Shown here: positions 1 to 64,000 of the stretch, piece after piece
Layout of the letters: each line of letters starts with the position of its first letter
Numbering within the stretch: position 1 is the stretch's first letter
From: Owenia fusiformis
Taxonomy: Eukaryota > Annelida > Polychaeta > Sabellida > Oweniidae
Assembly: GCA_903813345.2 (NCBI GenBank)
Contig: CAIIXF020000011.1
Location: 21,869,754-21,933,753, forward strand
DNA: 64,000 bases
Direction of reading: 5' to 3'
Translations under genes and position numbers: made by a program
Notes under the pieces: model-generated
Told to the model about the DNA's origin: nothing
Seen by the model: the letters and a program-made list of their open reading frames with translations, nothing else
Database searches by the model: none

Positions 1-265
1 GAAACTTTCATAAAATTAAGAATACCAAAGTCCATTGTCCTCTTACAATGATGTCATTATATCCATGGTTACACCAAGTTATGTTTAAGATCAACGGAAA
101 CTTTCATAAAATTAAGAATTTCAAAGTCCATTGTCCTCTTACTATGATGTCATTATATCCATGGTTACACCAAGTTATGTTTAAGATCAACGGAAACTTT
201 CATAAAATTAAGAATTTCAAAGTCCATTGTCCTCTTACTATGATGTCATTATATCCAGTGTTACA
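1..265. repeat. 96-bp tandem repeat, about 2.7 copies
   Basis: The motif gaaactttcataaaattaag recurs at 1, 97 and 193, so the unit is 96 bp with only a few substitutions. The array probably continues beyond the left edge. Because 96 is a multiple of three, it gives a spurious repetitive open frame. It lies in or after the 3' part of the GLUT gene. Confidence 0.9.
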
Positions 266-672
266 ACACTTGATTTAGGAATTCTTAACTTGTGAAGTTC
301 CTGGTGATAAACAAAGATAATATCCTTGAAAAGTAAGTGAGAAAAGTGTGATCTATCAAGTTTATCTAAGGACCAAGATTCTACGATTTAAGGTGCAAAA
401 TGACTGAAATTTTTATTTTGTTCATTGTTAAAAGACCGAAATCACAAAATGATTGAGGTCTTTGGCTTTGGCAAAATTTTTTTTTTAAAAATTTGATATT
501 TAAAAAAACAATTTCGTCAAGCGGTCAACAGTATCTAGTAGCGGTCAACAGTATACAAATAGTGACTGCCATTGAGGGCAATAGGGCAAACTATATATTT
601 TCCCCGAGGGAATATCCTGTCCACTGACATGTGACCTCACATATTATGTTAGAATTCATAGTATATCCTCAC

Positions 673-3600
673 CTGCCATAAAAGTCCAACTGAGATGATG
701 CAGGTACAGATAAGCATTCCCCCAAGACCATGTAAGTGAAGTGTCCGTCGTCCTAAGTGGTCTATCAGTACTGCAGAAACGAATGTCATGACAACATTTA
801 CAACAGAGGTTCCCAGAGTGGCGTATTGAGCATTTTCTATAGACAGACCAGCTCTCTCAAAAATACTAGTTGAGTAATATACAACCTGGAAGAGAGGATC
901 GAATGTTACAACATTTTATCTTTCTTGAGTAAACATGTAATGAGTAGCTATCAAAATTACAAGCAATCTTACAGAGGCAAGAAGATATTTTTGAACTTAA
1001 AAAGGTCAAATCAAAGATCAAAGGTCAGATTAATGCAATTTGAAGCGAGTAAATGACCTTGAACAATTTAGGAATTCGATTCATCAGTCTGCTGCACGAT
1101 ACGCCTGCTTTGGACTATTCATTCTCTAAAAATTTAAATGTCCTCTTTTGAATATCCATAATTTAATTTAGGTGTTATTTCTATATTTATCATGAAAAAA
1201 GCCCAGTAGTTAATTATCAGCCCAGTAGACTGATGAACTTCATTCTCCAAACCGAGACTTGTCTTTCCAGGCAAAAATGGAAGTGTAGTGTTTCACTTTG
1301 AGAAACTTAAAAAACTTTGATTTGACCTAGATATAGAATTTTCTCTCAAATTGGAGCTAAACAAGGAACTTAGTCACTACTAGTTTGTCAGGAGAGGTAC
1401 GATATGAACTCCTGACAACTTTTACAAAACTTTTGAAATGTATATTTAAAACATGATAAATAATTATTTTCAACTTAGATGGCCAACAACATTGATTTAG
1501 TCTGAAACTTAAGCATATTTAGGAGCTTTATACGAGAAAATAATGTAAAATAACTTTAACTTTTATCCTTTTATAAGACTAACAAATTCTTTTTGAAAAA
1601 TGTTTGAAACATTTTTTTAAATTCATGTAAAATAATAGGTGGATGAACAAACTTTGCATAGGGCCTTTAAAGGGAAAAAATTCAGATTGATGCCGATCTA
1701 GTAAAAAACAGTCTGCTCCCAAAGCAAAAAAAGAAAAATATTTGATTGATTAAACAATGTTTTGAAACTTTTGATTATATAGGCGTCTGAAAAGACATTG
1801 CTGATAAAAGGTTTTCAAATCTTGACAAATATTGTATGAAATCAACTTTATTCACTTCTTAAGAGATTTTTTTATTAGATCAAAAGGCTTTCAAGTATCC
1901 CCAAGTCTTTTTCGTCATTTAAAAAAAATATTCTCTGAAGAATACATTTATACATTAATACATTTATATGTGAACCAGAGAAATGAACTTACATAGAATT
2001 AAATGAATGTCAAAGCATGAATCAAACTCTTTCAACTTTTGTACAAAATAATCTCAAACAAATAATAATTTACTCAGTTAAAGTTTACTGTCTGAATAGT
2101 TAAAGTGCAACTGAAATAGGTGTTCTCAACTTCTAGCCATTATAAAAGAAATGATAGATAACTGTTAATGGTCATAAATAACTTAATAAAATTAACTGAT
2201 CAATCAGATTGGCCCCCACGTGATTAGTAACGTCATACATAATATATAGTTTTGGTTTATTGGTTCCTTGGTAATCACGACGTCACGGCAACCATAGGAT
2301 TGTTGTGTAAACAAATTTAAAACATCTTGACATTATGACGTCATGATTTAATAGACCAAAACGGGCCAAGTGGGGACCAGTGAGAGATCATGTGGGGGCT
2401 AATAACGTCACAACCAATTCGAATATTGCTTATTAAGCATTTTTAACGATCGTCAGAATGAAGTAATTTTCACAATATTGATGAAAAAACATACATTTAT
2501 CATAAATATATTTATCAAAAAATTACACTGATTCCTTTAGGTAAAAAATACCATTTCATATCTGCTTTAAATGTAAAAATGAAAATAGTGATCCAACTAT
2601 TTACAATAATTACAATCACAAAGGATAAAGACTAATCAGTTCTAAACTTCCCATATAATCATCTCTAAAATTTTAAGGAATTAACAATTATTTATTATTG
2701 TAGATGCCAAACACCAACCATCAATTGCATAACACCAACCGCTGAATGCTGAACACTATCCACAAAAAAAAGTTGGATACTCTAACAATATGTCATAACT
2801 TCTGATAGTGACATTGTAAAAACAAGTTAATTTGTTACAGTTACACATACATATGAAATAAACATGTACTATGTGTCATAGTCAGATAAATGGTTGAAAT
2901 TATAGTACTTTGCTTTCTTCAACAGGTTGACTATTTCTTACTGATAAAGTTGGCTAAATCTAGTATCTCCAGTTAGTATGAAACTTTTCCTTCCCCAAGG
3001 CACTTATTACCATTGGTGCTAGAATTTTCAGGCAACATCCATGCCTGTTCAGATCACCTACTAGTTCAGAGTAAGATATACAATACATGTTTATATTATT
3101 TATTGTTTACAATACATAAGTACTAATTGTATACAATCCATGACATATACGAATTATATACAATACATGTGTACTAATTGTTTACAATTACAGTAGTATG
3201 GAATATTATTGTTTACAATACATGTTTACTTATTGTATACAATACATATATACTAATTGTTTATAATGCATGTATACTTATTGTATACAATACAAGCCAT
3301 ATACTAATTGTATACAGTACATGACACTACTTGTATACAATAAATGACATATACTTATTGTATACAGTATAGACACTAATTGTATACAAAACATGACATA
3401 TAGCAATTGGATACAATAAATGACATATACTAATTGTATACAGTACATGTTAACTAATGTTATACAGTATACAATACTTGTTGCATACAATACACACATA
3501 AACCAATTGTAAACAACACATGTTTATTAACTGTATACCCTTACCGCATTTATTCCTGAGAGTTGCTGTGACAGCATCATCATAACACTGATTAATAGTG

Positions 3601-6600
3601 GTTGCCGTAGAGACGATACCCTAAATAAGTCCCTTATACCAAGCTGAAAGTTCATTGGAAACAAATGTTATAATAATTTACATAGATTTGCAATATAGGC
3701 ACAAAACAAGTTAAACAACATTGACAGGACATAAGCAACCGATGTTTAGATACCAGAGCTGAACACTTTTTTCAAAGATGTATATAAATAAAACGATATG
3801 TTATCGCTTCTTGGTGACATTAAATCTAATTGTGGTTGAATATTTGATTCTTACTTTTGTTTCAGACTTTAGTTTTTCATATTCCTCTTCAATTACATCT
3901 AGCTCTTCTTGCACATTATGTGTCTGACGTAGGTATATCAATGCTAGAACGAATAATCAAACACAAAAATATTACACATCAAGTTCTTCTTGTACATTTT
4001 GTGTCTGACGTAGGTATATCAATGCTAGAACGAATAATCAAACACAAAAATATTACCCATCAAGTTCTTCTTGTACATTATGTGTCTGACGTAGGTATAT
4101 CAATGCTAGAACGAATAATCAAACACAAAAATATTACACATCAAGTTCTTCTTGCACATTCTGTGTCTGACGTAGGTATATCAAAGCTAGAACAAATAAT
4201 CAAACACAAAAATATTACACATCAAGTTCTTCTTGTACATCATGTGTCTGACGTGGTATATCAATGCTAGAACGAATAATCAAACACAAAATACTCAGTA
4301 AAAATATTACACATCAAGTTCTTCTTTCACATTATGTGTCTGATGTAGGTATATCAACACACTACCCTACCTCGATAGCGCATGCGCGAATTTTTTGGCT
4401 TTCAATCAGGTCGCTTTTGAGTATATCGACTGCTTAGTGAAAAGGTTAATACGTTTGGTGCTCGGAGTGAGTCAATATTGCTATTCGCTGAACTTTAGTG
4501 GTGCAATAGTGAAGTCCATGTTCCAAGTTATATGATAGTTGAAGAAATAATGTAAATAATATCGTTTTAAATTTTAAAATATTTGATATGTCATAGTACA
4601 CGGTACACAACTGCAAAAGTTGATCAATACAGGGTACAAGGAATGTAAATTGTTCAATAGTACAGGGAGCGAGAAAGTAAGCTGATTATACAGACATAAT
4701 ATGTCCCGATCTCATGTATATTTACGTTGCAAACAGTGAAAATAATACTAAAAAGGCCGCCTGTTGATGCTTTGAGGTGTCATCAATTGTTATTTAATCC
4801 AAATAAAGTAAACATTATTTAGTAGATTTAGACACGGGCTTTCAGGTCGTAAATGTATTTTAGTCATTAAATTAACAAGAACGCTAGATTATACGTGTTA
4901 CTAGGGTATCACATTGAAATAAAATAACGAAATTAAATATAAACACGTAAGTGATAAATGACTATTGGCTATCAGGATTAATGACTATCCGCTATTCAGA
5001 ATAATTAAAATTGCGTGAACTACATGTAAAGAATCTTTCTATATAACCCCTTGAATGGTCTAATTCACTACCGTCCTCAAAAACCGATCATTTAAAATAG
5101 TTTGTTCAAAATACCATCATGCCACGACATTTTGTTCTTCACGATTTGCTGTAGAGGTGATATGACGTCGTATTTCTCTATTATTGTAAAAAAACTAATA
5201 CCAGATCGATGTAGTCTTATATGACGTGTTGAATGTCAGATGTTTTTGGATGGTATCTGCTCCAGTGATTTTGCATTTAATCATGAAACGCTCATCACAA
5301 GACACCTCGAAACAAACACTATCCTCCTTGTGATAAGAGGAAAAATGTTTCACAATATGTTATGCCTTACGGCAAAGTAAAGATACATTTCTGGGACGAC
5401 GATTTTGCATCTTAAGATTTTAGAAAAACAATTAATTCACAAAAGTACAGTTGAATAACATACTGGAAAACGTATCCACATATAACACGATGCCAAGCAG
5501 TTTAAATAACAATTTACTGGGGTTTTGTTACATATCAATGTAACATTTTCGAAGGGAAACTTACATGCTCCCTGTACGTTGACAGATTTACTGAAATGTA
5601 TCGTGTATTGCATTAAGTTTTGCTTCACTGCGCCCACTATTATCTATCTTTGCCTATAGTGATTTTTTGCCAACAATATTCTACAAACTGCTTGATGAAT
5701 CAATTCTATGTCTGGTAGAACACTAAAAATAAATGTAAAATGTATTTTACGTTCAGAAATATGGAATTAAACCCACGTCCTCCATTTGCAACTTAGCTGT
5801 ACCCTGTCTCCCTTTTAAACGTGGTCACGTGGTAGGGTAGTGTGATCAATGCTAGAACGAATAATCAAACACAAAAATATTACACATCAAGTTCTTCTTG
5901 CACATCATGTGTCTGACGTAGGTATATCAATGCTAGAACGAATAATCAGACACAAACATATTACACGTCTAGTTCTTCCAGCACATTATGTGTCTGACAT
6001 AGGTAAATCAATGCTAAAACAATAATCAAACACAAAAATATTACACAAAGAAGCAAAATTTAAATGCTACTAGGGTTGTCATCAGGGAAGCAGAATATCA
6101 CCTAGTTTATACTTTTATTTTTACAAAAACAACAAATGAATTATTCATGAATCTGCAATATATCATGACACAATAATAATTGTGATAAACTGCACAATAA
6201 AATATCTTGAATTTGAGTATATTAGGTATTTTGAAGAGATCAATAATTGTAGTCTGCTGTAAAATATAATATCTTTAAAGGGATAATAAGCTCACAAAAT
6301 AAGTATAATTCTAAAAAAGAGTTAGTAAATCGCAATAGTGCACATATAAATGATTTAAGGTTGTACATAATTATTATTAATTAGTGTTCATGAGGTTTTA
6401 TAATTCTTGATTATGTATTTTATATGTTCAACTTATGTGATTGTGAGTTTATAAATTAATATGCTTGTAATCTTCATTTATGGAGGAAATAAAGGTAATA
6501 CATACATAAATACATACAAACGTAATTGAGCAGAATTGGATTTTGAAATTTAATTAATTTAAATTCAAAATCAAATATTGCTGTTAACATCAAAATTTCA

Positions 6601-9600
6601 CAGGTAACTCCAGAATTAAATTGTCTTTAAAATGAGGTATGACACATCATGTAACATTCAGTACTTTTTGCTGTAGAGGGGGTGCCGTTGTTTTTTGACA
6701 CCCTGTACATGGTAATAAATCATTAGAATACAGTAAAACAATACAGAAAGGACTGGGTGTAAAGTGGGAATATGCCACCATTATCAATTAATAAGTCATT
6801 AAACATCATAAATTAATCAATAATCCCTGATGTTATTTTCACAAAGTCTCTCCAAGTTACAAGAAAGATGGCTTAGAGAAAAAAGAAATTTAAAATTCAA
6901 TTCGCTCACCAAGAAAGCGGGTTTTACAAGAAGTATAGACCGGGAGCGCGTGAACACCTAGCGGTAGGTTTTAGAGTGAAAAGCATAAGACGAAATTGGC
7001 GCGTCATATCAATAATTTGCCCGTAGTGTAAGATAAACAATAAACTTGAAAATGAAAATAATGTCCGTACAATTTTCCTCTACCTTACAGCCGCATTTGA
7101 TTCCATACCCCATTATCTACTTTTGCATAAATTATCACGATATGGACTTTCAAAGTCACTACTTAACCTTATTACCATGTACCTATCAAATCGAAAAATT
7201 AAAGTCACAATAAATGGAATACAATCTAATTTCTCACTTCCTGGTCAAATGCATGTGTCCCACAGGGCTCAATTCTTGGACCGTTACTATTTTTGATTTA
7301 TATAAACAACTTGCCAGATGATTTAAATTCCCTTTGCTTTCTCTATGCCAATGATACATCACTTAATCATCCATACTCCAAAAATGATCCGATATTTCCA
7401 GTATTTCCCTGTCATTTCCAGTATTTCCCTGTTATTTCCAGTATTTCCCTGTTATTTTCAGTATTTCCCTGTTATTTCCAGTATTCTCCTGTTATTTTCT
7501 ATGACATTGGGCTTACCTTTTTCAGCAGCTGCCCTGTCACCCTTGGCAACCATAAGATATTGTGGAGTTTCGGGACAACATGGAAGACATAGGAGTTGTA
7601 TAACAGAAGGAATCAGGGTAGTTCCTGGAATAAAACATAATCAACTTCTTACTTCATTTACTTGGAAAATAGTAACTCAATTGATTTTTGAACAAATACG
7701 AACAAATAAAATATCTTCATACATTGTATTAATCAATTTCCTTCATTAAATTTTCAGTTTATCAAGGTACAACTCACTTTTGGTCAACCTCAAAAAGTGA
7801 TAGCAAGAGCTATCTATTGGCAGTGTATGACTTCGAAAGCATGAAATAATAGTGGCCACATTAACATTCTTAATATCTCATCTTGAAGGCTTTAGGACAC
7901 TTCTTTCTGAACACTGTTATCAGACCCCTTCATCAGGAGAGACTCGTGCCACTGATGAAAGGCTTCTCCAGCAAAGAAGATTAATATAAGGTTTCTCCCA
8001 TTCTATGAGACTTCTTGCGAAGACAATGCCACTGATGAAAGGCTTCTCCAGCAAAGAAGATTAATACAGTAGAACCTGTGTAAGTGGAACACCCTCCGTT
8101 CTGCCAAAAATCGTTCCACTTAGGAGGTGTTCCACTTACGGAGGTTTTGGGTTCGCGGGGATTTAAAAAACATGCAAGATCAAATATAGGATTTATATGT
8201 GTCATTGGAAATATGTTTCGCCCTTCATTGCAGTGCAGGGCAGGTATACACTGGCGAATCTGGGGGGGGGGGGCAGATTTCTACCCTCCCCCTTGGATGG
8301 GCCCAGAAAAAATTGGCCCTAAGGCCCCATAAGTGGGCCTTTTTGGCATTACTGGGTCTTATAAAGATTTTTTATAATCTTAGGCCAAATCTTGAAGAAA
8401 ATGGGCCTTAAATTTTCAAACTTTGGGCCCAAGTTTTGCTTTTAGGGGCCCAAAATTGTTTTCCACGCAAATGCAGAATATTTTTTTTATCGGACTTGAA
8501 ATTTGCCCCCCCCCCCTTGTTGATTCCCAGAAACGCCCCTGGGTACATACTATTAATAATCCATTTGGTTTACTTAAAAAGGTATCTGACATTCTTAATC
8601 CTCCTCATTCTGTCAAAAATGTTCTGACATTCTTAGGTACAAATGTTTGGCAATTAACTTTTAAAGACTTGTTCCTACTGCTAATAATTCAATTGGTTTT
8701 TAACTGACATTCTTAATCTTACTTATCAAGTTTGAAACAAACAGCAAGGGGTATAAATTAGTGGTAGCATCACATGTCCATCTCTACAGGAGGTTAATCC
8801 AATTTTCTGAATGATAATCTTATGAAATCCTAATTTGCTGATTATCAAATTAATTAGTGGTTGCATCATGTGTTGACCTCTACAGGAGGTTCATCCAATT
8901 TGCTGAATGGTAATCCATTAAAAAACCTAATTTGCCAATTATCACGTTATTACCTGTTTTCATACCCAGTTATCACTGTAGGAGGTTAATTCTGTTTACA
9001 TAAGTATCAATATTGAAATTTATGGAAATTGACTGTTCCACTTAGCAGGTTAATTTTTCAATATGGGGTGTTCACTGTTCAAGTTTGGAGGTGTTCCACT
9101 TACAGAGGTTCAATTAACATTAAGTCAATGGGTTTTTAAAATGGGACTTTGAAAAAGTGTTCCACTTGCGAGGTGTTCCACTTACAGAGGTGTTCCACTT
9201 TGCAGGTTCTACTGTATAAGGTTTCTCCCATTCTATGAGACTTCTTGCGAAGACACTGATATGAGGGGTTTTCTTAATGAGATTTATATGAAGCTTCTCC
9301 TTTTAGAAGATATTGATAATGGGTTCTTCTTTTGGAGATTTATATGAGGCTCCCTCAAGGATTCTCCTTTAGAAGAAACTGATATAATGGTTATTTTAAG
9401 GAGATTTATACAAGGCTTCATAAAATCGTTCTACTTTAGCTTTATATGAGACTTCTCCTTTAGAAGACACTGATGTGAGGGTTATTGTAAGGAGATTTAT
9501 ACAAGCCTTCTCCTTTAAGAGCTACTGATGAAATGGTTCTCCTTTAGCTTTATATGAGACTTCTCCTTCAGAAGACACTGATATGAGGGTTATTGTAATG

Positions 9601-12600
9601 CGATTTATATAAAACTTCTCCTTAATGAGACACAAATGAAGGGAATCATCTTCATCAGGAGACTCTCATATAACAGCTTCTGTACAGGAGATTATTGTGA
9701 GTCATGCTCCAGAAAATCTTCGCACGCTCAATTTCCTTCATTAAATTTTCAGTTTATCAAGGTAAAACTCACTTTTGGTCAACCTCAAAAAGTGATAGCA
9801 AGAGCTATCTATTGGCAGTGTATGACTTCGAAAGCATGAAATAATAGTGGCCACATTCATTGATGACCGACGGGAGCCGAGTGAACGAAGATGGTCCTAG
9901 AAATTAGAAATATCAAAGCATTTAATTGTAACTCAAAGCAAAACAGCTTATATCTCACCTACTAAATATGGCCAGAGATCAGAAGTTCCAAGAATTTGCT
10001 TGAGACCAAGTACTTGAGCAACCAAAATGCCCACCACAATGGCAAACTGGTTGATTGTACCAGATGTTCCTCGTAGATTTGTAGGTGCTATTTCAGACAG
10101 GTAGAGAGGGGCAACACCTGTACTAATACCTACAGAGATAATTGTATTTTGAAGCAAGAAAATTATGAAAGAAAGTACAATGTACATACATTATCACAGG
10201 CTAAAAGTACACATTCCAACATTATTTTTCTTTGTCATAGCATTAAATAATCCCAGATTTTGCAAAATTTGTAGATTTTGACGTTTAGTGCAGGATTACC
10301 CAGAATAGCATATCTGAGTTATAAGTCTAATTAAAATTCACAAACTATTTCAGTTGTTCAAATTGTAGAAAATTGTAGAATATGTTCATGAAAGCCCATG
10401 ATATGTTACATAATTTTAATTTTTCATGCAGAAATCTGGAATGTGTGCAAAATAATGGGAGGACTTCTTAGCTATCTCCTCTTTGAATCTAAACAATATT
10501 GAATAAGATCAATACATTAAAAAATCTAAATGGTTTTGTTTTCAAAATGTTCCACTCAGTGGGTGTTTTAGTTATAGAGGTTCTATGAACATTAATCCAC
10601 AGGTCCACTTAAAATGGTGTTCCACTGAGAGGTGTTCCACTTTAAGAGGTGTTCAACTTGACAGGTTACTACGTCCAATCCATACATGTATCAAGAATGA
10701 CATGTGATTTTTAAAAATAATTTGTCCTAATGTTCTGCACCGAGAAAGTACTTGTTTTATAGTAAACTACATAATCAAAAAACTCACCACAATTAATTCC
10801 CATCATAAATCTTCCTGCTATTAGTAGTTCATATCCGCCGAAATATTTAGACAACACTGCCATTACTCCAGCAACAATGTTCAGCAAAATGTTTGCAAGC
10901 ATCGTCCGTTTCCTTGAAAAAATAAATTCCTGATAAATGTTGAGAATGTTGAAAAGGATGGACACTTAATTACTACTTTTAAATACGTACATGCATGTCT
11001 ATCAATGAGTCTATCCGTACTGCCTACAGTACCTTCCGAATCCATTGCAAAGATATCCAGCAGCAAAACCTCCGATCATTCCTCCAATACAGTAGATGGA
11101 GACTGTAATTGACCATAGTAGTGTCAGGGTAGATTCCTGAATTTCATGGCCAGTTTGATTAGTGTATGTCTCATTGATAAATTTCTCAATCACCTATTCA
11201 AAGAAATATTTCATAGAATTAAAGTACTCATAATCTGGTCTTTTTGTCATAAATGCCAACATCAGTATAGAACAAGGCATTAACATGACAAAATGTCACC
11301 ACCAGGCACCAGTTATTGGAAGTTGTAAGAATTTGTTACAGGCACCAAACCCTGAACACTGACTGCATGCAATGTTAGGTTAAACAGCCATTACTTTATA
11401 CAATTTTGAATGGCTCTTGAATAATGGTTGATGGTGATGAGAGTATATCAGACATATGATCCAGAAATAATCTCATTCATTTTAACTATTCAAAAACAGT
11501 CTTTCCAGAAGTTTGAAAAATATTGAAGAGAAACACCTAACGAGCTGATAGTCAAATAATTTTTCAGATTAAGGTATTTGCCAGGTAAATGAAATACATG
11601 CACTTCAAAATTAGAATATTTCAAAATCTGAAGATTTGGAAAAATATTATACAAAATGCACCTATACATGTAGGCTTCAAAAAAATAAAATGAAGGTTTA
11701 CTGTACACTATACATGTACATTTATGCACCTACCTTTTGTGGCGCATTCAAAACACCCGTGTTGAATCCAAACTGGTATGAGGATCCAATGACACAAGCA
11801 AAGATTGAGAACAGAAGACTCTTTGTGAAATTCTGCAAAACAACAAAGAGTTTAGATAAATTTCTATGAAGAAATTGCAACACTTGCACATGTTATTTGT
11901 GGTACAAAATAAATTACTGGTATAAGACATCTGTGTATTTCCTCACTTATTCTTTCAGTCTTCTATTAGTAACCTACATGTACAGTCAACTTCAATTGTT
12001 TTTTGTCAATAAAACCTAATAAATAAGCAGTCCACTGACCACAGACCTCGCAAAAATAACATGGGATGGTACAGTAAAGCAATTTTTCAGAAGAGTGATA
12101 AACTCCCATAGGGAGAGGAGGGGGCAAGCACCAGTGCTTAATCTTGATCTAAAATAAGAAGCTATCATATTAATCAGAATGCCGGAAATTAACATAATAT
12201 AATTCGAAGCGTGTTTCGAAAATTTTGAAAACACCATTGTTTGTCTGTTGATTTGACCATGGACTTTCAACTAGAAGGGTTGGCGACTTCCCATATTTCA
12301 GACATAAGCATTGCCTTTGGGTTTTCAAAATTAAAGAATGTACACATTCCAAGAAAATCTTATTTTGTACTTTTTATGGATGATTTAAAGAAATAACTAA
12401 AAAATATAATTATGGCAATAAAGAAAGTGAGTATTCTCCCACAAATTATGTTTTTATTGGAATGTGTTCTTGAATAATTACCCACAATGCAATACTCCAG
12501 GAGAACATCTTGAGACCTTTTTCTTATTGGTCTTTTTTGTCTACTTTTACATGAGATCTCAGATGAGATTGAACATATTTCATGCTTTAATCATATTGAA

Positions 12601-14398
12601 AATTGATTTTTATTCAAAATAATACTAAACATATATATTTATCTAATACTTTTTGAAATATTACCATAAAAAGGGAAACATGGCATTGCTCATTTTGAAG
12701 GTCTCATGTTTATTACACAGAGTTGCATACCCTTCTAATTGAAATCCCATGATTTGACCAATCGGGATGATGTGTCTAATCTCAAAACACAACAGATTTA
12801 CATGTTGGACATATATCTTCTTTGAACCCTGGGGTTATTCCCTGCCTGCATTAGGAGATGCTACAGTATTTGCAACTTATTAATATTTGGGCATATGCAC
12901 TGTTGGATCCAGAAAGAAATAAGGGAGGTGGGCGCAAATTATGATTAAGGAAAAAGATTCTGCCCCAGCCGGTGATATATGAGCCTAGCCATAGGAAAAC
13001 CGGTCTTATAATAAAAATTAGAATTGTGCTACAGAGCCAAAAATGTGCCCACGATTTAGAGGAAAATGTGCTAAATTCAGATCCGACTTTTTGGTCTATA
13101 TATGCAAGGAAAAATTGTTAGGACATAAGCCATGGCTCATTTGAAAGGTTTCTTTGTGCTTTTTAAGATAAACAAAAAATTAGAATATTGAAAAAATCTT
13201 TGATAAGACCCCTTTTCCTGTACCCTTTGCATTCGTTTGACTTCACTTCTTTAAAGAGAGCTTCGTCTTCACTCTTTCAAACTAAAATAAACCTGTGAAC
13301 TCACCGCGCCAATTAGTGTTCGTCGGCCAAATTTGACCGACGTTCTATATATGGTCATTCCTTCTGACACGATCGTTGAGCCCGGGATTGACCAATGACA
13401 TGCACATATTTAATTAGCACGCTTTTGGCGTATGTTTCTTCAAGCTCGCTGATTGGTGGAAGAAAGGTCAGCGCGTAGGTCAGAAGTGATTTAATACCCA
13501 AACTGTCACCGGTACCCGTCTCGGGGGCGGGGCTACTAAACTGTAACATACATGTAGTCTCTACTAGGCAGAGTGTAGTTTAACTAGACTCTGCGCGCAG
13601 GGTACTTTTCCTGTGGTCTGGCTCATATATTAACTGCAAATCCCCTCTTAAGGGGTGCATACACTGGCAGGTGAAATGCTTGAAAGGGGGGCAAAAAGGC
13701 CGAATTGATTGAAATGAAAGAGAATGTGAAAACAGCTTACATGTAGGCGAATTGATTGAAATGCTTGAAACGGCAAAACAGGTGAAAGCAGCGAAACAGT
13801 AATTTTATTTTTCGAGACGTATTGATTGAAATGGTTGAAAAGCCCCGATGAAATGCTTGAAACGAAAAATGTGCATTTCTTTTTTCTTTTCAATCATTTC
13901 GCCCCTTCATGCATTGGTCGTATGATTGAGATACTTGAAACGCTTGAAACGGCGAAACAGGCGCAAACAGTGAAACTTTAAATTAATTTCAAAGGCAAAT
14001 GGATTAAAATGCTCAAAATGACGCATTGAAACGTACAGTAGGAAATGATACAAGCATGTTAAAATTGATTGAAACGATCGAGACAATTGAAACGCTATTA
14101 ACTATGTATACAGGGCTTTACATGTATCCTCTGTACATGTATATTAGTTATGCTATCCAAAGGCATCCAACGTGACAGAGGTTACTCTCATCTTTGAGAA
14201 ATCTCCTGCGAAAATTTCAAGTTATGGGAAAATCCGCCAAGTTCTTTGTCATCTCAGTTAAATACTTATATGTACCACTGATAAAATAAATGTATATATT
14301 ACCTTTCTTGTCATGTTCTGTACGTGTGCAGAATCTGGATCTATAGAGCCAAATCGATGATTTCCTGGGCGATCCCTGAGCAAGGGTTCGTCTGCCAT
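673..14398 (-). CDS. SLC2A: Class I facilitative glucose transporter (GLUT/SLC2A), nine 5' exons, 3' end off window
   Basis: Major facilitator sugar transporter that moves hexose across the plasma membrane. Exons on the minus strand, in reading order: 14303-14398, 11734-11832, 11033-11193, 10788-10912, 9959-10129, 7517-7624, 3855-3943, 3545-3643 and 673-885. All joins are GT-AG, the phases agree, and the sum is 1161 nt (387 residues). The start ATG gives [20 protein letters not shown]. Family landmarks follow in order: [14 protein letters not shown] in TM1, NGFGRKRTM after TM2, [11 protein letters not shown] in TM4, CCPETPQYL at the start of the cytoplasmic loop (the family usually has PESPR), SQQLSGINA with the QLS motif in TM7, [11 protein letters not shown], and LGRRTLHL after TM8. 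Class I members are about 490 residues, so roughly 100 C-terminal residues lie off the left edge. QLS and the close match to GLUT1-4 support class I; the exact paralogue is not resolved. The introns are unusually rich in repeats. Confidence 0.93.
886..3060. other. GLUT intron 8, mostly unassigned
   Basis: AT-rich intron between the exons at 673-885 and 3545-3643. It holds a short inverted-repeat element near 2211-2400 and, around 2700-2830, a fragment of the dispersed family that contains aacaccaac, gctgaacact and ccacaaaaa-agttgga (also seen at 63.7-63.9 kb). I see no coding sequence or RNA gene in the rest. Confidence 0.6.
2211..2400. mobile_element. MITE-like inverted-repeat element, ~190 bp
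   Basis: The left end ggcccccacgtgat and the right end atcatgtgggggct form imperfect inverted repeats of about 15 bp around a 160-bp core containing several acgtca motifs. No clear target duplication is visible, so the boundaries are approximate. Confidence 0.5.
3080..3540. repeat. Degenerate AT-rich minisatellite in GLUT intron 8
   Basis: About a dozen imperfect units of roughly 33-38 bp, built on actaattgtatacaatacat with variants of catgacatata. It ends next to the donor of exon 8. Open frames here are by-products of the repeat. Confidence 0.85.
3855..3943 (-). CDS. SLC2A: GLUT exon 7, the source of the neighbouring 81-bp array
   Basis: This 89-nt exon encodes [20 protein letters not shown] and then [10 protein letters not shown], the intracellular helical linker between TM6 and TM7. 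The acceptor is TTCTAG at 3944-3949 and the donor GTAAGA starts at 3854. It joins in phase to exon 6 (ending AAEK) and exon 8 (starting LGIRDLFR). Its first ~50 bp and the acceptor are repeated several times just upstream on the minus strand, so the spliceosome meets many near-identical acceptors before the real one. Confidence 0.88.
3890..4352 (-). repeat. 81-bp tandem array carrying copies of GLUT exon 7 start and its splice acceptor
   Basis: The ctagaac block recurs at 3944, 4025, 4106, 4187 and 4267, giving a period of 81 bp (one step of 80), with a further unit ending at the transposon near 4352. On the minus strand each unit has an acceptor TTCTAG, then about 50 bp matching the 5' part of exon 7 (coding [16 protein letters not shown], then a stop), then ~30 bp of intron-like sequence. 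Units differ by only a few bases, so the array is young or homogenised. The array resumes at 5845 after the inserted element. Confidence 0.92.
4358..5844. mobile_element. Non-autonomous TIR transposon (1487 bp) inserted in the exon-7 array
   Basis: Perfect 14-bp terminal inverted repeats CACACTACCCTACC and GGTAGGGTAGTGTG are flanked by a 5-bp target duplication ATCAA at 4353-4357 and 5845-5849. The neighbouring 81-bp units provide the empty site (ggtatATCAAtgctag), which confirms the boundaries exactly. I recognise no transposase; the longest open frame is 66 codons and resembles nothing known to me. A 5-bp duplication and a terminal CAC occur in Transib/RAG-like elements, but the next bases do not match that consensus, so the superfamily is left open. 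Confidence 0.9.
5845..6045 (-). repeat. Continuation of the 81-bp exon-7-derived array
   Basis: About two and a half more units of the same repeat follow the inserted transposon. They are more diverged than the units at 3.9-4.3 kb (for example gtctagttcttccagcac). They lie on the upstream side of exon 7 in transcription order. Confidence 0.88.
6046..7069. other. GLUT intron 6, largely unassigned
   Basis: AT-rich intron. Around 6480-6520 there is ggaggaaataaaggtaatac followed by a short atacataa-type tail, which could be the 3' end of an old LINE. Near 6690-6715, tttgacaccctgta resembles one end of a mariner-type inverted repeat; no partner end was found. Nothing coding is seen. Confidence 0.4.
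7070..7385 (+). mobile_element. LINE reverse transcriptase fragment (CR1/jockey-like)
   Basis: Conceptual translation gives [20 protein letters not shown], then [17 protein letters not shown], then (after a frame change near 7255) [20 protein letters not shown] and FLYANDTS. These are the fingers/palm blocks of a non-LTR reverse transcriptase. The catalytic YADD box reads YAND, so this copy is dead as well as frameshifted and truncated at both ends. It lies opposite to the GLUT gene in intron 6. Confidence 0.85.
7378..7502. repeat. 18-bp minisatellite (tttccagtatttccctgt)n
   Basis: About six tandem copies of an 18-bp unit with C/T variation run straight on from the LINE fragment and end ~15 bp from the GLUT exon-6 donor region. 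In-frame reads of it produce repetitive FPVFPC-type peptides that are not genes. Confidence 0.9.
7733..7864. repeat. 130-bp direct repeat, copy 1 (copy 2 at 9728-9858)
   Basis: A block beginning caatttccttcattaaattt and ending aatagtggccacatt is repeated almost exactly about 2.0 kb away. The two copies bracket a minisatellite plus a pogo-like element, and both lie in GLUT intron 5. A local segmental duplication or a duplication spanning the minisatellite is the simplest reading. They are not LTR-like: I see no TG/CA ends and no target duplication. Confidence 0.85.
7935..9660. repeat. Irregular minisatellite split by a pogo-like element
   Basis: Imperfect units containing gaagacactgatatgagg, tttatatgagacttctcc and similar text run from about 7935 to 8064 and resume from 9217 to about 9660. 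Spacing is irregular, about 55-110 bp. The units near 7945-8040 are close copies of each other, and one of them preserves the unoccupied target of the element at 8067-9214. Confidence 0.75.
8067..9214. mobile_element. Non-autonomous pogo/Tigger-like Tc1-mariner element (1148 bp)
   Basis: The left end CAGTAGAACCTG followed by AAGTGGAACACC and the right end GGTGTTCCACTT...CAGGTTCTACTG form inverted repeats of about 29 bp. The element is flanked by TA on both sides (8065-8066 and 9215-9216). The minisatellite copy at ~7977 reads gaagattaaTAtaaggtttc, an empty site that proves the TA duplication. The interior repeats the terminal text (gttccacttacggaggtt) several times, and a G-rich insert lies at about 8235-8530. 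No transposase is visible. Superfamily is inferred from the CAGTAGAACC-type end and the TA target. Confidence 0.85.
10545..10675. mobile_element. Fragment of the same pogo-like family
   Basis: Contains gttccactcagtgggtgttt, gaggttctatgaacattaat and ggtgttccacttt-aagaggtgtt, matching the interior and one end of the element at 8067-9214. It is diverged and lacks a clean end. Confidence 0.65.
11194..11733. other. GLUT intron 2, with a dispersed-repeat fragment
   Basis: Around 11270-11400 lies text of the atgtcaccacc / gaacactgac family, also found near 2.7, 19.8, 38.4 and 63.7 kb. The remainder is unassigned AT-rich DNA. Confidence 0.5.
11833..13220. other. GLUT intron 1, no recognisable feature
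   Basis: AT-rich sequence without coding potential, RNA gene or repeat structure that I can identify. The first intron extends from 11833 to 14302. Confidence 0.5.
13221..13604. mobile_element. MITE family A, 384 bp, 9-bp target duplication
   Basis: The element begins TACCCTTTGCATTCGTTTGA and ends CTAGACTCTGCGCGCAGGGTA minus its first base, so the termini share TACCCT/AGGGTA. It is flanked by a 9-bp duplication CTTTTCCTG at 13212-13220 and 13605-13613. Shorter or truncated relatives lie near 48.28, 58.4 and 59.19 kb. A 9-bp duplication is usual for Mutator-like and some Merlin elements; no transposase is present to decide. Confidence 0.88.
13655..14110. repeat. Degenerate repeat of gattgaaatgcttgaaacg units
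   Basis: Fifteen or more imperfect copies of variants of gattgaaatg-cttgaaacggc-gaaacagg. It starts in the G-rich text gggtgcatacactggcagg, which resembles the start of the G-rich insert at ~8235. It lies in GLUT intron 1, about 200 bp from the first coding exon. Confidence 0.75.
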
Positions 14399-14519
14399 TT
14401 TGAACAAGTCACATGATCTGCAAAATACTTTAGTAATGCGAACGGTAGAAAATTAGATCAGAAATCCGTTCTTACTTTTGACGCGCGTTTCGCACCTCTG
14501 ACAGTGGAATTAATATGAG

Positions 14520-14840
14520 CCCGGGAATTGGCTAGACGGGTATCACTTTATACATGTTTTTGGCCCTATGTCCAGGCTTGTAGCCAGGGGGAGGGGATGC
14601 GAGGAGATTGGTTGTTTCAGAATCCCAGAATCTGGATTTGGGGGGGGGGTGCCGGGATTTCAACTGTCTGATGAAAAATTTTGGGCCCCTACAGTAACCA
14701 TTATCCTGATAATTGGGCCAGTAAAATAAGGCCTTAAAAGGCCCAGTCAATGCCAAAAAGGATCACTAATTGAGGCCTTGAAAAATTCTTAGGCTCAAAC
14801 ATTTTTTCTGGGCCACTACCTAAAGCTCTTTATGCAGACA
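14520..14840. repeat. Dispersed repeat with caggcttgtagccaggggga end
   Basis: Opens like the short element at 44383-44510 (caggcccatagccaggggga) and carries the ggcccagt-caatgccaaaaagg block, also found inverted at 8290-8360. It lies just upstream of the GLUT start codon. Boundaries are not resolved. Confidence 0.55.
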
Positions 14841-15360
14841 AAATGAACCACGCACAATTATAATCAATGTCATACTTTCAGTTAAGTCTTTAAACGATGA
14901 TAAAAAAACTTATGGCCAATGCCGTGGGAGCAAAATAATTTCATCGTGATAAGGATTAACTCGATAAATATTGTACTTGGGCTTAACAGTATTTTTTACA
15001 CTCAGCTTAACAAATGTAACAAAATGGATCAACTCAACACTGACTCGTTATTTTGCATTTTAATTATTTCAAATTAAACACTACTTATCTATACTCAGTG
15101 AGTTACTTCAAATGTTGACTTCAAGTTATCCATGTTTGGAGCTTATTATCGATGCTGCTGATAGCTTTTGAAGACAATAGCTATTACTTATGAGGAACAT
15201 TAAAGATACTCCCCTAGTACTGTACTATCACTAGTACTACTAATCCTGGTTACGTCCCCCCGGGTACGTCCCTGTCAAGCTGTTGTTTTACAAGCCATTT
15301 GGCTGAGTTTTGGTCCTTCTAGATCAACCAAATAATAGGCATTTAAAAAATGAGCATTAC
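14841..15360. other. Unassigned intergenic DNA
   Basis: I see no gene, no clear repeat and no transposon end here. Confidence 0.4.
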
Positions 15361-15369
15361 TGGACATTA

Positions 15370-16100
15370 TTTTAGGTCCATGTGCAGTATGGCAAGTGAT
15401 TTTAGATGGTCGTATCTTTCACCATGAGTACTTTCTGGGGATAAATACAATGTTTTTTATTTGTATATGTTGAAGTGAAGTCCCCATGATGATAAAAATA
15501 TCAATCGAACAATTTATGAGGTACCCCATGTCAACAATTTTTCGAAAATGTTGAACCTATTTAGTCAAAAGAGGATCTTCATCTTTCTTTTTTTATTGCA
15601 TAAAAAGGTGATTCAACAAGGGGTCTAACACATCTTCAAAAATAGAATAGCATTGAAAGTCTAGTTTTGAAGATATCAATTTTCGATGACCAAATTAAAC
15701 TGAAAACAATGGATAGCATGAGTTTTCCCTATGGGAAAATAACATGGGAAGTGTAGTTTTTAACTTGATCGCCATTTCAATACCCATTATTGAAGTTGAA
15801 GTTGTTAATATAGTGTAGAAGAAACGTTTGTTTTGTTTAAGTTGAGAAAAGCAAGATTCTCTTTTTAAAAAATAAGCCTAACATTTTTTAAAAAGTGCCA
15901 AGGTGGTGGGGTCCTTATCCATAGTTTTTCAGAGAGTTGCCGTCGGATTGATATTTTACTATCATGGGGACTTCACCTTTAAGAAAACATATTGTTTTAA
16001 TAAAAACGGTATTTATGGATAGAAATTTAGAAAGTACTCATGGTGAAGGATATGACCGTTTAAAATCACTTGCCATACTACACATATCATGGACCTTTGG
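15370..16100. mobile_element. Inverted-repeat element B, ~0.72 kb
   Basis: The left arm starts aggtccatgtgcagtatggc and continues aagtgattttaga, atgagtactttctgg and gaagtccccatgat. The right arm repeats these inverted: atcatggggacttcac, agaaagtactcatgg, aaatcacttgccatac, then catggacct. Arms are about 130 bp or more and imperfect. Further copies of the same terminal text start at ~16126 (direct) and end at ~28622 (inverted). Confidence 0.75.
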
Positions 16101-16212
16101 CCCCTAATTTTCTTCCAGGATTTTTTGCAGTATGGCAAGGGATTTTAGACAGTCATACCTTTCACCGTGAGTTTTTTCTGGCCATAAATACAGTGGTTTT
16201 TATTAAAACAAT

Positions 16213-17123
16213 GACGTGTCGCAAAAAGGTCGCGCACGCATTGTTACACATTTTGTGGCGTAATCCAGAGGATCCTCGCTTTTAACATGATAGAATGTGA
16301 CGTTTTTGAGAAAAATGTACACATATGGAAATCCTTTCGTCCTCCACATCTGCCTCTATATCTCAAAATGTTTAGGTCGAATAACTCTGATACCGTACAT
16401 GTATTAACCATGGGATAGGAGCATCATAAAACACGAATCAATTGATATTTTAGGTGAAATAAATATACGTGTTGCTGTGCTTGAAAATAGGCGAATGGCG
16501 TAAATTAGCCCTATTTTAATGAATTTTGAAAACCTTTCGTCCTCCACTTTTCCACATACAACAGAAAACACATACTTTTGCGAACAAAATCAACTATTTA
16601 TTAATAAAATAGAGTTTAGGAGCAAAATAATCATGTATTATTTATTAAAAATTGATCTCGTATTTTTTGTTTAATGTACACCTGAAAAGCTGAGGGTAAC
16701 AAAAAATGAGCAAAAAAGGTCGCTGTCAACAGATTCTATTTTTCAAACTCTATGACGTCACAATATGGGACGCTTACTAAAATTCATCCTTTGAAATAAA
16801 ACGTCCATCTACCTTTATCAAGACGAAAAATAAGTATAATAGTCATATATTGTTTGAGTTATGAACGTTTAAAGACGAAAAATAATTCAAAATGTAACAT
16901 GTCAACAGGGGATATTTGCCAGGTGTTTTGGTAAAAAACGCTTTTTTTTAAAAAGAACGCGCAAGAATCGTGAACGGAGTGTAGTTGATTTAAAAACTTC
17001 ATCGAAACAGCTTTAAAATGATATATAACGTTAATTAGAATATTATCTTATAATCCGGGGAATCAAAGTTACATTCACGCGATACCCTTAAAAAACAAAT
17101 GCGCCACCTTTTTGCGACACGTC
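16213..17123. mobile_element. TIR element C, 911 bp, nested in element B-type DNA
   Basis: Perfect 18-bp termini GACGTGTCGCAAAAAGGT and ACCTTTTTGCGACACGTC, flanked by AAT on both sides (16210-16212 and 17124-17126). The host repeat continues across it (tttttattaaaacAAT...AATatgttttctttcaagtg), as in the uninterrupted copy near 28.53 kb. No coding sequence is seen inside. Confidence 0.85.
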
Positions 17124-17126
17124 AAT

Positions 17127-17410
17127 ATGTTTTCTTTCAAGTGAAGTCCACATGATAGTAAAATATCAATCCAACTCTCTAAAAAATTGTCGATTAGGGC
17201 TCCACCTTGGCACTTTTAAAAAATGTAAGGCTTATTTTCTAAAATGAGGATCTTGTTTTTCTCAATTTAAACATCTCTTCAAAACTAGACTTTCAATACA
17301 TTCTATTTTTTGAAGATGTTTTAGGCCCCTTGTTGAATGATCTTTTCATGCAATAAAAATTAGAAAAAGAAGATCCTCTTTTGAGTAAATAGGTTCATAT
17401 GACAGGCACG
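17127..17410. repeat. Element B-type sequence resuming after element C
   Basis: Matches 15.57-15.98 kb in inverted orientation: caagtgaagtccacatgata, gatcttgtttttctcaattt, gttttaggccccttgttgaa and gaagatcctcttttgagt. With 16126-16212 it makes a second copy of the family. Confidence 0.7.
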
Positions 17411-17829
17411 GACAATTCGGGAATTACGAGGTAATGTCAGCTTTAAGCGTTAATCTCTGTCTTATTGAAAAAACTATCTATATGCTTTATATATCATTTT
17501 GAAGTGTTTTTTATTCGTATTTCAGTAAAATTATTTTTCCTTGAAAAATGTTATGTGATCTACCATAATTTTAAAGTTGAATATACCCCGGCATCGTCAA
17601 ACACGCTGTAGGACGTAACATTAAGTTACACGGTTCGTTGAAATTGGGATACTTTTGAAATGATAATCAGAAGCCCACTAAAATTTCACATTTTGTTTAA
17701 TGGAGTATATCCATTTATGACGTCACAATTGCGAAACGGCTACAGTTCGAATTTTCATATACCGACGCTTTTAAAATTTTCTAAATTGTGTAAGGTTTTG
17801 AAGGCGAAGGGGACAAGCAATATAGTCCC

Positions 17830-18010
17830 TGATCTGGACCCTCTGAAAAAAAGTTTCGTTGTCCGGTACTTTCCCACATAAAATGATTGTACCGTTTTAA
17901 AGAACAGACTTCCCTCTTAAAGAAAACACCTCTTCTATTGATAGAAACAGGGGCAAAAGGCACCAAAACGGGGTTAGACAAGGTGGCATTCTGAAGTCTC
18001 ACTTTCTTGT
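17830..18010. repeat. Left copy of a ~180-bp block inverted at 27790-27975
   Basis: Contains cacctcttctattgatagaa, acaggggcaaaaggcaccaa and aaggtggcattctgaagtct. The reverse complement of the same block, about 90% alike by eye, occurs at 27790-27975. Each lies between a 145-bp satellite and unique sequence, so the two sides mirror each other about a centre near 22.9 kb. Confidence 0.8.
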
Positions 18011-18512
18011 CATCACGATTCCTGGTAAACCATCAGACGGATTTACTTCAAATTTTCACACATGTTACATGGTAAGAAGTTCTAGAGCTGATTCACTTTG
18101 CGGCGGTCATCTTGCATTCTGGCAGCCATCTTGGAATTATTTTTAGATAAATATTGTCATCGCGATTTCACAAAAACCACATAACAGATGTACTTCAAAT
18201 GTTCACACATGTTACATGGTAAAAAGTCCTAGACCTGATTATTTTTTCGGTGGCCATCTTGCATTCTGGCAGCCATCTTGGAAGTTTTAAGATAAATCTT
18301 GTAATCACGATTTCAGGAAAACCAAACGGATTTACATCAAATTTCCACACATATTACATGGTAAGGAGTTCTAGAGCTAATTAACCTTTCGGCGGCCATC
18401 TTGCATTCTGGTGGCCATCTTGGAAGTTTCTTGGATAAATCTTGTCATCGTGATTCCAGGAAAACCACTTTACTGATTTTCTTGAAACTTTTACACATGT
18501 TACAGGCTACAT
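18010..18512. repeat. 145-bp satellite, four units, left side
   Basis: The block cacatgttacatggtaa recurs at about 18061, 18209, 18350 and 18496. Units also carry cgatttcaggaaaacca and ggccatcttgcattctgg. They are the reverse complement of the array at 26.4-27.8 kb. Confidence 0.88.
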
Positions 18513-18514
18513 GC

Positions 18515-18960
18515 TACCTTTTATATTGATATGAACAGGGGCAAAATGCACTAAAATGGGGTTAGACAAGGTGGCATTCTGAATGCAACATTTCACTATG
18601 TTTCTTTTACCACATAAGTGCATATTTCGTGTATGGTATCAAATGATCTTTAAAATATCGATATATTGATAGAAACAGGGGCAAAAGGCAGTAAAGTGGG
18701 GTTACACAAGGTGGTATTCTAAGGACAATGTTATATATTTTTCTGTATTTTAAACCACATAATTTGACATAAATGCATATTTGGTGTATGATATCATATT
18801 TCATATTGATAGAAACATGGGCAAGAGGCGCTACAATGGGGTAACACAAGGTGATATTCTAAAATACATATTTTTACTCTGCTTCTGTACTTTATACCAC
18901 TTAAATGCATTTTGTGTATGACATCGATTGATTTGTAGGATAAATAACTACATTTCATTA
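18515..18960. repeat. 141-bp tandem repeat built on the 17.93-kb block
   Basis: The text gatagaaacaggggcaaaag recurs at about 18528, 18669 and 18810, each followed by a ggtt-(a)acaaggtgg-attct block, a pyrimidine-rich stretch and gcatatttgg-gtatgatatc. Units are about 80-90% alike. Confidence 0.82.
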
Positions 18961-19540
18961 AAAAGAAAAAAGATTATTGAAAACGTCAAACATTTCTTTG
19001 AAATCCATTATTGCACAGCGATTTTTGAGAGCGAGATGTATGCTAAACTGGCCTTGATCTGAGTATATAACGGAATTAAAGCTCTTTTAAAAGAAAATAT
19101 AAATGTGTGGAAAATCTTCCACTGTGCATCATGTCACCGAAATGTTCTTCATGTAGTTGAATTATCTTCTGGACATTTGATCACACAGAAGGAGAGACCT
19201 GCGTATCATATCCTTACTAAATATAAACAAAAATGAGAAAAGAAGAAAGTGTAAAGCAACCTAGTGGGAAAAGCAAACTCTAAAGTGTAAATCTGGCAAA
19301 CAAAAATCAAACCTGAATATCCCAAAACAATAATATAATATGGGAATAAACAGTATCCACACCGTTCAATGACCAATTCCTCATCAACGACCACAACTCC
19401 AAGGGACATTCCATTCATACTGAAGTCATTAAAATACATGTTGAATAAAAATTGAAAATAATGATATCCAATACTCATAAGATCAAAAATAGTTGTAGAT
19501 ACTAGTACTCATAAAAGCTGCAGACAACGTTTCTTCATCG
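18961..19540. other. Unassigned AT-rich stretch
   Basis: I see no supported gene. The 90-codon open frame on the minus strand has no recognisable domain and is AT-rich by composition. Confidence 0.4.
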
Positions 19541-19564
19541 GGACAGCAAGCTGTCTCTTAGTCA

Positions 19565-19660
19565 GATATTAACTAACGAGCTGGTTGAGAGCACCAGCAT
19601 GTCAAACTATGTGAATGGGCTCTGTATCCACAATGTTGCGAGTTCGAGACACGTGTGCTC
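19565..19660 (+). repeat. Possible tRNA-derived SINE head
   Basis: Contains an A-box-like ctggttgagagcaccagcat and, ~45 bp later, a B-box-like gcgagttcgagac. The spacing suits a pol III internal promoter, but the arms do not pair into a functional tRNA. Low confidence. Confidence 0.35.
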
Positions 19661-19824
19661 TTTGTGTTTATTAATCAACAAAAATCACTTAAACCTGCAC
19701 TTAAACTGTGTGTCAGATCGATATAAGTATAGGGTTTGGAAACTAATTGTACCAACAAAAAGAACTTAAAAAACACTGCTCCAATATCAACATAAGCTTT
19801 CAATAGTAGTGACGATGCAGAAAC

Positions 19825-19950
19825 ATGCAAAATGTCACCACACCTTGTTAAGTATACAGTACACATTAACTACTGAACAGTGTCAAGATAAACGTTCGAA
19901 GCTATTACAATATGTCACCCAAACACTAGTGGTGGTGACATAAAAATAAT
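19825..19950. repeat. Dispersed atgtcaccac repeat, copy
   Basis: Bounded by aaaatgtcaccacacc and ggtggtgacataaaaat, which are inverted repeats of about 12 bp. Related pairs occur at 38.43-38.55 and 63.71-63.86 kb, so this is a short inverted-repeat family. Confidence 0.6.
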
Positions 19951-20509
19951 GTATAGAAAAATCTACTGAACCAAAATAAACTATGTGATAGAAGTTAAAC
20001 TGATTGTTTACTCTAAGTTTTCAACTAAATATATTACTAATGAGCAATGTTTTATCGAAAAGAAAAAATCATTTCATGTTATATAAAATCAAATACAATG
20101 ATCATAATATCACGATGGGACAATGGTCGATATGATCCTGAAAAATGGAAACTTGTCTCAAAACTTATCAAAGACAAAATAGGTGACAATTAGCCTTTGT
20201 GATTTATCAGCGTAGTTCTATCAAAACACCTGGTTCTGGAATAATTCATTCCAGCAACAAAACATTGAACATTTAACTATTAATTCACCATTTATATTCT
20301 GAAAGTTTTTAATTGCAAGGGAAAATTGGAAACTTTCCAGATTTTGTATAATGCTCTATTCAGACACAATAAACTAGTTTTTCAAGCACATGTACTATAT
20401 ACGGTTATTTAACCCTTTTCCCCTGCATTTATAACTTGATGAATCTACTTGTATTTTTGATTCTGCGCTTTCTTTGAAAGTGGTAAACAGGAACATTTAC
20501 ACATTATAA

Positions 20510-21040
20510 TTTACTCACCATTTACAATTGCCCTTGCATTTGTTTTTCACTTTTCATGAGGAAATGTTTTGATCAAATTGCCCTTGCAATTGTTTTTTTC
20601 ACTATACTTCTCAGGTAAATGTTTTTGATCAAATTGCCCTTGCAATTGTTGTTTACTTTTGGCGAGGAAATGAACTGTTCGAATTGCCTTTGCAATTGTT
20701 TATTTATTTTTCTAATATCTCACTATTAATCTTTATACTGGGGTGTATTGCATAATAAACTCTTACATTGCAATTGCTATTCACTTTTCATGAGGAAATG
20801 TGTTGATCAAATTGCTTTTTCTTTTATTTCTCCAGGAAATGTTTCTGATCAGATTGCCCTTGCAATTGTTCTTCACTTTTCTCCAGTAAATGCTTTGATC
20901 AAATTGCCCCTGCAATTATTTTTCACTTTACTTCTCGGGAAATGTTTTTGATCAAATTGCCCTTGCAATTGTTGTTTACTTTTCTTGAGGAAATGAATTG
21001 ATCAAATTGCCCTTCAAATTGTTTATTTATTTTTCTCATA
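20510..21040. repeat. ~60-66-bp tandem repeat with gatcaaattgcccttgcaat core
   Basis: At least eight imperfect units, each with a gatcaaattgcccttgcaat core, a tttttcactttt spacer and an aggaaatg(t)ttt end. Unit length varies by a few bases. It is non-coding; the 67-codon open frame inside is a by-product. Confidence 0.88.
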
Positions 21041-21155
21041 TTTCTCCGTTAATTTAAAGTGTTATTTAGCTCGCATAGAGACCTATTGTATTTTGGTAAT
21101 CATTTTCAATACTAAACTTTGTTCCATTATACAAATTACAATTCACTTTTCTGCC

Positions 21156-21962
21156 TAGCCTTGCCCAAGTCGGTATTTTTTTTTACTTATCTGATCTTGA
21201 ATTATTACCGCCTTGTACAATCCAATACATCTCCGCTGTTATTATGCTGAAATATTCAACGGTTTCGAGATTTACATAATACCTACGCTATCAGGGGTAT
21301 CGCGAAACCTTATTGATTGACAGATATCGCGTGGACACGACGTGTGACTTCAGGCTGAATGACCAATCAAAACGTTATTAGGTTGAGCTGCATAACAAAA
21401 CAAACTTCCAATCTACAACTTAAAATTCAACGACCTGATCTAGTGTTTCGTTAGAGTTACAATATATTATGTAATTAAATGTACATTGGAAGGTAAGAGT
21501 CATTTATATAAATTAAATCATGTGATTCAATAATGTTGATTTAAAACTGATTTCGAGATGAAAATGACCTAGTCCAATGTAGCGGGTCATGTTGTCGTCG
21601 ATCGGTGATTGAATCAGCCTACATGTTCAGCGATCGTTTCAACGTTTATTGTTGAAATCTTCTCACCTTTGGTTATCCGATCGATGGCCCGGCATCCACT
21701 AAACTCTCATTGATATTTATCTGATAAAATAATCGTATTTTCATGATGAATTCGTGCTCAGATTCGTGCAAGATTTGTTCGTGAAAAGTGTACTTGTTTT
21801 TGACCGTGCATAATAATGAGCTAACGCTATAGGGCCGTCGTTGATTGGTCAAATTTTACCGACATCAACAAACTGTCGGTAAAGCACGTGGCTTTCTCTT
21901 TGGTACAAGGCGGTCATAATAGAAATCAAGATAAGTAAATGAGACCGACTTGGGCAAGGCTA
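21156..21962. mobile_element. TIR element D, 807 bp, 9-bp target duplication
   Basis: Ends TAGCCTTGCCCAAGTCGGT and ACCGACTTGGGCAAGGCTA are 19-bp inverted repeats that extend imperfectly through ttacttatctgatcttga. The flanks are an exact 9-bp duplication TTTTCTGCC at 21147-21155 and 21963-21971. The interior has no recognisable transposase. The 9-bp duplication fits Mutator-like elements; the superfamily is inferred. Confidence 0.9.
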
Positions 21963-22149
21963 TTTTCTGCCTTTATGGCATATATCTTTTAATTTCAATT
22001 TTCGCATCTGTAGCAGTTATTCTCGAGCCAAGAGATGCTCAATATGCTGCTATTTCTTGTACATATTTCTGCAAGCAAGTTGCTTGCTCCCCTTTATTTT
22101 TATTCGTTATTTTCTTTCGTTACTTTAGGATCAAAGAATGAATTTGTAC

Positions 22150-25100
22150 TGTTGACATTCAAAGCATTTTATATTGATAAAGGAAGCATTTGCCCATATT
22201 TATATAAGGAAAAAATGACTATTCAACTTTCAATGCACTTTGAACTTGACACTGGCTAACTTTTTAAAAGACCTTCCATTTTATTCATGTTCTAACATTG
22301 ATTTTTTGGACTTAGCACATGGACTTGATCATTATGATAATCTTCTATTAAATCCACTTGACTTTAATAAACATTTAGCCACGGAAGACCAGTTTAACAA
22401 TGTTCAAACTCAAATGCATAGCATTTCTCAACAGTGTAATTTTGATAATATTGACAAATTAAACTCAACAATCAAATATGACTCATTTTCTTTACTTCAT
22501 CTGAACATGAGATGTTTACCAAAGAATAACTGGAAAATTGAAATGCTGAACTCTCTTAGTAAAAATTCTTTTTCTGTCATAGCAATGTCAGAAACCTGGT
22601 TAACAGAATCATCTGAAAAGCAATTTACATTAGATGGATATAATACTGTATTTGATTCAAGGAAACTTTCAAGAGGTGGCGGGGTTTGCATCCATATTGC
22701 AAATAATTACAATTTCATTGAAAGATCTGATCTTAAATTAAACTCTGATAAATGTGAATCTGTTTCCATAGAAATCAAACAAAATAAAGGGAAAAATATT
22801 TTGGTATCAGCTATTTATAAGCCACCTAATTTTAACTTACATGAATTTAATAATCTTTTTAATTCACACTTAGAGAAAATGGCATCTGAAAATAAGTTTG
22901 CCTATATTTTAGGGGACTTTAATGTTGACCTTCTGAAATCAAATGAACATGACCTTACAAATGACTTTTTGTGTAACTTGTATACTAATAATTTTATGCC
23001 TTTAATTTATAGACCTACAAGAATCACTAGTAACTGTGCTACATTAATTGATAACATTTTTACCAATGCAAATAATATCACCCAATCTGGTATAATTTTA
23101 TATGACATATCAGATCATTTTCCAATATATGCTGTAAGTAATAATGAAACACCTAAAATTAAAAAGCAAAAGATGCAATATCGAATAATAAATGATGAAA
23201 ATTGTTCCAAACTCCAAAATGAGGCCGCAAATATTAATTGGCAAGATATACTTGATCCAAATTGTATGAATAATGCATATAACTCCTTCATTGAGATTTT
23301 TACTGATATTTATAATAGATGTCTACCAAACAGATCCAGAATAATTAAAACCTATAATGATCATAAAAACCTTGGATTTCTCTCGGGATCATTATTTCAG
23401 CTAAATATAAAAACAAACTTTTTATAAAATATAAAAAGAATCCTACTTTAGAAAACAATGCATTATATACACGATATAAAAATAAGCTTAACCATGTCAT
23501 TAGAAATGCAGAAAAATCATATTACAGAAATAAATTTGAGACAAATAAAGGCAATATAAAGAAATCTTGGAATGTAATTAACTCTATCTTAAACAGAAAT
23601 CCAAATCAATCTAATATCAACGATACATTTGATCTTGAAAATAGACAAATCACAGATGGTCTCGACATTGCTAAGAATTTCAATGATTTTTTAGTGCAAT
23701 TGGTCATAAACTTGCAAAAAAGATAAACAATAATCTAGATCCAATGGTAAATTTAAAGAAAACTAATTCAAATAATAACTCAATATTTTTAACACCTATT
23801 ACTGAAACTGATGTCACGGCCCAATTAAAATCTTTAAAAGACTCTGCTGCATCTATAGATGATATAGAACCCAGAGTAGTGAAAACACTGAACGAATCTT
23901 TGTCAACTCCTCTTACTCAGATATTCAATTTATCAATAACTACTGGTACATTTCCTGATGCATTAAAAATAGCTAGAGTAATTCAAATTTATAAAAAAAG
24001 GCCTTAAAGATAAATTCAACAACTATAGACCAATTTCAATTCTCAGTGTATTTTCTAAAGTGCTTGAAAAAATTGTTCATGTAAAAGTGACAACATTTTT
24101 AGAAAAATATGAAATTTTATATTCACAACAATATGGTTTCAGGAAGAAGCACTCAACTTATATGACACTTCTAAATTTCATTGAAAATATTCGTAGGTCA
24201 TTAGATATCGGGGAAACTAGCATTGGGATATACATTGATTTGACTAAGGCTTTTGATACAGTGGATAACAAAATATTATTACAAAAACTTGAATTTTATG
24301 GTATTCGTGGAACAGCTCTTTCCTGGTTCAAAAGTTATCTCGAAAATCGAATTATGGTCACAGAAATTGTTAAGAAAGATGTATTGATTGATCAATTTAC
24401 AACTACAGATATTAGATATAGATCCGGTAAAAATAAAGTTGAATATTGTGTCCCTCAAGGTTCAGTCATAGGTCCCCTCTTGTTTATAATATTTATAAAT
24501 GACATACATTTAATATCAAATAAACTAAACTTTGTCTTATATGCTGATGATACTAATATCCTACTTACCAATAAAAATTTTGAAACTCTAGTCTCAGATA
24601 TGAATGCTGAATTAAAAACTGTTTCTAACTGGATGAAATCTAATAAATTAACTCTTAATGTAGAAAAAACAAAATATATGATATTTAATAAAAAGAAGGA
24701 TCCTAATAAAAACCAATATTATTCTCAAAATTAATGAACAACCTATAGAAGAAGTTAAAGAAATCAATTTTCTAGGTGTCATTATTGATTCAAAGCTGAA
24801 TTGGTATACAATGACCACTATCTATTACTCCATGATATATTCCTACTTAAGCTATTGTAACCTTTTATGGGGAAATGCCATGAAAACTCTTATTCAAAAA
24901 TTGTATGATTGTTCTGCAAAAGAAATTCTTGAGAGTTATCACCTATTCTGATCGTCTAGCTTCTTCAGGACCTCTCTTTTCAAAACTGAAAATATTGAAT
25001 ATATTTGACATCAATGAACTACAAACCGCTAGCTTTGTTCAGAAAACTGTTTCAGAATCACCAGATTTTCCTTTTCAAAAGTTCAAACATCTATTTGTTC

Positions 25101-25515
25101 CAGGAACAGCAATTCATAATCATGACACGAGAATTAATAAGAATCTAACTGTAAAAAAATTCAGGACAGAAATTGGAAGAAAATCAATTGAAACAAGTGG
25201 CCCATTACTTTACAATTCTCTTTCACCTGATCTCAAAAAGTCTAAACATATCAAATCATTTGAACGAAAGTTAAAGTTTGATTTCCTAAGTCATTATTTA
25301 ATCTTCTTTGAAAAATGCTTTCTTCTCATTACTTGTATTTTATTGTGATGTAGTTTATGCTTTGTCATTTTTTTTTTCCATATAACCTGACTGTTAATTT
25401 AATAAATGCTATATTGTATGTTAAACATGGAACTTATACACCCCTCGGGGTGTCTTTTCATGTCAATGTTAAACACTGTATTTGAAACATTTGAAATAAA
25501 GTGAATTGAATTGAA
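22150..25515 (+). mobile_element. CR1/L2-like LINE, nearly full-length but decayed
   Basis: Non-LTR retrotransposon. The first long frame, 22240-23427, encodes an endonuclease/exonuclease/phosphatase domain: LLHLNMRCLPKNNWKIEML, SETWL, SAIYKPPN, ILGDFNVDL and the C-terminal SDHFPIY box. Reverse transcriptase follows in the pieces 23744-24007, 24020-24734 and later: YRPISILSVFSKVLEKIV, QYGFRKKHST, IDLTKAFDTVDN, VPQGSVIGPLLF and YADDTN, so the catalytic Asp pair is intact. The frame shifts near 23395, between the 5' RT block and 24060, and again near 24735. A short stretch is missing after DSKLNWYTM, and the C-terminal part resumes at 24905-25348. The tail is aataaagtgaattgaattga, a short (TGAAT)n-like 3' end of the L2/CR1 type rather than poly(A). 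Confidence 0.93.
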
Positions 25516-25539
25516 AAAAAATAGAAAAAAATAAATAAA

Positions 25540-25695
25540 TTATATTTTTTCGTAGTGTTAGTTACACCAGTAATAATAAACCTGTTTATAAAGTGGTGTT
25601 AACTAGACTATATAATTTAACAGTCATAAAAGTAATAATAAACCTGTTTATAAAGTGGTCTTAACTAGAGTAAAGAATTTAACAGTCATAAAACC
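25540..25695. repeat. 68-bp direct duplication
   Basis: The block agtaataataaacctgttta-taaagtgg...aatttaacagtcataaaa occurs twice in tandem with three or four differences, just after the LINE tail. Confidence 0.85.
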
Positions 25696-25699
25696 TAAA

Positions 25700-26100
25700 C
25701 AAATGAACCAGGAAGCGACCATTGTGAATGTAAATGAATAATCAACGGATGCCATAGGAAACGGAACAAAATTTATAACAGAACCTAGCATGGAGAAAGT
25801 GTAACTGGTAAATTGTAATAAAAGTAGTATAGATCATGATCTAACATGACATAGTATGCCTTACAACTCATCCTCCCTAACATTATTAAAGACTACTAAA
25901 GTATATCACTAGTGATCCACTCGATTATGCTGGTTACCTAAACCGCTTGTTTCGGTAACAAAATGTGGGGACATCGAAGGTATGATTTTTCCTTTTTCCT
26001 TATTTCACACTTTGAAGGCAGAATTCACACGACATTTTTCTCACAAACGTGTATCAGTATCATATGTTTAAGAAAATGTGCATATTTGCGAACAAATAGT
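25700..26100. other. Unassigned intergenic DNA
   Basis: No gene or clear repeat structure is visible apart from the start of a repeat family (ggaagaaaatgtgcatgtgtg-like text at ~26068) that recurs at ~37.08 kb. Confidence 0.4.
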
Positions 26101-26103
26101 TCA

Positions 26104-26244
26104 GAAGACAACATAATAGTACATTCAATTCCTCACTTAAGTTACATAAACGGTATTTCGAAAAAACAGTTCAGATCTGCACTTTTAACCCAAACCTTTA
26201 TGTAACTTAAGTTAGGAATTAAATCGACGATTCTGTTGTCTTCT
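26104..26244. mobile_element. Hairpin MITE E, 141 bp
   Basis: The arms run from agaagacaacataatagtac...cttaagttacataaa on the left to tttatgtaacttaagttagg...gttgtcttct on the right, about 48 bp each with few mismatches. A relative with the same ends is at 37105-37240. Confidence 0.85.
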
Positions 26245-26379
26245 GAGCTATTTTTTAACAGATTGTCCTCAAATTTTTTACACTTTACATGGTAAGATGT
26301 TCTTCAACTGATTAACTCTTCGACCATCTTGCTTTCTGGGACATCAAGTCCACACTGCTATGTTTTAGGCCGATCTTGT

Positions 26380-27790
26380 TCACCATGTGCTTTGTTTACT
26401 CTGTTTTTGGAACAGTTTTTAGAACTTCTTACCATGTAACGTGTGTAAAAATTTCAAGAAAATCAGTTAAGTAGTTTTCCTGGAATCGCAATGACAAGAT
26501 TTATCTAAAAACGTTCAAGATGGCTGCTAGAATGCAAAATGGCTACTTATAAGTTGATCAGCTGTAGAACTTCTTACCATGTAACATGTGTGAAAATTTA
26601 AAGCAAATCAGTTAAGTGGTTTTCCTGGAATCGCAATTACAAGATTTATCTAAAAACGTTCAAGATGGCTGCTAGAATGCAAAATGGCTACTTAAAAGTT
26701 AATCAGCTCTATAACTTCTTACCATGTAACATTTGTAAAAATTTGAAGGAAACTGAAGTGGTTTTCCTTGAATCGCGATTACAAGATTTATCTAAAAACT
26801 TCCAAGATGGCCGCCAGAATGCAAGATGGCCACTGAAAAGTTGATCAGCTGTAGTACTTCTTACCATGTAACATGTGTGAAAATTTGAAGCAAATCTGTA
26901 AAGTGTTTTTTCTGGAATCGTGATGACAAGATTTATCTACAAACTTCCAAGATGGCCGCCAGAATGCAAGATGGCTATCGGAAAGTTAATCAGCTCTATA
27001 ACTTCTTACCATGTAACATGTGTGAAAATTTGAAGTAAAACTGTTACGTGGTTTTCCTGGAATTGTGATAACAAGATTTATCTAATAAAAACTTCCAAGA
27101 TGGCCGACAGAATGCAACATGGCCACCGAAAAGTTAATCAGCTCGAGAACTTCATACCATGTAACATGTGTGAAAATTCGAAGTAAAACTGTGAAGTGGT
27201 TTTTCTGGAATTGTGATCACAAGATTTATCTATAAACTTCCAAAATGGCCGCCAGAATGCAAGATGGCCACTGAAAAGTTAATCAGCTCTAGAACTTCAT
27301 ACCATGTAACATGTGTGAAAATTTGAAGCTAATCTGTAAGGTAGTTTTCCTGGAATCACGATGACAAGATTTATCCCAAAATTTCCAAGATGGCCACCAG
27401 AATGCAAGATGGCTGCCGAAAAGTTATTCACCTCTAGATTTTCTTACCATGTAACATGTGTGGAAATTTGAAGTAAATCCGTTTGGTTTTCCTGAAATCG
27501 TGATGACAAGATTTATCTTAAAACTTCAAAGATGGCCGCCAGAATGCAAGATGGCCACCGATAAACTAATGAGGTCTAGGACTTTTTATCATATAACATT
27601 TGTGAAAATTTGAAGTACATCTGTAGAGTGATTTTTCTGGAATCGCGATGACAAGATTTATCTTTAAAAAATCCAAGATGGCTGCCAGAATGCAAGATGG
27701 CCGCCGGAAAGTTAATCAGCTCTAGAACTTCCTTCCATGTAACATGTGTGAAAATGTGAAGTAAATCCATCTAATGTTTTTCTTAGAATC
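26380..27790. repeat. 145-bp satellite, ten units, right side
   Basis: The block accatgtaacatgtgtgaaaa recurs at 26431, 26576, 26721, 26863, 27008, 27156, 27301, 27446, ~27589 and 27734. Each unit also carries ttcctggaatcg-gatgacaagatttatct and aagatggccgccagaatgca. The orientation is opposite to the four-unit array at 18.0-18.5 kb. Confidence 0.93.
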
Positions 27791-28640
27791 GTGATGACTA
27801 GAAAATGAGACTTCAGAATACCACCTTGTCTAACCCTATTTTGGTGCCTTTTGCCCCTGTTTCTATCAATAGAAGAGGTGTTTTCTTGAAGAGGGAAGTC
27901 TGTTCTTTCAAACGGTACAATCATTTTATGTGGTAAAGTACCGGACAACGAAACACATTTTCTAGAGCCCTTTTGGAAATCAGATCAGGGACTAATAGGA
28001 GTTTTCCTATATTTGACCTTCTAATTTAGGTCTAATTTGAAAAAAATTAACTGCACAATATTGTCCTCGCGAAATTTACAAAACAATAACCGGTTTGTTG
28101 ATTTTACAAATAATATTAAAATAAGAGCTGATTTTCGAGACTTGAAAAAATGTAACGCATCGATTTTTTACCACAAATTCAATACATATCAAGTTACTAA
28201 CGCCTCAACTGGATTTCCTGACCGTTTTTCAAAATTCAAAAACATTTTAAGAATATTGTCCTCGAGATCTTGTTACCCTCTGAATTTTATTATGATTAAA
28301 TAAGGATAAATTATTTTATTTTTAGGTTGAAAAAACTTGTAACACTCGGCGTTTTTGACATTTGCGCCTTATACAGCTATACTGCTGATTGTTTTGTTTT
28401 GGTATTTTGACGCTATGTTATGCTAATTGTCCCCAGTTTCGTGCGACATCTGCGACATGGGGTCCCTATTCATAATTTTTCGAATAGTTCGATTGATATT
28501 TTTATCATCATGGGTACTTCACTTGAAAGAAAACAAATTCTTTTAATAAAAACCACTGTATTTATGCCCAGAAAGTACTCATGTTGAAAGATATGACCGT
28601 CTAAAATCACTTGCCATACTGCATTATGGTCTTTTAAGGT
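27790..28640. repeat. Right arm of the mirrored repeat region
   Basis: 27790-27975 is the inverted copy of 17830-18010. 28470-28622 is an inverted copy of the element B terminus (atcatcatgggtacttcact, agaaagtactcatg, aaatcacttgccatactgca). 28000-28460 between them is unassigned. The order satellite - block - element B end mirrors the left side. Confidence 0.75.
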
Positions 28641-28897
28641 CAGATGTGAACGTCCTGAGAACTTGAACATGAAAAAAAAGTTTGGTCAATTTGAAGCAAG
28701 TTGAAATATCGTTTTATATAAAATACTGCGACCGGTCGGGCACCTGCCGATGAATCGGATCTAAACTGTGACCTAGCTAGGCACAAATGATAAAAAGCAG
28801 TACTTGTAATAAATATAAAAATAGCAATAATTAATTCCGAGGAGTATTTGATTTGTAGATTACATTGCAACCAAAGATTAAGCTGATTTTGCCGAAG

Positions 28898-31800
28898 ATG
28901 AGTCTGTTAAGAATTGTACAGAAAAGTGCGAAGTGGTCTCTCAGTGGACACCAGGCTATTGGTCGTATGATATGTTCTCAAACAAATACAAAATACCAAG
29001 TTGATAGACGGAAATATCAGACAATTAATACGAGTCGAGATGTTCTGATGGGTTCGCATAAGCAACAAAAATGTACGGTTTGTAGCCTCATTATGTATAT
29101 CTCATATCATCTTTGGGAAGTGATTAACAAGGAATTTACACGGGTTATTTGCAAAATACACGAAGTGCGTCCAAAGCGGTTTCTTCTCGCTCATCCTTGG
29201 CCCAAGAGTAATTCATTGCATGACATTCCAAGGATTACATTATTTCATGATCTGCTATGAAAGCAGTGAAGGGCCGATCTTGAAGGATGATTAAAAATTG
29301 TTTTATATAAATCCCATATAAATATGATGGACATTTTGCATCAAGAGACATTATCGCATTCTGTTAGCTTGTTTCTTGTAGTTGAAGGCAGAAAGATGAG
29401 ATGAGTATCAGAATGGACGTTTTGTAAAGATCATGAAAAACCGTTCTCAATTTCTCAAGCGTGCGATCGATGATATAAGGGAATGACGAGATGGAATAAT
29501 TGGTTACAACAAATTCTTCAACACATAAACTCAAGTGTCACTTTTTTGGCCCAAATCTAATATAGGCTATGTATAACAACAAAGCCCAAATTTTGGGCTC
29601 ATATAGGTCAGTAAATTAATTGTTGCTTCTCGCTTCTTTCAGATGAGCAGTTTTTGAGTATTCCACAGAGGGAACAGATAGGAAATAACGAGTCCGAGAT
29701 GGCTAGCCTTATACGTTCTACAAAGTGTTTGCTCCTTTGCCATTCATACAACACACTTTCTTTGGCAGTTGCAACAGAACTGAGGAGTTTCGGAGCTGAA
29801 GTGGACGTCAAAGTAATTCATAATGAGCATGACTTTACTATTGCTGATGAAGGAGATTTTGACATTATAATATGCCCATTTCTTGCAAGAAGAGTTCCAG
29901 AAAGGATTTGGAGTAATAAAAAGCGACCATGTTTGATTGTGCACCCAGGAATCCCAGGAGATCGGGGTCCCGCATCACTAGAGTTTGCGATAAAGAATAA
30001 GGCACTTCATTGGGGAGTTACAGTAAGCGATTCGCACCACGTTTTTTGGCATTTTTCTAATGTTATATTCACTGGATGTCATCTACTAATCTGGATGATG
30101 TCGTAGAGCAGGTCGTTTTTATTACACGAAAGGACCATTCTCATAGTGGACGTCCGGCGAATTTGAAGCACGATTGTTGTCATTGCATGTGCAAGGTCAT
30201 TTTTGCGAATAAGCAGCTTTCCAGTAAAAAAAAATTGTGTGAAAATGTTGAAAGGGACATTCTCGGTTTGGAGAATGAAGTTCATCGGCATATTTTGATG
30301 TTATCAATGTCGCCAACAATTTTGATTTTTTACATAGTGTTGATTGAAATGTGATCCTTTGAATATTTCAGCTTTTGTTATGGTAATATTTTTATTTCTT
30401 TCATAAATCAAATATTAGCAAACATTGATAACGTCGAAATAAGCCAATGAATGGCCCTTTCAATATTTTCACACAATCGTGCTTCAAATTCGTCGGACGT
30501 CCACTATAATTTAATACCCGACGAAGCTACTGAAAAAGGCGCGAACGTCCTACACTCTGAATGATCGTTTTTTCCATTATAACTGTTAAACGAATGCTTC
30601 TAATAAATTATCATCCTTGAAAATCTAAACACAGATTAAAATACACCTCATTTCGAACAGGTACACTTGCCTTTATAATTCTTTTGAAAAATAATAGAAT
30701 ATAACTATGAACGATGTGGCGGAGCAAGCAATGCAGTGGATTCTTCAAAAAACGACCTTCTCCCGTGATATTGATTGTCGTCGTATTGTGCTATTAGGCG
30801 TGCGTCTGTCTTGACGGACGGGCGTGCGCCATACAAACTTGTCAGAATTTTTTTAGGAAAACTCCCTAGCCTATCTGCTCAACCTGTAATCTATATGAGT
30901 GGCTTCAAGTTGGCAAAGTATGAATGGCTTTAAATTCGTGTCAGTCGGTGGATCACCCCTAAACATTCTGATTGTTTTTCCAATAGGTTTTGCAAGCAGA
31001 AGAGGAGTTTGACAGAGGTCCTATTTGGGCATACAGCATGTACCCAATATCTGATAGAAACACCACAAAGACCGAATTGTATGTGTCTGAAGTTACAGAA
31101 AATGCTGTGGATACAGTACTGAGAGCGGTAGCAAAATTTAAACAAGGGGATTCACCAAAACCATGGCAATATGGTGCTGTTGACATCAAAGGAAATCTCC
31201 AGCCAAAGATAAAAAAGGCAGATAGAAGGATCGACTGGAACCAACATGCGAGCGATGTTGCTCGCCTTATACGAATGTTTGACACCCAACCTGGGGCACA
31301 TGGTTTTTTGAAAGTAAGAGGACACGCGGGCTGTAATTGTGACAATTAGTATATTTATTGACATGATGGTATCCCGAAGCTTGATCATTGTTCAATGGTG
31401 TGTCATTGCATGTACTTATGTTAAGTCCTTGTGTTAAGTCAATACTCTCTTGCTGAAATCCCCATTTTCTCAGAAGAACTCAATTCTATCGAATCTGAAC
31501 AAGAAGATTCATGCTAGATAGTATTGCTAGAATCCATTTTCAATAGTAAGAGCTTGGGTTCTTGAACGTGACATTGGGCTTGCTTTTTAGAACTTTTTGT
31601 CTGTAATCTAATTAAAACATGATCAAATTATGTTTCAATAATTTAATTTCAGGGGATTGATGGAGAGATTCGGTTTTTTGGCGCCAAAGAAACGCAACCA
31701 CTTTTATACTGTGGCGATGAAATGCGCGATCTCTTATCATCTGCTGAACCAGGCGAGCCAATAGGCATGAAACACAACGCGATACTCATAAAGTGTGGAG

Positions 31801-34800
31801 AGGATTCATCATTGTGGGTGTCTCATTTGAAGGTATGATGTCAGTAATCGTGTATGATACTTGGAGGTTTCTTTCCACTGCAATTGCACCTGTAACATTG
31901 CAGTTTGAAATTACATCTTTATCAAAACTTTTCAAAGAAATTCATAACAAAGATTTGATTTGACAATCTCAGTAGCAATACAGAGGATCACACGATAAAA
32001 ACCTTATTGAATGATTTGAAGTGCAATACAGGATACATTCTGTCTCGATATTCTGTCTCGTTCCAATACGGAATTTCTCGAGCGGAATATATCCTGTATT
32101 GCAGGATACATTCTGTCTCAATATTCTGTATTGCCACTCGACTTCGTCTCGTTCCAATATGGAATTTCTCGAGCAGAATATATCCTGTATTGCACTTCAA
32201 ATCATTCAATAACTTATATTATTGAATGATTTGAAGTGCAATACAGGATATATTCTGTTCGAGATATTTTGTATTGGAACGAGACGAAGTCGAGTGCCAA
32301 TACAGAATATCGAGACAGAATATATCCTGTATTGCATTTCAAATCATTCAATAACGGTTTTATCGTGTGGTCCGCTGTATTGCTACTGAGATTGTCCCCT
32401 CCGTACCAATATTTTCTGTATTGCGACGGAGATGATCAACGGGGACAATCTCAGTAGCAATACAGATTGGTACAGCACAAGAACTGACCAATCAGAAGCC
32501 TTATTCATAAAGCCAACGTAAATATTTCCATTTACGTCCACGTAACTCAATTATACGTTGGACGTAAAAACATCTCTCCGTCGTATTTATAAACATATGC
32601 GGAAATTGGAGATCTACGTCTAACTTTCCGCAAGGACTTACGCAATGAAAATAATATACTACATACTCCCATATCATGTCCCAATTTTGTGATCACGTGC
32701 ATGTACGTATTTGAATATGATTGCATCGTTCACGCACGCGTAATTTGACGCGTTCCTCATTGTCACGGTTGCTCCTTGATTATTTATACCCCTATATAAA
32801 AGCTTATCGTATTCCTTTCGACTTCATTTTCTCATTCATTGATTTACACAAAAGTACTATTGTTTTTGACGATACCTGAATTAATGGTGGAAGGGCACAG
32901 TTCCTCCGTGTTGGGGAACTTATCATGCATAGCCGTAGGGACCGGGGGTTCGATGGGTTCGGGATTTCTCCCAAAAAAAATATTTGTGGAAAAATTCATT
33001 GCAAGAACCAGAAACATATATTCAATTTATATGACCAGTAGGAAAAAATAGTAAAGGAAGAGGTGCGATTATTGGCAAATATTCCTATGGTCAAAATGAA
33101 TCATTCTTAGGTGTAACATGAAGAATAGAATGTCATATAATACTTTGGAAAATATCAAAGTGCTCGGGCACACATAAGCTGAGTTAGGGATCATTTCGTT
33201 CAATAAGGTAGTATTGACTTACATGGGGCTATGCACCATTGACTTAACATGAGGATATCAGCAGATCCCAACAGAGGCCATTGGTTTCCATTGATTATCA
33301 CAGAAATACCAAAAAAACACTATGACCTGAATCGATTGCAAACTTTATAATTAAACAATATGACACAAATGGTTCATTTCATCAAATGTGCAAATATGAA
33401 GTTTGCAATCGATTCAGGTCATACTTTAAATTAAAAGATTGTACATTTTTTCATCATTTTTTCCCTACAAAATGGCTATAAAAAATGCTCTAAAAACATA
33501 TTTTTATTATCCATCACTTTTTAAGGAAAAATAAATCCATTGCGAAAAAATCAGTTTTGTTTTTGCCATCCTCCTAAGCAGGTTTCCAGAATCCGTACCT
33601 CCTTCTTCCCCCTAAAAAGAAAGAATATATTTTTGAAGCCCTGTGATCGGAGGATGGTTTTTGCAGATGCACGTTTTTTAATTTTAAGATTAAATTGTTG
33701 CTGTTTCAGTGTATTTAGTGTTTACTCTATTTTCAAGAATATCAAACTTTAGTGGATCGTGTTAATGTCATTAATTAATTTAATTATATATGTTTAGCAA
33801 ATAAATGGATTAAGGGAGGCAATTAGGTGAGTATGTCTCTGGTACTAAATACAAGTGTAAGCTAAAAAGGTACACACATTACTTGCAGTGGAAAGTTCTG
33901 TCCAATAAAAAAAAGCCAGTTGCAGTCATCTTTTGCTGAGGAAAGCAAAGGCATAAGGAGGATTATATCAAATAAGACTAGATTTATTAAGTATTTCGAA
34001 TGAGTATTTTATATCCACAGTTAAAGTAACACATTTATGATGTATCTAAAATCTAAAACCTCAAAAAGTGATAGATATGACTATATGTTGTATAAAAAGA
34101 GATTTTTAAAAAAAAATTGTGTCTGAGAGATAAATAAAAAAGAAAAAAACCTTAGTATAGACCGGGAATCGAACCACCGATTCAAGCTATCAAAACCTTA
34201 GTCCAGCGCCTTACTCTATTAGGCCACACTGGCATAATGAAATAACACTGTAATTCTAAAGCTATCTTATAAATTTTAGAAGACAGTCGAATCACTGCAT
34301 AAGATTAATAAAAAAAATAGTCAATAATCATTTTAATATCTATTTCGGTAAATTTTTAAGTCAAAACCAGGATTGATGATGTAAATTCATTCATTTAGAT
34401 AATCTATTTCCTGTTAATGAGTCGTAAAAAACATGGCTCCGAAAAAATATTTCTTGCATCCAAATTTCAAAATGATATATATCCATGGATCAGTTATTTT
34501 TGGCACATGAACCCATCCTAATAGAAAGGTAAGACTATTTTCTTGACTCATATCGCTTAAATTGTCGAAATTCGGCCTAGAATCGTAAATGTGTCACTTA
34601 AGGGGAAAAGTTCATCATTAACCCTACCAATATGCATTGCTTCCTGATATACTATTTGTCATCTGTCACTTCTATCGTCAGTACCAATTGAGAGTATTCG
34701 TGCAGCCATTACGACTTTTATTGTGCGCCATGATTAAGTATCATATCTTCAAAAATATTTGCTTTTGAATATACTAGTATTCAGAAACTAACTGTAAGTT

Positions 34801-37800
34801 CATGAGGTCATTATGAACTCCTCTATTACAAAATGAAATGGCAGATAAAATTCTTTTGATTTGGATTCTTCTCAAAAATCATCTAAAAGTGTGGGAATAG
34901 CATGCCAGAATTTGACATAATATATCTTTGAATGATGAATTGGGAATGACGACTTTTTCAATGGTAGCTCGTTAAAAATATGTTCCTTAGAGATATGTTG
35001 TAATTTGCCCTTAACAAAATTGTCTCAATGTATGCTAACCCTTCATTTGGATTTCATTGAACAATTAAACAATTGTTATATAAAATGTATGATTTTGCTA
35101 CCAGATTTCAATATCTTTCAGTAAAAGATTCAACAAAAACTATTTCAATATAGAAAATCAAATTGTTGCCAAACTTTTGGAGGGGTGTAAATTGTATGTA
35201 TGACAAATACAAAAAATGCTTTTATGTGAGGTACACCGATGAAGGGGGAGATTTGTGGATACATAAAAAATCGAACCCCTGGTCACCAATTGCTGGCTAC
35301 TCCAAAATTAAATGCCTCGGTAATCTGAACCTCGTAAGAAGCTCCCTATCATCAAAGATTTCGAGGGGATTGCTACGATCCCTAAGCAATCGCTCTCGTC
35401 TAAGAGACCGTCTTACTGCAAAGATGCGCACATCTACCACAAAAGCCATCTTTGCTTACATGCGTTTGTTCTTTCTTTCTATTACGTAATGATGACGCAT
35501 TGGCATTTGAAAATAATTTACGTTGAACGTATATGAAAGATACGTTGCTGTTAACGCTTGGACACCTAGAAATTGATGACATTTTCGTACCTGTCTTTGG
35601 AACCAGCTAGAAACTTGAAGATGTCAAGCAAATGACAAATCATTTTAACATTACGTATTATATCTAAAACAAGTGTTTCACAAAATCTCATGGTAATTGG
35701 ATACTAAACGTACGAATAAATAGTGTTTTTAAGGCTGGACGTAAAGTTACACGGTGAAGATACTTGACGTAAATATTTTGTAAGATCCGCAGGACTTTAC
35801 GTTCATCGTAAACTTACGTTTGCTTTATGAATACCAAAATAAGTTTCCGTAATACGATACGTTGACGTAAGTCCTATGTTGGCTTTATGAATAAGGCTAC
35901 AGAGGGCTTCATCTTACAGATCATACGATAAAATTATATATCATAATTATATCACATGTACAGTATTTCGGCATGCATTTCCTTTATTGTTTTAGTCAAA
36001 CAAAATCCCAGGAGTAAAGGACATAAAGTTACCAGCAACGATGGTGTACACAAGACCACTGGCTGAAATGAACACGCTTGACTACGAGGATATTTGGGTA
36101 GAGAGGCGAGATAATGTTGCATACGTCCATTTTGATTTTTATAACGGCGCCATGAACGTGTCACAGTCTCAACGCCTCCAAACCACGCTAAAAAACATCA
36201 AACTGCAGGACGATATACACATAGTAGTTCTCATGGGCGGAAAACGGTTCTTCTCTACTGGTAATTTTTTAATCAAATATCACGAAAATGTTAACATATA
36301 CTTATACATGTTATAGTACTTCTTAGCAGTCTGAGGGCCATTTTATTGGAAAAGCCAATTGAAGAATTGCAGCCCACGTCGTACAGATACAAATCCACTG
36401 CGATATTCTAGACTGTGAAGAATCAAATGCGTCGTGTAAATCATGTTTTTACTTTAATCATGTTGAATCATTTTCCATTTGATAGGAATTCACTTGAATG
36501 TGATCGAGCAGGTAGATGAACCACACATTGAGTCATATGCCAACATAGAAGCAATAGATGGTGTCATCAAAGAATATGTTCAAATGGAAGATAAACTAGT
36601 TATAGCGTGTCTCCAAGGAAACGCTGGTGCTGGAGGTTGTATGATGAGCGCAGCAGCAGACTATACTATAGCCCATAAGGTATTGTCTGATTAAAATTCA
36701 GGGCACTTGGATGGCCCAAAATGACAGTGTAAAAGGGTTTTGTACTGGGAGGTTTTGAATACAGGGTTTATTATCCTAATATATTAAAAATTTATGTCAG
36801 ATGTCGTATAACATCAGGCTTTGACTGGAAGATTGATACAGGTACAATTACGTAAATCAGGTAACCGGACCACTCATCCCCTAGACAACTCATCCCCTGG
36901 ACAACTCATCCCCTAGACAATTCATCCCCTGGACGACTCATCCTTTGACACGTTTGAGTTAATTCATATATTATTCAAATGATTTTTATGACCAAATGTC
37001 TTGGTTATCTACGTGAAGCCCTTGTACTTCACCAAACTTTCTTATTCCCCCAGTTGTAGGCAGAATATCATATGTCTGGAAGAAAATGTGCATGTGTGCA
37101 AACAAAGAAGACAACACAATCCTCGATTTTATACCCCACTTTTGTTCCGTAAACATAACCTCAAAAATGATCTGCACTTCTAACTCTTTCCATTTATATA
37201 ACAATAGTTAAGGTATTATAGCGACGATTCTGTTGTCTTCCGAGTACAAGTGAACAAAGACTTTCTTGAGGGGAAATCTGGAAAGAAAACTATGATATAC
37301 CATGGTAATACTATGGTATTGTCAAGGAGATAGTCAACCAATAATATGTAATTTGTTTTGTAAATATTTACCTTTAATTTTAATATTATGTTAACATTGA
37401 TTGAAGAAGCTCCTTCGATGTCATAAGCTCCTTTGATGTCATTATATGTTTGTTGTTCATAGTTCAAATATTCTTTAATCCAAAGATTATTTTTTCACAG
37501 TAGTCACAGATGAAGTTACTGAAGTTCATGTTTCAAAATTATGCAGAAAGAAAACTTTATTTTTTGTCATGAAATATTAAGTCATGTGATATAAGGACAA
37601 GAGATGATTGTGTCAATAAAGTGAAATTTAATATTAAGAATGATTCAAAATGTATTTAATAAATATTTATTTTCAAAAAAAACTTTACAATTTATGAAAA
37701 GGGATTAGTTGTCTAGGGGATGAGCTGTCCAGGGGATGAGTTGTCTGGGGGATGAGATGTCCAGGGGATGAGTTGTCCTGGGGATGAGATGTCTAGGGAT

Positions 37801-38866
37801 GAGTTGTCTAGGGGATGAGTTGTTCGTAAGCCGTAAATCATATCCATCTTGTTAAACTGATCGTTTTGTAGAGTTAATGGGGAGTTAATTTGGAAAAATC
37901 TGAACATTTCATGAGACCAATGTACTTGTCATTGTAGTGCGTTTCTTTGACTCCAACATACAAAAACATGAACTTATACGGTTCTGAATATTGGACGTAC
38001 TTCCTACCAAAGAAAATTGGTGAAGAAATGGCGCTTCGTCTCACGTCTGGCACTGACTCGATAATGGCTAGCGAGGCATACTCCATTGGCCTTGTTGATA
38101 TTCTCCTCGGAAGGTAATTATATCGCATACGTTAATTCAGAATCAAATTGCTTCTATTCAACGACCTCATTTATTAAGTATATTATGTTTTTATGTTATG
38201 CTCTTTTATGTCATGTTATGTTATATGAATGTTATGGGCGTATGTAACACGCGGTACTAACTCGACAGGGCGTATCGAAACCAAAACGCCCCAAAGAAGG
38301 GGTAGGTTTGAAATTCAAATTAACGGTTTTGCGGAGCGTTTTGGTTTCGATACGCCCCGGTGAGTTAGTACAGCGTGTGTATAATTTACGAGTATTTGCA
38401 TCATTTATACAAGGCATTAACATGCACAATGTCACCACCACCAGTTACAGACGCCAACCGCCGATCGCCAACCGCCGATCGCCAACCGCCGTCACAAAAA
38501 ACGGAGACCATAACAATTTGTCACCACTTTTTGATGGTGACATAATTATAAGACACAGTTACATAACATCCAGTATAGTTTGAAATGAAGTTCTAAAATA
38601 TTCTTAGTACTATTTACAAGAATGATGAATGTTCCTTAAAATATTTTTTCAGAAATCGTTACGAATTACAGGACAACCTTCATAGAACAGTCACTGCAAT
38701 TTGGAACAGCATTGATGCTGGACTTTTTCTCCATTCGAAGTCAAGGCGGTCGGAAAAATGGTACGAAAATCTGGAGGAGCACAGGGCAGCTGAATTACAT
38801 CACATGAAGAAGTGCTTTTCGGATCCTGCTTATCATTCTGCACGCAGGAATTTTGTCTTTCATTGA
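28898..38866 (+). CDS. hypX: HypX/HoxX-like protein: formyltransferase plus enoyl-CoA-hydratase-fold, eight exons
   Basis: Exons 28898-29072, 29643-30022, 30987-31313, 31653-31832, 35996-36260, 36486-36679, 37938-38113 and 38653-38866 join with GT-AG sites and matching phases into 636 residues ending in TGA. Residues 1-58 (MSLLRIVQKSAKWSLSGHQA...) are basic and nearly without acidic residues, suggesting a mitochondrial presequence. Residues ~80-185 are the formyl-THF-transferase-type domain with the HypX hallmark HPGIPGDRGP (159-168) and HWGVT|VLQAEEEFDRGPIWA. Residues ~186-354 match its C-terminal part (GFLKGIDGEIRFFGA). Residues ~385-600 are a crotonase-fold domain: FDFYNGAMNVSQSQRL, GKRFFSTGIHLNVIEQ and QGNAGAGGCMMSAAADYTIA (oxyanion region). 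In bacteria HypX takes the formyl group of N10-formyl-THF via formyl-CoA to CO, a ligand of [NiFe]-hydrogenase. Animals are not known to have that hydrogenase, so the role here is open. No domain is missing or broken. Confidence 0.9.
29073..29642. other. HypX-like gene intron 1
   Basis: Opens gtacgg and closes ctttcag. No repeat or gene is recognised inside. An uninterrupted frame continues past the donor to ~29260 but loses any resemblance to the family. Confidence 0.6.
30023..30986. other. HypX-like gene intron 2
   Basis: Opens gtaagc and closes ccaatag. It contains two inverted blocks: acgattgttgtcattgc / tttccag..gtgtgaaaatgttg near 30165-30255, echoed by cacacaatcgtgcttcaaat near 30470-30490, and gtccactat repeated in both orientations. 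This suggests a small decayed inverted-repeat element. Nothing coding. Confidence 0.5.
31962..32396. mobile_element. Large palindromic MITE F, 435 bp
   Basis: The outer arms gacaatctcagtagcaatac and gtattgctactgagattgtc continue inward through cacgataaaaacc / ggttttatcgtg, ttgaatgatttgaagtgcaa / ttgcatttcaaatcattcaa and tacaggata / tatcctgta, giving arms of about 75-110 bp. The centre repeats the gtctcgatattctgt and ggaatttctcgagc text. A partial third copy of the end (gacaatctcagtagcaatac) lies at about 32442. It sits in HypX intron 4. Confidence 0.88.
33321..33423. repeat. Perfect 25-bp-arm hairpin
   Basis: tatgacctgaatcgattgca+aactt at 33321-33345 is the exact reverse complement of 33399-33423, with a 53-bp loop. 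It lies inside element G. Confidence 0.9.
34145..34235 (-). repeat. tRNA-derived SINE head or tRNA pseudogene
   Basis: Read on the minus strand: gccagtgtggcctaatagag-taaggcgctgg gives an A box (TGGCCTAATAGAG) and ggttcgattcc is a perfect B box, ~60 bp apart. An AAG anticodon would sit in the loop (Leu-like), but anticodon and T stems have several mismatches and the acceptor arms do not pair. It is therefore not a working tRNA gene. A tRNA-derived SINE is the most likely origin. Confidence 0.65.
36873..37833. mobile_element. Element H with inverted subterminal tandem repeats, HypX intron 6
   Basis: The left side (36873-36950) has about five copies of the ~20-bp unit actcatcccctagacaa / ctcatcccctggac. 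The right side (37705-37833) has about seven copies of its reverse complement (tgtctaggggatgag, tgtccaggggatgag). Such mirrored short repeats are typical of the ends of a non-autonomous DNA transposon. A single copy of the unit also occurs at 58365. Hairpin MITE E2 is nested inside. Confidence 0.72.
37105..37240. mobile_element. Hairpin MITE E2, nested in element H
   Basis: Starts aagaagacaacacaatcctc and ends gcgacgattctgttgtcttc, like the element at 26104-26244, but with more decayed arms. Confidence 0.75.
38248..38377. mobile_element. Palindromic MITE I, 130 bp, HypX intron 7
   Basis: The left arm cacgcggtactaactc...gggcgtatcgaaaccaaaa and the right arm ttttggtttcgatacgcccc...gagttagtac-agcgtg form arms of about 45 bp around a short centre (ggtttgaaattcaaattaac). 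It is a deletion-type relative of the 836-bp element at 58784-59619. Confidence 0.88.
38415..38552. repeat. Dispersed atgtcaccac repeat with accgccgatcgcca tandem
   Basis: Bounded by caatgtcaccaccacc and ggtgacataattat, with three tandem copies of accgccgatcgcca inside. It belongs to the family noted at 2.7, 11.3, 19.8 and 63.7 kb. Confidence 0.6.
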
Positions 38867-38879
38867 AAAGCTTATACGT

Positions 38880-39820
38880 ATCAGGTCAATCACCAATAAA
38901 AAAAAATATGTAGCCCTATACATCACAAGGTGTGTACCAAATTAAGTAAATGTCCAATATAAGATCCTAGACAGTGAACTTGACAGAGTTCCCGGAAAGA
39001 GTTAAACCTATAAAAACTCGGAATGTTGTATAGTATACGGTTTAACGCGCGGTAACGGCAATGCACAACACAAGGAATCAGAATTTGCGTTATACCGTTT
39101 CTCAGGTAAATTGACCTGCGCGTTATACTCATTGGAGTAAGAAGGGGGAGGGAGTTGGGGGCTCTACAGCTTATTAAAGTCAAAATGTGAATAATGACAG
39201 AAATGATACTGTCATTATCTAAGTCTACATCAAGCATAAAGCTAGTTTTCTAAGACACAATTTTTTCATGTTTTTATTATTGGGAATGTTGTACTGATAA
39301 AATGTTCAGAATGCAGCAGAGAGGGTCTAAATTTGAAAATTTTATGGGGCATGCCCCCCCCCCGACCCCCTTAGATTCATGCTTCACGCACGATCCATCC
39401 ATATCCAAAAGTCACACCTCCCCTTGACAAATCCTTCTAACGCGCGCCCCTGATATCGTATACTATATTGAATATAGTATATTCCCCGTTTTTGTAAGTT
39501 AACTATGAAATTCCGTGAAATTTCACTGTCTAGGATATTGTTATAGACATAATCTAGAAACTAGACCAGATCTTTCTGAAACAATGAAAACATCAGTTTG
39601 CTCAAATGTTATCACCCTCGTGTTGTATCTTCCACGCGCGTTTAACTGCCATGCTTAATTTGGTACACTTACACTCGGGTACACATGTGCACTGTGTACA
39701 GTACAATGTACTGTACTTGACAACTATTAATTTCATTATGTAAGTACATGAAGTATACACCCTGTCCATGTCACTATAAACGCACATGTACATCTTTTCA
39801 CATGCCTACTTAGTTAATAG
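38880..39820. other. 3' flank of the HypX-like gene, unassigned
   Basis: No clear polyadenylation hexamer beyond ccaataaaaaaa at ~38892. A C-rich tract and gcgcg-type text at 39350-39450 look like repeat debris. No gene seen. Confidence 0.45.
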
Positions 39821-39929
39821 TCGCCTAGTATTTTTTTCCTCGGAGAGGTATTCTGGCATACCCACCTCATGGTCATCCAGTATTTATTTTATTATGCACC
39901 TCCCTTGGTTAAGGCCAGGGTGCATGTTG

Positions 39930-40215
39930 CAGGCCTGTCAACTGTCCCGCAATTTGCGTATTTGTCACGCATTTGCTGAAGAATTTGAAGTCACGCCAGT
40001 TATTTTTGCGTGACAGAAAATGTCACGCAAATACGCATTTTACCGCGAAAAATTTGAGGTGTTCAAAATTTGGCAAGATGTAATGAAATTTAAACCAAGG
40101 TGTTCAAAATTTGGATCAAGGTGTTCAGATTTGGACCAAGGTGTCCACATTTTGAGGGGAGGTGTTCAACATTTCCAAGTCACTCATGTTAGGTGTTCCC
40201 AAGTTGACAGGCCTG
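39930..40215. mobile_element. TIR element J, copy 1, 6-bp target duplication
   Basis: Ends CAGGCCTGTCAACTGTCCC and AAGTTGACAGGCCTG, flanked by ATGTTG at 39924-39929 and 40216-40221. The interior has acgcaaatacgcattt-type text and tandem ggtgttcaaaatttgga units. A second copy in opposite orientation is at 42948-43443. Confidence 0.85.
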
Positions 40216-40221
40216 ATGTTG

Positions 40222-41070
40222 GGAAATTTTCTGCATCCCTCAATTGAGTCACATGTTATTTTTCAAACAAGAATAACTCCTTCCCCACATTGTCTGTATC
40301 TTCCAGTTTTGCACAAAAAGTGCACTTATGTGCCTAGAAAAGACTTGTGAGAAGATTTGTTTTGTAAAATGTATAAAAAACGAGAAAACTCAGTGAAAAA
40401 AATTTCTAAAAATTTCTGAATTTTTTCACTGAATTTTATTGTTTTTTATACACTTCATCAAAACATTCTTCTCACAGGTCTTTTCTAGGAACATGCGTGC
40501 ACTCTTTGTGCAAAACTGGAAGATATAGACTATGTAGGGAATAGGAGTGGTTCTTGTTTGAAAAATAACATGTGACTCAATATCCCAGATGCGAGTAGAA
40601 ATAATCTTGATTTAAGTCATTAAAAATTCACAATTCAGTCAAACTGATGTCATATTTGGAATCTACATGTAAAATTACATTTAGAAATGTGGTTTTGAAA
40701 AGAGTTTATCAACTTTGAAAATTTAATTTCCTTTGAAAATGTGACTTCTAGGTCGGGGAGATTCCCCATAGACCCCATGTTGTAAAACCACAAAAGGTGA
40801 AATATCTTTTCTTGTGTTGGGTAGATAATATTTTCTTTTACTGGACATATTTTAATTTGTATAACTATCAGATACATAAAGGTAATATGAAAAGTGAACC
40901 ACTAAAACTGATGCATATGCAAGTTTAAAGGAATTTTGTAATACCCTGCCATGTTAATTCCCCCGAATCAGCCACCTGGTGGCGAAACTGGTAACTACCT
41001 ACTCGCATCTGAGTAATTGAGGGATGCAGAAAATTTCCCATCATGCACCCTTACCTTAATACCATATCCC
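40222..41070. repeat. Nested palindrome
   Basis: Inner arms 40244-40400 and 40430-40585 (gtcacatgttatttttcaaa / tttgaaaaataacatgtgac; tcttccagttttgcacaaa / tttgtgcaaaactggaaga) enclose a ~30-bp loop. An outer pair, aaattttctgcatccctcaa at 40225 and ttgagggatgcagaaaattt at 41015, brackets it. Decayed TIR element(s), no coding content. Confidence 0.8.
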
Positions 41071-41935
41071 TACCATTAATTTACTGTAGATAAATAAAAG
41101 ATTGTGTTAAATTGTCAAGAAATACTTTATTTTAAAGAATGGGTCTACTAAAACAGAAGCCGAACCTAGTATTTTTTTCGAGGATAGGTATTCTGGCATA
41201 CAGGATGGTTGGAGATCTCGTAGCTTCAATACTGTATAGAACGAGATCTTGCTGCCACATATGAATATAGACCCTGCAGCTCTTAACCAATCAGATTTGA
41301 GTATTTTAATGAGGTGCATAATAAATCTAAGTATCTCATACTTGAGTGGGTTTGGGGTAGATATCACCCGGGAATATATATCGTATCTGAGGAGCGGGCA
41401 GGATATATTGTATATGTCCCGCTCCAGGCCAAATGCGGGCAGATATAATATATCCATCCCGCTCCCGGAATTTTTTCAAAAGTTTAAAAAAGTTTGAATA
41501 TCAAAAGTTTTAATTTTATAATTTTAAAATTTAATTTTTTTAAGTTTAAATGTTACAATTTCATTGTATTGAACAAAAAGAATATTACGAAAATGTTAAA
41601 TATAAATATCTTTTCATTTGAAAAAGGTGGAAAAGGTTATATCTACCCTAAACCCACTCAAGCATGAGATACACCAGTTATGCACGGTCGGTTTGGATAC
41701 ATGAAATATCCCTTGGGATATACAATACATCTTCCCTCGGTCCCTTCGGTCCCTCGGGAAGATACATTGTATATCCCTCGGGATATTCCCTGTATCCAAA
41801 ACCTCCCAGTGCATAACCCCTATATATCTGATTAAAGAATATATATTGATAGTGACACCACAAATATGATTTTTTAGAAAATGACAGTATTTGAAAGAAA
41901 TGATTGTAAATTTTTATCAATAAATTACATTCTAA
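41071..41935. repeat. Hairpin-rich repeat region downstream of OVCA2
   Basis: 41167-41204 repeats 39826-39866 directly (cctagtattttttt...gaggtattctggcatac). acttgagtgggtttggggta (41342) and taccctaaacccactcaagc (41645) are inverted, as are ggtttggatac (41690) and gtatccaaaacc (41789). agcgggcaggatatattg motifs repeat between them. Non-coding. Confidence 0.7.
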
Positions 41936-43910
41936 TCAACTTGTTGATTGTTTCATTTTGTCCAGAAATTCTAAATAAACTTTTTTCTGTTGACTGGTAG
42001 CTGGTATAAAATGTCCCCCCTTGTGTTGAAGTATCGTAGGCTCTCTGAAACTACCTAGGAGTTCTTCACTCATTTCACCGGATATCACTTTATCTGTCTC
42101 ACCATACACATGTAACGTTGGTATAGTAATGGGCTCTTTAAATAATTCTTGGTGTTCTATTGATTTGCTTATAAAACTTGCCACCATAATTGCAAATTTG
42201 AACTGGAATGGTCCATCTGGATTTCTCTGCATTTCCCCACACAATAATGCTACCATAGCAGCCCCTTGACTAAATCCTAATACACCATCAAATGGACCTT
42301 GTTCTCGGAAAGTTTGTTCAATTACTAGTAACGAGTCTTTGTACCCTTTAATACAGTTGGCTTGCTCGGTTGCATTGAAATAATCATCTTGACGAGAGAA
42401 CCACCAACCCTTCTGGTCAGGAGTCTGGTCTTCAACATTTTCCATTGGAGGCACCTGGAACACAATAGATTTCTAAATTAAATATTAAGAAATAATTTAA
42501 AGCAATCACAGAACTAGAAATAATTTCACTTCATAATGTAGATGAAGAAGAGCAAAATACAATAACTTATTGTCACCTATAAGAAGAGTGGCACCATTCA
42601 CTAACTTACTAAATGATATTTTTCTATCAAAACAGACATGCAGGGTATACATGTAGCTGTTTTCATATACTTTCAATACTTGGATTATTCTAATTATCCT
42701 GAACCTGAACCTCATACACAGAATATCTCTTATGTTTATTTATATTTGTCTCATGAAAACAAAAGAAAAGTTGAAACTGATCAATGATATGAATTATCAA
42801 ACTTATTCTGGAGTTTCTCATCATGTGTCAACAGATCACTAAAACAGCAGTTGGCAGTCTAATTACTGTGGTTGAAATGATGGAATATTAAATTGTTACC
42901 CTTGTTGTGCCCTTGTTACCCCTCCCCCCACAACTGTGTGACAAGGTCAGGGCTGTCAACTTGGGACCACCTAATATGAGTGACTTCAAAATGTTGGACA
43001 CCTAAGTCCAAATCTGAACACTTTTGTCCAAATTTTGAACACCTTTGGCCAACTTTTAAACACCTTTGGCCAAAGTTTGAGCACCTTTGCCAAACTTTGA
43101 TCACCTCAAATTTTTCGCGCTCGCAACGCTCGCGATATCGTCAACGGGGGGGGGGGGGGGGGGGGGTAGGTACGAAAATTTCCAATGAACATGCGTGACA
43201 TATACGGGATTCGCGTGACAAATCCGAACAAGTTGCGTTCGGTTTTTTTCCGACGTTCGTATTTTTACCGTATCATAAACATATTTCGAAAAAAATTCTA
43301 CAGAAATATTTTTGCGTGACAATTACCAGGTAAAATGCGTATTTGCGTGACATTTTCTGTCACGCAAAAAAAACTGGCGTGACTTCAAATTCTTCAGCAA
43401 ATGCGTGACAAATACGCAAATTGCGGGACAGTTGACAGGCCTGCAAGGTGTGTAGTCAAGTAGAGGGGGGGGGGGGGTCACAGGGTCTTGTAGCTAGGCT
43501 AGTGCCAAATATTCAGCCAGTTATAACCATTCTGTACATTGTAATTAAACAAGACATAATTAAAAAGTAAATATCTTTGCATATTTTTTCAGCTAGTTCA
43601 CTTGACTAGACATTACCTCAACCAGTCTACCATATACCAAAATGGTATTATGGTACATTATATGTATACTGGCAAAGACATTCAACCACATGTACCTCAA
43701 ACCTATTTGCTACCAAAAATTTGACTAACTATATCACTGATTCACTTCTAGTAACTGTACCTGATTAGGCGCGTCAATGAAGACTAGATCTGCTCTGTTT
43801 TTTATAATCTTCCTAAAGGCCCCTGTCCTTTCACGGAATGCCTTAGCATTTTGTCTGTACCCATGGAGACATAAAATCCTCAACATTTTGTTTCCTTTTC
43901 CTTCTGCCAT
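41936..43910 (-). CDS. OVCA2: OVCA2-like serine hydrolase (FSH1/LovG-type esterase)
   Basis: Exon 1 is 43761-43910 and exon 2 is 41936-42454; they join CAG|GTACAG to CCAG|GTGCC in phase for 222 residues, close to human OVCA2 (about 227). It is an alpha/beta-hydrolase fold esterase; family members cleave long-chain alkyl esters. The first in-frame ATG gives MAEGKGNKMLRILCLHGYRQ. GFSQGAA carries the nucleophile Ser (about residue 116), HVYGETDKVI the acid Asp and HKGGHFIPA the His, so the triad is complete. GWWF before the lid and the FREKTGA-like FRERTGAFRK are family signatures. There is no signal peptide, so it is probably cytosolic. TIR element J copy 2 lies in the single intron. Confidence 0.94.
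42948..43443. mobile_element. TIR element J, copy 2, in the OVCA2 intron
   Basis: Ends CAGGGCTGTCAACTTGGGACC and GGGACAGTTGACAGGCCTG (without their outermost shared bases), flanked by an exact 6-bp duplication CAAGGT at 42942-42947 and 43444-43449. It is reversed relative to copy 1 and has the same gcgtgacaaatacgcaaatt interior and cacctttggccaa tandem units. A run of about 23 G residues lies at 43144-43166. Confidence 0.88.
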
Positions 43911-44382
43911 TGTCACTGTGGTAAAGTAAGATGAAATCTTCCAAATTTAGATTTGGAATCGGCAGCCTATATCGAGTCAACACATTGCTGAAAAATGCAA
44001 TAGCACACTGTATATATACATGTACAGTGTATATCATACACTATACAGGCATGTATTTGAGCTCAGGATGAAACAGATTAGAATGATTAGCTGTCAGTCT
44101 ACTTATTTAGCCAAGGCATACATTTTGCAAGAGTAAAAATATTAACTAAAAATCTTTGGACATGGCAATAGTGAGTAAACTTAATCTGAGGACTCTCTTA
44201 ACTTCAGTTCAAAATCTTAGCTGATATGTGCAGAGCTTTTGAAACAAAGGACTAATGTGCTAATGAATTCTGTATATGTCACGAATTTGTTTCGAAAATT
44301 GTGTATAATGTCAAACATTTGATTTGAAATTTTTTTTTTCACAGGCCTGGAAATTGGACCTATTTTGTTTCATTTAGTGCAA
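43911..44382. other. Upstream region of OVCA2
   Basis: AT-rich 5' flank. Near 44012-44040 the text tatatatacatgtacagtgtatatcat is nearly self-complementary. No TATA box or CpG-rich promoter is clear. Confidence 0.4.
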
Positions 44383-44510
44383 CAGGCCCATAGCCAGGGG
44401 GATTCGAGCAAACATGATTTTGGGCATGTTTGGACCAAAGGTGTCAAATTGTGCCCCTTGGAATGTTTCAAAAAGTGAAACACCCTTGGCAAACTCTGGC
44501 TATGGGCCTG
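44383..44510. mobile_element. Short TIR element K, 128 bp
   Basis: Ends CAGGCCCATAGCCAG and CTGGCTATGGGCCTG are perfect 15-bp inverted repeats; TGCAA flanks both sides (44378-44382 and 44511-44515). Related ends occur at ~14573 and ~44759 (caggcccgtggccgcgagaa). Confidence 0.85.
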
Positions 44511-44638
44511 TGCAACCTCAACACAATCCAAGAATTCACTTGCAAACCCAGAAATTTATTTTGTTTTGTTCAGTACAGCCTCATCGCAGTCAAATAGTTC
44601 ACCTCGCAAACCCAGGAACTTATTTCATTTCTTTACAG

Positions 44639-44724
44639 GGGGAGTAAGTCACCCCTCCCTCTCTCTAATATAAACACAGAATATAAACTCACACAATATA
44701 AGATGGAGGGGTGACTTACTCCCC
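44639..44724. repeat. Perfect 20-bp-arm hairpin
   Basis: ggggagtaagtcacccctcc at 44639-44658 is the exact reverse complement of ggaggggtgacttactcccc at 44705-44724, with a 46-bp loop. Probably a tiny MITE. Confidence 0.9.
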
Positions 44725-45018
44725 ATATTTCTTTGGTGCAATTTCATTAAAGTCCAATCAGGCCCGTGGCCGCGAGAAGGGGTGGTTCAGGGAGCCCCCA
44801 TGACCAATATTTCTATCAAAATCATGCAGTTTTTTACCATCCTGATGTGACTTTGGCCATTTTTCATTGTTTTGGGTCAAAGTTGTCATTTTCTGAGCAA
44901 TTTTGAAAACGAGAATTTGCACTGAATGAAACCAGTAGCAAGGTTCATCCTGGGACTGCAATATACCGCCGCCGGCCTCTGGAGAATACTCACTCTCCAT
45001 TATCACTAGTTCAACGTC

Positions 45019-45084
45019 GTTAAACTCAATAACGGCGTTCTTTACTATTAGGAATTTTTTCTTGGGGCCATTATTGAGTTTAAC
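45019..45084. repeat. Hairpin with 18-bp arms
   Basis: gttaaactcaataacggc and gccattattgagtttaac pair with one mismatch. The minus-strand frame that crosses both arms is therefore unlikely to be a gene. Confidence 0.8.
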
Positions 45085-45099
45085 CTCCATGCTATTCTT

Positions 45100-46900
45100 T
45101 CCTTTGATGCAAGTTGTGGATCTATCGAAACCACTTTTCCTCGTCAATATGACACTGATACTTAACAATCATATAAAACCACATTTCATCAGGCGATTTC
45201 ACATAATATTATTGTGTTAAATGTTCATTTTTAATCGTAAAATGAGTCTTATTCTTACCAATTTATGAGACGAATATTTCAACCGGCAATGTCTGTCTGT
45301 GCGTCGCCAAAGTAAACTTGGTCAGCGAAACGAAATTGTTCTTCAATATTGATATTTATTATAACCATCCAGTATGACACGAATCTTTGCTTTATTCAAA
45401 CAGCGCGTGTATTCACCCAAGTTTACTCTATTGTTATTTATAAAAACTTTAAAAAGCAATACTCGCAACATTATTGATGCATTTGATTACTGGTAATTTC
45501 AGCTCAAAGAAATATAGATGTCATTGATTGTGCTAGATTGTGATTGTGTTGAATAATTGTGCCTAAATATTAAATTATGGTAATTGTTTATGGTTTTCTG
45601 CTAGCAAAAACCTACCTAGGAATACACTCAATTGTTTATAACTGGGATCATGTATTTTACTCCGCATACATGCTTTGTAACAATTGTTACATTTTAATAA
45701 CTTCAATGTTTATCGCAAGCCTCCTACAGTATTACAATATTTTGTACTTATATATAGGATAACCGGGGTTCGTTTCGTTTTATGAACTTGTTTCGTTCAG
45801 TGTTGCTAACGGCGGTTTATTCCTGAAAGGATTTGCCATTTCGATGTTACCAGAACCAGAACAGAGTTTTCTAAACTAAGAAAAAGCCTTCTCCCAACAT
45901 TTTCATAATTATACATCGATGAGGTTACAGGAGGGTATGTGATGATTTGTAGTTATTCATAAGGTATGTATGCATGCGTTGATCACATTATTTCTGTAAC
46001 GATACCATCTTATTACGGTTTAATTTGTTCCACATGTCGAAACCTGCTGAACGATTAAATGATCGCATCAAGGGCAAAATCATCATGGAAGTTAGACCTA
46101 GCCGGGGCCATAAGACATGTCAGATAAGAAACGAGGCCCAGGCTAGGTCTAATGTTGTTGGACTACATTATCACCTAGACTGTATCCTTCGTCTGAATAA
46201 ATATTCAGACTGTAAGTTACCTATTGTAAAATGTGGTGTTGAATAAATGTTACAAATAAGTTTGTTAAATGATAAAATGATTACCTTGTAAAGTACTTAC
46301 AATATTATTTTTTCGCATATTGTCCTCTTACTGAAGATATTCATAAAATGTACAGACGCTTCTTGTAGCGAAGCCATTGATTAGGTCAAGCCATTTTGGC
46401 AATGCCAATTCTCACGATAAACGAGATTTAGCCAGTGACGTCAGTCTATTTGTAAACAAATAACACGTGGAGCGGACGGAAGCGTGTTGATAAATTCCAT
46501 TTGTGCGGGAATTTATTAGATCTAGTCATTTATTATCATTATCCCGATTAATTTTCTTCATTTATAGTAAATAGAGCGGAAATATTCATGAAGAAGGCCG
46601 AGGTAATCAAGTGGTCATGTGTTGTCAAAGTTCAAAAAATTTGCATATCTCGTTTGGATCTCGTGAACTCAAACGTCCTTGACATTGATTTCGCGATGTA
46701 CTTATAAACACAACCTGAAGTTTTGGTGAGTCTGAACATTTCATTATTTTATATCAACTTGTACCCGCCTTATACAAATATTTTTGCTTCTAGTTTAAGA
46801 TGAACATCTCTTCAACATATTCACCAATTTTCAAGGTGAACATTCTTGTAATAAACGAGAAATTTATGTGCAAAAAATATCACCGCGATTTCCATAGGAA
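45100..46900. other. Intergenic, no supported gene
   Basis: One inverted pair, ttagacctagcc at ~46090 and ggctaggtctaa at ~46141, lies inside a 73-codon frame and argues against coding. Nothing else is recognised. Confidence 0.45.
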
Positions 46901-46913
46901 ATATATCAATCAT

Positions 46914-46942
46914 AACAGACCGAATATTATATTCGGTCTGTT
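46914..46942. repeat. Near-perfect 29-bp palindrome
   Basis: aacagaccgaata and tattcggtctgtt flank a 3-bp centre. Too small to assign; it could extrude as a cruciform or be MITE debris. Confidence 0.85.
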
Positions 46943-48225
46943 GGATACATACTACATTATCACCCACATTTCTTGCCACACCAAATTCAATCCCTAGAAC
47001 TTTGGAATATAGCGATAGATTGTGCGCAATATTACGCTAAAACAATAAAAAACTTATTAAGTTACATAAATATGAAAACTAAACTTACATTCTACTATGG
47101 TCTGTGTTGATATTTCCTGAAATATGATCGAATTTACTAATTTTTTCCTTCTTTGGAAGCCATTAATTATGCGAACAGACTAAAGTTTCAAACGAAACTT
47201 GTTCGGAAAATTTTCTGAATGTGAAAGAGATGGTGATATGAATTATGTTCCACTCAGGTTTCACTTTAAGTCTGTTATCTCTTACAAACCATACACATAC
47301 ACATAAAATAAACCGGGTAGACCTAAAAGTTTACAGGGAGGGTGGAGGATTAAAAAAGTTTTTGTTTTCAAAGGTGAGGGAACATACCTGTCAGTCCTAG
47401 CTTGAAATAAAATCCTAGGCTACTGACAGGATACCGGCTAGTTACAATTTACGTCACAAAAATACTCTAAATGTTCCATCTTTCAATACTGTAACTTATG
47501 GCAGACACTCTTTAGAGTTGATGCATGCTACATACGTAGGCCTATGTAGGCCTATCACGGACCCGTGAACTCTCGTGTACTGTATATACTGGAACAATCT
47601 ACCCAGTGATCTCAGATTATTGTGTATCTCTAACAGAGTTCAAAAAACTAAGAACGGTGAAAACTGCAAATGCGCAAAATGTAAATGTAAAATGTAAATG
47701 TTTCAGATTCTCTGTGTCACTATGTAGCCTAAGTTTATTTTAGCATGACATATGATATTTAAGTATCTTGTTAACACTGTTACATGTTTTAAAATTTTAT
47801 TTTAAAGATTTCTATGTCTATATGTCGGTCAATAGCGCTTGCGCTAATGTTTATTTTACAAAAAAATATCCGACTTGAAATAAATATTGATATGATATGA
47901 TATGATATGTATTTCCCCCACCGATATTTTCCCAAAACGATACCCTTGCAGATTTGTTCCGTTTATAAAACTCGGGGCGCATACATGGTGTTACAAGGTA
48001 AACACGATACAAAAATATATTATCATATTCCAAAATGCATATTCACTTACGGTGCATGATAGATTCACCTAGGAATTATATCGTTGCATTGTTTTACCTA
48101 CGTTTGTGGAACGATCAGTGTATTTTTAACCAAAGTCACCAGCGGTCGACAAAGACCAGATGGAAACCTTCAAAAACACATGTGCTAATATACTGTTGTA
48201 TTCAGGCAATCACGATTTACACGTG
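46943..48225. other. Unassigned intergenic DNA
   Basis: Local repeats only: aaatgtaaatgtaaaatgta near 47685 and tatgatatgatatgat near 47890. I see no gene. Confidence 0.4.
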
Positions 48226-48229
48226 CAGT

Positions 48230-48480
48230 TTACCTGCGAATATGGCATATTCCGCATGAGAGTATGACAGTCTACCCTTTGCATTCGTTCGATTTCGCTT
48301 CTAAAAAGAGAGCTTCGTCTTCACTGACGGCTAGTTTATCGTAACTAGACTCTGCACGCAGAGTGCACAGTATTCCGCAGGTGATTATGACAAAGACCGC
48401 AGGTGAGTATCGGGTATTCACTGACATCAGTCGCATATTCACTGCGGAATATGCCATACTCACCTGCAGAATATGCCCAT
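48230..48480. repeat. Composite repeat: gaatatggcatattc palindromes plus MITE A fragment
   Basis: gcgaatatggcatattccgc and ctgcggaatatgccatactc recur in both orientations. 48275-48360 matches the start of MITE A (taccctttgcattcgttcga) and part of its other end (actagactctgcacgcagag). No target duplication is found around this copy. Confidence 0.7.
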
Positions 48481-48589
48481 TTTAGTAGCCTACGTATGGG
48501 ACCGACGGTTGGGCGGAGGTACCAGAGCCCGAGCATCCCTACAGTGCTCCTTGGGCCGCAATTGATTTTTTATTTCATTTATTTATGAT

Positions 48590-48751
48590 TGTTCTGTTAC
48601 GTTATATTTCGAATAACACTAAGAGATATATTGGCTGACTTTGTCCAGTTTATTTCAATATGGCGTAAGCCCCGATCACCGTCCAGAATGACGTAATACA
48701 AAATAAGTATGGCTTGCCAGCCCAACAATACAATTAGACAATTACATGACA
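48590..48751 (-). repeat. LTR (downstream copy in element orientation)
   Basis: 162 bp, identical by eye to the LTR at 53773-53934. The duplicated target ATGAT lies at 48585-48589. Confidence 0.95.
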
Positions 48752-51700
48752 TCTCCCTTTTTTTTCTTTTTGAATGATACAGTAATTTTATCAGTCTATA
48801 GGCCTATGTTTAAATGTTCAAAAGTGTCTACAATTTTGAGAGTCTTCATCTGTAGATATATATAGCAGGGTATCAAAAGTCAATATTCACTGCTTATGAG
48901 TCCATGTCTCAAACCTGTATTCATCCTGTGCACTTATCATGTTGAATACGGTAGTAGAAAATACTGTATGCTGATTTTGTTTTTCTTATACACATCTCTA
49001 ACAAAAGATTGTCTAACATATAATCAATACAAATGTTTAAAATAAAACATGCATTATAAAACGTAATCCACACCAATCTGTGTTGTTTGAACATTTTATA
49101 AAAATCATTATCTAAACAAACTGTTAACTATGTGTACATTATTATGAGCTTTAATCATTTAATGTCTGAATGTACACTACTGTCTTATGAGACTTGACAG
49201 TTTATATGCATGAAAAGTATTATTTCAAGTTACATAGTCTTTGAGCCATTTTGGCTGATTTACAATCCTCTTTGATTTCCTTAATGGAGAACTAGAACTT
49301 GGTTCAGTGATAATAGAGCTATGAGAGACTGGTGTAGTATTACTAGTAAGTGGAACATTATTAGTATTTTGACCACCACTATCCATCCCTCCCTCCTTGG
49401 GATGTTTGCTTGACAAAAACACCATTGGTTTAAGCATGTTAGAACCCCGTTCAGGAGTAGGAGTAGGATCATGGCCTGTTGGCATCAAATGTCTACGATT
49501 TCTCCTGAACAAAGTTCCACTGTCACTTTTGATAATGTATGACCTAGGAGTGTGAGCTTGATTGAGAACCTTATATGGTTTACTCCATGCCTTTTCCTGA
49601 TCAAGCTTCACTCTCACAGACTGTCCAGGGGACAGTTTCTCAAGTTTTCTTGCACCATGAGATCTGTTAAAATGTTTGGCATACAGTGATTTTGCTTTAG
49701 CATCATTGTTTTGAACTTCCTGTTTATCAGGCCAATTTGGGTTTAGATTCTCAGGCGAAACTGGCAGTTTAGTTCTGATTTGTCTACCATAGAGTAATTG
49801 ACTTGGCGTTTTACCTGTAGAACTGACTGGAGTGGCCCGATAATTCATAAGGGAGCTTAAGGGGTCTTCTGATTTGAGAATACGTTTGGCAGTTTGGACG
49901 GCTCTTTCTGCGAGACCGTTACTTTGACTGTATCTGGGACTTGATGTTACATGTTTAAAATCAAACTCTTTTGCGAAATCTGCAAATTGTTTTGAGCTAA
50001 ACTGTGGTCCATTATCTGATACTAACACTTCAGGGATACCATTCCTGGCAAATATCTTTTTGAGTTTGTTTATGATTTGAGTTGTTGTGACACTACCCCT
50101 AACATGAGCAATTTCTAGATAGCGAGAATAGTAATCAACTGTGACTAAATATTGCTTCTTGAAGCATTCACATAAATCAGTTGCTAATTGCTGCCAGGGG
50201 CGATCTGGTAATTTTGTTGGAATTAATGGTTCACTTCTCTGTTTAGGTTTCAAAATTTGGCAGTGCTTACATTTGGCCACCAATTCTTTGATTTGTGATG
50301 TAAGCCCTGGCCACCATACTGTCGCATTGGCGCGTTCACGGCATTTGTGAATTCCGAAGTGACCCTCGTGAATTTGATCAAGAATATTATTGCGACATGC
50401 AGCCGGTATAGTGATACGGTTACCATACATAAGTATGTCATTGACAACACTCAAGGATTCTCTACAATCATAGTATCGCTTGGCAACTTCTTTCACGTCT
50501 TTGTAATATTCCGGCCAACCATGAAGAACATAATTCATGACTGTTGAGATTTCGGGATCAATCTGTGACAAGTCACGAATATTCTCAAGACGCGACTTCG
50601 CGACTGGTAGGTTATCATATATGAAACTCTCATATTCCTTCACACTTTCTACAGTGTTTGATTCCATGCTACTAAGCGGTTTTCTAGACAATGTGTCTGC
50701 TATGACTAATGTCTTTCCGGGTCTGTATTCAGCGATACAATTAAACCTCATGAGACGAATTAGCATTCTCTGGCATCGCACCGGTGTTTGATCAAGATCC
50801 TTTTGATTTATAATTGGCACCAGAGGTTTGTGATCAGTCACATATACAAATGATTCTAGTCCGACCAAATACTGACTGAATTTTTCCATTGACCACACCC
50901 CTGCCAAAAGTTCCTTTTCAATTTGAGCATAGCGGCGTTCGGCATCAGTTAATGAACGAGAACAGTAATGAACAGGAAACCAATCTGTTCCATGCTGTTG
51001 CTCTAAGACACCGCCTAACCCGTAACAGCTACTGTCAGCACTAACACGCGATGGCTTATTGATGTCGTAGTATTTTAGAACAGGCTTACTACTTACCTTC
51101 TGTTTCACTGTTTCAAAGGCATCCATTTGTGCTTTTCCCCATGTCCAAATTGTGTATTTTCTCAAAAGTTCATTCAATGGGTGAAGCATTGTAGATAAGT
51201 TTGGTATAAACCTACCTATCCAATTTATCATGCCTAAGAATCGTCGTAATTCTTCAACATTTTCAGGAATTTCCATTTCCACTATCGCGGCGACTTTGGC
51301 TGGGTCTGGCGAGACTCCATTAGCGCTAATTTTATGCCCTAAAAATACGAGCTCGGGCTTCCGGTAATGACACTTCGCCTTGTTGAGAACTAGACCGGAC
51401 TGTTTGATTTTCTGTAAGACTTGTTTGAGATTTTTATCATGATCTTCAACATTCTTACCATGAACGATAATATCATCCATGAATACTGCTACTCCAGGGC
51501 AATTTTGCAAAATGCGCGACATTTCTCTTTGAAAGATTTCTGGAGCAAGCGATATGCCTTGTGGCATCTTCTTGTATACATAACGACCGAAGGGTGTTAT
51601 AAACGTTGTTAAACGCTGACTTACCTCGCTAAGTGGCACTTGATGAAAACCTCCTGTGGCGTCGAGGGTTGAAAAGACAGAACTTCCCGAAAGTTTCTGT

Positions 51701-53772
51701 AATATACAGTCAATGGTTGGTAAGACAAATCTCTCGCGCTTAACGGATTTATTAAGTTTTCTAAAGTCAACCGTCACGCGAATTTTTCCTGATTTTGAAA
51801 CTACCGGGACCATGGGTGAACACCACTCAGTAGGCTCAGTTATCTTGGCAATAACACCATTGGATTCCATTGATTCGAGTTTTTCTTGTAATGGTTTCAT
51901 TATAGGAAATGGAACGCGCCTAGGTACCACAACAGCATATGGTTCAGCATCTTGCTTCAACTCAATTTTGACAGGCTCACATTTCATTGTACCCACTTCC
52001 CCATACAATTCATTATCATTTATGGGGTCTTTTACATGACCTGGCATTTCAGAAGTATTGTTACTAGGGGGCATTGTAGTTTTATTTCTATGGTTACCAG
52101 GATCAGAACCAATTTTACCTGCCTCGCTCTGAGAGGTCTGAGTTACAACATGTACATTTTTAGTAACTAGATTCAACATTTTAGCAGATCTGCGACATAA
52201 TAAGTTATCACACTTTGGCCCATTTAATACAAATATTCTCATTGAGAATTTGGTACCATCAAGATTGCTATTTGTTATAAAATAACCTCTTGTATCTATT
52301 ACCCCACCTACTGACTTCAGTGGAGGACCATCATGCCTTTGTAACCTAGGTTTTGGTGTAAGGCATTCATATGCATTGTTACTCATAACATTTACATCAG
52401 CGCCTGTGTCGATCTTGAAACTCATCAATTTACCACAAATGGGTAAGGTCACACGCCATGGTGGCTCTGTGTGCCTATCTACAATCAGTGACTTGGCAGA
52501 ATCAACCAAATGCACAAGCTCACCTACATGAAACTCAGTAGTGTCAAGATCGGCTTCAGCACATTCATCATAACATTCATGTACAACTCTTTTATCAACA
52601 GATTTCTTATTTGATTTACACACACTTGAGAAATGATTTAATTTCTTGCAATTATGACAGGTTTTTCCTTTAGCAGGGCATTTATCATTTCTGTGAATGT
52701 AGCCACATCTGTCACACTTGTGTTTGTCTGCTTTGTGTTGTGCCTGGTCTTGTTTTCTGTAGTTTTGTCGTGTAGCTCTCTGTTGCGGGGGTCGCTTACG
52801 AACAAAATCAACGTTACTTGTATCAGTAGGTCTCCCTTCAGCTTGAGACTGTGATATTATAAGTTCATGACTACGAACTAGTTCAATAGTTTTCTCTAGG
52901 GTGAGATCACACGTCATGGCAAGTGTCTGGACTCGCTCTGACAAGTCTCTGTCTTTGATGGAAACGATGATCTTATCGCGAATCATTTCGTTTCTGTCAA
53001 CGAATGAACAATGTTGACTCAGTTTATACAAATCTCGGATATATTCCTCCATTGTTTCTGACTCTCCCAGTTGTCTAAGGTTGAAGACCCTTCGTTCATG
53101 AATAATGTTTATCTTTGGCACAAAATAGTTATCAAATTTGCCCAAAACGGCATCAAAATTGTACCTGTTGTCTGGCGGATCAAGTATTTGGCCATCTTCA
53201 GCAACTGGTAAGGGCTCAAACGTAAACTGTTTGTATATGTCCTCTGCGGATTGGCCCATAATATATATAAGTTGACTGACTTGTGTAATATCATCCTCTT
53301 TGTTAAGTTTTGTAGCTAGCCTAAACCTCAGGAACCTTTCTCTCCAAGCAATCCACTCATTGGGTTTATCAAAGTTAAAAGGGTTTGGAGGCTGTATCTT
53401 GGCCATTATCATAATCCAAAGATGACAATATAATCACGATAGTTAATACACAAGAGTAGAAGTACAGTTCACAAGTTTAAATATCAGTTGGACTCCAATT
53501 CTTACTGTAGTACAGCAGCAATGACGCAATCCATGGCATTTGCATATCTCCGCGAAGCAATGGCGTAATCCGTGTCGTGTGCACGAAGCAATGATGTAAT
53601 CCGTGTCGTGCGCAAAAATGTCATGCTCGAAATTTGCACAAAATTTCACCGGCAATCAAAGTTAAACACCAAAAATACCTCTAATCTGGTCACTTTCAGA
53701 CAAGTTTTACATGTCCTACTTTTTCTCTGTGGTTTTATATCCCCGTAGGCTCGCATCCCACATCTGACACCA

Positions 53773-53934
53773 TGTTCTGTTACGTTATATTTCGAATAAC
53801 ACTAAGAGATATATTGGCTGACTTTGTCCAGTTTATTTCAATATGGCGTAAGCCCCGATCACCGTCCAGAATGACGTAATACAAAATAAGTATGGCTTGC
53901 CAGCCCAACAATACAATTAGACAATTACATGACA
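53773..53934 (-). repeat. LTR (upstream copy in element orientation)
   Basis: 162 bp with TG...CA ends. The duplicated target ATGAT lies at 53935-53939. Confidence 0.95.
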
Positions 53935-53939
53935 ATGAT

Positions 53940-54630
53940 AAAGTGTGGTGCTTTTTAGATTTTGAGACCTTCCTATGTCGAACATTGCAAAATGCTAGAT
54001 GGGGTATTTAATATCTTGGAGGCCATTCGCTGGGAAAAATTCTTGGAATTAGAACTGAATATGGAATTTTTCGTAACGCTTAGGTTACATGTTCAAAAAA
54101 ATAATATACCGTTCTTGAGACGTTTCATTGAAGTTGAGTGGAAATGACTTCTGTTTTCAATTGTTTAGTTGTGGGGCCTACATGTATGTTGCTTCATATT
54201 CGAACTAACAAGAACCGTACATCCGCAATTCACAACAAAACAAAGCGATTTCAATGGTTATCTTGACAATAACAAATACAAATACACATAATCTCGTCTC
54301 TTAACTGGAATAATCAGAAAAACATTTGTATCAACAAAGTCCAATTAAAACAAAACAAGTAGCTCAGTCCGAATTTTAAATATAAAATGTATCAATTACA
54401 TGTACGTCCACTGGGTTTAATTTAATTTTTTGAAATGAAACCGATAATGATAGAAGGGTGAAAAATGAAGCACGGAGTCATTCATGATCATTTGCAGGGG
54501 AATGGGAAGTTCTTAGATTACTATTTGTTTTGCAAATATAACCTCTGAATTGTCAGATGACCTCTGATTGGTTGAAACTTGTCCTTCATCTTCCTCAATT
54601 CTAAGATTCTAAACGTCACTTCTTCCAGCA
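53940..54630. other. 5' flank of the secreted-peptide gene
   Basis: No repeat is recognised. A 61-codon frame at 53962-54147 has no family signature. The region ends at the TATA box. Confidence 0.45.
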
Positions 54631-54636
54631 GAGCCT

Positions 54637-54644
54637 TATAAATA
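54637..54644 (+). promoter_or_regulatory. TATA box of the secreted-peptide gene
   Basis: TATAAATA within gccttataaataaccta, about 115 bp before the start codon, leaving room for transcription start near 54667 and a ~90-nt leader. The only strong TATA-like site immediately upstream of a gene start in the window. Confidence 0.65.
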
Positions 54645-54756
54645 ACCTAAAAGATATCAACTTGCAAACATAATTCTTACTGTGTAACTGTTTACAGACT
54701 GTAGCTGTATCGAAACACTACACAGACAGATAAAATAAATCTTAAATATTTTCAAA

Positions 54757-57579
54757 ATGGATCACAGGTTCTTCGTTGGATGTTGCCTTCTTATATTGGC
54801 GTCACTGACCAATGTTAGTCATGGACACAGTAATAGTTTCTCAGAGAGGGAACTCAACAAAATTGCCTTAAAACAGACTCAAGAATCAAATATCAGAAAA
54901 CTGGAATACCTTGTGAAGACAGATGCAGAGATGAAGCCAAAGACAAGGGAAGTTATCAAAGCTGGATTGGAAAGATTCAGGCGTTCGGCTGAAGAACCTA
55001 AAAAAGATAACACGTAAGTTCATGCGAAGAGTGTTCACGATTCACGAGATATTAAAAGGCCCGATCTGTTGTTATAGGACGGCAGTAAGGTCAACCTTCA
55101 CGTTTTAAAGTCCCCATGTATTGTTTGAAAATATGTTTTACCATCGATATATTATTTGGTATGACTTTAAAAGATATTTTAGAGATTTTTTGAAAAATAA
55201 TATTTGAAAAAAGTCATCGGTTTTTCATTTCTCAGATTTTCAAATTTCCCGCCATTTTTTAAATAAAAGTGACATCACTCAAAAATAACTTTTAATATCA
55301 ATCTTTTCTAAATATTCTAAAATTTAAAAATCAATGTGAATTATCTAACCAGGTTAAAAGAAAGAATATAAATTATTATTTTTTAAATATTGTTGTACCA
55401 TTGTTTTCTACGAGAACTGAAATTTTGAAATGCATTTTTCGTTGTACCATTGTCATGCATGAATGAATTCTCGTTTATTTATGAAGCAATTTTCTTAATT
55501 TTTTCGGCAAAAACACGTATATTAAAGACACGCGTACGTGTGACCTCTAAAAGTTAGTTTTAATTAAATTACGATTTTTCGAACAAAGTCCTTCAAAAAC
55601 CACTTTTTGAAATTAAAAAAAAAGTTCCACATATCATACTTTGATAACATTGGGTAAGACTAAAATATAAGCCAAAGTGATTTAAACTCTGGGGCCTTTA
55701 AGAGAACTTGTGCATGGATGTATAGAGGGGACCATCTTCGTCCACTCGGCTCCCGTCGGTCGGGACGAGTCGGAATGAACGCAGTGAAGACCGGAGCGTG
55801 CGAAGATGGAGGGGACAGTAATCCATGGGAATCATAGTCATGGCGTAGAATAATGGAAATAGCGTCACGAATCCTGGGACAATGGATCTCGGATCCAAGT
55901 ACGTCATTAATGGTCGAAAATCAAAATATTGACAAATTTATAACCTAAAAGGCCGAAAGATTATGCGGCAAATATTGAAACGGGGATTGTCAACATATTG
56001 TATTAGCTTTGATCTCTTAGAATCCGTTGAATCCTAAGCGATTGGAGTTGTGTAGATCACTTAACGAATGATATGAAATGACTGGGATTTGGGTTTTTTC
56101 AAAGTTTATAATGTCCCTAGAACTCTGGGTCTCTCTAATACTTCCAGAGTGAACATATGTTTAATATTATGAATTAGTTATTGTACCATTTAATATGTGC
56201 TAGTGCAGTTTTTTGGTAACTTTAACTCCTAACGAATCGTTATTTGACTCGAACAAAGAGCGAAGTATATCCGCAAATGATATACACATTGCATGGAGTG
56301 CATTAGGCTATCTTCTTTGGTGTAACGAAACTGTTTGAGTTAAAAAATTCAAATCTGAAAAATATTATTGCAACGCGCAAGGAATTTCGAAATCGTCCAT
56401 TTGCATCAAATACTGATAATTATTGTCATTGTCTTCTGTTCATTCCAGTCACTGGTGTTGTAAAGTAGTGATCGACCATCGTGATAAAATAGTCCCTAAT
56501 TTCAATGGGTGCCCGGATGACAAAATCGTCTGCTGTCGTGGCTACGTCATGAGCAGAAGTATTGGCCAGTGTATGAGTACGTATATACATAAGCTTTCAT
56601 TTTCTAGGTCTAATATACCATATTGACAAAAAATAGCAAAGACAGTTACCATTATTTTACCACTTATTATAAAAGTTGTATATATCTGATATAGATAGCC
56701 TTTAACTTAATTGAATGACGCATTGGAGGACAGAGGTCTTCACTATTTCATTGAAATTGTTATGTGCTTAATTTAAAGCTCCACTATGCGTAATTTGAAA
56801 GAAAAAAGAAAGATTAATCATTGAAACATGTTACTCACACACTCAATTAATTATGATACAACGTTTGATTTGCAGTAATATTAAAACAAGGGAAAATAAC
56901 TAATTTAGAAAACGGCATTTGAAGTTCAGAGATCATTAGTAGTGCATGCACATTTTTGACAAAGTGCATGTTTTAAATTACTCTTGATTTAAGAGATGGC
57001 GACACTTCTATAAAAATGAATGTATCATGTTATACAAACAACTTGCCAATCTTTTTTTCACATTGATGAAAACTTGATTTATAAAGCTTGACTGAGATCA
57101 AAAATATTTTTTGATAACATATTGCAAGCTTCGATGTGGTCCATTTGAGATGATTTTGGTGTCAAATGAGAGACAAAGTACTTATCAATCCATTGGAATT
57201 ACTTTGAAATTCAAAAGTAAGACTTTATTTTACCACGAAATGTTTAAAATATGCAAAGTGGGCCTTTAACAAAGCAAGATGAAAATGATTAGTGGATTCC
57301 CCAAAAACCTAAATAGCTCGTTTTTACCAGAGTTGCGCATTATAAGTATCTCCCGCGCCGAAGTTTGATACCATTCAGATTGGCCACTATTAACAATGAA
57401 TCAATGGCAATGCTGTTGCAATCGCCAGTGGATCGTGCAATAACTATAAATAAATAATTTTTCTTTTTACAGCTAACGAAGAAACAGAAGAAGTTCTCGG
57501 AGTGATGACGAGACACGGTATTGATGGACTGAAACTCATGGCGAGATTTGCCGGAATGTTCGGAGGCGATTCCAGGTGA
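54757..57579 (+). CDS. Secreted six-cysteine prepropeptide, family not recognised
   Basis: Exons 54757-55013, 56449-56576 and 57473-57579 join with GT-AG sites in phase to 163 residues. Residues 1-23 (MDHRFFVGCCLLILASLTNV...) are a clear signal peptide. Residues 24-72 form a charged, probably helical propeptide. RFRR at 73-76 fits the furin consensus R-x-K/R-R. The remaining 87 residues contain all six cysteines (89, 90, 107, 114, 115, 127; pattern CC-x16-C-x6-CC-x11-C), which would allow three disulfides. The tail 141-163 is small-residue- and Gly-rich (GLKLMARFAGMFGGDSR). All cysteines are in exon 2, a one-domain exon. A TATA box and a polyadenylation signal fit a compact, possibly inducible gene. 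It could be a hormone-like, antimicrobial or matrix peptide; I cannot tell. Confidence 0.8.
55014..56448. other. Intron 1 of the secreted-peptide gene
   Basis: Opens gtaagt, closes ttccag. 55720-55800 has ggaccatcttcgtccactcg and gcgaagatggaggggac as an inverted pair, probably small repeat debris (ccgtcggtcggg text also seen near 9870). The rest is unassigned. Confidence 0.5.
56577..57472. other. Intron 2 of the secreted-peptide gene
   Basis: Opens gtacgt and closes tttttacag. No repeat or coding content recognised. Confidence 0.5.
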
Positions 57580-57628
57580 TGGGAAGGCCATGTACATATG
57601 TAGTGTCGAAGCTTTGCCGAATAATGAT

Positions 57629-57634
57629 AATAAA
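57629..57634 (+). terminator. Polyadenylation signal AATAAA
   Basis: Fifty bases after the stop codon of the six-cysteine peptide gene, in gataataaaactg. Supports exon 3 as the terminal exon. Confidence 0.75.
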
Positions 57635-57679
57635 ACTGTAATGAGATGCACTCTATCAATAGTTGATAGACATGGTTGC

Positions 57680-58360
57680 ATTAACAGTACTCAATAACAT
57701 TTTCAAAGAAGAAAAATACTGTTCACAATTAAACATATTTTTTATTCAAGAGAAAAATATATATATTTATAGTTACACGAACACATGCTATTGTTTCATG
57801 TTTATCATTTACCATTCTATTGTCATGTGATTGGTCGATACCATTAAACGAAATAATGATGATATTACTTAACTGAAAAGGATAAGTACTCATTATTTCT
57901 TGTGGCTTTCGGTTTTTAACCACGACATTTCGGCATAACACAACTTCTGCGCATCACTGAATCAGAACCGAATTCATATAGTTCCCAATATATTTCTAAA
58001 ACTGAATCCACACATAGCTAGAAAAGGTGTGTCCGATTCCAGCCAATCCAAACACAATATTTCATATAACTGCACTTAACTGGGTTACATAACCAATAAC
58101 TCACCCAAGGTCATTCGTTGAATGGTTGTCAAGGTGACAACTTATCTCTACAGATTGAAATTGATGCTTTGCCAACTTGACCTTTGCATACGATTCCTTT
58201 CGGTAACAGCATAATCGAGATGAGTGCCAGTATTCATGTAATATATGTTTTTGAAACTTACAACTGATCACATTCGTAAGCAAAATATTTAAAAATCATT
58301 TGAATATCAAATATGAATTGATAATATTATAACATTAAATTAGTCAAACATGCCAAAGGA
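57680..58360. other. Unassigned intergenic DNA
   Basis: AT-rich. One isolated element H unit (gatgagtcgtctaggggatg) at about 58361 marks its end. Confidence 0.4.
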
Positions 58361-58384
58361 TGAGTCGTCTAGGGGATGTTCTAG

Positions 58385-58500
58385 AGAAGTCGACGACAAA
58401 TTCTGATTGGCTCGGTGAGATCAGAGATTTATTGTAAACTGAAAGAGTGAAGACGAGGCTCTCTTTTAAGAAGTGAAGTCGAACGAATGCAAAGGGTAGA
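58385..58500. mobile_element. MITE A fragment, reverse orientation
   Basis: The reverse complement matches the first ~115 bp of the 13221-13604 element (taccctttgcattcgttcga, cttcgtcttcactctttca, ctcaccg-gccaat). It ends at aagggta-gat without the other terminus. Confidence 0.75.
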
Positions 58501-58783
58501 TATTAATAAGTAAATGTCCCAAAGCGCGAGGCATGATTCTGGAGAATGACGCACACACAGCAATGGTCATACCAATACCATAAATCAGACTCTACTCCAG
58601 ATGCAGGATGTTCATGATGTTGTGAAAAGTTATGTAGAGACAAGCTTTCAATAAGTACAGTATGACATACAGTAGATGCGCGACTTTCAGCGAGAAAACA
58701 TTTTGATCTACAACGACTGAGAATAGATGAGTTAGGGAAATCATTTATCTTCAAAACCGAAGACAACATTTTTGCAAATGAAT

Positions 58784-59619
58784 CACGCGGTACTAACTCA
58801 CCGGGGCATATCGAAACCAAAACGCCCCGCAAAACCGTTAATTTGAATTTCAAACCTACCCTTTCTTTGGAAAATCAATGATTGTGAGTCTCACACTACA
58901 CCGTTTTTCTTCAAAGTTCCATTAAAACCTTCACAGAAATACCTTTCATTCGAGACATTGCTTTTTGTGTACAGAGTCACTCGTTTTAGCGGTGTTTTGG
59001 TCTCCAGATGTGAGAAGATGCAAATCTTCAGAGATTTCAACCAAAAGCCTCGATATATCGTCAGTTCTTTTATTATTCTCCCCTACATTTTGCACAAGGA
59101 CTCCCATTACAACCCTCCATCTCTGCATCAACATATTTATAAGGTACATTAAATGCACCGATTTCCAAAAGTCCTACGCATCTGTTCTACCCTTTGCATT
59201 CGTTCGACTCCACTTCTTAAAAGAGAGCTTCGTCTTGTAGCTTATAACTAGACTCTGCGCGCAGGGTACATGTACATCTGTTCGAAATTGATCAAAACGC
59301 CCCGTTCTCTTCCAAAACGCCACGTTGGACTTATACACCTTATCTAGATACACGTTTGTAGTCATAAACTCTCACATCTGGGAACTTCTCACATCTGGGG
59401 ACCAAAACGCCGCTAAAACAAGGGACTTTGTATACAAAGACAATATCTCGACTGAAAGGTATTTCTGTGAAGGTTTTAATGGAACAAGTTTGAAGAAAAA
59501 CGGTGTAGTGCGAGACACAATCATTGATATTCCAAAGACAGGTTAGATTTGAAATTCAAATTAACGGTTTTGCGGGGCGTATTGGTTTCGATACGCCCCG
59601 GTGAGTTAGTACCGCATGT
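58784..59619. mobile_element. Long-arm inverted-repeat element I (836 bp)
   Basis: The ends cacgcggtactaactcaccg and cggtgagttagtaccgcatg continue inward as long imperfect arms of over 200 bp: cgaaaccaaaacgcccc, tttgaatttcaaacctacc, actacaccgtttttcttcaa, ttttagcggtgttttggtc and their inverted partners. MITE A copy 59188-59274 is nested in the centre. The 130-bp palindrome at 38248 is a shorter relative. Confidence 0.88.
59188..59274. mobile_element. MITE A, short copy (87 bp), nested in element I
   Basis: Begins taccctttgcattcgttcga, keeps cttcgtcttg and actctgcgcgcagggta, and is flanked by an exact 9-bp duplication CATCTGTTC at 59179-59187 and 59275-59283. The 3' end has an extra catgta compared with the 13.2-kb copy. 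Compared with that 384-bp copy it lacks the middle. Confidence 0.88.
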
Positions 59620-59639
59620 GAATATAATTGAACTGAAAT

Positions 59640-60550
59640 AAAAGTTATCGATTTTTACTATTGTTCTTGTTGTGTTGTTCTTCCCGCACTTATTTGTTTG
59701 CGGCAGCACTTGTTAGACACTATTGTTCCTAGAAAAACACATTTTTGTATATTTTCGTCTACTATGTTGTTACATTAATGGAGGGATCAGAAGTTGACGA
59801 AATGCATCAGAGCCCCGGGTAAAAACAAATTCCCGGGGATTTAATTGGCAATTTCGCGACGATAATTTTTCGCGATTTTAACACCATCGCGAAAAGCGCG
59901 AAAGTTAATCGCACGCGAATAATACCGGGCGTACAGTATTAATTATGTTCCAAAGTGCAACAAAAACACATTAAAATGGCATTATTTGTATTGGTATAAT
60001 TCAGTAAATCCATCCAAATTATGTTTTTATATAAAGGCCATTGCAACCATGCAACCTTGACTAATAAGCTTAGTGGGCTTGAAACTTTAGAGAATGTGAA
60101 TTGTGCATTTTCTCTCTATGGTCATCTTTAAAGCATACTGTATAGAACTATATACTATTATGTAATAACATAGGCTTTAAATAGACTCTCTTAAAAGCCC
60201 ATGGTATTAATAGCGTCCGTTGTCACTGCAAATTGGTACATCATACACTTATATAGCCAGAAATCCCAGACAATTCCTCGCAAACAAATTGGTGTTTTAG
60301 TTTGAGTGTATTTGATTACCTTGAACCCTCACATGATTTGAATTTAGCCAGGACATAAAACAAAGTATCTAATTCTTATTAATCTTTAAGACCTGCAATA
60401 TCAAGAAAGGTATCTGTCCTAAACACTCACCTGACCACAAATCAAGCCACTGCTCCTTTGCTACAGCATGGAGCCAGCTTTTACCAATGAATAACTACCT
60501 TGATATGATATTGAAAGTTTTATTTCATATTTACATCCATAATTGAATAA
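59640..60550. other. Unassigned intergenic DNA
   Basis: 59810-59935 has gggtaaaaacaaattcccgg and ttcgcg-rich text (aatttcgcgacgataatttt) that looks like a common dispersed repeat. Nothing coding is seen. Confidence 0.4.
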
Positions 60551-60558
60551 CAAATATA

Positions 60559-62125
60559 CAGGGTGGGCCAAAAAAAAACCACCCCCCTAGCCATTACTCC
60601 TGATAAATATTTATTTTCTAACATGTACACCAACAATGATATATAATTTTAAAGATAATTTAATTTGCAACAAAATGATATATAATAGAACAATTTTCAA
60701 CAACCCTGGCTCGAGATATAACCATTTATGTGACATGGGGGTCAAAAAACACCTTTTCAATTTTCATCGATTTTGCGAACAATAGCCTATTTCTACCAAA
60801 TTTTACTGTTCAGTTAAAAATTGAAACATTGTCATGAGTCTTTCATAATTGGATATTATATATTGTTTTCATTCAGTTTTTGAACCATGCATGCTCAATA
60901 TACATGTGTATGCTTATAAAACAAATTAATTTCTTCTTAAGTCTGTCCAAATATGGCTCAATAGACCCACCCCCCAGACCAGTCCTCTGATCGGATTATT
61001 CGCTAAAGACGCGAAAGCCATTCGTATAATTGATGGATCTCTGTGGAAGTACCATCGAACTCGTAATTATTCATTCTTTCAGTTTGTCTACATCCCTGAT
61101 AGCCTAGTGATCTTCATAGACCAACTGTTCTAAATGCCCCAAGTACTATACATGTAATCAACAGGATAGACTCTATATATCAGTAAGCAAGAATAGGGAC
61201 ATTTGCGATAAAAGGCTACTCAAATCGAGATGACATTTTTCTGAAAGGGTAGTGGTGTCTACTCGGTGTTTCCCAAAAAGGAAAGACCGTACAGGCCCTG
61301 TTTTTGTTGAACCAGGAGCAAAAATATACTCTGAATGTTAATGACATGAGGTGTTAAAAAGGACTCCTCAAGGATATAGAAACATGTGAAAGAAATTTCA
61401 TTTTCTGATAGGAAAGTGCTTCATCACACAGGTTCAATGCTACCCTGGAGTTTTGGAGATTCGAAATGACACCATCTCTAGCCCGGACAAATGGCTTACT
61501 GGCTGTCCAGATGCCAATAATGTTGATTACCACACCTGGGGGTATCTAGAACAGTTGGTATTTAAAGATACCCAGCCTATCAGGGATGTAGATGAACTAA
61601 AAGAAAGAATAACTAGCAGTTGAATGGTACTTCCGCATACATCCATCAATTATGCCATCAACCAATGGCTTCCGCGTCTTAAGCGAATAATTTGATCAGA
61701 GGATGGGTCTGGGGGGTGGATCTATTGAGCCATATTTGAACAGACTGAAGAGGAAATTAATTTGTTTTATAAGCATACACATGTTTATTGAGCATGCATG
61801 GTTCAAAAACTGAATGAAAACAATATATAATATCCAATTATGAAAGACTCATGCGGTGTTGCAATTTTTTGCTAAACAGTAAAATTTGGTAGAAATAGGC
61901 CTTTGCTCGCAAAATTGATGAAAATTGAAAAGGTGTTTTTTGACCCCCATGTCACATAATTGGTTATATTTCTATATGGGGTTGTTGAAAATGGTGCTAT
62001 TATATATCATTTTGTTGCAAATTAAATTATCTTTAAAATGACATATCATTGTTGGTGTACATGTTAAAAAATAAATATTTATCAGGAGTAATGGCTAGGG
62101 GGGTGGTTTTTTTTGGCCCACCCTG
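60559..62125. mobile_element. Fold-back Tc1/mariner-like element, 1567 bp
   Basis: Ends CAGGGTGGGCCAAAAAAAA and TTTTTTTTGGCCCACCCTG are flanked by TA (60557-60558 and 62126-62127). Inverted homology does not stop at the termini: 60559-61135 is the reverse complement of 61550-62125 with modest divergence, leaving a ~400-bp single-copy centre. In the right half, CPDANNVDYHTWGYLEQLVF and DTQPIRDVDELKERI (61503-61620) match the C-terminal DDE/D region of mariner transposases (family text SPDLNPLDYxxWGxL). Only that tail of transposase remains, so the element is non-autonomous. Confidence 0.87.
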
Positions 62126-62131
62126 TATGTA

Positions 62132-62669
62132 CAGGGTGTCACGAAAATTGTACTGAGATGAACATGAAATAACTCCATGAGTGATGAAGGAATATTCTTA
62201 AAATTTGGACAGACTATTTAGTTATCATAAACATCTGATAGTTTCACCCGGTAAATCTATTTAGTTTTGGAAAAAAGCTAGTTGTAGTATAGCCCTCCAC
62301 CCATATTTCAATGTTGTACAAATAACTCTGAGTGAAGGAATATTCTTGAACATTCAGTTATCTGACAGATAATTCATTTATCATAAAAATCTGAAAGCTA
62401 TATCAGGTCACGTTATTTAGAAAAGCTTGTACCATCACCCATTTTCATGTTTGGAATCGCTATCTGTTCTACATTGATCATGATGGAGGTCATTTAGAAC
62501 ATGTCATCTAAATATCAAATTTCTAAAGAAGTAACTTACAAAATTCTATGATTTTTCGGTGCTAAACTGAAAAATTAATATTCTTTGTCATGTGAAAATT
62601 CAACTTATTTTTGAAGGAACAAAGAGTAATTCCTGTCTCATTTGATTACAATTTTCTTGGGACACCATG
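62132..62669. mobile_element. Second mariner-like non-autonomous element, 538 bp
   Basis: Ends CAGGGTGTCACGAAAATTGTA (first 21 bases, given to its 20-base core) and TACAATTTTCTTGGGACACC with CATG. TA flanks both sides (62130-62131 and 62670-62671). It starts only 4 bp after the target TA of the previous element. No transposase is seen. Confidence 0.75.
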
Positions 62670-62751
62670 TATTAAGAAACACCCCATTTCCAGATACTGC
62701 ATTGTATTTTAATTAAAATACATTTTTTATCTAAATAGTATCCTGATCAGG

Positions 62752-63422
62752 CTATATTCCTTTATCATCTATCTTATCTTCCAACTCCTTGAGAACTTTC
62801 TCATTTTCATCATCAACTTCATCCTCAACTTGTTCGACAGACTGAACTTCAGGAACATAAAACTGTAACATATTTTGTACTCCATTTTTCAATGTGACCA
62901 CTGAACTAGGACAACTAGAGCAAGATCCTTGCATCTTCAACTGAACAATGCCTGTCTCTTGATCAAAACCCACATATATGATATCTCCTCCATCTTCTTG
63001 TACTGTAGGTCTGATTCTAGTGTCCAAGAGTTCTTTAATCATAGCAACTGTTTCATCATCATCTGGGTGAATTGCTGTTGTATCTGGTGTTGTTTCTGTG
63101 TCAGTGAGGACTGGTTGACCACTTGCGAAAAAGTCCATTACAACAGCAAACACTTCTGGTTTGATCAACTTCCATTCTATTTCATCATCTTGTTTCGTGA
63201 TTGTTATGAAATCTGATCCTAAAAATATGGATGATACACCTTGAATGCGAAAGAGTTGTTTCGCTAATGGTGAATTCTTTGCCTTGGCAATTGATGGGAA
63301 GTCTATAGTCCCTGAATCCAAGACTTGGACTCCTGGTACAAATTTCAAGCTGTTAGGATTTGGCGTCTCTTGGGTTTGAATGAAGAGATTTCGTGTGTGT
63401 CTCTGGAAAACAGGCTGGCCTC
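62752..63422 (-). CDS. NFU1: NFU1 mitochondrial iron-sulfur cluster scaffold, 3' exon
   Basis: NFU1 delivers [4Fe-4S] clusters to lipoyl synthase and respiratory complexes in mitochondria. This exon encodes ~223 residues up to TAG. It has the Nfu N-terminal domain ([20 protein letters not shown], then [20 protein letters not shown]) and the C-terminal NifU domain ([19 protein letters not shown]) with the cluster-binding CSSC in [20 protein letters not shown]. The acidic C-terminus ([20 protein letters not shown]) is longer than in most bacterial proteins. The acceptor TTTCAG at 63423-63428 precedes [12 protein letters not shown], and the codon is split, so an upstream exon must supply the presequence. 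I do not see it before 64000; it is probably off the right edge. Confidence 0.95.
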
Positions 63423-63428
63423 CTGAAA

Positions 63429-64000
63429 TACAGAGAGCAATATCATGCATTATACAATAATAATGTTCAGAAAATAGTGTATGCAACACTACAATTCATC
63501 TAATGAGAAACCAATCTGTGTATAACTTCACAAATATTTTGAGTTTTGTTCATATCATTGATAATAAGCTTATCATCACTTAACCAATAAATCATGATGC
63601 ATCATTCATCATCGATTCTAATCGTAGATCAACAAGTTAAACCTTGTCTGCACTATCTGACATCTGTATGTGTGTTTAACTTCTTATCATAGTCCGCTAA
63701 CAAAGCAAAACAATGCATAATGTCACCACCTGCCATTTGTCACAGACCCTGAACACTGACCACCAAACATCAACTGATGAATGCTGACCACCGTTTACTT
63801 TCCACAAAAAGTTGGAGACTATACCAACATGTCACAACTACTTGTGATGACATAAAAATCAAATCAAGTAAATTTCATGTGCATGAAATTAATTCCTGAT
63901 TTTGTAATGTTTCTCGTAAAATAATGAGATCCAAGAAAGCAAACGAACCTCATGAATAAAAACACATCATCCCATATCCCCATTTGTCTTTGATATCGTT
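63429..64000. other. NFU1 intron (partial) with dispersed repeat
   Basis: 63714-63856 belongs to the atgtcaccacc / ggatgacat family: it starts aatgtcaccacctgcc, has gaacactgaccaccaaa twice-like text, and ends cttgtgatgacataaaaatc. The rest is unassigned. Confidence 0.55.

Follow-up and report, generated by a model that had tools for sequence, protein, structure and literature searches.

Owenia fusiformis carries a spliced nuclear gene that probably encodes a functional HypX, most likely mitochondrial, which would generate carbon monoxide (CO) from one-carbon folate. We place the probability of this reading at about 0.7, the reaction, the mitochondrial localisation and the fate of the CO each being deduced. 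The gene resides in a 64,000-nucleotide stretch, hereafter the window, that corresponds to positions 21,869,754-21,933,753 of the forward strand of contig CAIIXF020000011.1 (assembly GCA_903813345.2).

Gene structure and domain architecture

The HypX/HoxX gene occupies window positions 28898-38866 (+) and comprises eight exons separated by seven GT-AG introns, with consistent phase, encoding a protein of 636 residues that carries the motifs HPGIPGDRGP, WGVT-VLQAEEEFDRGPIW, and NAGAGG. Exon 1 (28898-29072, +; GT donor at 29073) contains the start methionine and a presequence-like N-terminal extension, reproducing the public O. fusiformis model P0001, whereas exon 2 (29643-30022, +; acceptor AG at 29642 and donor GT at 30023) encodes the formyltransferase subdomain with the HPGIPGDRGP motif, as well as an internal methionine at 29699, close to the point where bacterial HypX proteins start. 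The remainder of the formyltransferase subdomain and the region that follows it are encoded by exon 3 (30987-31313, +), the Formyl_trans_C region by exon 4 (31653-31832, +; Pfam match), and a linker together with the start of the crotonase domain by exon 5 (35996-36260, +; Pfam match). The crotonase domain extends through exon 6 (36486-36679, +), which includes NAGAGG, and exon 7 (37938-38113, +), which includes the putative decarbonylation residues, with the C-terminal region and the stop codon in exon 8 (38653-38866, +). A preceding sequence-only reading of this DNA had proposed eight phase-consistent exons, 636 residues, and the three motifs; the splice sites and phase agree with that model, except that its junction between exons 1 and 2 stands only if placed at 29072/29643. 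With this junction the protein matches P0001 letter for letter, while a junction at 29077/29651 gives 636 residues as well, with local differences from P0001.

The protein displays Formyl_trans_N, Formyl_trans_C, and ECH_1 domains in a single chain and in that order, all scoring over the curated Pfam cut-offs, and no aldehyde dehydrogenase domain is found among the four Pfam families matched. The solved HypX/HoxX chain from Aquifex aeolicus (PDB code, 6J0P) aligns with the Owenia protein along query residues 9-557 of 559 with an E-value of 3.6e-99, an extent and a significance that exclude chance resemblance. In the similarity search against solved structures, HypX reaches approximately 330 bits, against 41 bits for the family ranked second. 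An ordinary crotonase or 10-formyl-tetrahydrofolate (10-formyl-THF) dehydrogenase is thus rejected on similarity, since both match parts of the protein only, at far lower scores, and the identification as a true HypX is upheld by domains, residues, and similarity alike.

With the A. aeolicus and Ralstonia enzymes the Owenia protein shares its three Pfam domains, which span the entire core, the five proposed catalytic residues, and the equivalent of Ala392, retained as A491. In contrast to bacterial HypX, the Owenia gene displays seven introns, an 85-residue N-terminal extension, and changed contacts to the CoA 5'-diphosphate. The animal 10-formyl-THF dehydrogenases ALDH1L1/2 share an N-terminal formyl-THF-binding region, detected as a weak match; nevertheless, the Owenia protein contains a crotonase domain in place of any aldehyde dehydrogenase match, and an Asp stands where the dehydrogenase (FDH) triad has Ser.

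Active site residues and CoA contacts

The catalytic roles of H74, D80, D109, Y416, and E426 in the Aquifex enzyme were proposed in PMC6802093, and all five of these putative CO-synthesis residues are kept in Owenia. By alignment, the catalytic residues correspond to (i) His159 (Aquifex His74; 29942-29944, +), (ii) Asp165 (Asp80; 29960-29962, +), and (iii) Asp194 (Asp109; 31011-31013, +), and the putative decarbonylation residues to (iv) Tyr515 (Tyr416; 37959-37961, +) and (v) Glu524 (Glu426; 37986-37988, +). The complete set occurs in all 64 rows of the eukaryotic clade in the tree set and in 264 of the 275 aligned rows, Aquifex included; among the 11 exceptions, five lack some of those columns and six show Thr at position 416. 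Contacts to the CoA 3'-phosphate are assigned by alignment to T285, Q286, and N404, whereas three to the 5'-diphosphate are lost (R9 to S, Q15 to L, and R131 to V). When R9, Q15, and R131 were mutated together with R542, CoA was still bound (PMC6802093).

Distribution, phylogeny, and nuclear status

Orthologues are found in nemerteans, bivalves, brachiopods, amphioxus, cnidarians, placozoans, tardigrades, rotifers, and a fly and, outside animals, in moss, Chara, and brown algae, a spread that suggests a little-noticed route to CO in eukaryotes. The rarity implied by the sequence-only reading does not hold, since automatic annotation already labels members of the family 'hydrogenase maturation factor HoxX-like' in numerous animals. 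The eukaryotic orthologues form one supported clade, with a Bacilli/Bacteroidetes HypX branch, to which Peribacillus huizhouensis and Bacillus aerolatus belong, as its sister (100/100 for the union). Proteins P0025, P0026, P0028, P0039, and P0048 fall on the hydrozoan branch. The Owenia sequence groups with a nemertean sequence within the animal clade and is nested among HypX rows, in trees that carry neither an FDH nor a crotonase outgroup.

A second Owenia copy is located on another contig, its seven intron positions matching those of the first within one residue, and both copies maintain an open frame. The dN/dS ratio between them is 0.26 (622 codons), showing that purifying selection acts between the two copies; the branch leading to the pair is long (0.81). 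The seven introns, the paralogue with matching introns, the grouping with a nemertean inside the animal clade, and animal-type neighbours rule out bacterial contamination and agree with the earlier description of a settled nuclear gene.

N-terminus and predicted location

The first 30 residues of the Owenia protein contain no Asp or Glu and four Arg or Lys, and an N-terminal extension of at least 17 residues is present in 26 of the 29 eukaryotic proteins listed versus none of the 16 bacterial ones. The presequence-like character noted earlier recurs, as a basic and acidic-poor composition, in many eukaryotic orthologues, and the enzyme is probably mitochondrial, judging from this composition. 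Mitochondrial import would not be general, because the listed protein from Hydra has an extension of only six residues.

Proposed function

In the proposed mechanism, the N-terminal domain would transfer formyl from 10-formyl-THF onto bound CoA, forming formyl-CoA, which the C-terminal crotonase domain would decarbonylate to CO and CoA, with THF recycled. PMC12134894 credits the Lenz group with demonstrating this same reaction in bacterial HypX. Searches of the Owenia genome for HypD and for the [NiFe]-hydrogenase large subunit returned 0 and 0 matches, respectively, in line with the previous suggestion that no hydrogenase client is apparent, and the protein is for this reason filed as a HypX homologue and not as a hydrogenase maturation factor. 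Given that there would be no hydrogenase to build, the CO itself, and the freed THF, may be the output, in signalling or as one-carbon overflow.

FolD makes 10-formyl-THF, the HypX substrate. HypX-FolD fusions occur in brown algae, Chrysoparadoxa, rotifers, and other eukaryotes; those of the three named groups share the HypX part and the eukaryotic clade with Owenia but add a C-terminal FolD (PF00763 and PF02882), whereas the Owenia HypX is unfused. The FolD active site Y, K, Q, and D are all retained in 12 of the 15 eukaryotic-type fusions aligned. Ile replaces the cyclohydrolase Lys in three bacterial fusions (L001, P0173, and P0179), whose FolD may therefore not make 10-formyl-THF. Among the three roles offered by the sequence-only reading (formate or formyl-THF disposal, formyl-CoA chemistry, and endogenous CO production), a putative CO production from 10-formyl-THF is favoured by the FolD fusions and by the conservation of the decarbonylation residues.

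The enzyme might instead dispose of formyl-THF or formyl-CoA, passing on formate or formyl-CoA with CO minor or nil and the benefit residing in THF recycling, as in ALDH1L1/2. Animals are not known to need folate-derived CO, a point that counts for disposal, as does the resemblance of the N-terminal domain to the hydrolase domain of 10-formyl-THF dehydrogenase (4qpc, 2bw0, and 7rlu), and the FolD fusions are compatible with any use of formyl-THF. We nevertheless regard disposal as unlikely: the equivalents of Y416 and E426, required for HypX function in Ralstonia (PMC6802093), are found in every eukaryotic row, and Asp80, which stands in for the Ser of the FDH triad (PMC6802093), is retained as D165. 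A relic, with activity lost or altered and kept for another reason, could account for the diverged CoA contacts of the N-terminal domain and for the long branch, but is very improbable with five intact proposed catalytic residues, a dN/dS of 0.26, and two open frames. Least probable of all is a retained maturation factor whose CO feeds some undiscovered eukaryotic Fe-CO metallocofactor; ligand supply is the characterised role of the family described in PMC12134894, but the same paper describes the Fe(CN)2CO group as assembled on a HypCD scaffold, and neither HypD nor the large subunit was found in the Owenia genome.

Parallels in bacteria and wider significance

Some bacteria present a parallel to the Owenia case, in that neither HypD nor a [NiFe] subunit was detected alongside their HypX, or that HypX is located beside genes for MHYT gas sensors or for making 10-formyl-THF. 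In certain bacterial lineages the neighbours of HypX are MHYT sensors or the 10-formyl-THF-making FTHFS, or its fusion partner is FolD or hemerythrin. Peribacillus huizhouensis and Bacillus aerolatus resemble Owenia in having HypX while HypD and the [NiFe] large subunit were not found in their genomes, and in both the neighbour of HypX is a gene for c-di-GMP signalling (MHYT-PAS-GGDEF-EAL). Within 299 genomes drawn from the Peribacillus order, HypX was detected in one, the Peribacillus genome itself (E-value of 1e-60), which leaves two genomes as the basis for the MHYT link in Bacilli.

Extending the preferred CO-producing reading, we propose, at somewhat less than even odds, that eukaryotic HypX could be a second, haem-independent CO synthase and a candidate source of the CO in siphonophore gas glands, perhaps also in kelp bladders, from serine-derived folate, and that hydrogenase-free bacterial HypX could act in CO signalling as the partner of MHYT or hemerythrin sensors. 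Should the enzyme make CO, a folate route would stand beside haem oxygenase in numerous invertebrates, in some plants, and in brown algae; HypX would provide a named candidate gene for the enzyme behind the CO of siphonophore floats; and, on the bacterial side, CO would be a signal made internally.

HypD was not detected in 10 of 30 bacterial HypX genomes, hand-chosen from 80 in favour of loci without nearby hydrogenase genes, and nine of these 10 also lacked an over-cut-off [NiFe] large subunit. Among methanotroph genomes with described HypX neighbourhoods, 42 of 48 have HypD, and their HypX could consequently still serve a hydrogenase. That all HypD-less bacteria are hydrogenase-free is rejected, given that Methylocapsa aurea (G021) and G420 lack HypD but possess a [NiFe] large subunit; genomes G429 and G529 display a short over-cut-off match to this subunit.

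The Owenia HypX and its active site

The HypX gene of Owenia fusiformis, located on contig C11 of a 498 Mb genome of 525 contigs, is a real, intact and widely conserved eukaryotic HypX, and its product most likely acts as a folate-dependent CO synthase in mitochondria, an activity and a use that we infer. The eight exons and 636 residues placed at 28898-38866 by the sequence-only reading are borne out on the + strand, all introns being GT-AG, and the deposited protein, P0001, is matched exactly once exon 1 ends at 29072 and exon 2 starts at 29643. The protein comprises (i) an N-terminal extension of 85 residues ahead of the position aligned with Aquifex residue 2 and (ii) Formyl_trans_N, Formyl_trans_C and ECH_1 domains, each over the Pfam cut-off; no NCBIfam model reached cut-off among the best 25 of 61 rows. 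Among solved structures, five Aquifex HoxX/HypX sequences match best, at E 8e-97 to 4e-99 and across residues 9-557 of the 559-residue core; the following hit is far weaker (E 6.8e-10).

PMC6802093, which notes that direct experimental results did not yet exist, proposes that formyl transfer to CoA depends on His74, Asp80 and Asp109 and that Tyr416 and Glu426 act in decarbonylation; later work reported in PMC12134894 shows HypX forming formyl-CoA and releasing CO. In the alignment these residues are present in Owenia as H159, D165, D194, Y515 and E524, and all five are preserved in 64/64 eukaryote-clade tree rows and in 264 of the 275 aligned rows, Aquifex counted, the 11 exceptions comprising five rows without some of these columns and six with Thr at 416. 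The Aquifex contacts to the CoA 3'-phosphate (S194, Q195, N306) correspond to T, Q and N in Owenia, and those to the 5'-diphosphate (R9, Q15, R131) are lost; according to PMC6802093, CoA binding survived mutation of R9, Q15 and R131 together with R542.

Six-frame searches of the whole Owenia genome returned zero candidates for both HypD (PF01924) and the [NiFe] large subunit (PF00374), in agreement with the earlier claim that the enzyme has no known client. As controls, the same searches found HypD in 4 of 14 genomes and the large subunit in 5 of 14 (four over cut-off), and the same tool recovers the Owenia HypX exons.

Paralogue and phylogeny

That this is a settled nuclear gene, as first proposed, is supported by a paralogue with matching exon breaks and by its place inside a eukaryotic clade. 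The second copy, P0002, on contig C1, is 89% identical and has its exon breaks at seven matching positions, to within one residue; across 622 codons, which leave out the first 11 residues of P0002, the two copies diverge with dN 0.076, dS 0.294 and dN/dS 0.26 (Nei-Gojobori). Two trees were built from HypX rows only, rooted on Aquifex and without a crotonase or formyl-THF dehydrogenase outgroup: a quick tree of 87 rows selected by hand from the 275, and a 70-row tree lacking 17 redundant, long-branched or short rows. In the latter, the 50 eukaryotic rows form one clade (bootstrap/SH-aLRT 97/95) whose sister is Bacilli plus Bacteroidetes HypX (union 100/100), with a 26-row animal clade (99/98) and Owenia grouped with the nemertean Tubulanus (100/99). 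The quick tree agrees, bringing together 64 eukaryotic rows (SH-aLRT 99), 30 of them eukaryotic by organism name and the rest by source or tree place.

Outside the animal clade of the 70-row tree stand the rotifers and also a sub-clade (100/99) that unites tardigrade and fly (Bradysia) with moss and Chara. These outlying animals may reflect either transfers between eukaryotes or old paralogues.

FolD fusions and N-terminal extensions

FolD converts methylene-THF into 10-formyl-THF. HypX is followed by FolD (PF00763 + PF02882) in a single protein in Ascophyllum, the brown-algal-type P0069, Chrysoparadoxa, the rotifers Adineta and Rotaria, and further eukaryotes, and by a partial FolD in Didymodactylos and in a fragment labelled Undpi1, presumably Undaria. 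Among 15 eukaryotic-type fusions aligned, including P0135 and P0169, both absent from the tree, 12 keep all of the active-site residues Y52, K56, Q100 and D125 (human numbering); the Tyr is Phe in P0049, and the Asp is Asn in P0172 and P0177. The fusion also occurs in the Chloroflexi bacterium of L001 and in P0173 and P0179, where the cyclohydrolase Lys is replaced by Ile, which disfavours a simple supply role for their FolD. The 70-row tree gives weak support (79/68) to the position of P0179, so the fusion may have arisen once or twice.

An extension of at least 17 residues precedes the core in 26 of 29 eukaryotic HypX proteins compared, and 25 of the 29 carry at most one Asp/Glu within the first 30 residues; only 6 residues come before the core in Hydra, 9 in Bradysia and none in Chrysoparadoxa. 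Bacterial HypX begins at the core in 16/16 cases. By its composition, the extension of many animals looks like a mitochondrial presequence, and those of moss and Chara may be of plastid type.

Possible uses of eukaryotic HypX

In CO-filled floats, serine C3 is the carbon source of the gas, and its production is blocked by aminopterin. Most named HypX-bearing organisms are not known to have such a float, which would make buoyancy a specialised role of the enzyme. HypX is found in Hydra, in hydrozoan-branch proteins and in brown algae; the named holders include neither a siphonophore nor Nereocystis. CO is secreted by the siphonophore gas gland (PMC3916360), and CO levels are high in the bulb of Nereocystis (PMC9601103). 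The terms monoxide, folate and hydrogenase are all absent from the main text of two siphonophore papers, PMC8844502 and PMC13327316, as is HypX from that of the latter. Among the matches listed from the open-licence literature, preprints excluded, no title or start of abstract concerned eukaryotic HypX. Eukaryotic HypX is not categorically new, being a member of an auto-annotated family; what is new, and merits testing, is an enzyme coupled to folate in the absence of hydrogenase and possibly serving CO signalling or CO filling.

Bacterial HypX loci and their neighbours

From at least 583 relatives in a genome scan, 80 bacterial loci were kept, and BLAST with the Hyp and [NiFe] proteins of stretches L003 and L046 detected a Hyp or [NiFe] gene in the flanks of 41 and none in 39, some flanks being short (35 positives by motif scan vs 41 by BLAST). 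Whole-genome searches covering 30 of the 80, picked with a preference for loci lacking such genes nearby, found HypD in 20 genomes and not in 10. One of these ten, Methylocapsa aurea, does encode a [NiFe] large subunit. The remaining nine HypD-less genomes, of unstated completeness, show no large subunit over cut-off, and comprise Peribacillus huizhouensis, Bacillus aerolatus, four Lysobacter (one with a match below cut-off), Marinomonas transparens, a Methyloglobulus MAG and Andreprevotia.

In Peribacillus and B. aerolatus, the two Bacilli without detected HypD or [NiFe] large subunit, HypX is directly followed, 55 and 41 bases on by our own ORF calls, by a MHYT-PAS-GGDEF-EAL gene (L004:10001-14159 and L006:1107-5326), a pair that could possibly constitute a CO-to-c-di-GMP circuit. 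An MHYT domain has been shown to sense CO, with copper (PMC11347149).

Methanotrophs of the order of genome G026 carry HypX in 69 of 251 genomes (E 1e-60). By BLAST, 60 stretches from 48 of these 69 contain (i) a MHYT protein within 1.2 kb of HypX on the same strand in 11 (L142-L151, L155), (ii) formate-THF ligase nearby in three, (iii) a DJ-1/AraC regulator in 41, and (iv) a Hyp or [NiFe] gene in none. Pfam identifies an MHYT-PAS-histidine kinase in each of the four MHYT neighbours submitted to it (L032, which shares its contig with L142, and L143, L147 and L155). MHYT genes are present in only 15 of the 48 genomes, and by our own count 12 of their 19 MHYT genes sit beside HypX; because the stretches represent about 0.3% of these genomes, the link is far above chance, though the methanotroph cases are mutually related. 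Against over-reading it, however, HypD is present in 42 of the 48; three of the six HypD-less genomes (G022, G376, G525) lack a [NiFe] match too, and G376 belongs to those with the MHYT link.

HypX also adjoins formyl-THF genes in methanotrophs (L061:2790-7544, L062:1487-5659, L019:8130-12826): formate-THF ligase lies adjoining or near HypX at L061 (contig of L126) and L062 in the first set, folD is immediately upstream of hypX in Methylotetracoccus, and the DJ-1/AraC regulator recurs at L061 and L019. The HypX ORF reaches at least 717 residues in 19 of the 60 stretches, and the two long ORFs examined, L174:5600-7771 and L165:5263-7707, end in a C-terminal hemerythrin domain.

Other features of the window

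The window also contains LINE-type endonuclease and reverse-transcriptase frames at 22219-24731 (+), a Gypsy-type RT/RNase H/integrase frame of 1402 residues at 49228-53433 (-), an FSH1 serine hydrolase frame at 41939-42472 (-), which we take to be OVCA2-like, and a Nfu_N + NifU frame at 62755-63495 (-), presumably an NFU1-like iron-sulphur scaffold. Tandem repeats have a 147-base unit at 18005-18504 and a 145-base unit at 26420-27802, whose consensus units look, by eye, partly like reverse complements.
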